A DNA stretch of 64,000 nt from Desulfomarina profundi (lineage in GTDB: Bacteria > Desulfobacterota > Desulfobulbia > Desulfobulbales > Desulfocapsaceae). The notes beneath the pieces were generated by a model that was not told where the DNA came from, searched no databases, and saw nothing but the letters and a program-made list of their open reading frames with translations. Within the stretch, counting starts at the first letter, position 1. Each line of letters opens with the position of its first letter. The stretch is taken from assembly GCF_019703855.1 (NCBI RefSeq), contig NZ_AP024086.1, positions 2,500,501 to 2,564,500 of the forward strand, in the 5' to 3' direction. A program made the translations under genes and the position numbers. Of this stretch, positions 1-64,000 are shown one piece after another.

Positions 1-1
1 A

Positions 2-670
2 CCAGGGTCTACAATTAAAACTGCTTCATTTGTTCCACCATCACCTGAAAATTTGCTTATCCACCTGTCAAATTGGGAGAAATATTGCCACTACGACGAA
101 AAAGACAGGCTTGTTCAGTTAGCAATCATTCACGCACAATTTGAAATTATCCATCCGTTTTTGGATGGCAATGGCAGGGTTGGCAGAATTCTAATCCCTT
201 TGTTTTTGAAAGAGAAAGAACTTCTTAAATATCCATCATTGTATATTAGTGAATTTTTTGAGAAAAATAGAAAAGAATATTATCGCAAATTGCGGAGTAT
301 CACAGAGAAAGGAGATTGGAACAATTGGATTAAATATTTCCTTTTGGGGATAATTGCTCAAGCTGAAACCAATACAAAACGGGCAAAGCTGGTAGCAAAT
401 TTATACGAAGAACTTAAGTATACAATTCAGCAGGTTACAAAATCAAGGGCTTCAATCCAGATTCAGGATTTTCTTTTTTCAAAAATCATGTTTCAAACAC
501 CTGATTTCACAAAAGAGTCAGGCTTATCCAAGCCGCACGCTGCAAGAATTCTCAAAAATCTTATGGAGCATGATATTGTAAAAATAATCTCTCCAGCAAA
601 AGGAAGAAGGCCTGCTATTTATGGCTTTAGTGGGCTCATGGAAATAATAGAAAGCGAACAAGCCAATTAA
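2..670 (+). CDS. Fic family protein, 5' end cut by window
   Basis: The reading frame is open from base 2, so the N-terminus lies outside the window. The Fic core motif HPFLDGNGRVGR (bases 151-186) is intact, with the catalytic His and the phosphate-binding GNGR loop. Fic proteins usually transfer AMP or another phosphate-containing group onto a target protein. The C-terminal third (about bases 440-650) looks like a winged-helix DNA-binding region, as in the common Fic-HTH architecture, with a stretch KESGLSKPHAARILKNLM resembling a recognition helix. The segment is more A+T-rich than the genes after 1.4 kb, which hints at horizontal acquisition. No antitoxin partner is visible. The family call is secure; target and role are unknown. 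Confidence 0.9.
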   Translation, partial: PGSTIKTASFVPPSPENLLIHLSNWEKYCHYDEKDRLVQLAIIHAQFEIIHPFLDGNGRVGRILIPLFLKEKELLKYPSLYISEFFEKNRKEYYRKLRSITEKGDWNNWIKYFLLGIIAQAETNTKRAKLVANLYEELKYTIQQVTKSRASIQIQDFLFSKIMFQTPDFTKESGLSKPHAARILKNLMEHDIVKIISPAKGRRPAIYGFSGLMEIIESEQAN

Positions 671-772
671 CCTGACCGCAGGTCTTCGACGAATTTTCGT
701 GTATATTCAACTAAACGACCGCCGTCTGAAAGTGAAACGTCTGAAAGACGGTGGCTTTAACCACGGGCCTAA
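671..772. other. intergenic hairpin, possible IS200/IS605-type end
   Basis: The segment after the Fic gene carries an inverted repeat, CCGCCGTCT ... AGACGGTGG, around bases 719-754, followed by CTTTAAC. It resembles the subterminal hairpins of IS200/IS605 elements, and an IS200-like element elsewhere in the window (38157-38732) has a comparable right-end hairpin. No transposase is present, so this could equally be a transcription terminator for the Fic gene. Confidence 0.3.
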
Positions 773-1008
773 CCCGCAGTTCTCATGAACATTGTGTCAA
801 TTTTGAGAATAACTGTAGAGCACAAACAATGAGACAATTATCAGTGACCCAGAAAAATTTACACAATGTTCACCCAAAGTCAGTCCAGGTGACGCCATTT
901 TCTACACTATTTTGGCAGTAAATATAGATCACCATAATTCACTGCCCGGTAAGTGAAGACTCCGAGAACTTTGAACCTGACGTCGCCTGAACTGATGAGA
1001 AATCCGGT
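773..1008 (+). repeat. MITE-like palindromic repeat, family 1, copy A
   Basis: This 236-bp non-coding element starts CCCGCAGTTCTCATGAAC and ends TGATGAGAAATCCGGT, giving imperfect terminal inverted repeats. A diverged copy lies in opposite orientation at 10638-10856. Shared blocks include TGAACATTGTGTCAATTTT, a reverse-complementary ACACAATGTTCACCCAA, CAGGTGACGCCAT / CAGGCGACGCCAT, and CAGTAAATATAG. The first two blocks form an internal inverted repeat near one end. No ORF of coding quality is present. Confidence 0.75.
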
Positions 1009-1397
1009 TTAGGCATTGGTGAACCACCATTTGCCCATATCCGCTCCATAATCGGCCTGGACAGATTTACCCTGAGATCCAAAAAAAAGATAAACATCCA
1101 ATGGAACCTGTTCTGTATAATCCATAACCTGAAAAAGGTGCATGCATATGGAACAGGTTTCGTGTAAATTGTCAGGATATGAAGGCAGTGGATATAAACA
1201 GGAGAGCAATGGACAACCAGACTGCTTTTTGATGTTATTTTTGAGAAATAATTACCAGATTATCTGAGATAATTTGCTTGAAAACGGTATTGAAATTTTT
1301 GGAAATTCAACCTGTGAAAATTACTGTATTATTGGTGGTTTTTCTACAGGCTCGTTTGATGAATGATCGGCAAACGAATTGGGTATAGACTGTCGCA
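1009..1397. other. intergenic, no gene recognised
   Basis: About 390 bp between the repeat and the methyltransferase gene. A short minus-strand ORF (1009-1209) starts inside the region, but it has no recognisable motif and no convincing ribosome-binding site. The last 150 bases are A+T-rich and presumably contain the promoter of the next gene. Confidence 0.5.
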
Positions 1398-2174
1398 ATG
1401 AAAAGAATCCACGCTTTTGAAATAAACGATCAACCATGGTGTCCAATTATATTCAGGAACATGATCACTGAATATCTACAGTTTATTGCCAGAACTTTCA
1501 GGATTTATGATGGTGTAATACCCAGTATTGAAAAGGTGCTGTCAAAAACCGGTTCTGACAGTATTGTAGACTTGTGTTCCGGAGCTTCCGGGCCCTGGTC
1601 TCACCTGCTTAGACATACTGACAGGATCGATGTTGTTCTTACGGACAAATACCCCAACCTGGCTTCTTTTGAACGTATTTCAGCGGATTCAGGTGGCAGA
1701 ATCAGTTTTTCCCGCGATTCTGTTGATGCCACAGATGTTCCCGAAAAATATGATGGCATGAGAACCATCTTTACCGGCCTGCATCACTTTCACCCCGAAC
1801 CGGCCAGAAAAATTCTCCAGGATGCCGCGGAAAAAGGCAGGGCTATCGGTATTTTTGAGTTTACGGAGCACAGTCTGCCCGCTATTCTTTCTGCTCTGCT
1901 GGGGATTCCCCTGATGGTTCTCCTCTTTACCCCTTTCATAACACCATTTAAACTGTCGAGACTGTTCTGGACTTATATTATTCCTGTTACACCACTGCTG
2001 ATCATGTGGGACGGAGTCATCTCTGATCTACGGACATATTCCGTTGCAGAATTGAGAGATCTTGTCTCCCCGATCAAGACAGAGAACTATTCATGGGAGA
2101 TTGGAAAACAGAAATCCGGTGTTCTCGGTATAAACATAACCTATCTGATCGGCTGCCCGGATAAGCAGGCATAA
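1398..2174 (+). CDS. class I SAM-dependent methyltransferase-like protein
   Basis: This 258-residue protein has a Rossmann-type SAM-binding motif I, IVDLCSGASGPWSHLL (about residues 56-71), and an acidic motif II ending VVLTDKYPN. The second half has a hydrophobic stretch of about 20 residues (PAILSALLGIPLMVLLFTPF, about residues 160-179) that may associate with the membrane. The catalytic domain is probably complete, but nothing in the sequence identifies the substrate. It is followed by a glutamine-amidotransferase-like gene and a lipoprotein gene on the same strand, a plausible three-gene operon of unknown purpose. The start codon has no clear ribosome-binding site. Confidence 0.7.
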   Translation: MKRIHAFEINDQPWCPIIFRNMITEYLQFIARTFRIYDGVIPSIEKVLSKTGSDSIVDLCSGASGPWSHLLRHTDRIDVVLTDKYPNLASFERISADSGGRISFSRDSVDATDVPEKYDGMRTIFTGLHHFHPEPARKILQDAAEKGRAIGIFEFTEHSLPAILSALLGIPLMVLLFTPFITPFKLSRLFWTYIIPVTPLLIMWDGVISDLRTYSVAELRDLVSPIKTENYSWEIGKQKSGVLGINITYLIGCPDKQA

Positions 2175-2221
2175 CCGGCTGTAAAAGTCAGCTGCAACAG
2201 ACACCTTTTCCTGGAGACATT

Positions 2222-2938
2222 ATGCGCGCACATTATTTTCAGCATGTTCCATTTGAGGGTCTCGGGAGCATAAAACCCTGGCTGGAAGATGCCGGTTGCG
2301 AGGTCACTGGAACTCTGTTTTTTAACTCGGCAATGCTGCCGAAACCGGATGGAATTGACCTGCTCATAGTAATGGGCGGACCCATGGGAGTTTACGACGA
2401 GGACAGGTTTCCATGGCTTGCTGCTGAAAAAACGTTTATTGCCGAGTTCATCAAATCCGGAAAACCTGTCCTGGGAATCTGCCTCGGTGCACAGCTCATT
2501 GCGTCTGCAATGGGCGCAGAGGTCTACCCCGGCCCCGAAAAAGAAATCGGCTGGTTCCCGATTCACGGAACAACAGTACCTGGGAGTTCCCTGTTCACTT
2601 TTCCGCCATCACTTGAGGTTTTTCACTGGCATGGTGACACTTTTGACCTGCCTGACGGCGCAGTCTGCCTTGCCCACAGCAAAGGCTGCAGACACCAGGC
2701 ATTTCAACTGGGAGAATCGGTCATCGCATTGCAGTTTCATCTGGAAACCACTCCGGAATCAGCCCGGGAAATAGTCTCCAACTGCAGAGATGAACTGGTT
2801 CCCGCACGATACATACAGAATGAGCAGGAGATACTTGCCACAGACCCGGAACGCTTCCGTGCGATAAACAGAACCATGGAAAGTATTCTCACCTTTCTGC
2901 TCAGACATCACTCATCTGTAACTGACGAGAATCGATGA
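2222..2938 (+). CDS. type 1 glutamine amidotransferase (GMP-synthase-like)
   Basis: The 238-residue protein has the class I GATase nucleophile elbow GICLGAQLIA (Cys near residue 88) and the His-Glu pair in LQFHLETTPE (about residue 170), so the catalytic triad looks complete. Free-standing members of this family hydrolyse glutamine or gamma-glutamyl compounds. No synthetase or kinase partner is adjacent, so the acceptor is unknown. The stop codon overlaps the start of the following lipoprotein gene by four bases (ATGA), implying translational coupling. Confidence 0.85.
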   Translation: MRAHYFQHVPFEGLGSIKPWLEDAGCEVTGTLFFNSAMLPKPDGIDLLIVMGGPMGVYDEDRFPWLAAEKTFIAEFIKSGKPVLGICLGAQLIASAMGAEVYPGPEKEIGWFPIHGTTVPGSSLFTFPPSLEVFHWHGDTFDLPDGAVCLAHSKGCRHQAFQLGESVIALQFHLETTPESAREIVSNCRDELVPARYIQNEQEILATDPERFRAINRTMESILTFLLRHHSSVTDENR

Positions 2939-3720
2939 AGCGCACTGGTCTTACATTTTCGCTCTGCTGTCTGATACTGTTTTCGTCCGGTTGTGAATAT
3001 GAACATCGCAACTTGCAGGGTGTGGTAAAAGACGAAAACGGAGAAGTCATCCCAGGGGTTTCGGTAATCGCCTGTTATTCAGGATGGAGTTGGACAAACG
3101 GCGGTCTTGTATGGGATAAAAGCTTTTGCTCCCAGCCTGCCAGAACAGATAAATCCGGAAAATACTCAATTGATTTCAGGGGACCACCTGCCATGCGCCT
3201 GAGGGCAGTGAAGGACGGATGGGTACAGACACATAATTTTTCAAGTGCTGACAAACAGATAATTCTTGTAAAAAAAGAAACGTATCAAGCCAGGCTGGCC
3301 CGGGAAGCCAACCTGAAGAAAATGTTATTTCTCAAGAGACAACCAAACGAGTCGGACCGGGAATACTATATCCGTGTCATTCAACCCGCATCCGATCGGG
3401 TCACATTACAGTACATGAACCGGAAATTGACAGTTCTCCAGTCAGCTCTGGTGGACGGAAACAGGGCTCTTTTTGCCGTCATGGGGGAGCGGCAGACTGT
3501 TTTTCATTTTTCCCGGGAAGTCATATTGAAAAATAACAGGAAACCGGTTATCAGTCAGACAACAGTCTCCATGCAGGATAACAACCACGATACTGACATG
3601 TTTTTCATCGATATGGATTTTCGAGGACAGAACAGTTCTCCGCCGACAAAACCGACCCTTTTGGTTCCAAGTATCCATGCAGAATTTGGCATGAGAATCA
3701 AATCGACATCTCAACAATAA
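2935..3720 (+). CDS. lipoprotein with carboxypeptidase-regulatory-like fold
   Basis: The 261-residue protein has a signal peptide and a lipobox ending FSSGC at about residue 20, so it should be a lipid-anchored envelope protein. The next segment, LQGVVKDENGEVIPGVSVIA (residues 28-47), is the typical first strand pair of a carboxypeptidase-regulatory (Ig-like, transthyretin-related) domain. The remaining roughly 150 residues are not recognised. It overlaps the upstream amidotransferase gene by four bases. Confidence 0.7.
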   Translation: MKRTGLTFSLCCLILFSSGCEYEHRNLQGVVKDENGEVIPGVSVIACYSGWSWTNGGLVWDKSFCSQPARTDKSGKYSIDFRGPPAMRLRAVKDGWVQTHNFSSADKQIILVKKETYQARLAREANLKKMLFLKRQPNESDREYYIRVIQPASDRVTLQYMNRKLTVLQSALVDGNRALFAVMGERQTVFHFSREVILKNNRKPVISQTTVSMQDNNHDTDMFFIDMDFRGQNSSPPTKPTLLVPSIHAEFGMRIKSTSQQ

Positions 3721-3839
3721 CCCCAGGAACTGATCCATGTTTCCCGCCGGGTCAAACGGCAGTTTTCACCTGCTGCTGCCTGGCCGACAGTACAACAATA
3801 AATTTGAATACCCATACAAATAAAGGGGAGATTTGCTTC

Positions 3840-4370
3840 GTGTTTGATACCGATCAGTTTATCCAGGATTGTCTGAACAGTGCCCGGGAAGAACCGGATG
3901 CCATCAGGGAAGTCGTACAAAAAACAATCTCGGACAACACCGCTGCCATTTCAGAACATAAAGCATTTCAGCAGTTGGGAATTGTACCATTATACAGGTC
4001 AGCCAGGCTCACCATCATCCATTATGCCTGGCCGTCCCGCATGAGCCTGCTTCCACACAATCATAACATGTTTGCCATAATCGGCGTTTATTCCGGGAGA
4101 GAAAACAACATTTTCTGGCAGAGAGCGGGAACAACCATTGAAACTGCCGGGGTACAGTCCCTTGGTGCAGGAGATATCGCCGTCCTGGGAACCCATGCCA
4201 TACATTCTGTTTTCAACCCGCTTGCGCGAACAACCTCTGCCTTCCACATCTATGGAGGCGATATTTTTTCCCCGGATACACCAAGAAGTGAATGGGATCC
4301 CGAAACATTAATTGAACGACCATGGAGTACTGACAGCATCCGATCTCTCCTTGGACAGGATATGGAATAG
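3840..4370 (+). CDS. COG5553-type cupin metalloenzyme
   Basis: The protein resembles the family annotated as predicted metal-dependent double-stranded beta-helix enzymes, related to cysteine and thiol dioxygenases. The motif LLPHNHNMFAIIGVYSG supplies two histidine ligands, and later IHSVFN and HIYGGD supply further candidates. I chose the GTG at 3840 because GGGGAG lies 9 bases upstream. The longer frame opens at a TTG (3804) with no ribosome-binding site. From 3840 the product is 176 residues. Substrate is unknown. Confidence 0.75.
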   Translation: MFDTDQFIQDCLNSAREEPDAIREVVQKTISDNTAAISEHKAFQQLGIVPLYRSARLTIIHYAWPSRMSLLPHNHNMFAIIGVYSGRENNIFWQRAGTTIETAGVQSLGAGDIAVLGTHAIHSVFNPLARTTSAFHIYGGDIFSPDTPRSEWDPETLIERPWSTDSIRSLLGQDME

Positions 4371-4497
4371 TTATGCCGCCCGCTGGGCCAGATGCTCCCG
4401 ATTCCAGAGCATTTGCCTATTTCCACTCACTGTGACATAATCTTTAAACAGGGCGAAAAACCACACCAGCCATATTTCCCTTTTCATGGACGATTAA

Positions 4498-7400
4498 ATG
4501 TCGTATTGGAAAAACATTCTTTTTCTCACTCTTCTGCTGTTTTTTATTCTGTCGTCCGCCCAGGGAACAACGACAGTTCCTGCAGCTTCACTCCCCGACC
4601 CACAGATACAGTTTACCAGCGAAGAACACAGTTATCTCATGACCCACCGGGTACTGAAAGTACAATGTGCCAGAGACTGGGCACCCTATAATTTTACCGA
4701 AGGAAATACAGCGAAAGGATTCGTTAACGATTACCTGCGACTGCTGGCAAAAAAAATCAACATAAAACTGGATTTTGTAACCAACCACAGCTGGGTAGAA
4801 TTTGTTAGAATGCTGCAGTCAGGAGAAATCGACTTCATAAGTAACATGACGATTACCCCCGATCGGTCAAAACAATTTCTGTTTTCAAAACAACCTGTTT
4901 TTGATGTTCTCAACAGCCTGCTCACTCTCAAGAACAACAATCAGCATGTTGACCTTGAGGGTCTCCGGGGGAAAACCCTGGCTGTTGTAAAGGGATACTC
5001 CCAGGAGGAGCTCCTTCGTCGCTATTACCCGGATATCACACTTCTCCTCACCGACAGTCTTCTTGACAGCATGAGACAGGTTATTGCCGGGCAGGTGGAT
5101 GCGGCAATCGGAGCCCATGCAGTTTTCTCTTTCCTGGCCCGAAAACATCTTATCTCCGAAGTAAAAAATACTCCTGTTTCCAACAACACGATCTTCCCCT
5201 CAGCTCCCCACCATCTGGCTGTAAACAGGAACAATCCGGTTCTCATGAGTATTCTCGATAAGGCTATGACAATGTTTACCGACGAAGAATTGCAGAACCT
5301 GTATATAAAATGGCTCAATGCAGAAACACAGGAGAAAAAACATATCAGTTTTTCCAGAGAAGAGCAGACATACCTGTATGAAAAAAATACGATCACCATG
5401 TGTGTCGACCCCGACTGGTTTCCCCTGGAAAAAATTAAAAATGGCAGACATATCGGAATTGCGGCTGATTTTATTAAATTACTCTCCAACAAAATAGGGA
5501 TCCCCATCACCCTGGTTCCCACGAAGAATTGGTCTGAGAGCATCCGTTTTGCCAAATCACGCAAATGCGACATTTTTTCCTTGGCCATGTCCACCCCGGA
5601 ACGTCGCACCTACATGTATTTCAGTGAACCCTATCTTGAGATTCCACTGGTTCTGGCTACCAGGACGATCACTCCTTTTGTAAATGATATCACTACGCTT
5701 ACGAATAAGAAGATGGGAGTGGTCAAAGGGTACGCGTTCGGTGAACTTCTGCGAGACAGATATCCGACACTGGACATTGTAACTGTTTCCTCCATTAATG
5801 AAGGCTTGCAGATGGTCGCAGACAGGCAGCTGTATGGCTATATCGGCACCCTGGTTACAGTCAGTCACGCCATCCGGCAGAACTATACAGGCGAGTTAAA
5901 GATAGCAGGAAAATTCAACGAACAGTGGAAGCTCGGCATTGCCAGTCGAAATGACTCCCCCCTGTTGCTCTCCATTTTCAATAAGGCTATTGGAAGCATC
6001 AACGACACAAATAGACAGCAGATTATTAACAGATGGATTTCAGTTACAGTCGAAAGCGGTACCGACTACACTCTCATCTGGCGTATTCTTGCAGGAGTAT
6101 CAGTTGTTTTTCTTGGATTAATCTACCACTCTTACACCCTGAAAAGATATAACAGGAAACTCAAACAGCAGAACAGTGAAATCATCCGGCAGACGAATCT
6201 CCTCAAACAGACCCAGACGGCCCTTCTGTTGACCCAGCAGGCCGTCGATGCCTGTGCTTTTCCCATCTGCTGGCTTACTCCCCATCCCGAGCTGACCAGG
6301 ACAACATTTATCCAGGCCAACAGGGCAGCGGCAGAGATGCTCGGATACAGCAGAGAAGAGATGATGAAACTGTCCATCATTGATTTTGACAAGGAACAGA
6401 CACAGGAAACCTGGGAGAAGCTGCAGCAGATCCTCAAGGTGAGACAATCAATTTCAAAACAGGCTGTATTTACAAGAAAAGACGGATCAACATTCCCCAC
6501 CGAAACATACATCAGTTCATTTCAATACGAAGAAGAATCATACCATTTCATTTTCTTTACCGATGCCAGCAGGGAAAAGGAAATGGAAAAAAAGCTGCAC
6601 CGTTCCATGAAAATGGAGGCAATCGGTACCATGGCTGGAAGTGTGGCTCACGATCTGAACAATATTCTCTCCGGGGTAGTTTCCTATCCGGAACTCCTGA
6701 TCATGGGACTATCAAAGGAAAGCGAACTGCGAAAACCTCTGGAAACAATCAGGCAGGCCGGTCTGCGAGCGGCAGAAGTCGTGGCTGATCTGCTTACCGT
6801 GGCCAGAGGTATTGCCGCAGTCAAAGAACCTGCAAATCTGAACACCATCATCAATGAATATCTGGACTCACTGGAATTCAGTAAAATAGCAGAGCAATAC
6901 CCGTCCATACAATGCACCACAAAACTGGAGCCCGAACTCCTCAACATATTCTGCTCACAACTGCATATAAAAAAATGCCTGATGAACCTCATCGCCAATT
7001 CTGCTGAAGCCATTGGAGAAAACGGGAGTATTACCATTTCCACTTCAAATTGTTATATGGATGCACCATTCTCCAGAAAGCACTTCATCAAAAAAGGAGA
7101 ATACGTTGTTCTGACTATTTCGGACAACGGCCCCGGCATACCCGGGGAATTTCTTCCCCATATTTTTGAACCCTTCTATACTAAAAAAACCATGGGGACG
7201 AGTGGTACCGGCCTGGGACTTTCCATCGTCTGGAACAGTGTACAGGATCATGGAGGAACCATTGAGGTGGACAGCAGTGAAAAGGGAACTACCTTCACCC
7301 TCTATTTCCCCGCCACACATCGGAAAGCACCGGCCCGTCCCCGTAAACTGGATGCAGAGAAGCTGAGAGGGAATGGAGAACACATTCTGGTGATCGATGA

Positions 7401-7737
7401 CGAACCTCAACAACGCGATATCTGCAGAGAAATGCTTCTCGTCCTGGGATACAGAGTGGATACAGTCGCATCAGGCAAAGAAGCCATGCAGTTTCTGGAA
7501 AACCGGCAGACAGACATGGTGATACTGGACATGATTCTGGACCCGGAGCTGGACGGAATGCAGACCTATGAACAACTCATTCAGCTGCAACCGGGGCTGA
7601 AAGCGGTCATCGTGAGCGGTTTTTCTAAAAGTGACAATGTTACAAGAACACAGGCCATGGGCGCAGGTCTGTTCATCCGCAAGCCCTACAGCATCCACCA
7701 GCTCGGTCGTGCTGTACAGGAGACGCTGACTGTATGA
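4498..7737 (+). CDS. hybrid sensor histidine kinase with two SBP domains, PAS and REC
   Basis: The 1079-residue protein starts with a signal peptide and carries two tandem periplasmic solute-binding domains of the SBP_bac_3 type (about residues 45-280 and 295-515). A transmembrane helix follows at about 522-543, then a coiled linker and a PAS domain (about 585-690). The kinase core has the H-box SVAHDLNNILSG (His near 719), N-box ANSAEAI, G1 box DNGPGIP and G2 box GTGLGLSIV. A C-terminal receiver domain starts at HILVIDDEP, with the phospho-acceptor Asp near 1011 in VILDMILD. The architecture predicts sensing of a small amino-acid-like ligand. No separate response regulator is adjacent. Confidence 0.93.
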   Translation: MSYWKNILFLTLLLFFILSSAQGTTTVPAASLPDPQIQFTSEEHSYLMTHRVLKVQCARDWAPYNFTEGNTAKGFVNDYLRLLAKKINIKLDFVTNHSWVEFVRMLQSGEIDFISNMTITPDRSKQFLFSKQPVFDVLNSLLTLKNNNQHVDLEGLRGKTLAVVKGYSQEELLRRYYPDITLLLTDSLLDSMRQVIAGQVDAAIGAHAVFSFLARKHLISEVKNTPVSNNTIFPSAPHHLAVNRNNPVLMSILDKAMTMFTDEELQNLYIKWLNAETQEKKHISFSREEQTYLYEKNTITMCVDPDWFPLEKIKNGRHIGIAADFIKLLSNKIGIPITLVPTKNWSESIRFAKSRKCDIFSLAMSTPERRTYMYFSEPYLEIPLVLATRTITPFVNDITTLTNKKMGVVKGYAFGELLRDRYPTLDIVTVSSINEGLQMVADRQLYGYIGTLVTVSHAIRQNYTGELKIAGKFNEQWKLGIASRNDSPLLLSIFNKAIGSINDTNRQQIINRWISVTVESGTDYTLIWRILAGVSVVFLGLIYHSYTLKRYNRKLKQQNSEIIRQTNLLKQTQTALLLTQQAVDACAFPICWLTPHPELTRTTFIQANRAAAEMLGYSREEMMKLSIIDFDKEQTQETWEKLQQILKVRQSISKQAVFTRKDGSTFPTETYISSFQYEEESYHFIFFTDASREKEMEKKLHRSMKMEAIGTMAGSVAHDLNNILSGVVSYPELLIMGLSKESELRKPLETIRQAGLRAAEVVADLLTVARGIAAVKEPANLNTIINEYLDSLEFSKIAEQYPSIQCTTKLEPELLNIFCSQLHIKKCLMNLIANSAEAIGENGSITISTSNCYMDAPFSRKHFIKKGEYVVLTISDNGPGIPGEFLPHIFEPFYTKKTMGTSGTGLGLSIVWNSVQDHGGTIEVDSSEKGTTFTLYFPATHRKAPARPRKLDAEKLRGNGEHILVIDDEPQQRDICREMLLVLGYRVDTVASGKEAMQFLENRQTDMVILDMILDPELDGMQTYEQLIQLQPGLKAVIVSGFSKSDNVTRTQAMGAGLFIRKPYSIHQLGRAVQETLTV

Positions 7738-7932
7738 ACTTGAAGTTGCAGATGGACCATACGCGATTAATCCAGTATTTCATCAGATAATTGAAATTTG
7801 GTAGAGTTAATCTGTGCATATGCTATATTTAATATCTATCAACTCCCTGCTAAGAAAGAATTATAGTTTTTAAAACACATTCTTAGAGACAGAAAAACAA
7901 GAAAAATCAACATCTGGATACACCACAGACAA

Positions 7933-8364
7933 ATGAATCACATTCAGTTTGCCGATGCCCGGGAAAGTCACAGTAACTGCCTCATGTGCGGGAACAGGAA
8001 TCCCCTCTCCTTCGGCCTTACCTTTCAACAACACAACGATCTTTCGGTGTCAAGCCGATTCAAAGGCAACATCACTCTCCAGGGCTATTCCGGAATCCTC
8101 CACGGAGGCGTGCTCTCCTCCCTCCTTGATACGGCCATGGCCAACTGTCTCCTTCACCTCAATATCAAGGCGATGACGGGGGAACTGAAAGTCCGCTTCC
8201 TGCAGCCGGTCAAATATGACAGTATACTGTCGATCAAGGCGTGGCTGACTGCCTCTCTTCCGCCTCTTTACCATTTGAAATCAGAAATCCGGGTGAATGA
8301 CACCCTGGTGTGCAGAGGAAGAGCCAGATTTATGGAAAAGGATGAAAATGAACTCCCACTTTAA
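7933..8364 (+). CDS. PaaI-type hotdog thioesterase
   Basis: The 143-residue protein is the length of a single hotdog domain. The stretch LQGYSGILHGGVLSSLLDTA matches the PaaI/4HBT family, in which the HGG segment and the following Asp/Glu-bearing helix form the active site. CLMCGNRNPLSFGL near the N-terminus is a common feature of this subfamily and could bind metal. The gene overlaps the start of the MetE-core gene, suggesting co-translation. The acyl-thioester substrate is unknown. Confidence 0.85.
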   Translation: MNHIQFADARESHSNCLMCGNRNPLSFGLTFQQHNDLSVSSRFKGNITLQGYSGILHGGVLSSLLDTAMANCLLHLNIKAMTGELKVRFLQPVKYDSILSIKAWLTASLPPLYHLKSEIRVNDTLVCRGRARFMEKDENELPL

Positions 8365-9427
8365 CCCCGGGTGCCTGCCCATCCTGATCGGCAGCCTGCC
8401 GGTTACCGACCATGAAGAAGCGGTTCGTCTGATTCTGGCCCATACCCCGGAGATTCCCCTCTGGCCGCAACTGCCCAAACTGCCGAAAGAGGGCATGGTC
8501 CGTCAGTTTCTTACCGGCTTTCCGGGTCTCCAGGAAAATGATAATCGCTGCTGGATTGATACCAGCAATGATTCTTTCGAAGAAGAAATGGTCGCTTTCT
8601 ACGAGGATTATATGCGGGTGGAAGCGGAGCCGGAGTCTCTGGAAAACTCCCGGTTCAGCCTGGGAAAAGATACAGCGCAAGGTTTTTTCACCTTTCTTGA
8701 CGCCATTTCCCATCATTCTTTTCTTGCCTTGAAGGGCCAGGTCACGGGCCCGGTGACGACAGGTTCAGGTATCACCGACCAGGATGGTCGATCCATATTT
8801 TACGATGACAATCTCAGGGACATGCTGGTTAAACTGCTGGCCTTGAAAGGCCGATGGCAGGTTGAGCAATTCAGAAAACATTCCTCAGAAATTCCACCAA
8901 TTATCTTTATTGACGAACCGGCCATCGTCAGTTTTGGCTCCAGCGGTTTCATGGGCATCTCAAAAGAGATGGTCTCCGACAGCGTTGATGAAGTGATAGC
9001 GGGAATACAGGATGGCGGAGGCCTTGCCGGTATTCATATCTGCGCCAACGGTGACTGGGGTCCCCCTCTGCTGTCTAACGCGGATATCATCAGTTTTGAC
9101 GCCTATTTTTATTTTGAAAATTTTATTTTATTCCGTGAGCAGCTTACCGGTTTTTTAAACCGGGGTGGTCTTCTTGCCTGGGGTATCGTCCCCACCGGAA
9201 ATTCTCAGGTTCTGGAAGAAATCACCGGTGACCAGCTCTTTGACAAATGGCGACAACAGCTCCGGGTACTGGCTGATTTCGGTTTGGGTAAAAAACAGCT
9301 GGTGAAACAGACCCTCATTGCCCCCTCCTGCGGGACAGGATCCCTTTCTCCGAAACTGGCGGAAAAAGTACTGAGACTCACAAAGGAGGTTTCTAAAATG
9401 GCCAGAAAAGAGTACGTCAATGATTAA
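8342..9427 (+). CDS. MetE C-terminal-domain / UROD-like protein
   Basis: The product (about 361 residues from the ATG at 8342) is the size of a stand-alone catalytic half of cobalamin-independent methionine synthase. Candidate zinc ligands are in GIHICANGDW (His and Cys) and in PSCGTGSLSP near the C-terminus; FIDEPAIVSFG is a typical substrate-binding strand. Stand-alone MetE-core proteins include folate-independent methionine synthases and also methyltransferases of unknown substrate, so a specific reaction cannot be named. I preferred 8342 to the upstream frame start at 8297 because a purine-rich GGAAAAGG precedes it. The gene overlaps the thioesterase by about 20 bases and converges with the MFS gene, their ends overlapping by four bases. 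Confidence 0.75.
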   Translation: MKMNSHFNPGCLPILIGSLPVTDHEEAVRLILAHTPEIPLWPQLPKLPKEGMVRQFLTGFPGLQENDNRCWIDTSNDSFEEEMVAFYEDYMRVEAEPESLENSRFSLGKDTAQGFFTFLDAISHHSFLALKGQVTGPVTTGSGITDQDGRSIFYDDNLRDMLVKLLALKGRWQVEQFRKHSSEIPPIIFIDEPAIVSFGSSGFMGISKEMVSDSVDEVIAGIQDGGGLAGIHICANGDWGPPLLSNADIISFDAYFYFENFILFREQLTGFLNRGGLLAWGIVPTGNSQVLEEITGDQLFDKWRQQLRVLADFGLGKKQLVKQTLIAPSCGTGSLSPKLAEKVLRLTKEVSKMARKEYVND

Positions 9428-10617
9428 CCCGCATTTGTGGGCACTTCAAACAACTCTTCACTCTTTTCTCCTTTCCCGGGCAGTTTCAAAATAAACGGGA
9501 TACCCAGAAAACCGATACCACTGCAGAGAAGATAGGTTTTTTCAAGTCCCAGATGATCGGCAATAAATCCTATCAGGACCACTGTCGCGGAGCGGGCAAG
9601 AAAGGAAATCATCATGAAAACTCCGTTTGCCGATGAGGATCCGTCCACCGAATATTCCTGGATCATGGCCAGCATGACCGGTGTTGTAGAGAGAAGAAAA
9701 AAACCGGTGACAATAAGAACAGGAAAGCGAAACCACCCATTGGAGTAGACAAAAAGCAGGAGAAAAATCGGCGCCAGCACAAGGGAAAGAAGCAGCATTC
9801 TTTTTCGTCCGAACCTGTCACTCAAGGTACCGATTGTCAGGACCCCAACCACTCCTGCCGCCTCCAGCACAGACAGGGAAAGTCCGGCCAACCAGACATC
9901 ATTTGTTTTCTGAATAATATAAAGGGGCAGGAAAGCTGCCAGAGAACCGTGCATAAAACCGCGCACCACCACAATGGCCGAAAGGGGGAGCAGCAGAGAT
10001 TGCATCCTCCTGCAGGTTTCCCGTATGGAGACACTTTTTTTCTGTTTTGGAGCAACGGGGATGTCCTTCAGCTTGAAATACATGATCGTTGAAGCAAAGA
10101 TACCGGCGACCATGATGGGATAGTAGTTGTCAAAACCAAGAAGCGCCACGGCTGCGGTAATTGCCAGAGGCCCAACTGTCCTGGCAAGTTCCCCTCCTGT
10201 CATATAGAAACTCATCCCCCTGCCGGTTTTTGCCCCCGACACCCGGTAAACCATGGTGGGTGCCGGCACATGGAACAGAGAAACACTGATACCGGTAACA
10301 AAGAGCAGTATCATCAACACGCCGTAGTTGGGAGCCAACCCCAGAAGAGACATGGGTACGGCGGTCAATACCGGAGCCAGAATAATAAAATACCTGAAGC
10401 TTGTCCTGTCCGCCAGTTTGCCGATCATGGGATTCAGCAGGGCCGGAATCTGCATGGCTGTGGTGAGAAATCCCGCCTGGGTAAGGGAGAGGGAAAATTT
10501 TTCTATAATAAACGGCAGAAGCGGGGCCAGAAAACTTGAATAGACATCATGAATAAAATGACAGATCGAGATAAGCAGAACCCGTCCTGTCTGAAATGTA
10601 ACCTCTTTTTGTTCCAT
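9424..10617 (-). CDS. MFS transporter (12 TM)
   Basis: About 397 residues with roughly twelve hydrophobic segments. Typical MFS loop signatures are GKLADRTSFR after TM2 and GTLSDRFGRKRML after TM8. The overall pattern is that of drug/sugar proton antiporters, possibly of the fosmidomycin-resistance type, but no substrate residue can be assigned. I chose the ATG at 10617 because AAGG lies about 11 bases upstream; the longer frame to 10644 begins in the direction of the adjacent repeat. It is transcribed toward the MetE-core gene. Confidence 0.85.
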   Translation of the reverse strand: MEQKEVTFQTGRVLLISICHFIHDVYSSFLAPLLPFIIEKFSLSLTQAGFLTTAMQIPALLNPMIGKLADRTSFRYFIILAPVLTAVPMSLLGLAPNYGVLMILLFVTGISVSLFHVPAPTMVYRVSGAKTGRGMSFYMTGGELARTVGPLAITAAVALLGFDNYYPIMVAGIFASTIMYFKLKDIPVAPKQKKSVSIRETCRRMQSLLLPLSAIVVVRGFMHGSLAAFLPLYIIQKTNDVWLAGLSLSVLEAAGVVGVLTIGTLSDRFGRKRMLLLSLVLAPIFLLLFVYSNGWFRFPVLIVTGFFLLSTTPVMLAMIQEYSVDGSSSANGVFMMISFLARSATVVLIGFIADHLGLEKTYLLCSGIGFLGIPFILKLPGKGEKSEELFEVPTNAG

Positions 10618-10637
10618 ATGGGTGCCTTGTGAACTAC

Positions 10638-10856
10638 CCCGCATTTTTCATCAGTTCAGGCGGCGTCAGCTACAAAATTTTCAAGAGTAAATAATAGTGG
10701 CCTATATTTACTGTTGAAATATTGCAGAAGATGGCGTCGCCTGGGCTGACCTTGGGTGAACATTGTGTCAATTTTGTTCGACTACTGATAGTTGGCTAAT
10801 TATTTGTATTCTACAGCTAATCTCAAAATTGACATAATGTTCATGAGAAATGCGGG
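10638..10856 (-). repeat. MITE-like palindromic repeat, family 1, copy B
   Basis: This is the second, oppositely oriented copy of the element at 773-1008, 219 bp long. It is bounded by CCCGCATTTTTCATCAG and CTCATGA...ATGCGGG-type ends. Internally, TGAACATTGTGTCAATTTT (from about 10757) is inverted at AAAATTGACATAATGTTCA (from about 10825) with one mismatch. It sits directly upstream of the MFS gene and may carry or disturb its promoter. Confidence 0.75.
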
Positions 10857-10883
10857 CTACCTGTAAGATTTCACCGCCTGCTG

Positions 10884-12784
10884 TTGCCTCACGACCAATT
10901 CATGTATAATATGTTCATTTCTTCTTTACGCAATAAATATCAGATGAATACTAAAAAACGATTTTCCATTCTTTCACCCACATCACTCCACCAGAGGACA
11001 ACTTACTATATTTTATTGCCAACCCTCGTCATTCTCGTGACCATGGGAGGCATCAGCATGATGCTGATTCGTGATGCTCTGCTGGAACAGTGGAAACAGA
11101 CGGCCATAGCGAGACTGCAGCAATCGGCTCACTATATTGATATGCGGCTGAATACTCCCAAAAGAGTTCTCCGGCTTTTCAGGGAAGAAAACGGAATCAG
11201 GATTGATCAGAATGTCGGCCAGTTTATCCTGGATCAGCTGCGGAAAATGGATGGAGTGGTTCAGGTCAACCTGGAATGGAAGGGAAGTGAAAATGAAAAA
11301 CTGTTTCCAGTCGAAGACTGGGATGGCCCGCATATGCATTATTCGAGGATGAAACACCTTGAAGTCACCCCGCCTTCCTATAACACAGAATTTAAAAACG
11401 AAACGATCTCGCTTGTCACCGAATTCAGAGACAAAAAGAACAGAAAAATCGGCCACATCAAGGTCATAATTTCCTTCTATGATCTCATCGACCAGATAGT
11501 CAGTGGTTCCTGGTGGAAAAACAACCGGGCTTTTCTGGTGGACCAGAACGGCAATATTCTTACCCGCACTTCCTTTGAAAAACTGGAAGAGAAAAACCAT
11601 CAAAAACCCCGATTCGGTGAACACGGGTTACTGGAACAGAGAACTCTTGAGGCCTTGCGAACCAATGAATCAGGCACCCTCTTCGGACCGGGAATGCCCC
11701 GGAAGAAGTCAGCGGTTACTACCGGTTAAGGGAAGCTCCGTGGACTATGGTCGTGATCACACCCGGTGATAAAGCCCTGCAGCCGATAATTCAATTCAGG
11801 AAAACTTTTTTCTGGGTGAGCGGTGCGGGCATACTGTTTGCCCTGCTCCTGATCCGTTCTGCAACAGGCAAAACCACAAGGGCTATCCGCAGGCTTTCAG
11901 AAGCGGCCAACAGGTTGGCCCATGGTCACTTTGGTGAAGAACTCCGTATAACGAGTCGTGACGAAGTCGGAGAACTGACACAGAACTTCAACACAATGAG
12001 CAGACAACTGCAGGAACGTCTGCGCCTGCAACATGCCATGAACCTGGCCAGGGAAGTGCAGCAGAACCTGCTTCCACATTCAAGTTTTTCTTCAGAACAC
12101 ATGGACGTCTATGGCGTCAGTCTCTACTGTGATGAAACCGGAGGGGATTATTTCGATCTCCTTCCCCATCAGGAGCAGAAAGAAACAGTCAACATCATCG
12201 TGGGGGATGTGGTGGGCCACGGAATCGGTGCCGCCCTGCTGATGGCCACCATCCGCTCTCTCATGCGCTGTCGTCTCTCCCTGTCCGGTACTCCTGAAAC
12301 AGTCATCAATGATGTCAACCGTCTTCTCTGCAGAGATACGGCAGAATCAGGGAATTTTATCACCCTTTTTCACCTCCTTGTCAACAGGCAGAAAAAGACC
12401 CTGGACTGGGTGAGATGCGGCCATGACCCCACTATCATCTATCACCCCGGGACCGGTCATTTCTCCGAACTCAAGGGGAGAGGTCTTGCCCTTGGAATTG
12501 ACCCGGATTTTCAATACGAAGAAAACAGTATCCCGTTAAAACAGGCACCCCAGATCATCCTGATCGGCAGTGACGGTGTCTGGGAAGCGGAAAATGAACT
12601 GGGAGAATCCTTTGGAAAAGAAAGGGTAAAAACCCTCCTGGCAAACCACAGCCATCTTAATTCAAAAGAGATTACCCGGAAAATAACGGATGAAATCAAA
12701 ATATTTCGGCAGTCCGTTCCGCAGCAGGACGACATAACCCTGGTTATTGCAAAAATAGAAGGAGAAATACACGACACTGCCTAA
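10884..12784 (+). CDS. membrane sensor phosphatase: sensor-HAMP-SpoIIE, with apparent frameshift
   Basis: Two open frames (to 11729, and from 11747) form one protein if a single base is restored in the CCCC run at 11697-11700. The restored frame reads PEEVSGYYRLREAPWTMVV across the join. The N-terminal part has a transmembrane helix (YILLPTLVILVTMGGISMML) and an extracytoplasmic Cache-like sensor. A second helix, a HAMP domain (RDEVGELTQNFNTMSRQL) and a PP2C/SpoIIE phosphatase follow, with metal-binding motifs GGDYFDL, GDVVGHGIGAALLM and GSDGVWEAEN. Such proteins dephosphorylate anti-sigma-antagonist-type partners; none is adjacent. The first ATG of the frame is at 10902 and a better-placed ATG lies near 10944. 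The break is probably a sequencing deletion. Confidence 0.8.
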
Positions 12785-13017
12785 CCTGAATTTTTCCTTA
12801 ACGGTTCAAAAAGATACTCCAGACCATTGGCCTTTATTTCATATATTGTTTTCATCATATCCCCGAGCCTGCCCTGTGGAAATCCCTGCCGTGCAAACCA
12901 GACAACATAGGGTTCCGGGAGGTCAATCAGCAACCTTCCCCTGTATCTGCCAAACGGCATACGCGCTGACGCCAGTTCCAGCAGAAAATCATGATTAACC
13001 TTACGGTTTTTGTCCAT
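12781..13017 (-). CDS. DUF3820 family protein
   Basis: The 78-residue protein matches the small DUF3820 family, sometimes labelled putative quorum-sensing-regulated virulence factor. The conserved core is MPFGRYRGRLLIDLPEPYVV followed by WFARQGFPQGRLG. No biochemical function is established. It converges on the SpoIIE-type gene, overlapping its end by four bases, and appears to be a single-gene unit. Confidence 0.85.
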   Translation of the reverse strand: MDKNRKVNHDFLLELASARMPFGRYRGRLLIDLPEPYVVWFARQGFPQGRLGDMMKTIYEIKANGLEYLFEPLRKNSG

Positions 13018-13202
13018 TTTTCATTCCCATGAAAAATAATTATATTCTCAAACAAAGAAGTGATACAATCAATATGAAATCTTCAACTTTCCGGCTTGGG
13101 GTCCTGGAATTTTGCAAATCAGCAAGTGCATTTCCGAGTCTGTTGATTGAATAGGATTTCAATCAGCAGACCCATTTATGACGTCATAATAACGGACATG
13201 AA

Positions 13203-14414
13203 ATGGATACCTTTATAGCAAGGCAACCCATACTGAACCAGCATAAACGTCTTTTTGCCTACGAACTCCTTTACAGGGGCAAACTGATGGCGGGACAGCC
13301 GGGTTTCGATGGCGATCAGGCTACATCCAGTTTGCTCACCGGAGCTTTTCTGACGGAAGGGCTGGAAACTATCAGCAACAATAAACCCTGTTTTATTAAT
13401 TTTACCCAGGAACTTCTGATAAAAAATATTCCCGCGGTTTTCCCGCAAACAAAGATCGTCGTTGAGATTCTCGAAGATGTCCAGCCCACTGAGGAAGTTA
13501 TAACCGTATGCAGAAACCTGAAAGAACAGGGATATACCCTGGCCATGGATGACTTTGTCTACGCAGAAAACCTTAAACCATTGATCGAACTTGCAGATAT
13601 TATCAAAATTGATTTCAGATTAACTCCGGTTGACACCATCCAAGAGACCCTCTCTATCCTTTCCAGGTACAAACTTAAATTTCTGGCCGAAAAAGTTGAA
13701 ACCCACGCAGAGTTCGGTAAAGCTCTGGAGCTTGGATTTTCCTATTTCCAGGGTTTTTTCTTTGCCACTCCGGAAAAAATTAGAATTAAGGAAATTGCCC
13801 CTGTCAAAACAAGTCTTTTTCATGTCCTCACGGAGATTAACCGTAAAGACGTTCAAACAGAACGACTGGCAGAAATCATTGAAGCCGATGTCTCCCTCTC
13901 CTACAAACTGCTTCGATATGTCAACTCTGCCTATTTCTACCGACTGAGTAAAGTAAAATCCATAGTACAGGCTGTGGCGTATCTTGGCGAGAAAGAAATC
14001 AGGAGTTTTATCAATCTTCTGATTATCTCGGAGATTTCAGGAGATAAACCGGTCGAACTTGTGCGACTGGCTGCAGTCAGGGCAAAATTCTGCTCCCTTT
14101 TAGGAGAAAAATCGCCTGACAATGTTGCGCATGCAGAGCTGTTTATGCTTGGACTGTTCTCTCTTCTTCCTGCCATGCTTGATTACCCGATAAAAGTCAT
14201 CACGTACAAACTCCCTCTTTCCAAAGAATTAAAAAGAGCCCTGGTACATGGGGACGGTCCGCTCGGCCCGTATCTGCAGGCAGCAATTGCATATGAACAA
14301 AATAAAAAAGACCGGTGCCTTGAGGCATTGGACGCTATCAATGTCCCCCTGGCATCGGTCTATGAAATGTACCTGGAAGCAATACACTATGCAGAAATTT
14401 TAACAAATATTTAA
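13203..14414 (+). CDS. EAL-HDOD domain protein (YuxH-like)
   Basis: The 403-residue protein begins FIARQPILNQHKRLFAYELL, typical of the EAL-HDOD family, with an EAL-like fold to about residue 200 and an HDOD domain after it. Key catalytic positions of active c-di-GMP phosphodiesterases are altered: the EAL triad reads ELL in YELLYRG and the DDFG loop reads DDFV. It is therefore probably not a phosphodiesterase and may bind ligand or act by protein contact. The HDOD part contains SYKLLRYVNSAYF. It lies on its own between two minus-strand genes. Confidence 0.85.
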   Translation: MDTFIARQPILNQHKRLFAYELLYRGKLMAGQPGFDGDQATSSLLTGAFLTEGLETISNNKPCFINFTQELLIKNIPAVFPQTKIVVEILEDVQPTEEVITVCRNLKEQGYTLAMDDFVYAENLKPLIELADIIKIDFRLTPVDTIQETLSILSRYKLKFLAEKVETHAEFGKALELGFSYFQGFFFATPEKIRIKEIAPVKTSLFHVLTEINRKDVQTERLAEIIEADVSLSYKLLRYVNSAYFYRLSKVKSIVQAVAYLGEKEIRSFINLLIISEISGDKPVELVRLAAVRAKFCSLLGEKSPDNVAHAELFMLGLFSLLPAMLDYPIKVITYKLPLSKELKRALVHGDGPLGPYLQAAIAYEQNKKDRCLEALDAINVPLASVYEMYLEAIHYAEILTNI

Positions 14415-14446
14415 ATCTTCCCCCCCAATGAGGTAAGAAATACCGG

Positions 14447-16615
14447 CTAAACTTTATATTTTTCAATCAGATTCCTCAGATCAACAGCCAGCCTTCGTAG
14501 TTCTTCGGCATTTTTCCGCACACCTCCAGAACCGTCCGAAATCTCATTTGCCGCCCGGGTTACCTGGGATATGTCAGAAGAAATTTCCTGGGCCACCACA
14601 GAACTCTGGGCGACATTCTCCGACACCTCGCCAATTCCCTCTCCAGCTTGAACTATATTAGTGGTCAGTTCTGACATGGTGGCCGTCTGTTCTTCCAGTG
14701 CAACTGCTATTCCCGAAACGATTGTATCTATTTCCGTTATAATATCACTTATTTTTCTTATTCCGCTGACAGTAAGCTCGGTGGATCCCTGGATCCCCTC
14801 AATGCGTTCCTTGATCTCACCCGTAGCTTCTGCAGTCTGCTTTGCCAGATCCTTGATCTCATTGGCAACAACAGCAAATCCTTTTCCGGCTTCTCCGGCC
14901 CTGGCCGCCTCAATAGTCGCATTCAGGGCCAGCAGGTTTGTCTGCCCCGAAATTTCGGTAATTGTCTCCGTCACCTTGCCGATATCCTGGGCGGCACTGC
15001 CAAGGGCGTCGACAGTTTTCACGATATCTGCAGCCTGAGTCACAGCATCCCCTGTAATTCCCTTGGCATTCAGGGTCGACTGCTGTATTTCACCGACAGT
15101 TGAACTGATTTCTTCAGTTGCGGTGGTCATCACGTTGACATTTGCCGCTGCTTCTTCAGTAGCTGCTGAAACCGAATTCATATTTGAACTCATTTCCTCA
15201 GAGGCAACTGCTACAGTCTCAGCACGTTTTGCCGTATCTCTTGAACTGGTATCAAATTGTTCAGAGAGCTGCACAAGACCATCCGATGAGTCACTGAGAC
15301 TGTGACTGCTTTTGTTGACATCCCCTACCAGTTTACGAACATTCGACACAAAGGCATGCATATAGGCACTGAGCTCGGAGAATTCGTCCCTTACCGCAAG
15401 CTTAAACACCCCTTTACACTCACTGCAGGAAGAATACTCACCACTTGTGATTTTCGGACACTGAATATGTTCAGCGGCAGAGCCGGCCTCCTCCCAGCAA
15501 AAACCTTCCTTACCATACATTGAACAGTCCTCTTTTCCGCACTGCATTTTCTCTGAGCAGTTCAGATGGGCAATAGCCCCGGTTTCAACCTGCCCGGTGA
15601 GATCTCCGCGGCTGGCTGATTCAAGAAAAGTTATATATTTTTTTATAGGCTGATCAATGAACCTGGAAAAAAGATAGTAAACAAAACCCTGAATAAGTAC
15701 AAGCACACCGAAACCAATGGCGACCAGGACAAGTGCGTTTTTCTTGGCAGCTGCCAGAACTCCGCCGATCTCCTCAGGAACTGCCAGAATACCAACGGCT
15801 TTTCCTGAATAGTCAAAAAGAGGGAGATAAGCTGTGATAAATTCTGAGCCGTTCTTTTTTACCCGTTGAACGGTGACGGTATCATCTGCTTTTTGCAGTA
15901 TTTTTCGCAGGAAAGGATATTTTTTTGCAGGGATAGTCAAGGAATGGGTTTTGGCCTGGTATTTAAATCCGTCACCATCCGGCACAACAACTGAAATATC
16001 CCGCCCGAACAGTTTTTTGATTTCCTTCACAAGGTGATCGTTTATAGGGGCTCCAAATTCAACCGTTCCCGCATGTTTACGTCCCAGGTATTTCACCGGA
16101 ACAACTGCCCTCACCGACAGTCCGGCACGCCCCACTTCGATACCCACGGCATCTTTTCCTGTTTTATTGGCCTGGACAACTGTTTTTCTGAAACTTGAAA
16201 GATCGTCTCCATATTTTTCCGGTTTCTGCAGCCGCAGAAATGATGTGGCCGGTGGAGTATGAAAGTGAAAGACATTCAAATCAACCTTTTTTTTCAGTTC
16301 CTTGAAAAGAGGTGCCGTCACATTCTGCAGATCCTCTCTGGCCTGGTACATTAAATTGTCCTGAATCGATGGCATAGCTGCTACAGTATGGGCTATAAGT
16401 TGCAACTCTTTAATCTTTTCAGTTACAATTTTATCACGGATCTGCATTATGGAATATTGCAGCGACTGTTCAGCCTTTGAGACTGCGTTATCAACCGTAT
16501 TTTTATAGGACAATCCCACGGGAATAGCGATGATCGCCGTAATGAGAATCCCCAGTGCCGACAACAGTTTTGTCTTGACCTTTGAAGGAACAAGTCTTTT
16601 TACAAACGAAAACAT
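14447..16615 (-). CDS. methyl-accepting chemotaxis protein with Cys-rich insert
   Basis: About 722 residues from the ATG at 16615, chosen because GGAG precedes it by the usual distance. A first transmembrane helix (about residues 13-35) is followed by a large Cache-like periplasmic domain and a second helix near 300-320. The C-terminal signalling tip contains [20 protein letters not shown], diagnostic of MCPs. Between the second helix and the signalling domain is a segment with seven cysteines in about 50 residues ([36 protein letters not shown]). Similar Cys/Trp-rich modules occur in sensors of this bacterial group and could bind a metal or cluster. No chemotaxis genes are adjacent. Confidence 0.92.
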
Positions 16616-16900
16616 TTTACTCTCCTTATTATTGAAATACCCCCCTGTTCCTGACAAATATTACCTCTTAACTTAAGAGGATATCACCTTTATTCTCATT
16701 TTTGAAATTCTTTTTTTTTCTTTCTCATAAGTTGCTTTTTAAAGGGTTTCCAATGTAGAATTAAAAACTACAGTTTATAAGAAAATTACCCGGTTCAGCA
16801 AAAAATCCCTCACCATGAACTGATTAAAGTAAATGGCCACTGTTACAGGGAATGAACAGCATAAACAGTTAACAATCGGCAAAACAGACACCAATAAAAC

Positions 16901-18025
16901 ATGCTACATTATAAGACAGTAAGCTATTTATTTTTCCTGACACTTCTTCTGCTTCCCCAGACACTGTACTCGGCTGAAAAAATTTTTGACCATCAGGTTG
17001 ACCAGCCATTTTCAGGCAGCCAGTCCCCCGATGATGCGTTTATTTCGGCAGTTACAAAGGCAAAATATGAAGTTCTGGAGCAGGCCGGTACCTACCTCGA
17101 AAGCCTGTCAGTCGTTGAAAATGCCATTCTCTCCAAAGACGAAGTAACAGCTCTTGCGGGTGGAATAATGAAAACCGAAGTGGTTTCCGTTAAAAACTAC
17201 GCGACTCCGCAGTCTTTCGGGATTATCCTGTCAACCAGGATAGCTGTAGATACATCCATACTGAAAAAACGCATGGAAAAACTACTCTCCGACAGAACCC
17301 TGCTGAAGAAATACAACGAAATCCAACAGCGGGAACAGGAACTGCTCGAAAAAATCAGGATACTGGAACAGAGAAACAAAAAAAGAAATTCCATTGCCCT
17401 GCGACCAGTAAAAATACAAAACGATTTTTCCTCTATCAGCGCGGCTCTGACAGCCAGCGTCTGGATAAAAAAGGCAATCCGCCTATGGAGTAACGGCAGT
17501 TTTACAGATCCGTCAAAAGCAGTTGAATACCTCACACGTGCCCTCGAACTGGACCCGCAAAACCCCCGAACATATAACAGCAGGGCCATAGCCTACCTCA
17601 ACCTGAACCTGGAAATGAAGGCCCACGACGACCTGGAGCACGCGCTCAGACTCAACCCGAAATATGTAGACGCATATAATAATATGGGCAGTCTCCATTA
17701 TCGAAGGGGTGAGTACGAAGCTGCCATAAATGCCTATACCCAGGCATTGCAGTATCAGCCCGATTTTGTGGAAGCCATTCTGAACAGGGGTATGGCTTCC
17801 AGAAAATTGTTTAATTTTGAGGATGCATTTGAAGATTTCAAACAAGTCATGCACCTGGCACCTGAAACATTCATGAAAAAAGACAGGGCCGGAGCCCTTG
17901 TACAGCTCAACGACCTGCGGGAACTCTGCAGAAAGTCAGAGACTGCCTGCAGGATGAATCTCTGCCGTTCCCTTCATTTTTTACAGGAAAGGGGTTTCTG
18001 TCTCGCCCAAAAAGACAACCAATAA
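16901..18025 (+). CDS. exported TPR-repeat protein
   Basis: A 374-residue protein with an N-terminal signal peptide (hydrophobic FLTLLLLPQTLYS), so likely periplasmic. Residues about 25-125 form an unrecognised domain reminiscent of the FlgT N-terminal fold, followed by a charged coiled-coil stretch (about 125-165). At least three tetratricopeptide repeats follow (about 215-320), for example YVDAYNNMGSLHYRRGEYEA. The C-terminus has five cysteines that could form disulfides. It is followed after 12 bases by a substrate-binding protein gene, so the two are probably co-transcribed. Confidence 0.75.
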   Translation: MLHYKTVSYLFFLTLLLLPQTLYSAEKIFDHQVDQPFSGSQSPDDAFISAVTKAKYEVLEQAGTYLESLSVVENAILSKDEVTALAGGIMKTEVVSVKNYATPQSFGIILSTRIAVDTSILKKRMEKLLSDRTLLKKYNEIQQREQELLEKIRILEQRNKKRNSIALRPVKIQNDFSSISAALTASVWIKKAIRLWSNGSFTDPSKAVEYLTRALELDPQNPRTYNSRAIAYLNLNLEMKAHDDLEHALRLNPKYVDAYNNMGSLHYRRGEYEAAINAYTQALQYQPDFVEAILNRGMASRKLFNFEDAFEDFKQVMHLAPETFMKKDRAGALVQLNDLRELCRKSETACRMNLCRSLHFLQERGFCLAQKDNQ

Positions 18026-18037
18026 TAAGGATTTTCC

Positions 18038-19225
18038 ATGCAACGTCTGTTTTCCCGCTCTCTGACCTGTTTTATTTTAACCCTGATGCTGATCTTTCTT
18101 TATTCCGGCTCCCCCTGCCGGGCAGCTGGGAAGAATACATTTGCCACCACTCCCCGGCTTAATAATGGCCAAAAATGGACAATCGGCTATCTGCAGGGTG
18201 GCGATTACGGTTCCTACCAACGTTCTCTTGCGGCCCTGGTGAAAGGACTGATGCGCCTGGGCTGGATAGAAACCAGCCCATTGCCGAAACTGCCAAATGA
18301 CAAAGACACCAGGCAGCTGTGGCACTGGCTCGCAAACGATATGCAAAGCAAATATATCAGATTTCCGGAAGATTGCTGGTACAGTGCCGACTGGGACAAA
18401 GACAAACGCGCTGCACTGAAGAAAAGGTTGATAAACCGACTTAACGCAGACAAGAACACTATCGACCTGATGCTGGCCATGGGAACCTGGGCGGGGCAAG
18501 ATCTGGCCACCAATGATCACCACGTCCCCACCATCGTCGGTTCTACAACTGATCCCATTGCTTCAGGAATTATAAAGAGCGCAGACAATTCGGGCTGCGA
18601 CCATGTCATTGCCAAAGTAGACCCTGAAAGACATAAAAGGCAGGTAACCCTTTTTCACAAAATATTCAGATTTAAAAAACTTGGCATTGTCTATGAGGAC
18701 TCCCCGGAAGGACGGGGCTTCAGTGGTGTCAACAGTGTCTACGAGGTTGCCGACAGACTCCACTTCAACGTTGAACAATGTGAGGCCCGTTTCAACGGTA
18801 TCGAACGTAAACAGGCGGAAAAAAATGTGGTGGACTGCTATAAGACCCTGGCCCCGAAAGTGGATGCTGTTTACCTGGTCCGTCATCCCGGAGTCAATCT
18901 CACGAACCTGCCGGAGATTCTGGCCCCCCTTATCGCCAGAAAAATTCCGACTTTTGCCCAGGGACTTTCCGATGAAGTGGCCCACGGTGTTTTACTCAGT
19001 ATCTCCCTTGCCGACTTCAGCTATATAGGTGATTTTTATGCGAAAACAATCGCAAAAATCTTTAACGGCGCCAAACCATGTCAGCTTCCACAACGTTTTC
19101 AGAATCCACCCAAGATCGCTATTAACCTGAAGACAGCTCAGCTTATTGGCTATGATCCTTCCGTGGATATTGTCGGAGCCGCCGATGAAATATTTACAGA
19201 CATTGCAGCAGCGGCTCCTAAATAG
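18038..19225 (+). CDS. ABC-type substrate-binding protein, DUF534/TrpX-like
   Basis: The 395-residue protein has a signal peptide ending near SPCRA and a fold typical of the ABC_sub_bind (DUF534) family. IGYLQGGDY opens the first lobe, PTIVGSTTDPIASGI forms the hinge-proximal ligand loop, and KKLGIVYEDSPEGRG opens the second lobe. Family members bind aromatic amino acids or related small molecules for ABC importers. No permease or ATPase gene is next to it, so it may act as a sensory or orphan binding protein with the upstream TPR protein. Confidence 0.8.
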   Translation: MQRLFSRSLTCFILTLMLIFLYSGSPCRAAGKNTFATTPRLNNGQKWTIGYLQGGDYGSYQRSLAALVKGLMRLGWIETSPLPKLPNDKDTRQLWHWLANDMQSKYIRFPEDCWYSADWDKDKRAALKKRLINRLNADKNTIDLMLAMGTWAGQDLATNDHHVPTIVGSTTDPIASGIIKSADNSGCDHVIAKVDPERHKRQVTLFHKIFRFKKLGIVYEDSPEGRGFSGVNSVYEVADRLHFNVEQCEARFNGIERKQAEKNVVDCYKTLAPKVDAVYLVRHPGVNLTNLPEILAPLIARKIPTFAQGLSDEVAHGVLLSISLADFSYIGDFYAKTIAKIFNGAKPCQLPQRFQNPPKIAINLKTAQLIGYDPSVDIVGAADEIFTDIAAAAPK

Positions 19226-19247
19226 TGTCTGAAATCAGGTCCGGTTT

Positions 19248-19994
19248 ATGCTTCATGAACTATTTAACCAGGTGAATGTTCCCCATGGAAGGCCATTACT
19301 GGTCCATGCCCGCCTCCGACATCTCCACCGGCGGACGGGAATCGGTTACGGCGAACTGACGGATAATCTCCTCCAGTGTCTTCTTGACTGTAACCCTTCC
19401 CATCTCCTGGTTCCTGCATATACCATTTACAGTTTCTACCTGAGCCGGATTTTCCACCGTGAATACTCCCATTCTGAGGTAGGCAGGTTTTCCGAAGAAC
19501 TGCGCAGACGTGGGTTCAAACGCACTTTTGACCCTATGTACAGCATGCTGGATATTACAAACTCCCTACCGGACGGCCTCAATTATAAAAGAACCTTTGG
19601 CAGGCAAAGTGTATGTGATTTCCTCTGCCGCAATGGCGGAATCGTCATAAATGTGGACATGCCCGGGTTTTACTCCACTCCTGTTCATGCTGTAGAACTG
19701 GAACACCGGGTCCCCTACCGGCATGTCATGGAATTAAGCGGTCAGATGCAGAAGGAAAACGATGGCTGGCAACAGATCAGCTACACAACTTATATCCGTG
19801 CTGTTGACAGACACGGGAGCGGTTCCTTCCCCCCATATAATCAGAGGAGAAGAATAGCATTTCTCAGGGAACGTAATATTATCACCGAATGGAAAAACCA
19901 GGTCGGCCACCTTGCCTGGGCATCTCTGGATAATTTCTGTACGGCTATAGACCAAGCCCTTTCAGATGATCCATTCTTCCTGGTAGACCCCTGA
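19248..19994 (+). CDS. AAC(3)-family N-acetyltransferase-like protein
   Basis: The 248-residue protein resembles the antibiotic N-acetyltransferase AAC(3) family: LLVHARLRHL near the start, KRTFDPMYSMLDI in the middle, and VHAVELEHRVPYRH corresponding to the conserved His-Glu region. Relatives outside resistance elements acetylate amino groups in sugar or peptide biosynthesis. It follows the DUF534-type gene by 22 bases on the same strand. Resistance should not be inferred from this sequence alone. Confidence 0.65.
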   Translation: MLHELFNQVNVPHGRPLLVHARLRHLHRRTGIGYGELTDNLLQCLLDCNPSHLLVPAYTIYSFYLSRIFHREYSHSEVGRFSEELRRRGFKRTFDPMYSMLDITNSLPDGLNYKRTFGRQSVCDFLCRNGGIVINVDMPGFYSTPVHAVELEHRVPYRHVMELSGQMQKENDGWQQISYTTYIRAVDRHGSGSFPPYNQRRRIAFLRERNIITEWKNQVGHLAWASLDNFCTAIDQALSDDPFFLVDP

Positions 19995-20015
19995 TTATAA
20001 CTGACTTCAGTCTTC

Positions 20016-22342
20016 TCAGCTTATCAGTTTTGCCTCACTCCGCAGACGAAACAGCAGGAGAAGAGTCAATCCCATGTACACTCCCCCCAGTACCGCCATC
20101 GCTGAACGTATATCCATATATGCCAGAAGTGAGGCGGGCACAATTCCACCCAGGGTCTGACCCAGCTTATCCACACTCCTGTACACTCCCATAACCCGCG
20201 AACTCCCCAACTTCCTGGCAACAGGCAGGGCCAGAATGATCACATTCCGGGAAGCCGCACTGATACTGACCGACAATCCGAAAAGTGCAACCGACAACAC
20301 AACTGTCGAAAAGGATCCGGAAAAGGCAAAAAGCAGAAGACTGCAGCTGCCCAGAAAGCCTCCGGCATAAACAAAAATTCGTTTATCCTCCATCCTGTCT
20401 GCAAAACTGCTGACGCGGGGAGCAATAAAAATCATACAGAGTCCAAAGAGCATGATGACCCGGCCAATATCAGACTGCCCCTCACCAAGAGTGTGCAGGT
20501 AAATCGGCACCACGTAATACAGTAATCCCACTGCAATAACGGAATAGGGGACCAGGCTGCATAAAAACATGAGCAGGGCCTGGGGATCGGTCAGGAGTTG
20601 CAGAACACCTGTCTGCCCATCCCCTTTTTTCTGCAAAGCCGTCTCAGGTACCTCGAAACGGTCACGGAGGAAAAGAAAAATAAAGGGCGGTAAGAAGAAA
20701 AGCAGAATGGCACTGATAAAAAATACATCTCTAAAACCCAGTCGATGGGCCACCAGTGCCCCGATGGCGTTTCCACAGATGAGACCGCCATATATCCCTG
20801 CAACCACGTTAGAGATGGCCAGCGCCCTCTTTTTTGTATCTTGTTTCAGGAGGACAAATCCCTGGGCCGACATCCAGGTCATACCATACCCCACTCCGGT
20901 CAGGGTACGGGCGGCAATAAAGAGAAGTGGCCCAGTGGCAAGTGCCGAAAAGATCATACCAAGGCAGGTAAGCACACATCCGAGAAGAAACGGTTGGTGC
21001 CAGCCTCGCCTGTCAATCCACCATCCCACAGGAACAAGAACCAGACCTCCCCCAAGCATTTCAAAGGCCAGGGGCATACCCAGAACCATCTCTCTGGAAA
21101 GACCGGGCAACGGATGGTAAATAGCATCCATATGCAGGGGAATAAAGGAATAACAGAGGGAAGACGCAAAAATAAACAGAAAAACCGCACCTCTCATATG
21201 ATAATCATGGGGAGGCAGTTCCTCCTGTCCCCTTTGTTTCACCAAGGGGTGCAACAGGGTCGCAAAGAGAAGAAGAACAAACTCCATCACCAGTAAAAGC
21301 GAAAGACCGACAAGGGTAAAGGCATCCCGACTGATTTCCTGAACAGTCTCGTCAATTACATTGGAGTCCAACCCCACCGTAAGCTTTCCCGCAACGCCCG
21401 CCCTGTCTTCCAGGGCAATTTCTGTTTTAAATTCATTCTCCAGAGATGATACTTCTCCGGCTTGGTAGAGAATCTTTCCCCGCCGGTCGGCTATGGTCAA
21501 CCAGGCAAGCTCGGGAACCCTGGAAACAGTTTGCTTCAAACGAGATTCTATATTGACCAGAAAGGATATTTTCAAGCCTTTGTGCAGCAGACCGTCTATA
21601 TCCTTTTTTAACAATCGTGCTATTGTCTTTGACTTTGCCCGGGTAATATCAAGATAGTTCTGTTGAAAGAGGGTGATATTATGAAAAGAACAGATAAGTT
21701 GTGCTCCCCCAGCACCAGAAAAAGAAAGAAAGTGATATTTCTTCTGCTGCACACCCTGGAAAAACGAAATAACACCCAGAAACCACAGGCAAGGACCAGG
21801 GCTGCAGCAGTAGTGCACCAGGCAAGCATGGTGAGGCTGCTGCCGGTGATCACATCCTTTCTGTCCTGCAGTCGGCTGTCGGCAAATTCCAGCACAAGAT
21901 ACCCGGCCGTCTCCCCATCCAGCGCCTTCAGCCCGTAACGCAGAAAATGGTGAGAATCGACGGAAAAACAATTTTCGTACTCTCTTTCCCTGTTCGCCTT
22001 GTGGAAAAGATTCTCCGGCCAATCCCCCTTGTCATACAGGGCTGTGATGAGCTGCCCTTCCCTGTCTGTTACCGTCACATTTTCCAGATCATCGCTGATT
22101 TCCCGAGCCTGGGTAAGCAGTTTCTCGATACCTATAAAACGGGTAAGCGGTTTGCCAAGCTGCAGTCCTCTTTCAATCTTCTGACCAATATACCCACCAA
22201 CACTGTTGTACCCCGAAATAACGGTTGAAAACTGCTGTCTTTCAAAAGAAAGGAGGCTGAGGGTTCCATTAATCGCCTGGGTAACCACCAACAGGAACAG
22301 TATGGAGAGAACAGTAAGAAGAGGATAAAAACGAACTTTCAT
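20016..22342 (-). CDS. two-sensor-module MFS fusion protein, with apparent frameshift
   Basis: Restoring one base in the A5 run at 21760-21764 (T5 on the coding strand) joins two frames into a protein of about 775 residues. A transmembrane helix at residues 6-28 is followed by a first extracytoplasmic Cache-like domain (about 30-160), a second helix (about 165-187), and a further hydrophobic stretch. A second extracytoplasmic domain follows (about 220-330, containing VPELAWLTIADRRGKILYQA), then a helix and a complete 12-TM MFS domain (loop PVGWWIDRRGWHQP after TM2). I chose the ATG at 22342. The gene lies downstream of a PP2C gene on the same strand. MFS proteins with fused sensor domains are uncommon, and transport specificity is unknown. 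Confidence 0.75.
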
Positions 22343-22407
22343 TAGACCGGGTTTACCGTAACTGGTCACAGGATTTGTAACTCTGTGTTTTCATCTACCT
22401 TTCCCTT

Positions 22408-22514
22408 GTAAGTGATCAGGGGTGCCGTGGATTCGTGCAGGCGTGACTGGTTGCTATAGCCCACTATGCGGGCAGTCGCGACCGTGCGAATATGCGGTGC
22501 CTCTGATCACTTAC
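22408..22514 (+). ncRNA. 107-nt near-perfect hairpin, candidate structured RNA or ssDNA element
   Basis: Left arm 22408-22449 and right arm 22473-22514 are 42 nt each. They pair with 31 Watson-Crick pairs and 11 differences. Nine of the differences are transitions, and eight of these give G-U pairs if the plus strand is the folded strand, leaving three mismatches. The 23-nt loop contains a further short stem, TATAG-CCCA-CTATG. It lies between a PP2C gene and the sensor-MFS gene, both on the minus strand, so a plus-strand transcript would be antisense to them. It could also be the arms of a small transposable element. No second copy was found in the window. Confidence 0.5.
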
Positions 22515-22522
22515 GGTTTACC

Positions 22523-23320
22523 TTATCCTGTCAGGCCAACGAGAGCTACACCAATATTGTCTTTGCCTCCCGCATTATTAGCCATATCGACAAGCATCTC
22601 CACCTTGACAGCCAGAGGAGCGTCGTATTCAAGTACTGAAACAATTTCGCTATCCGTAACCATGGAGTACAACCCGTCTGTACAGAGAAGAAAAATATCA
22701 CCAGTCCGCAGAGATCCGTGGAGACTGTCAATTTCCGGCGGAACCTCCCCACCGACAGCCTTGAGAATAACATTTTTGTATCGACTCTTTCTTGCCTGCT
22801 CAGAGGTAATAATCCCGAGATCCAGCTGTTCCTGTACCAGGGAATGATCCACGGTCAATTGCTCCAGTCCACTCTTTCGAAACCGGTAAGTCCGGCTGTC
22901 CCCAATATGACCGAGAAAGAAATGGTCCCGGGAAAGAAGAAGCACTTCCGCGGTACACCCCATGCCCATACAGGCCGGTGTGGTTTCAATACAGCATTTC
23001 ATCTTCCTGTGAGCCAGGGAAAAGATATCACGTATCCGCCGGGCCGCCTCCAGGTGCAAAACCGTACCTGCATCCGCAAACAGTTCCGCAGCAGAATCCC
23101 GCATGAATGCGGCGGCCAGATCTCCACCGACGCTCCCTCCTATACCATCCGCAACCAGAAAACAGCTGTTTTCAAGATCCACCAGGCAGATATCTTCATT
23201 ACAGGTACGACAGACCCCCGGATCAGTTTTACAATATGCTTCTACAGTTATAGTATTGTGCATTTCAAAAACCGGACATTTTTCTTCTTCAGGATTCCTG
23301 GCATAAGTACGAAATTTCAT
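22523..23320 (-). CDS. PP2C-type Ser/Thr phosphatase
   Basis: About 265 residues with the metal-binding motifs of bacterial PP2C phosphatases: CRTCNEDICL, FLVADGIGG, LLCTDGLYSMV and GGKDNIGVAL. It is probably cytoplasmic. The divergent Ser/Thr kinase gene 166 bases away and the FHA gene beyond it make a phosphatase-kinase-FHA signalling set; the phosphatase presumably reverses the kinase's phosphorylations. An ATG at 23320 was chosen; there is no strong ribosome-binding site, and an ATG at 23263 is an alternative. Confidence 0.9.
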   Translation of the reverse strand: MKFRTYARNPEEEKCPVFEMHNTITVEAYCKTDPGVCRTCNEDICLVDLENSCFLVADGIGGSVGGDLAAAFMRDSAAELFADAGTVLHLEAARRIRDIFSLAHRKMKCCIETTPACMGMGCTAEVLLLSRDHFFLGHIGDSRTYRFRKSGLEQLTVDHSLVQEQLDLGIITSEQARKSRYKNVILKAVGGEVPPEIDSLHGSLRTGDIFLLCTDGLYSMVTDSEIVSVLEYDAPLAVKVEMLVDMANNAGGKDNIGVALVGLTG

Positions 23321-23486
23321 CAATGTGTATTGTGAAAATCGGATATTTCCAAAGTACCATCGCTTTAGAGTACCTTTATTCTATCATCAATCAACCCGAT
23401 TAAAATACAATTAATAAGTTAATACCCAATAATCAAAGAAATTATGATATGATAGAACTCGATAATCAGGACTGTATGACTATCAA

Positions 23487-25472
23487 ATGACTAATTGCAG
23501 GAATATGGGCAGCAACAACAGGGAACAATTCGGCAATAAATATATTCTCCTCGATCTCATCGGCACCGGCGGGATGGCGGAAGTCTATAAATGTAAACTA
23601 CAGGGCAGACAGGGTTTTGAAAAACTCATTGTCCTGAAAAAACTTTTGCCTCACGCCGCACAAGACTCTGAAATTGTAACAAATTTCATCAACGAAGCAA
23701 GACTCGCTGCACTCCTGCAACATGAAAACATAGCCCAGGTTTATGATTTTGGAGAGAGTAAAGGCTCCTATTTTATCGCAATGGAGTACCTCTTTGGCAA
23801 AGACCTGCACAATATTGCCATCAGGGCCAGGAAAACAAAGAAACCAATAGGCCCTGAAAACAGTCTGCTTATTGCCCTGAAAATCTGTGAAGCAATGGAG
23901 TATGCCCACTCCCTCAAAGATCTCCAGAACCAGCCGCTCAACATCATCCACAGGGATCTCAGCCCCCATAATATTTTTATTACTTTCGATGGCAAAATCA
24001 AAATCATTGATTTCGGTATTGCCAGAGCGGAACTCCGCGATACACGAACCAAAATAGGTGTGGTCAAAGGCAAGATCTCCTATATGTCTCCAGAGCAACT
24101 CACCGGCAAGGAAATAGATCACCGTTCTGATATTTTCTCTATCGGTATTCTTCTCTACGAAATGCTGTCTGGAAAACGGATGTACAGTGGTGATACGGCA
24201 ACCCTTATCCGTAAATGCATGCAGGTGGAATATGACACGCTTGAAAAAATCACCCCCGACCTGCCGTCACCTGTATACGACATCCTCCACAAGGCTCTGG
24301 AAAAAGACAGGAGTAAAAGATACCAGTCATGTACACCGATGATTGCGGATATCAGTGAGTGCCTGTTCAGTATAATAGAAAAACCCAATACCCAGAAGTT
24401 AAAACACTATATAAGGGAACTGTTCCGTGATGAATATAATCGGAACAGCAGCAGTCCTGTACAGGACTATGAGAATGGCGAAAAAACAGAGATAGAAACC
24501 ATAATTTCAGATGAATATTCACAACCTGACAATACAGAAAAAACGGAAATTCTCAGAAGAACACCGGAACACAAACGGCAGATGGATGAGACCACAGCAA
24601 ACGATGACAGGTTTCCATTCCACTTTTCAACACGGGGTAAAATCCTGATTGCCGTGTCGCTTCTCTTTATTTCAATCTTTGTCATGTTCAGGTCTGCCGG
24701 CGATGACAAGGTGTTAATAGCTCCTGCACCTCCCAGGCCGCCGGAAAAAACCAGCCGAATTCGTATTTCTCCCCTGCCGAAGGAAACCATTGTCCGGGAG
24801 AAAAAAGAAGCGGCCAGAAAAAATACCATACAAGATCTCCTTAAAAAGGCAGGCCGAGCCTATGGACTCAAGCGGCTGACAAAACCAATAAATGATTCCG
24901 CTTACACTTACTTCAAAAAAGTACTGGAGCTTGATCCAGAAAATCATGAAGCCCATGATGGAATTCATGAAATAGGCAGACAATACCATGAGTTTGCCAA
25001 ATTGGAACTGCAGGCGGGTAATTTTGAAAAAGCAACCGAATTTGTCCAAACCGGCCTTGTAATCATACCGGAAGACCGGGCTCTTCTGGCCACTCAGGTA
25101 AATATAAAGGAAAAGAAGAACCGCTTGCTGGCAGACTTTGAGATGAAGGCGTTGGAAGCCTTGGAGAAAAACAGGCTCTCTACCCCTGAAGGGGACTGTG
25201 CTTATAAATATTATTCTGATATTCTCAGGATAGATAAAGACAATCCAAGGGCACTGCAGGGATTGCGGACAATAAGTGACAGATATGCAGCCCAGGCGGA
25301 AAAAGCTCTTTTAAACCTCAATATGAAAAAGGCGAGATACTATATAAGACAGGGACTGCTTATCACCCCGGACCATAAGCTGCTGCTGGAACTGCAGGAT
25401 GATCTGAAAAGAAGCAAGCCTGGAATATTTTTCAAAAGTCTCAAAAAAGACCTGGAAACTCTTCTAAAATAA
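23487..25472 (+). CDS. membrane Ser/Thr protein kinase with TPR-like C-terminus
   Basis: The 661-residue protein has a Hanks-type kinase domain (about residues 18-290): glycine loop GTGGMAEVYK, catalytic loop HRDLSPHNIF, metal-binding IDFGIAR and substrate-binding SYMSPEQLTG. A single transmembrane helix lies at about residues 386-405. The C-terminal 230 residues are helical with TPR-like repeats (for example YTYFKKVLELDPENHEAHDG and a second similar copy near 575) and should be outside the cytoplasm, where they may sense a ligand or protein. It is divergent from the PP2C gene and convergent with the FHA gene. Confidence 0.92.
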   Translation: MTNCRNMGSNNREQFGNKYILLDLIGTGGMAEVYKCKLQGRQGFEKLIVLKKLLPHAAQDSEIVTNFINEARLAALLQHENIAQVYDFGESKGSYFIAMEYLFGKDLHNIAIRARKTKKPIGPENSLLIALKICEAMEYAHSLKDLQNQPLNIIHRDLSPHNIFITFDGKIKIIDFGIARAELRDTRTKIGVVKGKISYMSPEQLTGKEIDHRSDIFSIGILLYEMLSGKRMYSGDTATLIRKCMQVEYDTLEKITPDLPSPVYDILHKALEKDRSKRYQSCTPMIADISECLFSIIEKPNTQKLKHYIRELFRDEYNRNSSSPVQDYENGEKTEIETIISDEYSQPDNTEKTEILRRTPEHKRQMDETTANDDRFPFHFSTRGKILIAVSLLFISIFVMFRSAGDDKVLIAPAPPRPPEKTSRIRISPLPKETIVREKKEAARKNTIQDLLKKAGRAYGLKRLTKPINDSAYTYFKKVLELDPENHEAHDGIHEIGRQYHEFAKLELQAGNFEKATEFVQTGLVIIPEDRALLATQVNIKEKKNRLLADFEMKALEALEKNRLSTPEGDCAYKYYSDILRIDKDNPRALQGLRTISDRYAAQAEKALLNLNMKKARYYIRQGLLITPDHKLLLELQDDLKRSKPGIFFKSLKKDLETLLK

Positions 25473-25480
25473 GCAGCAGA

Positions 25481-25951
25481 TCAGCCGGTCATCCATTTGA
25501 ATAATTTTGCAAAAAAACCTTTTTTCTCTTCTTCCTGTCCCTCTTCTCCTGAAGGAATTGGCTGACCCTCATTTTTCATGAGTTTCCTGTACTCATTCGT
25601 ATCAAGAATTCTTGTCTTGTCGTCTTGGAACGGATCGTCTTCTCCTCTCTGTTCCTTCATATCTGAACGATCAAAAATCAACTCATGTTTTCCTATCAGA
25701 ATAACATCCCTGTGCCTGAGGTTGTGTACGGTAATTTTTTCCTTGTTAACAAAGGTTCCGTTGGTACTTTCCAGATCCCGCAGAATAAAAGTTGATACCA
25801 CAGATTCAATTCTTGCGTGAAAACCTGAAACGGCAAGATTATCAATCACTATGTCATTGGTTGACTTCCGGCCTATGGTGCAGGTCTGACCGACTCCAAC
25901 CGGGTAATCCCGAATTTCCTTATCCTTAAACCTGAGCGTAATTATTGGCAT
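25481..25951 (-). CDS. FHA domain protein
   Basis: About 156 residues from the ATG at 25951, chosen because GGAGAGCAGGG precedes it. The forkhead-associated domain spans most of the protein and keeps the phosphothreonine-binding motifs IGRKSTNDIVI, VSGFHARI and LESTNGTFVN. A linker rich in charged residues and a basic C-terminus follow. Adjacent kinase and phosphatase genes make it the likely phospho-reader of that pathway. Confidence 0.92.
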   Translation of the reverse strand: MPIITLRFKDKEIRDYPVGVGQTCTIGRKSTNDIVIDNLAVSGFHARIESVVSTFILRDLESTNGTFVNKEKITVHNLRHRDVILIGKHELIFDRSDMKEQRGEDDPFQDDKTRILDTNEYRKLMKNEGQPIPSGEEGQEEEKKGFFAKLFKWMTG

Positions 25952-26091
25952 CCCTGCTCTCCATTCATGAACTGACAAGAGGATTCAAACGATAACAGAA
26001 CAGTCAATATTTCTGCAGAAGCCCCGGAGACAATATCCATATATATACATTTAAACCGGGGCATTTGTGTAAAAGAAAAATAAAACCAATA

Positions 26092-26421
26092 TTATTTTTT
26101 TTCCAGAATAAGAGTTATCCTGTTTTTTCCTGTCTTTACCAGAAACGAATCACCGGGGCCAAAACCACTACCTTCAAGTATTTTTGAAGAAAGTGTAATC
26201 GTATTTCTTTTTCCTACAATAACTTTCGGTGGTTTCCCGGCTTTCTTTTTACCGCTTTCTCTGACCTTGTAAAACTTATTATCGGTATTCATCAGTTTCA
26301 GCATAAGACTGTTAAATGTCGGCGGATTCTTTATGGACATTTCAGTCATTATTTCCGCTTTTGACATACCGCTTTTCACACATTTTCTCAATATATCAAG
26401 ATCATATTTTGTCCTAGGCAC
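26092..26421 (-). CDS. small AbrB-like putative DNA-binding protein
   Basis: The 109-residue basic protein starts at a GTG (26421) with GGGGAGG upstream. Its C-terminal 45 residues (VGKRNTITLSSKILEGSGFG then DSFLVKTGKNRITLIL) look like a swapped-hairpin AbrB/SpoVT-type DNA-binding domain. The N-terminal half (residues 5-45) has a pattern consistent with a helix-turn-helix. It may be a transcriptional regulator of the signalling island. No toxin partner is next to it. Confidence 0.55.
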   Translation of the reverse strand: MPRTKYDLDILRKCVKSGMSKAEIMTEMSIKNPPTFNSLMLKLMNTDNKFYKVRESGKKKAGKPPKVIVGKRNTITLSSKILEGSGFGPGDSFLVKTGKNRITLILEKK

Positions 26422-26683
26422 GGCAATCTCCTCCCCTTCTTATTGTCAATAAGATAACAATACTGCTGATTCACATATTTTTCCAATCAACCATAACAAT
26501 TAATTGTTACTTCACGTTTTTATACCAACAAAAATTGTCAGCTGATGCAAGGTATTTCATAACTTGATATAATATACTCCGACAATTAAACAAAGAATAA
26601 AATACATATAAAAAATTCTCATCGATTTTAAAACCCGTTTTTATATTTTCAACTGCAAAAACAGATTTCTCACCTCAATCATG
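26422..26683. other. A+T-rich intergenic, no gene recognised
   Basis: Very A+T-rich sequence upstream of the AbrB-like gene, presumably holding its promoter. I see no ORF, terminator or strong palindrome here. The structured repeat of family 2 starts at its end. Confidence 0.5.
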
Positions 26684-26810
26684 CAGGGCAAGAGAATAAA
26701 GAAAGAATGATCTCACCCGGATAGTGAATTGTACAGTCCGTGCCATGACATAATAATTATCCGTATTTACAGTGTAAAGATTTTTCTTTATTCTCGAAGT
26801 GCAGGATTTA
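26684..26810 (+). repeat. structured palindromic repeat, family 2, copy A
   Basis: This 127-bp element is homologous to 58733-58860 on the other strand. It starts CAGGGCAAGAGAATAAAG and ends CTTTATTCTCGAAGTGCAGG followed by ATTTA. The outer stem GAGAATAAAG / CTTTATTCTC corresponds to GGGAATAAAG / CTTTATTCCC in the other copy, a paired compensatory change. Internal palindromes (TCAC..GTGA and TTTACA-G-TGTAAA) are also kept in altered form. No coding potential is evident. Confidence 0.7.
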
Positions 26811-27000
26811 TTATTCACAATGTTTCCGGAAACGGACGGGGCCATGCATTCCAGTAATTTGTCTTTTTTACTTTTCTGCTATATAATCCGTTTTAAATCT
26901 TCATCCCTGTTTTATACTTCTTGTTCGTTATCCTGAATCCTTATCGGATTTGTTATTTTTTTATTAACAAGATGAAAATACAGTTAAAATATTTAACATA

Positions 27001-27451
27001 GTGAATTCAAGAAAATCACTTGCTGCACCTGCGAACACCAATTGTGTTCAGGACTATGAAAAAAATAGTTTTATCACCATTTTCCAGCAACAAGTATTTA
27101 TCCTCATTGTTTTACTTATCAGTTTTCTCGGTTATTTCTGGATAGGTATTGAGACTGCCATGTCCATGTCATGCGGCCGGAGAAGATAGAAACTCTCATC
27201 ACAGAAAACCTCCGGGAACAATGCAAAAATAATACAGAAAATGATTTCTTTGTGATCGATAGTAAAGGACAAAAGATAATTGATTGCAAAAATATTACTG
27301 ACAGTAAAAATTGCACGCTCACTAAAATCCTTCCGGCTGCAATAAAAAACAGAAAACAACAGTCATTCTACTTCACAGATTCCCAGGTAAACAAAGATAA
27401 GAAAAAAACCATTAATGAACAAAGCTTCATCACTCATTCTGCCGTTGCGGT
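27001..27451 (+). pseudogene. remnant of a membrane sensor protein, truncated
   Basis: A GTG at 27001 opens a frame with a clear transmembrane helix (IFQQQVFILIVLLISFLGYF) that stops at 27189. A second frame from about 27171 continues with MRPEKIETLITENLREQC and NDFFVIDSKGQKIIDCKN, the look of the start of a Cache-type extracytoplasmic sensor. One base appears to be missing between the two. The second frame runs into a fragment of repeat family 1 at about 27452 and ends soon after, with no kinase or receptor domain. This appears to be the N-terminal stub of a sensor gene. Confidence 0.5.
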
Positions 27452-27482
27452 ACAGGCGGCGTCAGCTTCAAAGTTTTCGACA
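27452..27482 (-). repeat. fragment of MITE-like family 1
   Basis: AGGCGGCGTCAGCTTCAAAG followed by TTTTCGAC closely matches the terminal part of the family 1 element at 10658-10685 and the corresponding part of the copy at 773-1008. The outer terminus is missing. The fragment coincides with the break of the upstream sensor frame. Confidence 0.5.
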
Positions 27483-27513
27483 TTCAGATAAACCTTCAAC
27501 TATTCGGAATAAT

Positions 27514-27911
27514 ATGGACGGAGAAAAAGAACTGGAAACCCTGCTGCAGACCTTAACACCCAGACTTCATGATAACCTCTATGTGTTCTGTCGGATCGTC
27601 GGGGACAATATGGAGATTACGCTGAAGCCGAACCGCTTGCCTCTTTTATGGAATCCGAAGGTTTGACCCTGGTGGTTAAAAAAAATACAGCCGATGAATT
27701 GAACCTTCCATACAGCGGTCTCTTCAGTTATATCAGCCTCAATGTCCATTCCAGTCTTGAAGCAGTCGGCCTGACCGCGGCCGTCTCAACAAGGCTCAGC
27801 GAACACGGGATCAGTGCCAATATAATCGCAGCTTATACCCATGATCATCTCTTTGTCCCTGCGGATAAAGGAGATGAAGCTCTGCGACTGCTCTTCAGAT
27901 TCTGCTGTTGA
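27514..27911 (+). CDS. ACT-domain protein (DUF2241-like), with apparent frameshift
   Basis: Two frames, 27514 to about 27610 and about 27612-27911, join into one protein of about 132 residues if a base is restored near 27608-27612, giving GDNYGDYAEAEPLASF. The conserved features are EGLTLVVKKNTADEL, then SLNVHSSLEAVGLTAAVSTR, then GISANIIAAYTHDHLFVP, typical of the small stand-alone ACT-domain family. Such proteins are thought to bind amino acids, but the function is unestablished. The gene converges on the radical SAM gene. Confidence 0.75.
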
Positions 27912-29358
27912 TCACCCCATTCTTCTGTTTGTAAAGGCAAAACGAAGAAACGAACGAAGGCCGGAAAGAAAACGCACCCAACTGTCAGGGGATTTCCACA
28001 ACATGGTTATATACCCCCAGATAACCCTGTTGCGCATGAAGTGGTATTTATAGAAATCGATAAACAACTTTTCCATTCTCTCCAGCTCAATTCCCTTCGG
28101 CACAAACTGGAACTGCATGCAGTCCATTCGTTCCCAGTCTTCATTGAAGGTCCCCAGTAATTCTCCCTGCTCCTTGATCTGCCGGTAGACGGGTGAGCCG
28201 GGAAATGGTGTAAACTTGGCCAGGTTAAAATCGTCAATGGGGAGAGAATAGACATACCTGCGACTCTTGAGAATGCTCTGCTCCGTCTCCCCGGGAAGTC
28301 CCATCATCAGCAATCCCTTGACCCTGATTCCGGCTTTCTTGATCATTTCTATCTTTTGCCTCATCATTTGCAGATCAGGGTTCTGGCGGTGTCGGGCAAG
28401 AAGATCCTCGTCCCCGGTTTCAATACCGAGGCTGATCATCCAGCATCCGGCGCCCTTCATCAGGTGCAGCAGTTCCTCATCAAGATGCTCTGCCCGTGCT
28501 GCACAGTTGAACGTCATCTTCAGCGACCCGTCAATCATTTTCCTGCAGAAATCAATAATCCGCTGCCGCTGGAAAGTGAACTGGTCGTCATAAAAATTGA
28601 TATGGCGTATACCGAATCGTTGGTTCAGCCAGGAAACATGTTCATAGAGATACTCTGCGGAATTATAACGAAAACTCCTGCGGAAAACTGATCTGTCGCA
28701 ATAACTGCAGGCATAGGGACACCCCCGACTCGAAATGCAGCTGCCGTTCGGCACCCTGGGATAATTGAAAATAGGCAGTTTATACACTCCGGGGTAACCG
28801 GCAAGTTTTTCATAGGCCGGAAACGGCAGAGAATCAAGATCCAGGAGTTTTTTTCTATACCCGCTAAAACAGGGTCTCCCGCTATCGTTCCGGAAGACTA
28901 TACCTTCCACCCTACTAACATCTTCTGTATTTATAAGCTCCCGCAGCCCCTCTTCCCCTCTCCCACGACACAGAAATCAATGACCGGATACTCCTGCAAA
29001 ACATCTTCTTTTACAGCAGAAACATGCACTCCACCGAACACAACAGTTATCTCCGGAGTCAGTTCTTTTGCCATTTCCGCCAGACGGACTCCATCAAAAA
29101 AACTTGAGGTTGTACAGGAAAAACCGATATGGGACGGCCTGTGTTTCAACAGGTATTCCCTGATCAGGCCATCCGAATCGGGATGGGCATAACAGTCGAT
29201 AATATCGTTTTCAATTCCTCCCTCACTGAGAAATGCGGATATGGAGGCCAGCCCCAGTGGCGGCATGATATTGGCCATCCTCGAAATATCATCCTTGGCA
29301 TTTTTCGCACTGTACCCAAGGGGTGGATAAGGAGTATTCTTTTTTCTCCGTTTTTCAT
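27912..29358 (-). CDS. B12-binding radical SAM protein, with two apparent frameshifts
   Basis: Three frames read as one protein of about 482 residues after adding one base near GGGG 29320-29323 and one near CCCC 28955-28958. The N-terminus (RILLIHPLG, then PPLGLASISAFL and VVFGGVHVS) is a cobalamin-binding Rossmann domain. The catalytic domain has the cluster motif SSRGCPYACSYCDRS (CxxxCxxC), a GIETGDE SAM-contact strand and KGLLMMGLPGETEQSI. Members catalyse radical methylation, cyclisation or other C-C chemistry. It follows the ketosynthase gene on the same strand with almost no spacing (stop at 29363, start at 29358), so it likely acts on an acyl chain made by this operon. Confidence 0.85.
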
Positions 29359-29362
29359 CGAT

Positions 29363-30469
29363 TTAAAGGGAGGTAAAATAGAGCAGGGTATTAATTCCGC
29401 CAAAACCGGAATTGCTGCTGATAATTGATGGGTGACGCAGGGGAAGCGGTTCAGGGGAAAGCAGACACTCCGTTTCCTCGGCGATCTCAAGACCGACCGT
29501 GGACGGCAACACCCCATGTTCAAGGCTCAAAGTGCTGATAAGCGCCTCCACAACTCCGGTGCCGCCAAGACTGTGCCCAAGAGCACCCTTACCTGAACAG
29601 ACCGGGACCCCCGCCCCGCATTTTTCCATAAAGGCAAGCAGTTCCATGGCATCATTGTATACTGTCCCTGTTCCATGCCCGTTAATGCCGCCGACAGGAA
29701 CAACCTCTTCTTGAAAAAGCGTGTCAAAAGCCTGTTTCAGACCACTGCCATACCGGCAGGGTGCCGTGATATGGGTTGCGTCACAGGAAACAGCCCAGCC
29801 GGAAAGACAGGCCCGGAAATCACACGAAGCCAGGTCTGCCACCTCTTCCGCCTCCAGCAGCAACCAGCCCGCTCCGTCTCCGAGACAGAGCCCACGACGA
29901 TTTCTGTCAAAGGGCTTTGCCGCATCGGGGGACAGGGCCTTCAGGCTGTCAAACCCGGCTAGTACAAACTCCGCCACCAGGTCAAAACCGACAACAAGTG
30001 CCCGGTCACACTCACCTGAACTTACAGCCAGTCCGCCCTGAATTACAGCAAGGCTGCCTGAAGCACAGGCGCCGCTGACCATTGTAGCCTCATCTTCCAG
30101 CCCCAGAATTCCACAAAGATAGTCGGCGACCTGCCAGGGATTACCCTTGTTTCTCCCCTTTCCCGGCAACCACTCATCTATGGCACCCTTTGTTGTGGCG
30201 CAGAACAGGCGTGTTTCAGAAGGTAATCCAGGTAGAGAGCCAAAAAGGCGGTCAAGCACGACACGAAGGCGTTGCCAGTCACCGGGGCCATAGGGTTCCG
30301 GCCCGACACCCGTCTCCGGAATGATCCCAAGCGGCCACTCCCCGGCAAGGGACCCGAAAGGCTGTTTAACAACACCACTTTCCCCGGCAATAAGGCCGTC
30401 CCAGGTCTCCCGAAGATTTCCAAGAGGAGTTAATGTATCTCCTACGCTCACCACAACTCTTCGTTTCAT
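29363..30469 (-). CDS. beta-ketoacyl-ACP synthase (FabF/FabB-like)
   Basis: A 368-residue ketosynthase with the full Cys-His-His triad: VSGACASGSLAVIQ, NGHGTGTVYND and ALGHSLGGTGVVEA. It should condense acyl and malonyl units on an acyl carrier protein. It is somewhat shorter than typical FabF (about 410), which is common in aryl-polyene-type clusters. The start at 30469 overlaps the thioesterase stop by four bases (ATGA), so the genes are translationally coupled. Confidence 0.88.
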   Translation of the reverse strand: MKRRVVVSVGDTLTPLGNLRETWDGLIAGESGVVKQPFGSLAGEWPLGIIPETGVGPEPYGPGDWQRLRVVLDRLFGSLPGLPSETRLFCATTKGAIDEWLPGKGRNKGNPWQVADYLCGILGLEDEATMVSGACASGSLAVIQGGLAVSSGECDRALVVGFDLVAEFVLAGFDSLKALSPDAAKPFDRNRRGLCLGDGAGWLLLEAEEVADLASCDFRACLSGWAVSCDATHITAPCRYGSGLKQAFDTLFQEEVVPVGGINGHGTGTVYNDAMELLAFMEKCGAGVPVCSGKGALGHSLGGTGVVEALISTLSLEHGVLPSTVGLEIAEETECLLSPEPLPLRHPSIISSNSGFGGINTLLYFTSL

Positions 30470-30936
30470 AGTACAAACTCCCCGGTTCGCCATCTGTTCC
30501 TGAACTGCTGGAGCCATTCCGGGACAACCAAGAGAACAGTTCCATCGACCTCGGTGAGCAGCTGGACGGTATAGCCCGATGCGGCCACAGCCCCTTTCGC
30601 ATTATAAATCATATAGGAGAAATTCAATTTGGCCGAATCTGTCCAGTGCAGGGTTGTTCTAATTTTCATGGTCTCATCAAAACGCAGGGGAACCTTATAA
30701 TCCAGGTGCATCTGGACGACCGGAGCAACTGTTCTGTTTTCCCTGAAACTGTGATAAGTCAGACCGAAAACATCCCCGAAACGTATACGACCATCCTCCA
30801 GGTAACTGGGATATCGTCCGTGCCAGACCATACTCAAACCGTCAACTTCCTCAAAACGGACCCGCCGCTCACATTCGGTTGACAGGGGCGGCGGGTCACC
30901 CTCAACAGCTGGAAAATATTCTCTGGAAAAACCCAT
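30466..30936 (-). CDS. 4HBT-type acyl thioesterase
   Basis: A 156-residue single-hotdog protein. VRFEEVDGLSMVWHGRYPSY followed by LEDGRIRFGDVFGL is the hallmark of the 4-hydroxybenzoyl-CoA thioesterase group, with the catalytic Asp in the first strand-loop. Equivalent thioesterases in aryl-polyene clusters release or edit acyl-ACP intermediates. The start at 30936 was chosen because it lies three bases from the dehydratase stop. Confidence 0.85.
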   Translation of the reverse strand: MGFSREYFPAVEGDPPPLSTECERRVRFEEVDGLSMVWHGRYPSYLEDGRIRFGDVFGLTYHSFRENRTVAPVVQMHLDYKVPLRFDETMKIRTTLHWTDSAKLNFSYMIYNAKGAVAASGYTVQLLTEVDGTVLLVVPEWLQQFRNRWRTGEFVL

Positions 30937-30938
30937 AG

Positions 30939-31361
30939 TCAATCCTGTCCACCTTCTGTTGTTCCAACCTGCACAAAGACACACTGTCCACTGGCAATAA
31001 CTCCGGCTTCACCTTCCAGGAAAAACTTCCCGTGCCAGCCGTCTTCTTCCTGCTCCTGTAATACGATCTCTGCCTCAACCTGCTGTTCCGGAACTATCAT
31101 ACCGCGAAACTTCGTACGACTGTATGTCTGCGGCTTGAGACGTTGACCAAGACTCTCTTCCGCCAGAAAGCGGACTATACCAAGCTGCATGACAGCAGGC
31201 AGAATGGGATGGCCCGGAAAATGACCGGCAAAACCGGCATAGTCGCGGGAAAAAAGAAAACTCCCCCGCACAACAGTCTTCCCGCTATCCCTTTTCTCCA
31301 CTGTCAGACCCAGGCAGGTGTTTGTAAGAGAAGAATAGAGTGACTTATACTGTTTTTCCAT
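30939..31361 (-). CDS. 3-hydroxyacyl-ACP dehydratase (ApeI/FabZ-like)
   Basis: A 140-residue hotdog protein with the motif AGHFPGHPILPAVMQL, matching FabZ/ApeI thioester dehydratases, with the catalytic His in GHFP. It should dehydrate 3-hydroxyacyl-ACP to enoyl-ACP during chain extension. The longer upstream frame has no signature, so the ATG at 31361 was taken. It is the second gene of the minus-strand operon, between a methyltransferase gene and the thioesterase gene. Confidence 0.85.
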   Translation of the reverse strand: MEKQYKSLYSSLTNTCLGLTVEKRDSGKTVVRGSFLFSRDYAGFAGHFPGHPILPAVMQLGIVRFLAEESLGQRLKPQTYSRTKFRGMIVPEQQVEAEIVLQEQEEDGWHGKFFLEGEAGVIASGQCVFVQVGTTEGGQD

Positions 31362-31425
31362 AGTGACTCCAAAATAACTTAATCTTGCAAAACAAATTTT
31401 TGGGATATTCAGGGCCCTGATTTTA

Positions 31426-31974
31426 TTACAACACCCAGGGAATAAACATTTTTGTCCGTCGCATATAATCCTCATAAGAGGTCCCGAAAAACCTGATATT
31501 CTCATCCTCCTCAACCCGGGCCGTCGCAAAAAGGAAAAGCGTCACCAAGCCGATCAGGCATATGTTCAACAGGGTAATCCGTTTAAGAAATGCCCCCCAT
31601 CCGAGGAACAGCAGGGAAGCATACATGGGGTGGCGAACAAAACGGTACAATCCGGTTTCAACAATATTGACCGTATTTTCAAAGTCATGGTTACCCGGCA
31701 TATCACCTCGATGGCCATGCCCTCCTTCTTCCTTGAGTTTCTTCAGGGATAAAACAATAAAAACAATCGACAGGGCCAACAACAGCCAGGCCAGCAAATG
31801 TACCGGACTGAAGGGTCTTTTAAACCAGACAGGCTGGTTAAGAAGGAGAAGGGCCACAATTCCTTCAAAGGCAAAAAAACGATAAAAACCATGTACCCTG
31901 AAATCTCTCAAAGCTCTCCAGGAAAAGCAGATCAAGAGAAATGTACAGAGAATGAAAACTGCTCCACGAACCAT
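31426..31974 (-). CDS. membrane methyltransferase, ICMT/PEMT-like
   Basis: About 182 residues with four or five hydrophobic segments. The C-terminal catalytic motif of the isoprenylcysteine / phospholipid methyltransferase group is present: RHPMYASLLFLGWG, then ARVEEDENIRFFGTSYEDYM. The ATG at 31974 has AAGGAA upstream. It is the first gene of the minus-strand lipid operon, which suggests methylation of a carboxylate, phosphate headgroup or phenol in the pathway product. That is inference. Confidence 0.8.
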   Translation of the reverse strand: MVRGAVFILCTFLLICFSWRALRDFRVHGFYRFFAFEGIVALLLLNQPVWFKRPFSPVHLLAWLLLALSIVFIVLSLKKLKEEGGHGHRGDMPGNHDFENTVNIVETGLYRFVRHPMYASLLFLGWGAFLKRITLLNICLIGLVTLFLFATARVEEDENIRFFGTSYEDYMRRTKMFIPWVL

Positions 31975-32324
31975 AAATAATTCCTTGTCAGTGCCCTTAC
32001 TGAAATGGCAGGATCCCACCCCCTGCCAACAGTAAACCAGAATTCGTGACGGTTTTGTGATTGTGATTTCAGTAATATGTTGAAAGAAAAGTTAAAATAA
32101 TTCAAAAAACAGCATACACCGTAAACAAAAAGCAAAAGCATATTTTACCACACTTTACAAACAATTTATTGTTATTTTCTTGAATTTGATGCAATTATCA
32201 ACAACACGCTGCCTGATTACAGACGAAACTCAGCCAAGCATTTGTGAGCCTGAAGATGTGCCTTTTACCGGGCGTATTCTAAAATCATATTGTGCAGACT
32301 GAAAAATTATGAAAGCATTTTTTT
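31975..32324. other. divergent promoter region
   Basis: About 350 A+T-rich bases between two divergently transcribed operons (methyltransferase leftward, BtrH-type operon rightward). Promoters for both should lie here. I see no clear sigma-54 or riboswitch signature. Confidence 0.5.
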
Positions 32325-32759
32325 ATGAAGATTGACGAAGTTCCCCAGGATAACGGTATGATCGCCGATCACGGCCATGAAATCTGCTATGCCGTAGATG
32401 AAAACGGTCGCTACAGACTTGTACCCAGCCTTGGATGGGAAGCCAAAAATATTGTTAATGATCAGGCGTGGGAAGTGATCAGCAGCGAAGCTGAAAAAAT
32501 GTACACCCTGGCCAAAAAGGGAAAGGTCAGCCCCCTTGCTTACTACCAGGTAAAACACCAGATGGACCTGACTCTTCTTGCCAAATATGTTTCCCTGCCG
32601 AGATGGCGGGTACGCAGACACATGAAACCGGCTGTTTTTCATAAACTGCCGACCAGAATTTTACAAAAATACTGCTCTGTTTTTGGTATTTCCATGGATG
32701 AACTACTCAACCTCCCGGAATCATTTTCACACCAGCAGGTAAAGAACCGATTGACATAA
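32325..32759 (+). CDS. conserved hypothetical, possible HTH protein
   Basis: A 144-residue protein without a signal peptide. The C-terminal half (LTLLAKYVSLPRWRVRRHMK, then LQKYCSVFGISMDELLNLP) has the spacing of a Cro/XRE-like helix-turn-helix. It may regulate the downstream BtrH-ABC genes. I do not recognise a specific family. The following gene starts 24 bases later. Confidence 0.55.
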   Translation: MKIDEVPQDNGMIADHGHEICYAVDENGRYRLVPSLGWEAKNIVNDQAWEVISSEAEKMYTLAKKGKVSPLAYYQVKHQMDLTLLAKYVSLPRWRVRRHMKPAVFHKLPTRILQKYCSVFGISMDELLNLPESFSHQQVKNRLT

Positions 32760-32782
32760 CAAGACGACTTTCCAATATACAA

Positions 32783-33784
32783 ATGATAGAATTTCACCAC
32801 AGACAATCCGCCCACTGTGAAAGCGGCGTCACCTCCAATCTTCTTTATTTTTACGGTGTTGACTGCTCGGAGGCTCTGGCATTCGGCATCGGCGACGGAT
32901 TGTTTTTCGGTTACCTGCCTTTTATCCGCGTCAACAAACTGCCACTGACCACTTTCAGGTGTTCAGTGGGAACTATTTTCAACAAGGTCAGTAAACGGCT
33001 GGGTGTGACAGTCAGACGAAAAAAGTTCCGATCCCCCGCAAAGGCAATGGACGAACTGGACAAAAAGCTCGACCAGGGGATTCCCGTGGGCTGTCAGACC
33101 GGGGCCTACTGGCTGCCCTATTTCCCGCCTGCTTTTCGTTTTCATTTTAACATGCACAATCTTGTCGTCCTCGGCAGGGAGGGAAGTGATTATATCATCA
33201 GCGATCCCGTGTTTGACGATCTTGTCCGCTGCCACAGGAGCGATCTCATCAAGGCACGTTTTGCCAAAGGTGCCCTGGCACCAAAAGGGGCCATGTATTA
33301 CCTTGAACATGTCCCAGACTCTCCGGATATACAACAAGCCGTGGCAACAGGGATTACCTCAGTCAGTAAAATCATGCTGAAAACCCCGGTTCCTTTTCTC
33401 GGGGTCCGGGGAATCAATTTCCTGGCAAACAGGTTGGCCGGCTGGCCGAAAAAACTTGGAGCCGAAAACGCGGCCCTCCATCTTGGTCAACTTATACGGA
33501 TGCAGGAGGAAATCGGCACGGGCGGCGGAGGATTCCGCTTTATTTACGCGGCGTTTCTTCAGGAAGCAGCCGCCGTTCTTGAAAAACAGGAACTTGCAAG
33601 GCTCTCGAATCAAATGACTCTCACGGGAGATAAATGGCGGGGTTTTGCCACCCTTGGAGCAAGAGTCTGCAAGGGCAGGGCAAAGGATGAAGATGTCTAT
33701 GACAGACTGGCAGACATGCTGCGGGAATGTGCACAACAGGAGACAGCCATCTACCGGGAACTGGGAGAAATTGCCGCCCTATGA
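32783..33784 (+). CDS. BtrH N-terminal-domain protein
   Basis: The 333-residue protein matches the BtrH N-terminal family, with [20 protein letters not shown] at the start and [12 protein letters not shown] shortly after. The Cys is the candidate acyl-transfer nucleophile, and a conserved His occurs in [12 protein letters not shown]. BtrH transfers an acyl chain from an acyl carrier protein in butirosin biosynthesis; homologues sit next to ABC transporters in dialkylresorcinol / flexirubin-type clusters of Bacteroidetes. Its role here is probably acyl transfer onto the pathway product. The stop overlaps the ATPase start by four bases. Confidence 0.8.
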
Positions 33785-34544
33785 ACAGCCGAAAGAGAAA
33801 TATCCTCCTGACAGCAGAAAATGTGTCCATGACCTACCCGAAGACACCGGGGCCGGCCCTGGATCATATTTCTCTTACCATCAGAAAAGGAGAGCTGCTT
33901 GGCCTTATCGGCCCGAACGGCGCCGGAAAAACAACTCTCATTTCCATCCTCTCCACCCTCTTTCCCCGACTGAGGGTGATCTGTTTTTTGAGAATGTTAA
34001 CATGGTGCAGGATCCGGACAGTATCCGCCCGAAAATAGGCCTGGTTCCCCAGGAAACCGCCCTGTATGAAAACCTGACCGGCAGGGAAAACCTGTCTTAT
34101 TTTGCAAGCCTCTATGGACTGAAGAAAAAAAAGGCCCGCTCCCAAACGGATCACTATCTCAAAATGTTCGGCCTCGGGGAAAAAGCGGACAGCAGAATCA
34201 AAACCTATTCCGGCGGCATGAAGAGAAGAATCAATCTGATTGCGGGGCTTCTCCATAAACCTGACCTGCTCTTCCTCGATGAGCCCACGGTGGGCATTGA
34301 CGCCCAATCGAGAAACCTCATTATGGAAAAACTCCTGCTTCTCCATGAACAGGGGATGACCATGATTTACACAACACATTATATGGAAGAGATAGAAAAA
34401 ATCTGCGAAAAAGTCGCCATTATAGACCAGGGAAAAATCATCTGCCAGGGAAACCCCGCCACCCTTGTAAGTGAGAGCCCCGGCTGCTCTGATCTCTCGG
34501 AACTCTTTTTTGCCAGAACCGGAAAAGCCCTCAGGGATTTTTAA
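33781..34544 (+). CDS. ABC transporter ATP-binding protein, with apparent frameshift
   Basis: Frames 33781 to about 33966 and about 33968-34544 join into one ATPase of about 254 residues when a base is restored in CCCC at 33964-33967. The Walker A motif GPNGAGKTT is before the break. After it are the Q-loop VPQETALY, the signature YSGGMKRR, Walker [13 protein letters not shown] and the H-loop TTHYMEE. It pairs with the downstream ABC-2 permease and, given the BtrH-like gene upstream, is likely to export the acylated product or its precursor. Confidence 0.85.
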
Positions 34545-34550
34545 CCAGCC

Positions 34551-35852
34551 ATGAAACTCCTTGCCTCCATCAACAAAGAACTGCTTCTCCTCACCAGGGA
34601 CCGGGCCGGGCTCATTCTCCTCTTTATCATGCCAGCCTTTCTGGTGATTATCATTACCCTTATTCAGGATCAGGTCACCACAACCTCAGCCAAAATTCTA
34701 TTTGTGGACAGGGACGGGGGGTTTGTGGCAAAAGAAATAAAAAAAACACTGCTCAACAGCTCCAACTTCAAACTGATCGAAACACTGGAAGGTAAACCGG
34801 TGACTCCCGGGCAGGCCGAGAAACTGGTGGCCGGAGGTCAATTTCATTTTTCCATCGTTCTGCCGGAACATCTCAGTCGCGACATCGAGAAAAAGAGCGA
34901 TTTTCTCGCCAGAAAGAAATTATTCCCGGCAACAGGACAGAAACCGCAAGTGGAAAAGCCGGCCATCACGGTCTGGTTTGACCCCACGGTTCAGGGCAGT
35001 TTCCGGGCAGCACTCAATTCTTCCCTGCAGGCTATCATCAAGGGGCAGGAAATACAGTTGACGGTAAAAAAATTCTTTGCCCTGCTTCCGGAAAAAATTC
35101 AAGCGTCTCTTCCACCCGGCATGAAGTCTTTAGCGCCCAACCCCCTTTCAACCGCCGATTTTTCAATACCTGAACTTTTTACCGATTCCACATTTACCCA
35201 CATAGAACAACGCTTTGCAACGAAAATGGGATTCTCCGTACAACCGACACCTGTACAGCAGAATGTACCGGCATGGACCATTTTCGGGATCTTTTTTATT
35301 GTTCTCCCCCTTGCGGGTTCAATCATTTCAGAACGGAACTCGGGCACACTGAAACGGCTCAGAATCATGCCTGTAAGCTACTTCACCGTCATGGCCGGTA
35401 AACTGACAGCCTTTACACTGATAAGTCTCTCCCAGTTCGCTGTTATTCTTCTTGCAAGCTGGTATATCCTGCCCCTTTTCGGGGTCGAACGATTCGATGC
35501 AGGCACAGAACCCCTCGCTTTTGCCGTTGTCCTTCTGGCTGTAATCTGTGCCGCCAACGGTTACGGGATCTTTCTCGGCACGTTCTGCAGGACCTATGAA
35601 CAGGTCTCCATGTTTGCCCCCGTCTCAATTGTCATCGCCGCCGCCATAGGTGGAGTCCTGGTTCCGGTCTACGCCCTGCCCGACTTTATCAGGCCCCTGT
35701 CAATCCTTTCCCCTCTCTACTGGGGCCAGGCCGGGTTTTATGATCTGCTCCTCCGCCAGGGGGATCTCTTTTCCATACTGCCCGAGGCGGGCGCACTCTC
35801 CGGGTTTGGAATACTACTGTGCATTATTGCACTGGCCCGTAATCGTGGATAG
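34551..35852 (+). CDS. ABC-2 type permease
   Basis: 433 residues with an N-terminal transmembrane helix (LILLFIMPAFLVIIITLIQ), a large extracytoplasmic domain to about residue 235, and five further helices in the C-terminal part, containing GSIISERNSGTLKRLRIMP, the typical ABC-2 intracellular loop. It starts seven bases after the ATPase gene. Substrate is unknown; lipid or polyketide export is suggested by the neighbours. Confidence 0.88.
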   Translation: MKLLASINKELLLLTRDRAGLILLFIMPAFLVIIITLIQDQVTTTSAKILFVDRDGGFVAKEIKKTLLNSSNFKLIETLEGKPVTPGQAEKLVAGGQFHFSIVLPEHLSRDIEKKSDFLARKKLFPATGQKPQVEKPAITVWFDPTVQGSFRAALNSSLQAIIKGQEIQLTVKKFFALLPEKIQASLPPGMKSLAPNPLSTADFSIPELFTDSTFTHIEQRFATKMGFSVQPTPVQQNVPAWTIFGIFFIVLPLAGSIISERNSGTLKRLRIMPVSYFTVMAGKLTAFTLISLSQFAVILLASWYILPLFGVERFDAGTEPLAFAVVLLAVICAANGYGIFLGTFCRTYEQVSMFAPVSIVIAAAIGGVLVPVYALPDFIRPLSILSPLYWGQAGFYDLLLRQGDLFSILPEAGALSGFGILLCIIALARNRG

Positions 35853-36379
35853 CCTTTTTCCTGAAAACACCTCAATTAGCTTTAAAACCCTGAGCCATCT
35901 GCACCAACACACCTTCACATATTAGTTGTGGGATTTATATCTAAATTCACTGCATTTCACGTAATTTTAATGCGATTTCAATATGTTAATAATACAACGG
36001 TGGTATCATGGTTGTGTGCATTTTGCCCCGGCCATGGTGATGAGTTGCGGTTTTACGTTATTATTTCTTGACTTCAATTAAGCTCCATATGTATACTAGG
36101 CATTGAGCTTAAAATCTCGAACTTTCGCTCTTTATTGTCTGATTGCCAACAAAACTCCACCAAAAATTTGCGCAATAGTTATATGTAGTTGTTTTCACTA
36201 GATAATTGAAAATAACCAGACTATTATGATAAAAAAAGGCTCTCAATTATTATGAAAAAGTACATCTTAATGCTAACACAACAAAATTGATACAATAGCA
36301 AGATCGAGTGACTATTTTAAACAGAATAGCAAACAACACAAGAATCGATACTATCCACCGTGCATGGAATCCGAAAATC
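35853..36379. other. A+T-rich intergenic, no gene recognised
   Basis: About 530 bases between the permease stop and the convergent small gene. I see only A+T-rich sequence with short direct repeats (ATTATGA..AAAA near 36222 and 36250). No terminator with a clear T-run was identified. Confidence 0.5.
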
Positions 36380-36661
36380 CTACCTGGAACCAAAATAGGT
36401 GAGAGCAGAGGCCATGGCTTCTTCAAAATCCTCCATTACATGACCAAAGCGCCCTTTAAGATCATCACTGAGGTGCTGGACATATTCCCTGGCGCCCTCT
36501 TCGCCATATTTTTCCTTAAACATTTGAAATGTATCTGGTATTTTTGTAATATCGTGTCTTTCGTTTTTTTTATCCGGATCATCTATCCATTCATGGACCT
36601 CCCTGTATTCCTTCCCCGTTCTTGCAAGGCTTTTCTCCACATGCTTTTTTATCGGTGGCAT
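36380..36661 (-). CDS. small conserved protein next to ChrB-like gene
   Basis: A 93-residue charged cytoplasmic protein. The ATG at 36661 has GGGAGG upstream. Recognisable text-like features are REVHEWIDDPDKK and a run of conserved charged residues ending EAMASALTYFG. It follows the ChrB-domain gene by 47 bases on the same strand and was probably co-transcribed with it. I do not recognise a function. Confidence 0.55.
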   Translation of the reverse strand: MPPIKKHVEKSLARTGKEYREVHEWIDDPDKKNERHDITKIPDTFQMFKEKYGEEGAREYVQHLSDDLKGRFGHVMEDFEEAMASALTYFGSR

Positions 36662-36708
36662 TTCATCCTCCCTTTTGAATAAAAGATTCTTCTGATTACA
36701 CTGAAAAC

Positions 36709-37677
36709 TCAAACTGGTAAAACAGACACATATAAAGCTTCAAAAATTTCTATACCTTTTTCCAAAGCCTCCATATCCGATATCGATACTTTTCTGATAC
36801 CTGAAAGAACAAGCTCCACACCCTCCGCAGCCTGACGCCCGTACTTTCCATCAGCCAGGTCGATTTCATGAACGATGCGGCCTATCCGGCTGACTGAGTG
36901 ATCCGTCAGCCCGAAAGACTCACAAAGCACCTCAAAAGTACAGAGCGGACCGACATGTGTAAATTCTCCATTCTTAATATCGTAGGCGATCTTTTTTTCG
37001 TCTTTCTGCTGAAAATCTCCTGCAATAAATTCAAATTCCGGGTTGCCATCGATAAACTTCCGGATCAGCCAGGCGGATGCCATCCTGTCCACGAAAGGAT
37101 TTTTTCGGGTCACCCAGACCCTTCCCTGGTAGTTTTCACGCCTGCAACGGGGAATTTGGTAAGACCCTGAACCAGTACTATCCCCTTTTCTGCTCAATCT
37201 GTCGGCAGCTTTTTTGATAGTTCTCAATCTTTCGTCCAGATCACGCCCCATACTTGTCCCGAAAAAATCATGCTTTTTGATCCGGTTGAGTTCTTTCCGC
37301 AATTTATTCATCTCAGTAACTAAATCAGCCCTGCGGCCAACCTGCATTTCCCTGCTGATCAGCTCAAGCTTCTGTTCCAGACCGGACAGGCGGCCAGAAA
37401 GTTTACCATACAGTTCAATACACCTGTCATTAAACAACTCAACCAGCTCGTTTGACGAAAACGGTTCAACCGTTCCCGTTCGAACCAGGGCACCATCCCC
37501 GCCAAGAGAAGACAATTCTGCAATCAACCACTGGAGTATTTCATGATGTTCTTCACTGTATGGTAAAACATAGACTGCACTCTTTAATCTGACTGCCCCT
37601 ATCCTGGCAAGTTTACGCCATATTTTCGTCCTACCCCCGGAGGTCTTGCCGGGATTGAATAGAAAAAAAGGAGCCAT
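36709..37677 (-). CDS. ChrB-domain protein (chromate-resistance type)
   Basis: The 322-residue protein has the two-part layout of ChrB: an N-terminal domain (KIWRKLARIGAVRLKSAVYV, residues about 18-37), a coiled-coil middle, and a C-terminal ChrB domain (RKNPFVDRMASAWLIRKFID, then FTHVGPLCTFEVLCESFGL). ChrB regulates or assists the ChrA chromate exporter, but no chrA lies in the window. A ribosome-binding site is weak at 37677. Confidence 0.75.
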   Translation of the reverse strand: MAPFFLFNPGKTSGGRTKIWRKLARIGAVRLKSAVYVLPYSEEHHEILQWLIAELSSLGGDGALVRTGTVEPFSSNELVELFNDRCIELYGKLSGRLSGLEQKLELISREMQVGRRADLVTEMNKLRKELNRIKKHDFFGTSMGRDLDERLRTIKKAADRLSRKGDSTGSGSYQIPRCRRENYQGRVWVTRKNPFVDRMASAWLIRKFIDGNPEFEFIAGDFQQKDEKKIAYDIKNGEFTHVGPLCTFEVLCESFGLTDHSVSRIGRIVHEIDLADGKYGRQAAEGVELVLSGIRKVSISDMEALEKGIEIFEALYVSVLPV

Positions 37678-38156
37678 TCCTGCTTTTCACTTTTCCTTTG
37701 TTTTTCCATTTTCAACTGAACCGGTTTTCTCAACTGCATCAGTTTCCAGCAATAAATATGCAACACACGTTACATATATTAGCAACATTCAATTCATAAT
37801 TCAACCCGTGAAAGAAAGTTGCGCCGGGAACACTTATGCCTTAAAATGTTTGTTGCTTCACTCTCCTGTATCCTGGCCGAGGTCTTCCATGAACCATGTT
37901 TTCAGCTTTATCATTTTTCTTCTTTTCAGTACTCTCCTGTTGACAGGTTGTTCATCGAAACAGCTCTACCGGTTTGATAACATCCGCCTCGTTCGCCCGG
38001 AAAAACAGCAAACCACAAATACTCTCTTTCCCTCCTTCTTAATCCATAAATGGCAACAGACATACAATAGACCGGGTCAGGTTCGCGTGCGTGGAAACAG
38101 CAAAGAATCCGAGATATTTATTGATCCGAAAACTCCCGTTATTTATTGTTTCTGTT

Positions 38157-38732
38157 GAAGGTTAAAACCTTCGCCTTTTAGGCGAATAGCATTTTGCTAG
38201 CGGTTGCTTTATAATGCCTCCGTATGAAATATCGCCAAGGGAGTCATACGAACTTTAAAATCGAGTATCACTTTGTTTGGGTCACGAAGTATCGGTATCA
38301 CATGCTTCAGGGAGACCTCGCTCTTCGTGTTCGGGAGCTCGTCCGTCAAACATGTGAACGATTTGAAATCCAGATTCTGCGGGGCGTGGTTAGTAAAGAC
38401 CATGTGCATATTCTTGTTTCTGCTCCTCCGACTATTTCTCCCTCTGAGATAATGCGTAGGGTCAAAGGAAGGGTGTCCCGCAAGATATTTGAAGAGTTTC
38501 CGCATGTGAAAAAGCGCTATTGGGGGCGACATTTTTGGGCTCGTGGTTACTTTTGTGTAACATCGGGGGAGCTGACCAAAGAAATGATCCAGGAGTATCT
38601 GGCTCATCACTTTGAAAGAGATCCCGATGACAAATTTGATATTGAATAACCGGCTGCGTGAGCCTGCCGGTATTGCTGGACTTTCAGTCCGCGAAGATTA
38701 AACCCACCCACTTCAAGTGGGTGGTTGTTTAG
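38157..38732 (+). mobile_element. IS200/IS605-type element (TnpA only)
   Basis: About 576 bp, boundaries approximate. The left end has hairpins GAAGGTTAAAACCTTC and CGCCTTTTAGGCG; the right end has the hairpin CCCACCCACTTCAAGTGGGT extending to GG, followed by TTGTTTAGTT. No terminal inverted repeats or target duplications are expected for this family. It carries a single transposase gene and interrupts a lipoprotein gene. Confidence 0.8.
38224..38649 (+). CDS. tnpA: IS200/IS605 family Y1 transposase TnpA
   Basis: A 141-residue protein, full length for the family. DHVHILVSAPP supplies the HUH metal-binding pair, and the C-terminal helix TKEMIQEYLAHHF contains the catalytic Tyr. It should act on single-stranded DNA at the hairpin ends of its element. 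A TATAAT box at 38210-38215 lies just upstream of the start. No tnpB accompanies it. Confidence 0.92.
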   Translation: MKYRQGSHTNFKIEYHFVWVTKYRYHMLQGDLALRVRELVRQTCERFEIQILRGVVSKDHVHILVSAPPTISPSEIMRRVKGRVSRKIFEEFPHVKKRYWGRHFWARGYFCVTSGELTKEMIQEYLAHHFERDPDDKFDIE

Positions 38733-39478
38733 TTTGATACCCATTCTTTTTCCACGGAAAGGGCCGAATACACCAATCTCATTTACCGGATTCACTTTCC
38801 TGAAATTCCGTTCAGTCTTTTTCCCTTCCATCTGGCCACAGGAAAAAATGTGGGTATTCTCGTCATCATCACTGTTGACAGGAACAGGCACCCTGTACTG
38901 GTCACCACGGCAAATACTTGTGGATGTTACGTATCCATTACCGCAACCAGTTTTCTCCCACGGCAGGCATATCCAGACAGCTGGCCGATAAAAGAACAAC
39001 CCATTTATGGAGAAATATTGCCCGCCCGTTTGACCATAGATTACCCTGACAGTGAACTGAGAATCTCCATCCGCCCGGAAGTGCACAGGGTTATGAACAT
39101 TGAGATTGTCCCGCCACATGCTGAAAATAAATTCCATACGGTAACAGCAGGACTGCTCCCGCTGGCAATATTAAAATCCCTGCAGCTTTCTGATGGGAAA
39201 TTCACCAGCATGTACTACGACACCTGGCCCCTGCGGGGACACGTAAAGGGTGCAATAAAACCCTGGGAAACACTGCTGCTCAGCCTGGTAAGTCTGGATC
39301 TGTTCGTGGGAATGGATAAGGAATATGGCAGGACTGCCGAAACAGGGAATTCGTTTTATACCAGCCTCCTTCCATGGAACCGCAAGGCATCTGATATGAA
39401 TGATTTTGCCCGGTTTCTGCGTTTTTACGACTGGAAGCTGTAAGATGGATAAAAAGATTTTCTTATGGAAAAAATGCT

Positions 39479-39512
39479 GATGAATCCCTCGATTCTGTTC
39501 AAGGGATTCATC
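39479..39512. terminator. hairpin between convergent genes
   Basis: GATGAATCCCT at 39479-39489 pairs with AGGGATTCATC at 39502-39512, an 11-bp perfect stem between the convergent lipoprotein remnant and the transthyretin-like gene. A clear T-run is lacking on the plus strand, so terminator activity is uncertain. Confidence 0.45.
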
Positions 39513-39531
39513 TATCTGGACAGGGATTTTT

Positions 39532-41382
39532 TCATGCTGTACAAAACGCAATATGATCCCATATTCGATAGTCTGAAATCCTCCCCCACCCTCTTGTCAG
39601 ATTAAGATCAACCCGCAGCCATATAATATAGGCACAGGGGAGCAACGCGGATATATCAAAATGATGGCCTATGCTGCCGGACACAGCCTCACCACCCGCT
39701 AAAACAGGAGCGAAAGACGGAGGTAAAGGAGGGTTCCCCTCGAAATAAACACTGACCTGCTCAGCAAACGGATGATACACAGTAAACAGGGCTCCCAGGT
39801 CATTGCTCAGTGTTCCGCATCCGCTTCCATGGTCAACCATCTCTTTTATATCCAGCATACAGACCGCCCGCCGCGTTGGTGTAGCTGGTGCCCATCCCGG
39901 ATGAAGATTATATTTATAGTGAAGATTACTGATGATTATTTTATCCAGCGTATTGGTGTCACTGACAATTGTCGACCCAACTGTACGGGCTTCAAATGTC
40001 AGTGCAAAAGTATGGGTTTCAGGTTTTTTACCTGGAGGAACCGCATCCCCGGCATGCTGGGAAGGCGAAGAAGTGAGATCGAAAAATTCATCAACAAGTT
40101 TTCTGCTGTTCAATTTTATCAACCAGCTGTTCGGCACAAATTTACCTGCCCCTGGTGCCGGTGGAAGGCCGATATCATTTTCCCTCGGTACTTCAATCCA
40201 CCCCCCTGGTTTGACGGGAATATTGTGGGTTGCACCGGGGTTGTTAATCCAGTAATCTTCTGAATCGATTTCCCACACTCCCAACAACCCGTTAAAACGC
40301 CAGAATTCTATCTGTCCGATAACAGTCGGAACTATCATTCCAGAGTCAACATCTTCCAGACTTCCCAAAGTACCCCCACTGTACCTGCCGAAACGAAAAC
40401 GGTACTCCATAGCCAATGAATCTCCCCCATCCGGCAAAATACCTCTCAGGGAAAGAGTATCAGTAAACGCATAGTTTCCAGATTGTGTCAAACCGGATGC
40501 GGTGAAATCCGTAGTGATGCGATAGCTGCCAACTTTGGTAAAAAGCGGATAGGTGTGATCAGTCGGCACTTGCTCCGGAACGTCTTTCAGGCAAAGCTGT
40601 ACACAGAAACAGGGCCCGGCATTTTCCCTGTCGACGTTTCTCCCCCTGGCTGGAGATTCGCCCTGCAGCAGCGTACCGGAGGGAGTCTCGATCTTGAAGT
40701 AAAGATCAGGACCACCAATCATTTCCCAGTTGATCCAGGGCGAAAGCGGTGTCTCCTTAAAATCTTCAGTACCATAATCAATACGAAATTTCCCGGCTCC
40801 ATCGGTAAGAGCTGTTCCCAGTTCATCATCCTGAAGCCAGTCAACATCAAAAGCCCTTACCCTCACTCCCTGCACCGGAATCTGTGTCTCACAAACAGTC
40901 ACAATCCCACATATCACCCAGGCCCCAAAACGAGCCCGTATCCCACACCAGAAACGAGAAGGAACTGTATAATCCCAGGCTGCAATTAGACCGTTCTCCC
41001 AATCACGCCATTGTGGTTGCAAAATAGTTATACTGAACTGGACGGGTGGGTATTTAATCTTTCCAGGTTGTCTGCCTGGAACTGTTTCGCAATAAACGTC
41101 CACTTCAAATGCCTCTCCAGCGTATTTTTCTTCTTCTCCCAGATCAAACACAAAATTACCCTGCCCGTCCATCACCGTTTCTGCAAGCAGATTGTTTTGC
41201 TTTCCCCTCACATCCTGATCGGTTAAAATACTGAAGGTTTCCTTTGGCGCCACAGAGGCCAAAGCTGTCACATTCTGCCCTTTTCCGGCTCTGTAAAGGC
41301 GAACCTTTAGACCGGCCAGTGGTTCCAGACACTGCTCACAAATCCGTCCTTGCAGTCTTCCCTTGAAAATGTAATTCATCAT
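39532..41382 (-). CDS. large transthyretin-like beta protein, cytoplasmic by sequence
   Basis: About 616 residues from the ATG at 41382, which has GGAGG nine bases upstream. No signal peptide is seen. Two modules resemble transthyretin-like or Cna-B-type beta sandwiches: LAGLKVRLYR with DGQGNFVFDLGEEEKY, and VQGVRVRAFDVDWLQDDELG with DGAGKFRIDYG. An early CEQC pair could bind metal. The C-terminal 300 residues, with a PGGWIEVPRENDIGL segment, are not recognised. It is a single-gene unit whose stop converges on the disrupted lipoprotein gene. Confidence 0.55.
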   Translation of the reverse strand: MMNYIFKGRLQGRICEQCLEPLAGLKVRLYRAGKGQNVTALASVAPKETFSILTDQDVRGKQNNLLAETVMDGQGNFVFDLGEEEKYAGEAFEVDVYCETVPGRQPGKIKYPPVQFSITILQPQWRDWENGLIAAWDYTVPSRFWCGIRARFGAWVICGIVTVCETQIPVQGVRVRAFDVDWLQDDELGTALTDGAGKFRIDYGTEDFKETPLSPWINWEMIGGPDLYFKIETPSGTLLQGESPARGRNVDRENAGPCFCVQLCLKDVPEQVPTDHTYPLFTKVGSYRITTDFTASGLTQSGNYAFTDTLSLRGILPDGGDSLAMEYRFRFGRYSGGTLGSLEDVDSGMIVPTVIGQIEFWRFNGLLGVWEIDSEDYWINNPGATHNIPVKPGGWIEVPRENDIGLPPAPGAGKFVPNSWLIKLNSRKLVDEFFDLTSSPSQHAGDAVPPGKKPETHTFALTFEARTVGSTIVSDTNTLDKIIISNLHYKYNLHPGWAPATPTRRAVCMLDIKEMVDHGSGCGTLSNDLGALFTVYHPFAEQVSVYFEGNPPLPPSFAPVLAGGEAVSGSIGHHFDISALLPCAYIIWLRVDLNLTRGWGRISDYRIWDHIAFCTA

Positions 41383-41853
41383 GGTTCCTCCAGTTGTAAA
41401 ATGGTGGCGCCTGCACTTTAAATTAGTATTCAACGTTACAAATCCATTTTGTTGAAACAGTTCGGCAGTAGAGGCTATATTGGCACTACCGGATTAAAAA
41501 AGCGTGACTCCGGCTGGATACATGAATACAGGAACTGGCCGCATAGGCACATTGCGGTATATTTTTTTCTGCAATAAACGATCCGAAACCGGGGGCAGCA
41601 TAACTTATTGATCTTATTATGATATATATTTAGTACGGAAAATATGTTCCGTTTTTTCCGGTATCAACCAGGGCAGTGTGCATATTTTACCCACAACCAT
41701 CACCATTCAGAGTGATATCAGCTCTTAAAAACGATCAGGCATATTGCCGGAAAGGGATAGCCCATGGCAAACTTATTTAAAATAGAGTATATGGATATCG
41801 TTCCCAATGCCCCATGGGTGAAATAATGATAATAAACGTTTTCTGGAGAAAAA
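41383..41853. other. intergenic; promoter region of ACP operon
   Basis: About 470 bases between the divergent transthyretin-like gene and the ACP operon. ACGGAA-AATATG-TTCCGT at 41635-41652 followed by a short T-run is a small hairpin that could be an operator or weak terminator. No ORF of coding quality was seen. Confidence 0.45.
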
Positions 41854-42126
41854 ATGGCGTACAAGGACATTCAGGGCCTTGAAAAGGAGCTGCTGGATCT
41901 GATACTTTCAACTTGTGAGCGAGACAAAGAAGACGCAGCAGATATGAACTGCGATTCGCCCCTGATCGGCCCTGAATCAATTCTTGGACTGGACTCCCTG
42001 GATGCAGTTGAAATCGTGTCTCTCATCCAGACCCATTTCGGTGTCCGTATCACATCAAAGGAAACCAGTGTGGAAGTTTTAAATTCTCTTGCCACTATCG
42101 CCGATTATATTCGGGTCAACAGATAG
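41854..42126 (+). CDS. acyl carrier protein
   Basis: A 90-residue acidic ACP with the phosphopantetheine attachment site ILGLDSLDAVEIV (Ser in GLDSL). A good ribosome-binding site (CTGGAG) precedes the ATG at 41854. It is the first gene of a five-gene plus-strand operon with chain-length-factor-like, radical SAM, KAS III and KS genes, so it is the probable carrier of the growing chain. Spacing to the next gene is three bases. Confidence 0.92.
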   Translation: MAYKDIQGLEKELLDLILSTCERDKEDAADMNCDSPLIGPESILGLDSLDAVEIVSLIQTHFGVRITSKETSVEVLNSLATIADYIRVNR

Positions 42127-42129
42127 AAA

Positions 42130-43206
42130 ATGAGTTGTACAATTACAGGAATCGGCGTTGTGGGAGCTTTCGGCACCAACCTGAAGGAGATGGTAGAATC
42201 GGTAGCTCAGGCGGAAAGCAGACCGGAACTCCTGTCCTGGCACGAAAAGCATCATATGCCTGTATTCAAGGCAAAAACAGATGGAATTGCAGAGTTTTTT
42301 CCCAAAAACCTCCTGCGACGAACCGATCACTTCTCAAAGATGGCTCTCCTGGCAGCCTCTCTGGCAATTCAGAAGTACGAAGAACAGGAAAAGTGTTCCG
42401 GTGATGACACCGGAATAATAGTGGCTACCGGGTACGGCAGTATCACCTCTACCTGTCGGTTCAAGGATTCTGTTTTTGCAAGTGAAGACAAGGGCCCGTC
42501 CCCCCTGCTGTTTTCCAGGTCCGTTCATAATCAGGCGGCATCACATCTGGCGATCCTGTTGGGTATTACCGGCCCCAATCTCACTGTAAGCCAGCATTAT
42601 CTTTCCTTCCACAGTGCCGTACAGACAGCCTGTCTCTGGCTTGCGGAACGAAGAGTGAAACGGGTGCTGGTCGGCGGAATTGATGAATTTGACACAATCC
42701 TTGCTTACAGCCGGAAACGATTTATAAAAAACAATATGGGAAAATATGCTGACCCCGCTCTCCAGGATCTCAATTCGATCCCCGGAGAAGGAGCTGGTTT
42801 TTTCCTGCTTGAAAAAGATAAGAGAAAAAAAGGTTCAACTCTCAAAATGCCGGTAATTGGCCGGATAACCCGAAAGAGCTTTGAAAGAAAGGAAAAATTG
42901 GGAAAAACAATCTGCTACGATTATTCCCGGTCGGAGGCTGTCATGGATAAACCAGCATGGCTGGATCCAATGGCTCGGAAACAACAGAGTAATGTAGATC
43001 CGACTGCGACCGCAAGATTTTCAGATAAACCGGACAGACAAACAGATTCGCGACGCTTCTACGGAGAATTCCCCACTGCGGCCGCCCTCGATCTTGCCTT
43101 TGCCCTGGCCACGACCCCAACGGGACAGAGTGTCTCCTGTATCCAGATCACCAGAGAAAAGTGCTATGGTGTTATACAGGCAACCGCGACTCAACCGATA
43201 CTATGA
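42130..43206 (+). CDS. ketosynthase-like protein lacking the catalytic Cys (chain-length-factor type)
   Basis: A 358-residue protein with the thiolase-fold N-terminal half of ketosynthases (GIVVATGYGSITSTCRFKDS, RVLVGGIDEFD). The active-site segment reads TVSQHYLSFHSAVQTA instead of ACASG, so the nucleophile is lost. The usual HGTGT and GHTLGAAG histidine motifs are not found either. Inactive KS partners of this sort serve as chain-length factors in type II polyketide and aryl-polyene systems. It probably pairs with the FabF-like KS at 45695. The stop overlaps the radical SAM start (ATGA). Confidence 0.8.
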   Translation: MSCTITGIGVVGAFGTNLKEMVESVAQAESRPELLSWHEKHHMPVFKAKTDGIAEFFPKNLLRRTDHFSKMALLAASLAIQKYEEQEKCSGDDTGIIVATGYGSITSTCRFKDSVFASEDKGPSPLLFSRSVHNQAASHLAILLGITGPNLTVSQHYLSFHSAVQTACLWLAERRVKRVLVGGIDEFDTILAYSRKRFIKNNMGKYADPALQDLNSIPGEGAGFFLLEKDKRKKGSTLKMPVIGRITRKSFERKEKLGKTICYDYSRSEAVMDKPAWLDPMARKQQSNVDPTATARFSDKPDRQTDSRRFYGEFPTAAALDLAFALATTPTGQSVSCIQITREKCYGVIQATATQPIL

Positions 43207-44513
43207 AAATTCTTCTCATCAATCCCCCAAACAGCGGCAGGTCAATTCCTGAAGAAGAGTTTGGAATCACCTCCATTAAACTGATCTTTCGGGGAGAACC
43301 CCTGGCCCTTGAAACCCTGGCAGGCAACCTGCCGGGTCACGACGTGGTTATCGCCGATCTTAAAGCTGATCCCCACTGCCTGGAAAATATTCTAGAAGAT
43401 TTCGGTCGGCCGGATATCGTCGGACTGACTGGTGTGACCTGCGAGGCCAATGCCGTTCTGTCACTGGCCCGGGATATAAAAAAACGCTGTCGGCCAGACA
43501 ATCCCGTTACAGTTGTAGGAGGACATCATGCCTCCTGCGACCCCGGCTATTTCAACCGGGAACATATAGATTTTGTTGTTACGGGCCTGGGCAAGGCGAC
43601 TTTCGCCAACCTGGTGCACCATCTGGAACAAAAAAAATCTCCGGACAGAATCCCCGGCCTGGCCAGGGTCAGAAAAGGACGACCGCTGGCAATCAATCCC
43701 AAACGATACAGTACTGAAGATATAGTCGACACAATGCCACCGCGCTATGACCTGGTTGCCGATTACAGGGACAGGTATGTCATGAGCGGAGTGGGGGGCA
43801 AAGTCGGCTTTGTTTCCACCGCTTTCGGCTGTACCCACTGCTGTTCCTTCTGTACGATTCCCTCGCTTACCGGAGGCCGTTACATTTCCCATTCCTGCGA
43901 ATCAATCCTGAGAGATATTGATATGTTGGAAGATGTCTCCCTGATCCGTTTTGTCGATGCCAACACCTTTGGTGACATTGCCATGGCCCGGGAACTTGCA
44001 CAAACACTGATTGACCGGGGAATAAAAAAACGATTTGTGGCAGACGTCCGAGCCGATACAGTGGTCAATCACCCGCAGATTATGAAACTGTGGGCCGAAG
44101 CTGGTCTTGTTTCCGTTGTTATCGGTTTTGAAGAGATCAATGACGACCGACTTGCCATGCTGAATAAAAAAAGTACCAACCGTGCCAACATAAAGGCCCT
44201 GGAAATCCTGAAAGAACTGGACATCAGGGTCATCGGCGATTTTATTATCTCGCCTGATTACGGTTATGAAGAATTCGAGGCTCTGGACAATTTTATCAAT
44301 TACTACCAGATAGACCTGCCGGTGCCGTCAATTCTTACTCCGATTCCGGGTACTCCACTCCATCGACGCTTGAAAAATGAGATTGCAATAACTGATCTCG
44401 ATTATTATACATTTTCAAATGCTGTACTGCCGACTCAATTGAGCAGAAAAGCATTTTACACAACGTATTCGGCCATAATGAAGAAACTGCACAGTCATAT
44501 AAAAAACTCCTGA
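43203..44513 (+). CDS. B12-binding radical SAM enzyme
   Basis: A 436-residue protein. The N-terminal domain (KILLINPPNSGRS, VIADLKADPH, TVVGGHHASC) is a cobalamin-binding fold. The radical SAM motif is FGCTHCCSFCTIPS (CxxxCxxC), with a SAM-contact stretch VIGFEEINDD. Enzymes of this class methylate or rearrange unactivated carbons. Being coupled to an ACP and ketosynthases, it likely modifies an ACP-bound chain. A second radical SAM gene of this class lies at 27912-29358. Confidence 0.88.
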   Translation: MKILLINPPNSGRSIPEEEFGITSIKLIFRGEPLALETLAGNLPGHDVVIADLKADPHCLENILEDFGRPDIVGLTGVTCEANAVLSLARDIKKRCRPDNPVTVVGGHHASCDPGYFNREHIDFVVTGLGKATFANLVHHLEQKKSPDRIPGLARVRKGRPLAINPKRYSTEDIVDTMPPRYDLVADYRDRYVMSGVGGKVGFVSTAFGCTHCCSFCTIPSLTGGRYISHSCESILRDIDMLEDVSLIRFVDANTFGDIAMARELAQTLIDRGIKKRFVADVRADTVVNHPQIMKLWAEAGLVSVVIGFEEINDDRLAMLNKKSTNRANIKALEILKELDIRVIGDFIISPDYGYEEFEALDNFINYYQIDLPVPSILTPIPGTPLHRRLKNEIAITDLDYYTFSNAVLPTQLSRKAFYTTYSAIMKKLHSHIKNS

Positions 44514-44542
44514 TCTGAGACAAAACAAAGAAAAGAAACACC

Positions 44543-45691
44543 ATGGATGTCTACATAAACAGTCTTGCTTCATTTCTGCCCAACAACCCGGTTACCAATG
44601 ACGAAATTGAAAATGTCCTTGGAACCATCAATGATATTCCGTCCCGTACCAGACAGAGAATCCTGAACAATAATAAAATTAAAACCCGGTACTATGCCAT
44701 TGATCCCGACAGTGGGAAATTCACCCATACCAATGCGCAACTGACTGCCGAAGCGGTAAAAAACCTGAGCGCTGCCGGACGATTTTCCCTGGAAGAGGTT
44801 GAATGCCTCTGCTGTGGCACTTCCAGTCCCGATCTGTTGATGCCGGGTCACGGGGTAATGGTCGCGGGAGAACTGGCCCTGCCACCCTGCGACGTGGTCA
44901 CCACCTCGGGAATCTGTATTGCCGGGATTACAGCCCTGAAGCACGCCTGCATGAATGTGGCCACAGGCTGCACGAAAAATGGTATTGCCACCGGCTCAGA
45001 GCTGGCATCCTCCTTTATGCGGGCCGGTTTTTTCCATGTTGATGCGGACCCGGAAGCGGATATCAAAAAGAAACCGATCCTTGCCTTTGATACCGACTTT
45101 CTCCGCTGGATGCTCTCCGATGGTGCAGGAGCGGCCTGGGTCAGTCGTCAAAAAAATGAGAAAGGACTCTCCCTGAGAGTAGAATGGATAGAGCATCGCT
45201 CCTATGCCGGGGAATTGGACACCTGCATGTACGCAGGGGGATTGAAACTGGATGCCGGAAGAATCAAGGGTTGGCGGGAAATGGAAAGCAGTATGGAGGC
45301 TGCAGGCTTAAACTGCCTGGCTGTAAAACAGGATGTCAGGCTTCTGGATGCCCATATTGTCTCAACCGCCATGGACAGGACACTCACTGCAGTTGCTGAA
45401 AAACATAAGCTGAAGCCCGAACAGATCGACTGGTACCTGCCCCATTATTCTTCCCATTTTTTCAGGGACAGATTCTATGAAGGTATGAAACGGGCCGGAT
45501 TTGAAATCCCTTACGAAAAGTGGTTCACCAACCTCTACCAGGTTGGTAATATCGGCAGTGCCTCCATTTACCTGATCCTGGAAGCACTCTTTTATTCGGA
45601 CAAAGTGAAAGATGGAGATACCATTCTCTGTTTTATTCCGGAAAGTGGCCGGTTCGCCCACAGCTTTATGCTGCTGAGTGCAGTATATTAG
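44543..45691 (+). CDS. KAS III-like condensing enzyme (DarB-like)
   Basis: A 382-residue KAS III homologue with the Cys-His-Asn triad: TTSGICIAGITALKHA, WYLPHYSSHFF and NLYQVGNIGSAS. The opening (YINSLASFLP, NKIKTRYYAIDPDSGKFTHT) and CLCCGTSSPDLLMPGHGVMV resemble the DarB-type enzymes of dialkylresorcinol / flexirubin clusters. DarB joins two acyl chains; whether this one does so, or starts a chain, cannot be told. A DarA-type cyclase gene was not found in the window. Confidence 0.85.
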   Translation: MDVYINSLASFLPNNPVTNDEIENVLGTINDIPSRTRQRILNNNKIKTRYYAIDPDSGKFTHTNAQLTAEAVKNLSAAGRFSLEEVECLCCGTSSPDLLMPGHGVMVAGELALPPCDVVTTSGICIAGITALKHACMNVATGCTKNGIATGSELASSFMRAGFFHVDADPEADIKKKPILAFDTDFLRWMLSDGAGAAWVSRQKNEKGLSLRVEWIEHRSYAGELDTCMYAGGLKLDAGRIKGWREMESSMEAAGLNCLAVKQDVRLLDAHIVSTAMDRTLTAVAEKHKLKPEQIDWYLPHYSSHFFRDRFYEGMKRAGFEIPYEKWFTNLYQVGNIGSASIYLILEALFYSDKVKDGDTILCFIPESGRFAHSFMLLSAVY

Positions 45692-45694
45692 ACC

Positions 45695-46882
45695 ATGACT
45701 ACCGCCCGTCACCCGGAAAATAAGGAGATCAAAGGTATAGGCTGCCTCTGTGCCCTCGGGGGAGATCTGCCAACCTGTATGAAAAATCTCTATTCAGGAA
45801 AACGAAAGAACGGACTACCAACAGGTTTTACAACAGACAGACCCGATACTTACCCCGTCTTTGAGACTGACAACAACCATATCCGCTATGGACCTGATTC
45901 AACAGAATTGAGCCGTACAGCCAGGCTGGCCCTGAGTGCTGCGGAGGAGGCAATCCGGGACAGCGGATTTTCCCGTGATGAGCTCAGCTCAATGCGGGTG
46001 GGTGTTGCGGTGGGAACCACTGTCGGAAGCACCCTGAACAACGAGAACTTTTATCGTCGATTCTGTAATGGAGAACATCCCGAACTCCTTGAAATAAACC
46101 GCTTTCTTAACTCCAACCCTGCGGAGGCCATATCCAGGGAGTTCGAATTAAACGGCCCGGTACAGACAGTGGTGAATGCCTGCTCGTCCGGTGCGGACGC
46201 TATCGGCATCGGCATGTCATGGCTGGATGCGGGTCTCTGCGACCTGGTCATCGCCGGCGGTGCTGATGAACTCAGCCGTATTTCCTACCTGGGTTTTATT
46301 TCACTGATGATCAGTGACCCGGAACCCTGCAGACCATTTGACAGAACAAGGCAGGGGCTGAACCTGGGTGAAGGTGCCGCCATGCTCCTGCTCTCAAAAA
46401 AACAACCGAAAAACCAAAGCGGCAGATACTGTGAACTCGCAGGCTATGCATCTGCCTGCGATGCCTATCACCTGACCGCCCCTCATCCGCAGGGCAATGG
46501 CTTGAAAAAAGCTCTGAACAGCATTCTACAGAAAACTGGTGATCCTCTTGAAAATATAGCATTTGTCAATGCACACGGGACCGGAACCCAAGATAATGAC
46601 AAGGTGGAAATGCAGGTTCTCTCCGAACTGCTTCCCGGAATCCCCTACTTCAGTATCAAGGGAGGGACAGGACATACCCTTGGGGCAGCGGGGGCTATTG
46701 AAGCGGCAGTTACCGCAGCCTGCCTCGTCAGAGGACAGATTCCCGGTTCGATCGGTTTCTCTGTTGCTGAAAAAGACACCCACCCGCCCCTTGAAAACAA
46801 TGCAGAAATTACCAGGAGATTCGCCATTTCCCAGTCACTGGCCTTTGGAGGCAATAACGCGGTTCTGTTGTTCAAACGATAA
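45695..46882 (+). CDS. beta-ketoacyl-ACP synthase (FabF-like)
   Basis: A 395-residue ketosynthase with a full catalytic set: VVNACSSGADAIGIGMSW (Cys), VNAHGTGTQDNDKVE (His) and GGTGHTLGAAGAIEA (His). It starts three bases after the KAS III gene and closes the operon. Its inactive partner is probably the Cys-less protein at 42130, as in KS-CLF heterodimers. Confidence 0.9.
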   Translation: MTTARHPENKEIKGIGCLCALGGDLPTCMKNLYSGKRKNGLPTGFTTDRPDTYPVFETDNNHIRYGPDSTELSRTARLALSAAEEAIRDSGFSRDELSSMRVGVAVGTTVGSTLNNENFYRRFCNGEHPELLEINRFLNSNPAEAISREFELNGPVQTVVNACSSGADAIGIGMSWLDAGLCDLVIAGGADELSRISYLGFISLMISDPEPCRPFDRTRQGLNLGEGAAMLLLSKKQPKNQSGRYCELAGYASACDAYHLTAPHPQGNGLKKALNSILQKTGDPLENIAFVNAHGTGTQDNDKVEMQVLSELLPGIPYFSIKGGTGHTLGAAGAIEAAVTAACLVRGQIPGSIGFSVAEKDTHPPLENNAEITRRFAISQSLAFGGNNAVLLFKR

Positions 46883-46886
46883 AAAA

Positions 46887-46920
46887 ACAGGATGGCATTA
46901 TAAAAACAATACCATCCTGT
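46887..46920. terminator. 13-bp hairpin, downstream of KS operon
   Basis: ACAGGATGGCATT (46887-46899) pairs with AATACCATCCTGT (46908-46920) with one mismatch. The A-run just before it becomes a T-run on the minus strand, so it may terminate leftward transcription. Confidence 0.6.
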
Positions 46921-46940
46921 CAGGAATGTGAAAAAAATAT

Positions 46941-46970
46941 AAAAAGGGGGGGGCGTTCCCCCTCTTTTTC
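46941..46970. terminator. bidirectional rho-independent terminator
   Basis: AAAAAGGGGG ... CCCCCTCTTTTT forms a G+C-rich stem flanked by A and T runs between the convergent KS and PEP-CTERM genes, so it can act in both directions. Confidence 0.75.
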
Positions 46971-47607
46971 ATCTCCTCTGCTTTCTGCCCCTTATTCCGG
47001 CAAGACCGGCCAGGCCGACTCCAAACAGGACCAGAGTAGCAGGCTCAGGTACAGGATTTGTATCACTGAGAATGATATTATCAAAATAGGCATCACCAGC
47101 GCCACCACCACTTCCCCTGAAATCCTCAAGCATCAGATGAAATGCCCATGGGGCTGTAAAATTAAAAGTATATGAATGCCAGCTGTTATCATCAATCAGT
47201 ACATCCTGGGCACCACTCGCAGTTCCCGTAGCGTACTTCCAACTGTGGATTCCTGCAAATCCCTGACTTATACCGACATAGCCGCCGGTGTTCTGGTTAT
47301 TGGGAATATTGAACGCTTCCGTATTTCCGTAGTAATCAAATGACAGCCAGTAGTCACCCGCAGCGAATCCTGGTCCCGAGGTAAAGATATCTCCTCCTGA
47401 ATTCATACCGAAAAAATTCATTACGTTATTGGTTCCACCAACCGGATCGCTCACAATCTGTCCATGATATACTGAACCGGTTTTAGCTGTCCATTGTGAC
47501 AGACTGCCACTTTCAAAATTATCCGAGAAAACCGTCATGGCAGAAACCTGGGAAGAACAGAGAAAAAAGGCCCCTGCGTATATTAATGCTAAAAATTTCT
47601 TCTTCAT
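46969..47607 (-). CDS. PEP-CTERM exosortase-sorted protein 1
   Basis: The 212-residue protein has a signal peptide (MKKKFLALIYAGAFFLCSSQ) and a C-terminal PEP-CTERM tail: VPEPATLVLFGVGLAGLAG followed by a basic IRGRKQRR end. The middle resembles a carbohydrate-binding-like beta sandwich (DNFESGSLSQW, YFDNIILSD). It should be handled by an exosortase and anchored or released at the cell surface with exopolysaccharide. A sigma-54-like promoter precedes it. Confidence 0.92.
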   Translation of the reverse strand: MKKKFLALIYAGAFFLCSSQVSAMTVFSDNFESGSLSQWTAKTGSVYHGQIVSDPVGGTNNVMNFFGMNSGGDIFTSGPGFAAGDYWLSFDYYGNTEAFNIPNNQNTGGYVGISQGFAGIHSWKYATGTASGAQDVLIDDNSWHSYTFNFTAPWAFHLMLEDFRGSGGGAGDAYFDNIILSDTNPVPEPATLVLFGVGLAGLAGIRGRKQRR

Positions 47608-47663
47608 TTTTTCCTTCCATTAAAATTGATATTCCTGTTGCAAGATTCAGTGACCAAGTTATA

Positions 47664-47679
47664 CGCAATTAAGAGACCA
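47664..47679 (-). promoter_or_regulatory. sigma-54-like promoter for PEP-CTERM gene 1
   Basis: On the minus strand TGGTCTCTTAATTGCG matches the -24/-12 pattern TGG-N8-TTGC with exact spacing of the GG and GC pairs. It lies about 58 bases upstream of the start codon at 47607. Confidence 0.55.
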
Positions 47680-47768
47680 AATCACAATTATTTTAAAAAC
47701 TATTGTTATTCCAGTAACATATGGATAATCAACACACCACTGGCAATACACCCTGACCACTTTTCCGC

Positions 47769-49475
47769 TTATCCATTTGAATTATTCCGGTTTTTCGGAA
47801 TGCTCTTCTCACTTTTTTCCGGAAAAATCCGATCCTCTCCCGAAAAAAGATCCACGGACAACTCCTGCAGTTTGTATTTCTGGATCTTGCCGCTGGCGGT
47901 CATGGGATAATTCTCTACAAAGGCAATATGTTTGGGGATTTTATAGCGAGCGATCTGTCCCCTGCAAAAATCCCGGACATCCTCTTCAGTCAAGTCATGG
48001 CCTTCCTTTTTAACAATAAACGCACCGACCTCTTCACCATATTTCCGGGAAGGCACACCCACAACCTGCACATCAATCACCCCGTCAAGACCGAAGAGAA
48101 ACTCTTCTATTTCCCTGGGATAGATATTTTCACCTCCTCGGATAATCATATCCTTGTAACGTCCGGTAATAGACAGGTAACCGAACTCGTCAATGACACC
48201 CAAGTCTCCGGAATGAAGCCAACCGTCATTATCAATGGCTTTGGCAGTGGCCTCGGCCATCTTGTAATACCCCTTCATCACATTATAACCGCGACAGCAG
48301 AGCTCACCCTGCTCTCCGGAGCCGAGAGTACGGTTTGTTTCCGGGTCGACAATCTTCATTTCAATATGCGGCATCACCTTGCCGACCGTTTCCGTACGCC
48401 GCTGCATATCATCAGAAGGCAGGGTCTGGGTGATCACCGGCGAGGCCTCGGTCAAACCGTAACAGATAGTGATTTCCCCCATGTTCATACGATCAATGAC
48501 CTGACGCATGATATGTACCGGACAGGGAGAACCAGCCATAATCCCTGTACGCAGAGAAGAGAAATTGAACTTATCAAAGAGCGTGTGTTCCAGTACGGCA
48601 ATAAACATGGTGGGTACTCCATAGAGTGCCGTGCACCGCTCCGCTTCCACCGACGCCATCACCTGAACAGGATCAAATTTTTCGAGAATAACCAGAGTCG
48701 CACTATGGCTTACGGCAGCCAATACCCCGAGAACGCAACCAAAGCAGTGAAAAAGCGGAACCGGCAGACAGAGACGGTCCCTGTGACTGAAATTCTGATT
48801 GGCACCGATATAATATCCGTTATTTCCAATATTATAGTGGGTCAGCATCACACCTTTGGGGAAGCCCGTAGTACCCGATGTGTACTGCATATTGACCACA
48901 TCATGGGGATCAAGCTGCTTCTGGCGCTGTTCGTATTCCCGGTCACCCGTCATGGCCGCCATTCCCATCACCTCAGGAAGGGCATAAAAACCGCGATGTT
49001 TCTCGGGACCAAGGAAAAACAGGCGACGAAGATGAGGAAACCGCTCACTTTTCAATCTGCCCCTTTCCTGCTCTCTCAGTTCCGGAATCAAATCATAGAC
49101 AGTCTGCAGGTAATCCGTATCCTGATAACCATCAATGATAAAGAGATTCTCCGTCTCGGACTGTTCCAGCAGGTAGGCCAGTTCCGCCCGTTTATAGTTG
49201 GTATTGACGGTCAGCAGTACCGCGCCGATTTTGGCCGTGGCAAACTGCAGAGCCACCCAGTAAGGAATATTAGTTGCCCAGATTGCCACTTTCTCATCTT
49301 TTTTTACTCCCAGGGCCATCAGTCCCTTTGCCAGGCGATCCACCACGTCGCCGAACTGACGATAAGTCATGCGCAGGTTACGATCAACATAGACAATAGC
49401 CTCATTATCGGGATGGGACTCAATTGCTTCATCCAGCAACTGCCCCAGGGTCACTTCGCGTAATGAATCACTCAT
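47769..49475 (-). CDS. acyl-CoA/fatty-acid ligase (AMP-forming)
   Basis: The 568-residue protein has the AMP-binding motif [16 protein letters not shown] and adenylate-forming features [19 protein letters not shown] and [20 protein letters not shown], ending with [13 protein letters not shown]. The class is medium- to long-chain acyl-CoA synthetase. The start at 49475 was chosen for the AGGTGAT ribosome-binding site. It lies ten bases downstream of an XRE-cupin regulator gene, which probably controls it. Confidence 0.9.
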
Positions 49476-49484
49476 GGGTATCAC

Positions 49485-50054
49485 CTATGCGGGTATATGC
49501 AGTACGGCATAAATAGCTGCCGGTTTATCTCCGACACAACTCACATAATGCGGTACAATGGAATTATAGTAAATCGAATCTCCGGTGGAAAGAAGATAGG
49601 TTTCAGTTCCGTAAATCACTTCGACTTCACCCTTCTGAACAACAATGAACTCTTCTCCTTCGTGACTGGACAGGTTTTTCTCCTGGGCCGATTCCGGAAG
49701 CAGTTCCACATAGAAAGGTTCCATGTTGCGATCGCTCTTCCCCTTCCCGAGAGAATAAAATTTCAGGGCAACCGGTTTCTCCTTGCCCCTCAACATGCTC
49801 AACTCACTGTTTCGTTCAGATTCACGGATAACCAGGGGATCGGCACTGATCTGGTCATCAAGAAAGGTTCCAAGCCGAACATCCAGTGCCCGGGCAATTT
49901 TCAACAGAGGGCCAAGGGAAGGATAGACATTATCTTCGACAACAGAGACGAGAAATTCTGTTGTAAGACCGGTTTCATCTGCCAGGGTTTCAAGGCTCAT
50001 ATCCTTGTTTTTCATGAACGTACTCATTCGCTGTCCAACTTTTTCGGATTTCAT
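49485..50054 (-). CDS. XRE-cupin transcriptional regulator 1
   Basis: A 189-residue protein with an N-terminal XRE helix-turn-helix (SLETLADETGLTTEFLVSVV, about residues 19-38) and a C-terminal cupin (SSHEGEEFIVVQKGEVEVIY, then DSIYYNSIVPHYVSCVG). This class of HTH-cupin regulator controls small-molecule catabolism and resistance genes. It is the first gene of a two-gene operon with the acyl-CoA ligase and is divergent from a paralogous regulator at 50332. Confidence 0.9.
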   Translation of the reverse strand: MKSEKVGQRMSTFMKNKDMSLETLADETGLTTEFLVSVVEDNVYPSLGPLLKIARALDVRLGTFLDDQISADPLVIRESERNSELSMLRGKEKPVALKFYSLGKGKSDRNMEPFYVELLPESAQEKNLSSHEGEEFIVVQKGEVEVIYGTETYLLSTGDSIYYNSIVPHYVSCVGDKPAAIYAVLHIPA

Positions 50055-50331
50055 AATGCTCCCACACAGTTTAAGTTCAATATGAAAAAATGAATTTTAT
50101 CAGGAATCAACAAGACAAATCGACAACATACAATATGCTCAACTGTCCGACAAGTCCTACATCGGTCATGGTTGGCGGATACTGCACAACCGGAATACGC
50201 TTTCTTTCAGGCGAAACTTGAAATGAAAACGAATTCTATGTACACTCTACTTTCTAAGAAAATGGTATGTTATAATCCATGGTACCGAAATTACACCAAC
50301 AATATTCCCAACCCATCCACAGGAGAATACA

Positions 50332-50922
50332 ATGGCGGATTCCAAAAGCACAATTGGTGAAAAAGTAAAAGCCCTCAGAAAAGAAAAAAACATGTCTATT
50401 GAAGACGTGGCCAAGCAGACCGAAATTTCTGTTCAGGCCCTGACCGCCATTGAAGATCAGACTATTCACCCTCCTCTTGGAAATATCGTCAGCCTGGCTA
50501 AGGTGTTCGAGGTTTCGGTCGGAGAACTGTGTGGAGATGATGCGGATGCACCGTTCTGTATTGTAAGAAGTGGTGACAGGCAATCAGTTGCCCGTTTTGA
50601 ATCCAGCGGAAACAAATCATGCGGATACAGTTATGTTTCCCTTGGACAACAGAAGAAAAACCGTCAGATGGAACCGTTTATTGTCACGCTTGATCCTGCT
50701 GAAGCAAAAAACGTCCAGTCAAATCAGCATATAGGTGAAGAAATCATCTTCGTTCTTGAGGGAGAGATTGAGGTGAAACTCTACGACCATATCGACATCC
50801 TCTACCCGGGGGATTCCATCTATTATGATTCGACCATGCCTCATATTGTCAGGTGCCATGGTGAAGACCCGGCAACCATCCTCGCAGTGATCTACGCTAA
50901 AGAAGAGATGATTATACTCTGA
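50332..50922 (+). CDS. XRE-cupin transcriptional regulator 2
   Basis: A 196-residue paralogue of the divergent regulator with the same layout: HTH (SIEDVAKQTEISVQALTAIE) and cupin (HIGEEIIFVLEGEIEVKLYD, then DSIYYDSTMPHIVRCHG). AGGAG lies seven bases upstream of the ATG. A strong terminator follows, so it is monocistronic. The pair may arise from duplication and may cross-regulate the acyl-CoA ligase operon. Confidence 0.9.
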   Translation: MADSKSTIGEKVKALRKEKNMSIEDVAKQTEISVQALTAIEDQTIHPPLGNIVSLAKVFEVSVGELCGDDADAPFCIVRSGDRQSVARFESSGNKSCGYSYVSLGQQKKNRQMEPFIVTLDPAEAKNVQSNQHIGEEIIFVLEGEIEVKLYDHIDILYPGDSIYYDSTMPHIVRCHGEDPATILAVIYAKEEMIIL

Positions 50923-50959
50923 TAATTATTTTCTTTTTCCCAATTCGTTTTTCACCACG

Positions 50960-50995
50960 AAAAGGTACAATCGCATACGGCGACTGTACCTTTTT
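50960..50995 (+). terminator. rho-independent terminator of XRE-cupin 2
   Basis: AAAAGGTACAATCGC pairs with GCGACTGTACCTTTT (15 bp, one G-U pair) with a five-base loop, followed by a T-run. Confidence 0.85.
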
Positions 50996-51358
50996 CAATT
51001 GATACCGGGTGAAAAAGACCACAGTTGCCGGGCTGTGATTAACAATGAATTTCAAACGATTACCGCCGATCCGGGAACCCGCTGCCATCCACATTCCCAA
51101 AGACTTTTCTCCTTCCTGAATTCCGAATACAATATCCTGAATTCAGGAAATTACAGAATATATTTTCCCAAAGATTTTTTTATACCAGATACCAGAATCG
51201 TGGCGGTTTTGTGAATTTACGTTAAGAACGTCTGCTGAGAATACAGTGAACACTTTAATATAGTTGATAAAAAAAAATCACTCACCACCCTGCAGGGCAT
51301 CAGACGAACCCTCCCGGGTTCAGAAAACACATCCTGAATGCTTCTTTTTTCTGTTGAC
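50996..51358. other. intergenic, palindrome but no gene recognised
   Basis: About 360 bases without a convincing ORF. TCCTGAATTCAGGA near 51130-51143 is a 14-bp perfect palindrome that could be an operator. Confidence 0.4.
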
Positions 51359-51374
51359 TGGTATAATTTTTGCT
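51359..51374 (+). promoter_or_regulatory. sigma-54-like promoter for PEP-CTERM gene 2
   Basis: TGGTATAATTTTTGCT matches TGG-N8-TTGCT with exact -24/-12 spacing. The start codon lies about 99 bases downstream (51473). Confidence 0.6.
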
Positions 51375-51472
51375 GTGTTTTTCCAACAAAACCAGACGTG
51401 TTGATTCCATTGTTATAAACACTGTTGATTGTGGTGGAATGCTTTTAATTAAATCAAAGATGGGGGAGATGG

Positions 51473-52354
51473 ATGAAAATATTATTGCGAACTGTTCTCA
51501 TGTCCGGGTTATTACTTGGTTGTTTGATATATCCCTTTGACAAGGCAGGAGCTCTTTCCGTAGGAACAGGAACTCTGAACGTGACTGTCGGACTGGATTA
51601 CGACAGTAGTACCCTGGAATTCAGTAACGGTCTGACAAGTATCGAGGCATGGTCCATAGGTAAGATATTTACTTACGACCCTTCAATTGAATATTTTGCG
51701 TTCCAACAAGAGGCTGTTTACGGCAACAACCTGATTCCAGGGTGGGATAAGGTTCCCAATGATATTTCATTGTCTTACCTGGGTTCATCTGTTGACATTA
51801 CCCGTGACCATAGCGATAAAATGAATCCTGCAAGTACTGAGACAATAGCTATGTCTACAGAGGGTGTTGTTGGAAGAGAATTGCAGGTCTTTTCAAAAAC
51901 TTTGAATTTTGCAAATCTTACAGCTACCGGATCAGGGAGTTTTACATTTTACATTGACTACCTCACCGACATGGAGGGAAGCACAACTTCCAGTACAGAC
52001 ACGATTTCCATAAATACTTTTATACAAAGTGCTATTTTTGGAATGGAATATGATTCAGAAGGTCATCTGCAATGGCAAAACGGTGGCAGTGCACTTTATC
52101 GGGATTATGATAGTTTCTGGAAGTCTCCCAGGGGAATTGGAAGTGTAGAATTTGATCAGATTTCTGGCCGACTGGGCCTCACGGTTGATTATGTGGCGGG
52201 AGATATGTTTCATTTACGTTCAGAATGTTCAAATTTAATAAGAGGAAAATCTTTCGATCAACCCAGTTCCGTACCAGAACCGGCAACAATAGTCCTCTTT
52301 GGAATAGGTCTTGCCGGACTTGCAGGTTTTGGAATCAAAAAGGAAAAAAGATAA
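51473..52354 (+). CDS. PEP-CTERM exosortase-sorted protein 2
   Basis: The 293-residue protein has a signal peptide and a C-terminal tail VPEPATIVLFGIGLAGLAGF followed by KKEKR. The body is a beta-rich, threonine/serine-rich domain with no recognised family. A strong GGGGGAG ribosome-binding site precedes the start, and a perfect-stem terminator follows. No exosortase gene is visible in the window, so the sorting machinery must lie elsewhere. Confidence 0.9.
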   Translation: MKILLRTVLMSGLLLGCLIYPFDKAGALSVGTGTLNVTVGLDYDSSTLEFSNGLTSIEAWSIGKIFTYDPSIEYFAFQQEAVYGNNLIPGWDKVPNDISLSYLGSSVDITRDHSDKMNPASTETIAMSTEGVVGRELQVFSKTLNFANLTATGSGSFTFYIDYLTDMEGSTTSSTDTISINTFIQSAIFGMEYDSEGHLQWQNGGSALYRDYDSFWKSPRGIGSVEFDQISGRLGLTVDYVAGDMFHLRSECSNLIRGKSFDQPSSVPEPATIVLFGIGLAGLAGFGIKKEKR

Positions 52355-52388
52355 TACTTTTCAAAACAGGAACCACCTCTTCCAAAAG

Positions 52389-52431
52389 CCAAAGGCAGAA
52401 TCATTCAGTTGATTCTGCCTTTGGTTGTTTT
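52389..52431 (+). terminator. rho-independent terminator of PEP-CTERM gene 2
   Basis: CCAAAGGCAGAATCA (52389-52403) pairs perfectly with TGATTCTGCCTTTGG (52410-52424) and is followed by TTGTTTTT. Confidence 0.85.
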
Positions 52432-52495
52432 TGCATTTCAAAACCCCAAATACTTCCACTGACAGCCACGCTGGAGCGAATGCCCGCCAGAACTC

Positions 52496-53558
52496 CTATC
52501 TCACAGGTACTATCCAGCCGAAAGGATCCTCAGCCTTGCCGTACTGAATAGCCGTCAGATCCTCAAAAAACCGTGCCGCAAGAGGACCCACACTGCCATC
52601 ACCAACCGTAATTTCCCTACCGTCAAATTTTATATCACCAACAGGTGAAATCACTGCCGCGGTTCCCGAGCCGAAAACCTCTTTCAGGCTACCATCCGCG
52701 TGGGCACTGTAAACTTCGTCAATACTGATCTTTCGCTCGACAACCTTTATCCCCCATGATTCTGCCAACCGGATAACTGAGTCCCTGGTCACACCGGCAA
52801 GGATACTTCTGTTCAGTTCCGGAGTAATCAGCTCATCACCGATCACAAAGAAAATATTCATGGAACCCACTTCTTCCACATATTTCAATTCAACGCCATC
52901 CAGCCAGAGGACCTGGGTATAGCCATCCTGCTGGGCAAGATTGGTTGCATAGAGACTCGCAGCATAATTCCCCGCTGTTTTTGCCTCACCGACTCCCCCC
53001 GCACGGCACGTACATATTTTGTTGTGACCCATATTTTTACCGGGTCAAATCCTTCCGGGTAATAAGCTCCCACCGGGGAAAGAATAATAAAAAACCGATA
53101 TGTATTAGAGGAACGCAGACCGATATAGGGATCCATGGCAATGATAGTCGGCCTGATGTACAATGATGTTCCAGCCGTTGCCGGAACCCAGTCCTTTTCA
53201 ATTTCCAGCAGTTTCAGCAGTGCCTCAAGAATAAAATCCTCATCAATGGGAGGCATACAGAGCATATGCCCGGATCTGTTCAACCGCTTTATATTGTCCA
53301 TAGGCCTGAAAAGCTGAATTCCGCCTGAGTCTGTTTTATAGGCTTTAAGTCCCTCGAAGATCGCCTGGCCATAATGGAGGACCATTGATGAGGGATCCAT
53401 TTCCAGGGGCCGTATGGCTCGATTCGGGGATTATGCCAGCCTTTTTCCGGATTGTAATCCATATTGAACATGTGATCCGTGAAATGTGTACCAAAACCCA
53501 GAGAAGCATCGTCCGGATGCGCTTTGAACTGATCAGTTTTTCTTATTGTAATTTCCAC
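52496..53558 (-). CDS. ilvE: branched-chain amino acid aminotransferase, with two apparent frameshifts
   Basis: Three frames join into a protein of about 354 residues, the normal length for class II branched-chain aminotransferases, when one base is restored at GGGG 53406-53409 and at CCCCCC 52995-53000. Fold-type IV PLP features include HYGQAIFEGLKAY, the presumed PLP-lysine segment EAKTAGNYAAS, and GSGTAAVISPVG. The start is a GTG at 53558 with GAGG upstream. It transaminates Leu/Ile/Val and their oxo acids. The gene is divergent from the 2-oxoacid oxidoreductase operon, so its oxo acids could feed that enzyme. Confidence 0.88.
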
Positions 53559-53885
53559 GTGTTCCTCAGCGATTTCAGGTTAGCGAGACAATTTAGAATT
53601 TTATAAAATAATAACGTATCTCAAAAAAACACAGCATTCTATTTATTAATTTATTACTATGGTAGTTAATATAATATTTATTTATGTATTGAATCAACCA
53701 ATAAACTTTTTATTCTCGCCGTCAGAAAAAAAACACTCGATAATCACCTGAATTTACGTTACAAATATTTTTCTTCTGAACTATAATCGGCAGAATTGAC
53801 TGGGATCCCGGTAGCTACGCTGTCTTTATATAACCGCGTAGCTATTTTCATGTAAAAAGAAATACATACAAAATATCGGAGAACA
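53559..53885. other. divergent promoter region
   Basis: About 330 bases, very A+T-rich, between the aminotransferase gene (leftward) and the oxidoreductase operon (rightward). Both promoters should be here; no specific operator was recognised. Confidence 0.5.
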
Positions 53886-54449
53886 ATGAGAAAAGATATA
53901 ATTGAAATACGCTGGCATGGCCGGGGAGGCCAGGGGGCAATAACAGCCGCCAAGATCGTTGCAAACGCGGCATTCGCATCCGGATACAAAGGCGCAGTCA
54001 TGACTCCCACTTTCGGAACAGAAAGACGGGGTGCGGCCGTTTTTACCTCCCTGAAGATTTCCAGGGATAAAATTTATGACCTTTCACCAATTTCCACTCC
54101 GGATATGATTATAGTACTGGATCATACCCTGCTGGATGAGGTCGACGTTGCTGCCGGGTTGAAGGAAAACGGTCTTGTTGTCCTCAATGGCGGAAAACCT
54201 GTTGAAGAGTATGATTTTAAGGGAAGAAAAGTAGCTGTCTGTGATGTAACACATCACGCTGTGACAGCAGGACTTCCCCCGGGAATTGTTAATTCAGGGA
54301 TAATTGGTGCCTTCTGCAGGGCAACCGGACTTGTTGAACTTGATGTCCTCCTGGAAGCAATCAAAAAAGAATTCAGCGGGAAACGTCCTGAACTGAACGC
54401 GAAAGCGGCTCAGATCGCCTATGACAATACCGCGATTGGAGGAATATAA
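53886..54449 (+). CDS. 2-oxoacid:ferredoxin oxidoreductase, gamma subunit
   Basis: A 187-residue protein with the gamma-subunit pattern IRWHGRGGQGAITAAKIVAN and PTFGTERRGAAVFTS, known from pyruvate and 2-ketoisovalerate ferredoxin oxidoreductases. It has a good ribosome-binding site (CGGAGAAC). First gene of a four-subunit operon. Confidence 0.9.
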   Translation: MRKDIIEIRWHGRGGQGAITAAKIVANAAFASGYKGAVMTPTFGTERRGAAVFTSLKISRDKIYDLSPISTPDMIIVLDHTLLDEVDVAAGLKENGLVVLNGGKPVEEYDFKGRKVAVCDVTHHAVTAGLPPGIVNSGIIGAFCRATGLVELDVLLEAIKKEFSGKRPELNAKAAQIAYDNTAIGGI

Positions 54450-54754
54450 TGACTGACAGAAATTTTTGTGAAATGATATCCAGAGGTGCTCCCGGCCCCG
54501 GCGACGGTGGCAAAACCGGCTCCTGGCGGGTTCTCCGTCCTGTAATAAACCTCGAGGCCTGTATTCCGGTCAAGACAAATAAGATGGCCTGTTTCAACTG
54601 CTGGCTTTATTGTCCCGACTGCTCGGTTTCCAAAACGATACCCCCGGTAATTGATTTTGAATATTGCAAAGGCTGCGGTATATGCGCAGAAGAATGTCCG
54701 GCCGGTGCCATCACAATGGTTGATGAGGCAACACCAATCGAGGAGGAAAAATAA
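54449..54754 (+). CDS. 2-oxoacid:ferredoxin oxidoreductase, delta (ferredoxin-like) subunit
   Basis: A 101-residue iron-sulfur subunit with CFNCWLYCPDCSV and CKGCGICAEECPAGAI, enough for two [4Fe-4S] clusters in the usual delta-subunit arrangement. It overlaps the gamma gene end by one base, suggesting coupling. Confidence 0.9.
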   Translation: MTDRNFCEMISRGAPGPGDGGKTGSWRVLRPVINLEACIPVKTNKMACFNCWLYCPDCSVSKTIPPVIDFEYCKGCGICAEECPAGAITMVDEATPIEEEK

Positions 54755-54757
54755 GAA

Positions 54758-55951
54758 ATGCATATCATAGATTCAGGAAATGTCGCCGCCGCAACAGGAG
54801 TAAAACTTTCGCGAGCCCAGGTTATTGCGGCATATCCCATAACCCCCCAGACTCCGCTGACAGAAAAGCTCTCCGAATTCGTTGAATCCGAAGAACTGGA
54901 TGCCCAGTATATCCCGGTGGAAAGCGAGCACAGTGCCATGGGTGTCTGCATAGCTGCCTCAACCGCCGGTACCAGGGCATTCACGGCCACCAGTGCCAAT
55001 GGCCTGCTCTACATGAACGAACAGCTTCACTGGGCAGTGGGCGCACGACTTCCCATCGTCATGTGTGTTGCCAACAGGGGCATCGGTGCCCCATGGACGG
55101 TCTGGAATGACCAGCAGGATTCCATCGCCCAGAGAGATGTGGGTTGGATTCAGATCTACGCAAACGATCACCAGCAGATAATTGATTCCGTCATCAAGGC
55201 GTTCCGCCTGGCCCAGGCTGTTTCCATCCCGGTGATGGTCTGCTACGACGGCTACCTGCTCTCCCATACCTATATGCCTTTTGAACCTCCGGAACAGGAA
55301 AAAGTGGACAATTTTCTACCTCCTTTTGCCACAAAGCATTTTCTTGATCCAGAGAATCCAGGCAATTTCAACCCTGTCACCCTGCCCGACATCAGGCCCG
55401 GGGTAGACGGCAAGATCATGCCGGGGTATATCGAAATCCGCCATAATCTGCAGATGGACCTGCTGGCAGCTTTGGATGTATACGAAGAAATTGATACCGA
55501 CTATAAAAAGGAATTCGGTCGGGGCGGTCATCCCTTCGTGGAAGAATACAAGTGCGATGACGCAGACTTTGTTGCAGTCTGTATCGGTTCTCTCTCCTAC
55601 CATCTCCGTGATGTCATAGATTCCATGCGTGAAAAAAATGTAAAGATCGGTGTTATGGGTGTGCAGATATACAGACCTTTTCCGAATGAGGCAATCACCC
55701 GTGCCCTGTCCGGCAGGAAACATGTTATCGTCTTTGAAAAAGCCTTGAGTTACGGCAACCAGGGTGCACTCTACGCTGACATCAAGTCGGCACTCTACAG
55801 CTGCGAAAAAAGACCCACCATCCAGAACTTTATTCTGGGTCTTGGTGGTCGGGAGATAAAGACCGGGCAGCTCCTTGAGGTACTGACTGAAGCCTGTAAC
55901 TCTCCCGGTACGGCGGAAGATACTCCCCGCTGGATTGGCCTGAAACTGTAA
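54758..55951 (+). CDS. 2-oxoacid:ferredoxin oxidoreductase, alpha subunit
   Basis: A 397-residue alpha subunit with the transketolase-pyrimidine-binding fold: AAYPITPQTPLTEKLSEF, and VESEHSAMGVCIAASTAGTR typical of this family. Starts three bases after the delta gene. It couples oxidation of a 2-oxoacid with ferredoxin reduction and acyl-CoA formation. The adjacent branched-chain aminotransferase makes 2-ketoisovalerate-type substrates plausible, but pyruvate is not excluded. Confidence 0.9.
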   Translation: MHIIDSGNVAAATGVKLSRAQVIAAYPITPQTPLTEKLSEFVESEELDAQYIPVESEHSAMGVCIAASTAGTRAFTATSANGLLYMNEQLHWAVGARLPIVMCVANRGIGAPWTVWNDQQDSIAQRDVGWIQIYANDHQQIIDSVIKAFRLAQAVSIPVMVCYDGYLLSHTYMPFEPPEQEKVDNFLPPFATKHFLDPENPGNFNPVTLPDIRPGVDGKIMPGYIEIRHNLQMDLLAALDVYEEIDTDYKKEFGRGGHPFVEEYKCDDADFVAVCIGSLSYHLRDVIDSMREKNVKIGVMGVQIYRPFPNEAITRALSGRKHVIVFEKALSYGNQGALYADIKSALYSCEKRPTIQNFILGLGGREIKTGQLLEVLTEACNSPGTAEDTPRWIGLKL

Positions 55952-56045
55952 GGAAAAGAAATAGAATAATTCTGAACCAAAAAATGCTGAATTACCACCC
56001 GGACATGGTTTGAGATGAACCAGGAGGGTCGGCTAGAGAATAATT

Positions 56046-56930
56046 ATGGAAAAGAAAACAACGACAGTAAACCTGACTGAAGAAGAATTTGTCCATCCGG
56101 GTAACCGGGCCTGTTCCGGCTGTGGTCTCTCAATTGTCTACAGAATGGGCCTCAAGGCCCTGGGCAAAAATACAATTCTGGTAGTACCGCCAAGCTGCCT
56201 GACCGTACTCCAGGGGCTCTATCCTGTTGCCTCCTCAAAGCTCCCGGTTGTTAACGTGACCTTTGCCTCAACAGGTGCAGCGGCAACCGGTGTCCGGGGA
56301 GCCATGAAAGCGTTGAAGAAAACAGATGTCAATGTCGTTGCCTGGGCGGGCGACGGCGGCACAAGTGATATCGGTATTCAGGCCCTGTCCGGTGCCTGCG
56401 AGCGGGGCGAAGATATCATCTATATCTGTTACGACAATGAAGCCTATATGAACACCGGAGTACAGCGCTCGGGAACCACTCCCCAGGGCGTATTGACCAC
56501 AACCACACCCATCAAGGGAAAACTTCAGAAGAAGAAGGACGTCCCGTCGATTATCGCAGCCCATGGTATCGGCTATGTGGCAACGGCTTCCGCAGCCTTT
56601 CCGCTGGACTTCTACGACAAGGTAAAAAAGGCGACAACGCTTCCCGGCCCCAAATACATCCATGTCCATACTCCGTGTCCTCCGGGCTGGAGCTTTGAGT
56701 CGAGATATACCATCAAGATAGGCAAGCTGGCCGTGCAGACCGGACTTTTTGACCTCTATGAAATCGAAAACGGACAATTTCGCCTGACAGGTGCTTCTGA
56801 AAAACTGATCGGCCAAAAAAGAAAACCGGTCACCGACTATTTCGCCACCCAGGGGCGGTTCAAATCTCTTGATAAGGAACTGGTTGCCGGGGTTCAGGAA
56901 CAGATCGATGCCAAGTGGGCCAATTATTGA
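56046..56930 (+). CDS. 2-oxoacid:ferredoxin oxidoreductase, beta (TPP-binding) subunit
   Basis: A 294-residue beta subunit. The thiamine-diphosphate motif WAGDGGTSDIGIQALSGACE, then ICYDNEAYMNTGVQRSG, is intact. The N-terminus has a cluster-ligating CSGCG segment. The gap of 94 bases from the alpha gene is larger than elsewhere in the operon. Confidence 0.92.
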   Translation: MEKKTTTVNLTEEEFVHPGNRACSGCGLSIVYRMGLKALGKNTILVVPPSCLTVLQGLYPVASSKLPVVNVTFASTGAAATGVRGAMKALKKTDVNVVAWAGDGGTSDIGIQALSGACERGEDIIYICYDNEAYMNTGVQRSGTTPQGVLTTTTPIKGKLQKKKDVPSIIAAHGIGYVATASAAFPLDFYDKVKKATTLPGPKYIHVHTPCPPGWSFESRYTIKIGKLAVQTGLFDLYEIENGQFRLTGASEKLIGQKRKPVTDYFATQGRFKSLDKELVAGVQEQIDAKWANY

Positions 56931-56965
56931 TCTGAACAATTACAACACCGGTTGCGGGAAAAGTT

Positions 56966-57703
56966 ATGGATCTAATGATTACGGATAAAGTGGCATTGGT
57001 TTTTGGTGGGTCAAAAGGGCTCGGTAAAGCCATAGCGGCCGCTCTTGTTCAGGAGGGAGCAACGGTAATTATCGCTTCAAGGAGCAGAAAACAACTGGAA
57101 AAAGCACGTGAAGAAACCGGAGCTGCCGGTTTCTTCACAGTTGACCTGCAACTCGAAGGGGACGGGGCGAGAGTAGTTCTGGAAACTCTCCACCAATACG
57201 GCTCTGTGGATATCGTCGTCACCAACAGTGGTGGTCCGCCGAATGGTCTCTTTGATGATATTGACAACGCTGTCTGGAAAGACCAGTACCAGAACCTCTT
57301 TCTCTCCCCCGTTGAAATCATCCGTGCTGCCCTGCCCTGCATGAAACAGAAACAATGGGGCAGGATTCTCCTGGTCACCTCGGTGACCGCAAAGGAACCG
57401 ATATCAGGCCTGACCGTCTCAAATGGTCTGCGAGCCGGATTAATGGGACTGGTCAAGAGTCTGAATAACGAAATTGCAGCAGAAAATATTACAGTCAATG
57501 CCCTGCTTCCCGGATACACCAGGACAGAAAGATTGATTGATCTCAATATAGATGAAGAAAGAATAAGCAGAGAGATCCCTGCAGGACGACTGGGCAGACC
57601 GGAGGAATTCGGCCACCTGGCCTGTTTCCTGGCTTCTGAAAAAGCCGGATATATTTCCGGCCAGATGATTGCCTGTGACGGTGGATACCTGAAAGGTTAT
57701 TGA
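56966..57703 (+). CDS. atypical SDR oxidoreductase (BKR-like, lacking YxxxK)
   Basis: A 245-residue short-chain dehydrogenase/reductase homologue. The cofactor motif is GGSKGLGKAIA, and the later NSGGPP segment corresponds to the NAG motif. The catalytic YxxxK motif is not present at the expected place, where the sequence reads VSNGLRAGLMGL. A subgroup of SDRs has this change. It follows the beta-subunit gene by 35 bases and is probably in the operon. Its activity is uncertain. Confidence 0.7.
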   Translation: MDLMITDKVALVFGGSKGLGKAIAAALVQEGATVIIASRSRKQLEKAREETGAAGFFTVDLQLEGDGARVVLETLHQYGSVDIVVTNSGGPPNGLFDDIDNAVWKDQYQNLFLSPVEIIRAALPCMKQKQWGRILLVTSVTAKEPISGLTVSNGLRAGLMGLVKSLNNEIAAENITVNALLPGYTRTERLIDLNIDEERISREIPAGRLGRPEEFGHLACFLASEKAGYISGQMIACDGGYLKGY

Positions 57704-58533
57704 ATATCGACACTTCCGGTACTGGCCCGGTTGCCAATACCGGTGGCAATGGCCTTCACATGAGATCCTTTTGAAGTGTTTGTCACAATACCGGAAACAG
57801 TCCCACCGCTGACAGACATTGAGGCAACACTTGCCCTGTTATTTTTCCCGACAGCCGAACTGCTGAAATGTTCTCCATCTGCACTGTTGCTGACCTTTCC
57901 TCCAACCTGGGTTCTGCCTATTCGGACGGTTCCTGTTTCAGCCAGGTTATTCTTTCCCCGGGCTGTACTTTTAAAATTCTCTCCTGAAACCCTGTTGCTG
58001 ACTATTCCCGTGACCTTACCCTGACTGCTGATAATACTGCCGCTATAGCCCTGGTTGTGTTTTCCCTTTGCACTGCTGACAAAATTACTGCCTGAAACCG
58101 TATTGATGATTTTTCCGTCAACTGTCGTTTTATTCATCTGGATTGCACCCGTACCGGCACTGTTATTCTTTCCTAAAGCCTCACTCCTGAAGCCATTACC
58201 CTCAACTTTATTTGTGACTGAACCCGCAATTTTAGAGTGATCCATGATAATGGAGCCGACAACAGCACTGCTGCCCTTTCCCTTGGCAGTAGCCTTGAAA
58301 TTAGAGCCGGTAACACTGTTTCTTACCTTCCCCGTCACTTTGGAATCACCAGGTTGTATCCGCCCGATAAGGGCAGTGTTGGTATCACCGGAAGTATTAA
58401 TAGTCCGTCGCGATATTTTTACCTTGTTCTTAATATCCGGAACTTTTTCTTTTTCTCTGGCCATGGAAAAGGTTGAATAAACAAAACCAATCAAAAGAGC
58501 AATCGCCACAGAAACAACTGGTTGTTTTTTCAT
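57697..58533 (-). CDS. exported protein with six 36-residue repeats
   Basis: The product is about 278 residues from the ATG at 58533, which has GGAG upstream. A signal peptide is followed by five complete and one shortened repeat of exactly 36 residues. Each repeat follows the pattern G-x-V/I-x-N-x-x-x-G-x-x-F-x-x-x-A-x-G-K-x-N, for example GKIINTVSGSNFVSSAKGKH. No Cys, few aromatics and many Gly/Asn/Ser fit a beta-solenoid or functional-amyloid-like surface protein. I do not recognise a named family. The gene ends seven bases inside the convergent SDR gene. Confidence 0.7.
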   Translation of the reverse strand: MKKQPVVSVAIALLIGFVYSTFSMAREKEKVPDIKNKVKISRRTINTSGDTNTALIGRIQPGDSKVTGKVRNSVTGSNFKATAKGKGSSAVVGSIIMDHSKIAGSVTNKVEGNGFRSEALGKNNSAGTGAIQMNKTTVDGKIINTVSGSNFVSSAKGKHNQGYSGSIISSQGKVTGIVSNRVSGENFKSTARGKNNLAETGTVRIGRTQVGGKVSNSADGEHFSSSAVGKNNRASVASMSVSGGTVSGIVTNTSKGSHVKAIATGIGNRASTGSVDIQ

Positions 58534-58649
58534 GTTTTTTCTCCAAGAATTTTCCCTTTCTCCCCCCGTATTTTGTCTCATACAATCGGTAAGCCGGAAA
58601 ATAACAGGTATCTTTCATTATATTCTGATCAGGTATGAAAAAAATCAGG

Positions 58650-58980
58650 TCCTTCCTAAATCCTGCACTTAGGGATTGGCAATTGCAGAATTTAGGTTCT
58701 TCATTTTTTAAAGTGCAGATTCAAGTAATACCTAAATCCTGCACTTCGGGAATAAAGAAAAAATATTTATACTGTATAAACAGATAGTTATCGTATCGCA
58801 GTAGGGGCTATACTACTCACTATCAGAGTGAGATTGTTTTTTCTTTATTCCCTTGCCCTGGGGGATTGGCAATTTTATCGAATCTGCTTCGTTATCAAGT
58901 GCTTGAAGTATGTTAATACGTCTGCGCCCTTGATGCCTCGCATCTCCGAAAACTTGCCAATTGCAGGATTTAGGTAATAA
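58650..58980. repeat. composite palindromic intergenic region (contains family 2 copy)
   Basis: Three copies of CCTAAATYCTGCA-type sequence occur (near 58652, 58731 and, inverted, 58960), plus TTGGCAATTTTATCG / CGAAAACTTGCCAA as an inverted pair (from 58866 and to 58955). The family 2 element sits between them. No ORF is supported. Confidence 0.65.
58733..58860 (-). repeat. structured palindromic repeat, family 2, copy B
   Basis: About 128 bp, oriented opposite to the copy at 26684. The outer stem is GGGAATAAAGAAAAAA / TTTTTTCTTTATTCCC (16 bp). Internal stems are CTCACT / AGTGAG and TTTATAC-A-GTATAAA. Similarity to the other copy extends across the entire length. Confidence 0.7.
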
Positions 58981-58985
58981 ATTTT

Positions 58986-59525
58986 CTATTCACCGGGTTG
59001 AAACGTCATACGCATACCAAACCATGGCTGCAGATATACAATTACCCCATTACTTCTTTGTACCTCCCAAAGGGTAAATGGTTCAATTTTCATTATTTTA
59101 TTATAACCACCTTCTGACAAAGAAATACAGAAAAGCATCAATCCGTCCCGACTGCACGGATTATCCAGGGGAATCATTAAAAAAGTCCTTGCCAGAGACG
59201 TTGAGAGATAACCGGGAAGAGACGACCCCTTCAAACCGGTCATGGCACTTTTTATCGTGTACTTCCCCTGGAAGTCAACCTCTCCTTCGATCAGTTTTAT
59301 ACCGGTGGCATCCAGCATTGCATAGGATAACGACGAACCATTGAACTGCAGGGCAAGAAGCCCGGAAAACTTGACACTCCCCCACTGTTCAATGCTCAGG
59401 GTGTACAATCTGTTTTCAGGTTTTTCTGTAATTCGAAGAGAACGGCTGTATTTCTGCAATGGCGGTGAGCAGGCTGATAACAGAAAACAGATCCACAGTA
59501 TACAGAAAATTACAGTTTTATTCAC
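58986..59525 (-). CDS. DUF3261-like lipoprotein of the export module
   Basis: About 179 residues from the GTG at 59525, preceded by GGAGG. The signal peptide has a lipobox ending LLSAC, so the protein is a lipoprotein. The body resembles DUF3261 lipoproteins that accompany MMPL exporters in aryl-polyene clusters. It is the last gene of the minus-strand export operon, and its start lies inside the 3' flank of the MMPL gene (14 bases downstream of its stop). Confidence 0.7.
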   Translation of the reverse strand: MNKTVIFCILWICFLLSACSPPLQKYSRSLRITEKPENRLYTLSIEQWGSVKFSGLLALQFNGSSLSYAMLDATGIKLIEGEVDFQGKYTIKSAMTGLKGSSLPGYLSTSLARTFLMIPLDNPCSRDGLMLFCISLSEGGYNKIMKIEPFTLWEVQRSNGVIVYLQPWFGMRMTFQPGE

Positions 59526-59538
59526 CCTGCACCTCCTT

Positions 59539-61941
59539 TCAGTGTCGTTGTTCACCAAATTCCAGCAGAGTCGGACTGACAAGAAGAGCCACCGGCCAGG
59601 CCGTACCTATGCCGACCAGCACGGTAATCCCAAGGGCGTGAAGCGCCGGATGTGCTGCAAAGGCTAAAACACCAAAACCGATAAGTGAACTGGCTGCACA
59701 AATGGACACAGCCTTTGATGTTGTAGCATATTGTTTTTCTCTTCGGGCACAGACAACGAAAATGCCGTAATCAACGGACAATCCGATAACCATGATCCCC
59801 ATGATGAGATGCATCATATTCAACTCAACCCCTGTAAGAAAACAGAATACGGACATGGCGGAAAGTGCTGACAACACAGGTGCCAGTACGGCAAGCATTC
59901 CATCAAACCGTCTGAATTGCAGACCCACGAGGAAAACAACGGCACAGCCGGCTGCAAGACAGAGTATCATCATGTCCCTTCTAAGGGACTGCTCCACCTC
60001 CGTCCGCCATATTCTGTTGGCAAGCAGCGTCACATCGGGATTACTCTCTGTCCAGTCCTGCAGAACCTGAAGGTTACCCCCCTGGAGTGACACAGTGGTC
60101 ATTACAAGAAAGTCACTACTTCTGCCCCCTTCTGTTCGTCCAGGAGAACGAATCATGGAGGCTGCCATTGAGCGGAGGGGACTTTTTTCTATTTTTTCAG
60201 GCTGCAGCAGTCCCGGCTCACCCTCAAGAGTATGGAAAAAAGGAGTAAAGGCACTTTCTGAAAAACCATATTTAGCCGCAGCTTCCAGAAAGACACGATC
60301 AAACTCCGGTCTCTTCTCGTTCCAGAACTGCTGCCATTGTTTTACGTTTTCTCTCTGAATTTTCCTGCCCGGCAAAAGTGGAGCAAGAGACTGAAAGGGA
60401 CCGATTCCGTGCTCTTTTAAAAATGTGTAGACCATGGAATTATTCTCCAGGGCAATATCAAGATTTTTTCCTGCGCTGACAATGAACGCCTCATCACCTT
60501 TAGCTCCCCAGATATCCCTGAAATGTTTTTCAGCTGCAATCACATGGCGGTCAGGGGCGTCAAGGACACGCAGGTCTCCGTTGTAGTGAAGTTGCGGCCA
60601 GGCAGTCAGTCCCGCAACCAGCAGCAGCCCCCATAGTACGAGTAAGCCTTTTTTTACAAAAGGTGTCAACCTGGCAGACAGCAGCACCTTTTTTCTTCTT
60701 TTTTCCTGTTTTCTGCTCTTTTCCCGGGGTACTATTTCCGGGATAACAAGCCAGGAAAAGAGAACAGCCAGGGAAACACCGACAAGAGCCAGGGTCGCCA
60801 TCTGCCGATGCGATGGAACACCTGAAAAGAGCAATACAGCAAGAACTGTGGCAGTTGTAAGCCAGGCAAAGAGAACAGGTCGTCTCAGGGCCCGCAACTG
60901 CCCGCTTCTCTCACCCTCTTCTCCCAGTGCCAGAAAGAGGTGAATGGAAAAATCGACGCCAATCCCCAGCAGAACGATCCCGAAACCGAGGGCCAGCCCA
61001 CTGACATGCCCGAAGACAAGAGATGTAACACCAATGGCCGGCAATGCCGCCATGAAAACCACTCCAAGCACTGGCACAACACGGATATCCCGCAATGTAA
61101 CTGCCAGCAGAAACAGAAGCAGAAATGTTGCCAGGGGCAGTAATCGTTTCAGGTCATGCTGTATGGTTCGGCTGTTTGCCAGAGTGTGGGGCAGTGTACC
61201 GATAATCTCTGCTGTCACCCCGGACTCCAATGATTTTTTAAAGAGAGTTTTCAGCTCAGTTTCTATTTTTTCAGCATTTTTTGAATCGGTCAGGGAAAAA
61301 ATACTCTCCGCAAGAACCAGTGCATGACTGGAATCAGAACTCATGAAAAATCCGTCCACCAGGCGCATGGAAAATTCGGATCGCAGGTGATTCAATTTGT
61401 TCAGCAGTAACCCGGTCAGTCCTAAGGGATCACTTCTTACCTGTTTCTTCACGGCAATCCCGGCGGGGCTGTTCAGCAGGGTAAACAATTTTTCCATGGC
61501 CCGGTCAAGGGCATCCGGGGTGAGCTTTTTTTCCACTGCAGCAAGGTCATCCCGCTCCATAAGAACCGGCAACCAGGGAGAAAACATGGTATACAGACTG
61601 CTTTCGTAACCCGGCTCCAGTTTGTCCATCACCAGGGAAAAGCTGCTGCTTTCCCGAAGCAGGCGACCCAGCCGGGTAACACTTTTTTTCAGCTTTTCCG
61701 TATCATTGGCAGCAGGTTTTTCTATTGAAAGGGTGATGAAAATCCGGTCAACAAGCCCCAGGCGCTGCAGCAAATGCAGGTCACCCTTGACCTGGCCATC
61801 GGGAAGCAGGTCCAGGGCATTGTCATCAATTGAAACCTGTAGGGAAAGAAATACACCGACCAGAAGAACAGACAGAAGAAACAACCACCTGCCCCACCTT
61901 TTTTCAGCCATCTGCATCACACTGGCTGAAGAGTTTTTCAT
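59539..61941 (-). CDS. MMPL/RND family lipid exporter
   Basis: An 800-residue protein with the two-fold RND layout: TM1 near residue 20, a periplasmic domain to about 245, five helices to about 400 (GFGIVLLGIGVDFSIHLFLA), then a second TM, periplasmic domain and helices to the end (IMGIMVIGLSVDYGIFVVCA). The repeated VDFS / VDYG segments are typical of MMPL transporters. The start is uncertain: candidates are 61941, 61917 and 61911, all overlapping the LolA-like gene. It is the probable exporter of the operon's lipid-linked product. Confidence 0.88.
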   Translation of the reverse strand: MKNSSASVMQMAEKRWGRWLFLLSVLLVGVFLSLQVSIDDNALDLLPDGQVKGDLHLLQRLGLVDRIFITLSIEKPAANDTEKLKKSVTRLGRLLRESSSFSLVMDKLEPGYESSLYTMFSPWLPVLMERDDLAAVEKKLTPDALDRAMEKLFTLLNSPAGIAVKKQVRSDPLGLTGLLLNKLNHLRSEFSMRLVDGFFMSSDSSHALVLAESIFSLTDSKNAEKIETELKTLFKKSLESGVTAEIIGTLPHTLANSRTIQHDLKRLLPLATFLLLFLLAVTLRDIRVVPVLGVVFMAALPAIGVTSLVFGHVSGLALGFGIVLLGIGVDFSIHLFLALGEEGERSGQLRALRRPVLFAWLTTATVLAVLLFSGVPSHRQMATLALVGVSLAVLFSWLVIPEIVPREKSRKQEKRRKKVLLSARLTPFVKKGLLVLWGLLLVAGLTAWPQLHYNGDLRVLDAPDRHVIAAEKHFRDIWGAKGDEAFIVSAGKNLDIALENNSMVYTFLKEHGIGPFQSLAPLLPGRKIQRENVKQWQQFWNEKRPEFDRVFLEAAAKYGFSESAFTPFFHTLEGEPGLLQPEKIEKSPLRSMAASMIRSPGRTEGGRSSDFLVMTTVSLQGGNLQVLQDWTESNPDVTLLANRIWRTEVEQSLRRDMMILCLAAGCAVVFLVGLQFRRFDGMLAVLAPVLSALSAMSVFCFLTGVELNMMHLIMGIMVIGLSVDYGIFVVCARREKQYATTSKAVSICAASSLIGFGVLAFAAHPALHALGITVLVGIGTAWPVALLVSPTLLEFGEQRH

Positions 61942-62605
61942 CCAGTCTGCTGTTTATAACAGTTGCATAAAAAACAATACGTGTAAGATCCCCCCCGGCT
62001 TCCGTTATTTCGACCTTACGCGGCTGCAATGACTTTTCATCAAAAACTATGGACACAGAACTGATAAAATCAGCAATATTTTTATCAACTGGTGTCACCT
62101 GCAGGGTGGAGTTCCCTGTTTTTTTGAGGGTAAACATCTTGGCCATTTTCATATAGTCACCACCAAGCCAGAGCCAGAGCTGCCCGGCAACCACCTTCAT
62201 CACCGGATCCTCCGAAAGACTGAAATGACGGGGAGCTGGACCATCGCCGCACTTCAATCCCTCCTCTCCCCTAAAAATCAGGGCAGAAGGAACAGGAGAG
62301 ATAAATTCCCAACGCAATCTGTCCGGACGGACAATATAGAGTTTTCCCTTGAAATGGACAGGTCGGGCAAAGAGGGTCAGAATTTTTTCCTGGCTGAAAT
62401 CAGCAGAAAAACTGCGGGTAAGGTTTGCTTTTTTCTGGATTTTTTCAAGAAACGATTGCAGGTCATCCTGTTGGGAACTCCATGCACAAACCGGTATACT
62501 GACAGAAAAAAGGAGAATGGAAAGAAGAAAAAACAGGAGAATACTGTTTTCAACCGAGGTCTTCCCATACCTTGATATCTCCTGCCGCAAGCAATACTTC
62601 ACCAT
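61904..62605 (-). CDS. LolA-like lipoprotein carrier
   Basis: About 233 residues if the ATG at 62605 is used, which has GGAGAAG upstream; an upstream start at 62620 is possible. A hydrophobic signal (SILLFFLLSILLFSVSIPVC) is followed by a LolA-type fold: FSADFSQEKILTLFARPVHF, then GKLYIVRPDRLRWEF. LolA-like proteins in aryl-polyene clusters carry the product across the periplasm. It overlaps the upstream dehydratase gene by about 55 bases and the MMPL gene at its end. Confidence 0.8.
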   Translation of the reverse strand: MVKYCLRQEISRYGKTSVENSILLFFLLSILLFSVSIPVCAWSSQQDDLQSFLEKIQKKANLTRSFSADFSQEKILTLFARPVHFKGKLYIVRPDRLRWEFISPVPSALIFRGEEGLKCGDGPAPRHFSLSEDPVMKVVAGQLWLWLGGDYMKMAKMFTLKKTGNSTLQVTPVDKNIADFISSVSIVFDEKSLQPRKVEITEAGGDLTRIVFYATVINSRLDEKLFSQCDADG

Positions 62606-62993
62606 CAAAAACTTCTCCATGAATAATTTTAACCGGTCCGAACTCAAATGTTTTTTCAATGTCAATCTGCAGTCTGGTTCCGGGTGAAGCCGTATGATAA
62701 AAAGAAAATGAATCGATTCCAACCAGCATGCCGTCATTCACCCCGCTTCCCGCACAGAGGGCATCATAACCGTTTGCCATGGCCATCGCCTGGGCCACAA
62801 CTTCTATGAAAAATTCCGGAAAAACCAAACCATCATCAACGCAGATACCCTCCGCAGGCATTTTGGCCAGGGCTCTTGCCCTGTTTCCGGATCGCTCCAG
62901 CAGTTGGTCCACAAAAAGCATGGGAGGTCTGTGCGGTAAAAGCGAATGGGCCGCCATTGGCAGACGGGCGGGTAGCGATTTTTTCCCGGTCAT
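62550..62993 (-). CDS. ApeP-like 3-hydroxyacyl-ACP dehydratase
   Basis: A 147-residue hotdog protein with the ApeP-type opening LLPHRPPMLFVDQLLE and a central FFIEVVAQAMAMANGY. In aryl-polyene biosynthesis, ApeP pairs with ApeI to form the heterodimeric dehydratase. An ApeI-like partner is encoded at 30939-31361. The ATG at 62993 was chosen over an upstream TTG. Confidence 0.82.
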   Translation of the reverse strand: MTGKKSLPARLPMAAHSLLPHRPPMLFVDQLLERSGNRARALAKMPAEGICVDDGLVFPEFFIEVVAQAMAMANGYDALCAGSGVNDGMLVGIDSFSFYHTASPGTRLQIDIEKTFEFGPVKIIHGEVFDGEVLLAAGDIKVWEDLG

Positions 62994-63019
62994 ACTGGTT
63001 TCTCGCAAAATAATTTTAA

Positions 63020-63754
63020 TTACATGTACATACCACCGTTAACACTGAAAACCTGGCCGGTAATATAACCAGCTTCCTCGCTGAGCAGAAAGCGTACAAC
63101 CCCGGAGACCTCTTCCACCCTCCCCACACGACCCAGGGGAATAAGGGGCAGGATTGTATCCAAGGGTAACTTTTCTATCATTTCCGTTTCAATAAGTCCG
63201 GGAGAAACGACATTCACAAGAATATTTCTTTTTCCCAGTTCCCGGGCCAGGGCCTTGGAAGCCCCGATCAGGCCTGCCTTGGCCGCAGAATAATTCACCT
63301 GTCCCGCCTGCCCGGTTTCACCCGAAAGGGAGGCAATGGAGATAATGCGCCCCTCTCTCCTGGAAAGCATCACCTTGGAAAAAAGGCGGGCCAGGATAAA
63401 AAAACTGTTGAGATGAACATCGATAACAGAATCCCATTCATCCCTGCGCATAAGCGGTAACAACGTATCCCTGGTGATCCCGGCATTATGGATAAGCCCA
63501 TACGGCACCTGATCCCTGAGAAGAGGTTCCATATTCTCATTCACCGCAGTTTCATCAGAGACATCAAAGGGCAGGAGAGTACAGGTGCGACCAAAAGCTT
63601 CAATCTCTTTTTTCACTTTTTTGGCCTGCCCGGTGGACGAGCGGTAGTTCAACCAGATATCATAGCCGCTCCGCGCCAGATCCTTTGCAATAGCCGCACC
63701 GATGCCCCTGCTTGCACCACTGATAAATACTGTTCTTTTATCTTTATCACTCAT
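63020..63754 (-). CDS. 3-ketoacyl-ACP reductase (FabG-like)
   Basis: A 244-residue classical SDR with FISGASRGIGAAIAKDLA (NAD(P)H binding), a HNAG motif (YGLIHNAGITRD), ISIASLSGETGQ and the active-site NYSAAKAGLIGASKAL (YxxxK complete). It reduces the 3-keto group during chain extension (ApeQ-like role). The ribosome-binding site at 63754 is weak. Confidence 0.88.
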   Translation of the reverse strand: MSDKDKRTVFISGASRGIGAAIAKDLARSGYDIWLNYRSSTGQAKKVKKEIEAFGRTCTLLPFDVSDETAVNENMEPLLRDQVPYGLIHNAGITRDTLLPLMRRDEWDSVIDVHLNSFFILARLFSKVMLSRREGRIISIASLSGETGQAGQVNYSAAKAGLIGASKALARELGKRNILVNVVSPGLIETEMIEKLPLDTILPLIPLGRVGRVEEVSGVVRFLLSEEAGYITGQVFSVNGGMYM

Positions 63755-63761
63755 ATTTTTT

Positions 63762-64000
63762 TCACACCAGAAGTCTGCACCGAACAGCAGCAGATGGTGC
63801 CCTGACCAGACACTCCAGAGAAGCTCTGCCATTCACCATCTCTTTCGTTAAAATCCTGCCTGGTGCCAGCGGGTCAGGGCAGTCACATCTCTTTTCATTA
63901 TTAAAAATCATCTCCCCAAAATTCTTCGGGAAGCATTCCGTCTTTTCAGGAATTCCCGCTTCCACTGAAACCTTTTCAAGGAGCCATCCCCTTTCCTGGT
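63762..64000 (-). CDS. partial ORF running off the window, upstream of fabG-like gene
   Basis: An open frame continues from beyond 64000 to a stop at 63762, eight bases before the FabG start. It encodes about 79 residues ending RASLECLVRAPSAAVRCRLL and V. I do not recognise the family. Position suggests another gene of the same pathway. Confidence 0.4.
   Translation of the reverse strand, partial: QERGWLLEKVSVEAGIPEKTECFPKNFGEMIFNNEKRCDCPDPLAPGRILTKEMVNGRASLECLVRAPSAAVRCRLLV

Follow-up and report, generated by a model that had tools for sequence, protein, structure and literature searches.

A radical SAM-bearing operon of Desulfomarina profundi as a likely fragment of an aryl-polyene and dialkylresorcinol pathway

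A five-gene operon of Desulfomarina profundi, an anaerobic desulfobacterium, is likely to be a fragment of an aryl-polyene and dialkylresorcinol (DAR) pathway of the arcuflavin/flexirubin type. The operon lies in a stretch of 64,000 nt, hereafter the window (GCF_019703855.1, contig NZ_AP024086.1, forward-strand positions 2,500,501-2,564,500), whose coordinates are used throughout. The five genes singled out by an initial sequence-only reading do not amount to a complete pathway by themselves; they are a piece of a larger locus occupying 27.9-46.9 kb and 59-78 kb. These surroundings support and extend the reading of the operon as a set of aryl-polyene or type II fatty acid synthesis (FASII) genes, and the larger pathway probably leads to a flexirubin-like pigment, that is, an aryl polyene joined to a DAR. 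The pathway, accompanied by a recurring set of radical SAM enzymes (rSAMs), is found in many anaerobic bacteria that reduce sulfate or metals.

The five-gene operon and its radical SAM enzyme

The five genes first noted were confirmed, all on the minus strand, with the following domain matches:

31426..31974, minus strand: PEMT/ICMT-type membrane methyltransferase (PEMT 37.4 bits, cut-off 25; ICMT 25.7 bits, cut-off 24)
30939..31361, minus strand: FabA/ApeI-like dehydratase (FabA 26.2 bits, cut-off 23)
30466..30936, minus strand: 4HBT-type thioesterase, ApeK-like by position (4HBT_2 58.2 bits)
29363..30469, minus strand: β-ketoacyl synthase (KS; Ketoacyl-synt_C 61.4 bits, ketoacyl-synt 57.4 bits)
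27912..29358, minus strand: B12-binding/rSAM enzyme, split (B12-binding 76.0 bits, Radical_SAM 86.5 bits)

The tight packing noted earlier can be read directly from the sequence, with successive junctions of 64 nt, 2 nt, a 4-nt overlap (ATGA) and 4 nt. The matches to PEMT, ICMT, FabA, 4HBT_2, both halves of the ketoacyl synthase, B12-binding and Radical_SAM all exceed their Pfam cut-offs, while the dehydratase reaches 17.8 bits against the ApeI-like model (cut-off 28.5). Unlike the other four, the rSAM gene is not a single open frame here. Alignments of each enzyme with relatives picked by score and length showed KS residues C135, H265, K294 and H299 to be invariant in 42 of 42 aligned rows, dehydratase H47 in 39 of 39, and thioesterase D32 in 43 of 43, the query being counted in each case; we take these to be the catalytic residues.

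The operon rSAM carries a B12 domain and a CX3CX2C cluster motif, whose cysteines (C222, C226 and C229) are invariant among 39 aligned homologues. No placement in a well-characterized family emerged, so that the sequence-only reading, in which the product may carry extra methyl branches, rings or rearranged carbons, is not refuted on this ground. An intact homologue (L045) scored far below the NCBIfam cut-offs of HpnJ (166 bits, cut-off 578), BchE (187, 481), Sden_1168 (182, 575), AprD4 (100, 500) and TIGR04072, or rSAM_ladder_B12 (92.3, 360), and membership in the HpnJ, BchE, AprD4 and TIGR04072 families was rejected on these grounds. Judging from their E-values, the other homologues of the 39-member set would likewise fall below each of these NCBIfam cut-offs (best E 2e-59, to HpnJ). 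In a phylogenetic tree, the enzyme stands apart from HpnJ, five of whose six rows group separately as a clade, and also from the other three B12-type rSAM families of the locus; branches in this tree are long, support for the rSAM group is only 92/66, and the sixth HpnJ row (L132) is a wrongly extracted frame to be ignored.

The surrounding locus and its known counterparts

Besides the operon, the locus holds further KS and half-KS genes, a FlxY-like ligase and another three rSAMs of the B12 type; one of these rSAMs exceeds the TIGR04072 cut-off. The features assigned outside the operon are as follows:

32325..32759, plus strand: DarG-family protein (NF053536 158 bits, cut-off 70)
32783..33784, plus strand: DarH, a BtrH-related acyltransferase (NF053550 470.5 bits, cut-off 300)
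33727..34544, plus strand: ABC transporter ATPase, frame broken (ABC_tran)
34551..35852, plus strand: ABC-2 permease (ABC2_membrane_3 130 bits)
41854..42126, plus strand: acyl carrier protein (ACP), assigned by eye; in many loci, tblastn places a relative behind the ABC permease
42130..43206, plus strand: half-KS or chain-length-factor-like protein (fabF model covers residues 4-189 only)
43161..44513, plus strand: second B12-type rSAM (Radical_SAM and B12-binding; best model HpnR 156.7 bits, cut-off 650)
44543..45691, plus strand: StlD/DarB-family ketosynthase (NF005293 541.7 bits, cut-off 450)
45695..46882, plus strand: FabF-like ketosynthase (PRK09185 272 bits, under the cut-off of 407)
58986..59582, minus strand: small lipoprotein-like gene after the exporter, assigned by position only and without an NCBIfam match
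59539..61941, minus strand: MMPL-family exporter (MMPL 41.1 bits, cut-off 20.5)
61904..62737, minus strand: LolA-like carrier (LolA 73.6 bits; LolA2_flexi 109.5, cut-off 125)
63020..63832, minus strand: FabG-type ketoreductase (FabG 285.4 bits, cut-off 273; FlxB 268.9, cut-off 340)
69.0-70.4 kb: TIGR04072 'lipid biosynthesis' rSAM (604 bits, cut-off 360)

The locus also encodes a Lip_A_acyltrans protein above the Pfam cut-off, a glycosyltransferase recognized by models under their cut-offs only, and phenylacetate-CoA-ligase-like and weakly phytoene-desaturase-like proteins. A FabA assignment for the gene at 63762-64535 was abandoned; it has no NCBIfam match at 1e-5 and weakly resembles half-KS proteins. 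An open reading frame resembling the small lipoprotein-like gene was seen by eye in the same position at the L045 locus.

Together, these genes make up an aryl-polyene set of KS with half-KS partner, ACP, ketoreductase, dehydratase and thioesterase, accompanied by LolA, an MMPL exporter and glycosyl- and acyltransferases, in which the ACPs were called by eye and similarity alone and a working chain-length factor is presumed. The DAR set is represented by matches to the StlD/DarB ketosynthase, DarH and DarG-family models, the ketosynthase remaining under the DarB exception model (467.6 bits, cut-off 550).

Among the closest known systems are clusters that make pigments. The arc/dar genes of Azoarcus sp. 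BH72 likewise comprise KS, an N-terminal-KS (half-KS) protein, dehydratases, ketoreductase, AMP ligase, ACP, glycosyltransferase, acyltransferases, LolA, an exporter, a methyltransferase, darB, a BtrH-like acyltransferase, and an ABC ATPase and permease (PMC3949708). The same gene table, in the part available, lists darA and a XanB2-type chorismatase, and, unlike the present locus, no rSAM (PMC3949708). The Bacteroidota flexirubin flx/dar clusters, compared through NCBIfam models and the accessible portion of their description (PMC3992019), share homologues of DarB, DarH, DarG, FlxY, FlxB and LolA2. In contrast to them, the locus misses several flexirubin cut-offs (DarG 145.7 bits, cut-off 170; LolA2_flexi 109.5, 125; FlxY 404.8, 520; FlxB 268.9, 340), adds the rSAM set, and lacks both a LolB2_flexi match (none in the genome at E 0.001) and a nearby ammonia-lyase. 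Only one ammonia-lyase turned up in the genome, 0.32 Mb beyond the window, and the cluster thus yielded no candidate gene for making the starter. In one relative (L063), an ammonia-lyase-type gene adjoins the rSAM but scores higher as HutH. The aryl-polyene clusters of Escherichia coli and Xenorhabdus share ApeI-, K-, L-, M-, J-, O-, C- and Q-like functions; their gene table, as far as it is excerpted, includes ApeB as a SAM-dependent methyltransferase, without rSAM or DAR genes (PMC8253772). An aryl polyene made by a type I PKS is also described, in the excerpt available (PMC12144888).

The sequence-only reading took it that classical aryl-polyene clusters are not known to contain B12-type rSAMs. 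This fits the accessible main text of four papers on aryl polyenes, flexirubins and arcuflavin, where the term 'radical SAM' is absent (PMC8253772, PMC3949708, PMC3992019, PMC8358021), and our literature search retrieved no paper pairing 'flexirubin' with 'radical SAM'. The combination of FASII genes with rSAMs is itself not new, having been reported in 2009, according to the portions available, for Desulfotalea, Geobacter, Pelobacter and anammox bacteria (PMC2649909). There, clusters of Kuenenia and Desulfotalea were published with one rSAM named as carrying a B12 domain, similar ones were noted in Geobacter and Pelobacter, and all were read as genes for polyunsaturated fatty acids or ladderanes (PMC2649909). 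Among the papers searched, none was found that assigns rSAM-bearing FASII clusters to a polyene-resorcinol class.

Recurrence in related genomes

The neighbourhood recurs around homologues of the operon rSAM. Among the best 80 of 120 relatives found, at least three aryl-polyene-type genes occur in 57 loci; of the 38 loci that have 5 kb or more of sequence to either side, 29 reach this number and 9 do not. These counts derive from tblastn at 1e-6, in which KS paralogues and SDR proteins may substitute for one another, and they exclude the gene at 63762-64535. Four of the 9 loci (L083, L088, L120 and L121) show no pathway genes beyond matches of at most 30% identity. The same-strand upstream neighbour within 1.5 kb of the rSAM (n = 80) is a TIGR04072-like rSAM in 40 loci, a KS in 9 and another gene in 12, with none in 19. 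In Desulfuromusa kysingii, a single strand encodes LolA, MMPL, dehydratase, thioesterase, KS, half-KS, three rSAMs, a glycosyltransferase/acyltransferase fused into one 710-aa protein, KS, half-KS, DarG, DarH and ABC genes, in that order.

Counts across 394 genomes of the phylum agree with this pattern. Where the close rSAM clade is present (31 genomes), DarH occurs in 20 and is absent from 11, versus 19 of the 363 others; a TIGR04072 match of at least 480 bits, a threshold of our own placed where the scores show a gap, occurs in 27 of the 31 versus 2 of the 363. Because the genomes are kin, Fisher tests on these counts overstate significance. The 9 loci short of three aryl-polyene-type genes and the 11 genomes without DarH count against the pathway assignment, as does the curated TIGR04072 cut-off, which 90 of 394 genomes pass, 63 of them without this rSAM clade.

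Homologues of the membrane methyltransferase are distributed differently: tblastn matched none in any of the 80 rSAM loci, and they occur in 31 of 91 genomes of the family, its own included. In the four regions examined, they adjoin a gene with weak similarity to AO76 (24-28% identity), and in two of these, DAR genes as well. The idea that the methyltransferase is a foreign gene, raised by its absence from the 80 loci, was dropped, as its homologues sit in related clusters of the family.

Proposed pathway and competing readings

Gene content, conserved active-site residues and the recurring neighbourhood are observed; from these we infer every reaction of the pathway, their order and the product. 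The AMP ligase would load an aryl starter onto an ACP, and the KS with its half-KS partners, ketoreductase and dehydratase would extend it to a polyene, with the thioesterase editing or releasing acyl groups. DarB would condense two acyl units into the DAR skeleton, to which DarH, as a BtrH-type acyltransferase, may link the polyene. The B12-type rSAMs, that of the operon among them, probably tailor polyene or DAR intermediates carried on an ACP, by C-methylation or by some other radical chemistry; a hydrophobic intermediate late in the pathway may be capped by the membrane methyltransferase. The ABC, LolA and MMPL proteins would carry the product to the envelope.

Much of the same inventory could be read as 'ladderane-like' FASII, with rSAMs acting on fatty acyl-ACP and an unusual membrane lipid, polyunsaturated or ring-bearing, as the product in place of an aryl polyene. 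The strong TIGR04072 match at 69.0-70.4 kb argues for this, as do antiSMASH 'ladderane' calls known in Desulfobacterota (PMC9902471, in the part available) and a resemblance to the Kuenenia and Desulfotalea set in rSAM, phenylacetate-CoA-ligase-like, glycosyltransferase and weakly phytoene-desaturase-like genes. By the description accessible, the clusters of Kuenenia, Desulfotalea, Geobacter and Pelobacter have in common with the locus FASII enzymes with several rSAMs, a phenylacetate-CoA-ligase-like protein, a glycosyltransferase, a phytoene-dehydrogenase-like oxidase and a membrane protein likened to Mmp proteins (PMC2649909). The portions of that paper available do not mention DAR genes, however, whereas DarB, DarH, a DarG-family protein and an ABC transporter share the present locus, as in DAR clusters; moreover, Desulfotalea yielded no ladderanes under the conditions used (PMC2649909, in part). 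We thus consider the lipid reading improbable, noting that it overlaps with the polyene-resorcinol one, in that identical genes may bear different names. A somewhat less remote but still doubtful alternative concerns the operon rSAM itself, which might work without cobalamin and, instead of being a methylase, act as a radical dehydratase or redox enzyme in the manner of AprD4. AprD4 is its closest PDB match by sequence (E 6e-28) and by fold (VIA Z 29.0, rmsd 3.1, 404 aligned), but a 76-bit B12-binding domain is present and the next fold matches, at Z about 24, are the cobalamin enzymes OxsB, CysS and TsrM, and MgmA, presumably another. Fold alone does not settle cobalamin use; an AprD4-like enzyme would fit either pathway.

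The aryl-polyene/DAR assignment bears on the product of the Desulfobacterota clusters, which the 2009 paper, in the portions available, left open (PMC2649909): if one such locus belongs to the polyene-resorcinol class, its predicted product is a coloured, perhaps methylated, polyene ester. The assignment also has implications for the use of related rSAMs by anammox bacteria. More tentatively, and against the balance of our expectation, 'ladderane-like' clusters of Desulfobacterota might be anaerobic aryl-polyene/DAR pathways in which three or four different B12-type rSAMs add to or replace tailoring enzymes, giving C-methylated or cyclized polyene-resorcinol lipids. If so, the anammox ladderane pathway would share rSAM enzymes with pigment biosynthesis.

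Finally, the broken frames could mean that the pathway is being lost. The rSAM pieces lie in three frames (an N-terminal stretch from 29358, a B12 ORF at 28931-29278 and an rSAM ORF at 27912-28910), separated by apparent one-base losses near 29.31 and 28.95 kb; the ABC ATPase is broken near 33.96 kb, where ORFs of 20 relatives span both frames, and a KS at 76.15 kb is broken too. The gene order, unlike that of relatives, and an IS200 transposase at 38.2 kb also speak for decay. Yet each of six breaks (27.58, 28.95, 29.31, 33.96, 52.9 and 76.15 kb) is consistent with the loss of a single base within or next to a G/C run, frames at 27.58 and 29.31 kb being judged by eye and the latter also from homologues. 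The other four operon enzymes have open frames, and three of them keep the active-site residues expected. Of 26 other family matches, 25 have the rSAM in an open frame of at least 458 aa, and the housekeeping gene ilvE is split in the same way; an error in the assembly is therefore more likely than decay, which we regard as very improbable. The frame scan additionally flagged a few antisense ORFs and positions 32.76 and 59.52 kb, which were set aside as not being breaks; the former corresponds to one DarG-DarH fusion ORF and the latter to one ORF.

The five-gene operon and its surroundings

The sequence-only reading placed five minus-strand genes at 27912-31974, and examination of frames and translations bore out both their order and their limits:

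operon gene, minus strand: methyltransferase (Pfam PEMT/ICMT)
operon gene, minus strand: FabA-type dehydratase (Pfam)
operon gene, minus strand: 4HBT thioesterase (Pfam)
operon gene, minus strand: beta-ketoacyl synthase (KS; Pfam)
operon gene, minus strand, 27912-29358: radical SAM (rSAM) enzyme (Pfam B12-binding and Radical_SAM, as separate pieces)

The last had been read as a B12-radical SAM gene; both domains were confirmed by Pfam, but they occupy no single frame, the pieces being spread over three (start at 29358; B12-binding ORF, 28931-29278; rSAM ORF, 27912-28910). Active-site residues are kept in all aligned rows, own sequence included, of the KS (42/42), dehydratase (39/39), and thioesterase (43/43). 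By eye, a protein resembling Ser/Thr kinases and, convergent with it, an FHA-like one (window 23487-25978) adjoin the operon, and a small ACT-like protein downstream (window 27513-27911) has an apparent break near 27.58 kb.

Further genes lie divergent from the operon and in two more blocks, the second and third of the locus; the third runs from 59 kb to 78 kb, beyond the window's end:

Features of the surrounding locus (bit scores with model cut-offs)
divergent from operon: DarG-family protein (model match); DarH (470.5 bits, cut-off 300)
divergent from operon: ABC ATPase and ABC-2 permease (family models)
41.9-46.9 kb: ACP; half-KS; FabF-like KS
41.9-46.9 kb: StlD/DarB ketosynthase (541.7 bits, cut-off 450)
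41.9-46.9 kb: B12-type rSAM (best model, HpnR)
59-78 kb: MMPL exporter, LolA, FabG-type reductase, KS, ACP
59-78 kb: LpxL-like acyltransferase, glycosyltransferase
59-78 kb: TIGR04072 "lipid biosynthesis" rSAM (604 bits, cut-off 360)
59-78 kb: further B12-type rSAM; half-KS; rSAM with SPASM-family matches
59-78 kb: FlxY-like ligase, PlsC-type acyltransferase, ACP, KS
76.9 kb, same block: oxidase weakly like phytoene desaturases

The ACPs and last KS of the third block were assigned by eye and similarity. An IS200/IS605-family transposase (window 38224-38649) separates the DarG-DarH-ABC genes from the DarB genes.

Frame breaks

A search of family genomes matched the operon rSAM in 27 of 93, own included; among the other 26 matches, 25 fall within uninterrupted reading frames that are 458 to 627 aa long (the weakest, at 30% identity, may represent another family) and one is partial, in a 247-aa frame. 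The frame change at 28.95 kb is spanned by 90 of 103 rSAM ORFs from relatives, that at 33.96 kb by 20 of their ABC-ATPase ORFs, and that at 76.15 kb by nine of their KS ORFs. Additional breaks at 27.58 and 29.31 kb were read from the frames. An ilvE-type branched-chain aminotransferase gene (window 52496-53400) likewise looks interrupted by the loss of one base from a run of G; its two parts match the beginning and the end of one aminotransferase model, and the case points to a systematic indel error in the assembly, a single contig of 4.31 Mb. Each of the six breaks could be explained by one missing base within or next to a G/C tract, and, as judged from these frames, they are taken as an assembly problem.

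The radical SAM enzyme

The cluster cysteines C222, C226, and C229 are invariant in 39 intact homologues. The NCBIfam equivalogs considered for the tabulated rSAM member were rejected on score (BchE, 187 bits against a cut-off of 481; Sden_1168, 182 against 575; HpnJ, 166 against 578), and a tree, albeit with long branches, sets the enzyme apart both from HpnJ and from the locus's three other B12-rSAM families. The fold predicted for it, with a mean pLDDT of 83.7, best matches AprD4 (Z 29.0, rmsd 3.1, 404 aligned), followed by OxsB, CysS, TsrM, and MgmA (Z about 24). AprD4 works without cobalamin, so methylation, the usual guess for the reaction, is only one candidate.

The rSAM was found in 59 of 394 evenly drawn genomes of the phylum (E 1e-80). 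Of these, 31 form a close clade (at least 469 bits, 61-100% identity); the other 28 score lower (41-51% identity, with a single partial match reaching 62%) and make up a more distant group within this rSAM family, eight of them also carrying DarH. As the sampled genomes are related, the following counts are not independent. TIGR04072 at 480 bits or above occurs in 29/394 genomes (27/31 close-clade genomes versus 2/363 others), and at its curated cut-off in 90/394 (27/31 versus 63/363); DarH occurs in 39/394 (20/31 versus 19/363). Of 27 genomes, 14 carry the close-clade and TIGR04072 rSAM genes side by side and seven carry them on different contigs.

Class of the locus and its relatives

In kind, the gene set found here has a counterpart in Azoarcus sp. 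BH72, whose arc and dar genes make a polyene-resorcinol pigment (PMC3949708). By NCBIfam models the set also resembles the flexirubin genes, as far as parts of their description go (PMC3992019), and its rSAM-rich half recalls, from portions of the published description, the rSAM-rich clusters of Rattray et al. (PMC2649909). Given these resemblances in kind, the combination is, by our analysis, a known kind of locus, and the product-class assignment is put forward as a new proposal. The dialkylresorcinol (DAR)-family features sought (DarB subfamily, DarH, DarG family) were all found. Filing as a flexirubin cluster was rejected because DarG, LolA2, FlxY, and FlxB all fall below the curated flexirubin cut-offs and a model search of the genome gave no LolB2_flexi match.

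A contig scan, from which the best 80 of 120 relatives were kept, showed at least three aryl polyene (APE)-like genes in 57 of 80 rSAM loci; of the 38 loci flanked by 5 kb or more on each side, 29 had them. Among the nine well-flanked loci below three, L056, L063, L092, L100, and L110 have other pathway genes, and L083, L088, L120, and L121 showed none apart from matches at or below 30% identity. A single strand carries everything from LolA to the ABC permease in Desulfuromusa kysingii (L114), where the counterpart of the operon rSAM is the third of three consecutive rSAM genes; DarB, the ligase, and the oxidase were not found within the 21 kb examined. Unlike in relatives such as L045, where LolA-MMPL lies upstream of dehydratase-thioesterase-KS-rSAM, these four genes stand apart from LolA-MMPL in Desulfomarina profundi, with the methyltransferase in front. 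Homologues of this methyltransferase, present in 31 of 91 family genomes, adjoin a gene weakly like the 76.9 kb oxidase in all four regions examined for it (L136, L137, L141, L142) and lie beside DAR genes in L136 and L141; hence, on gene context, it is probably a member of the wider pathway. In Desulfamplus magnetovallimortis (L063), an aromatic amino acid ammonia-lyase (7713-9308; HutH 492 and FlxA 456 bits, both below cut-off) immediately precedes the rSAM relative.
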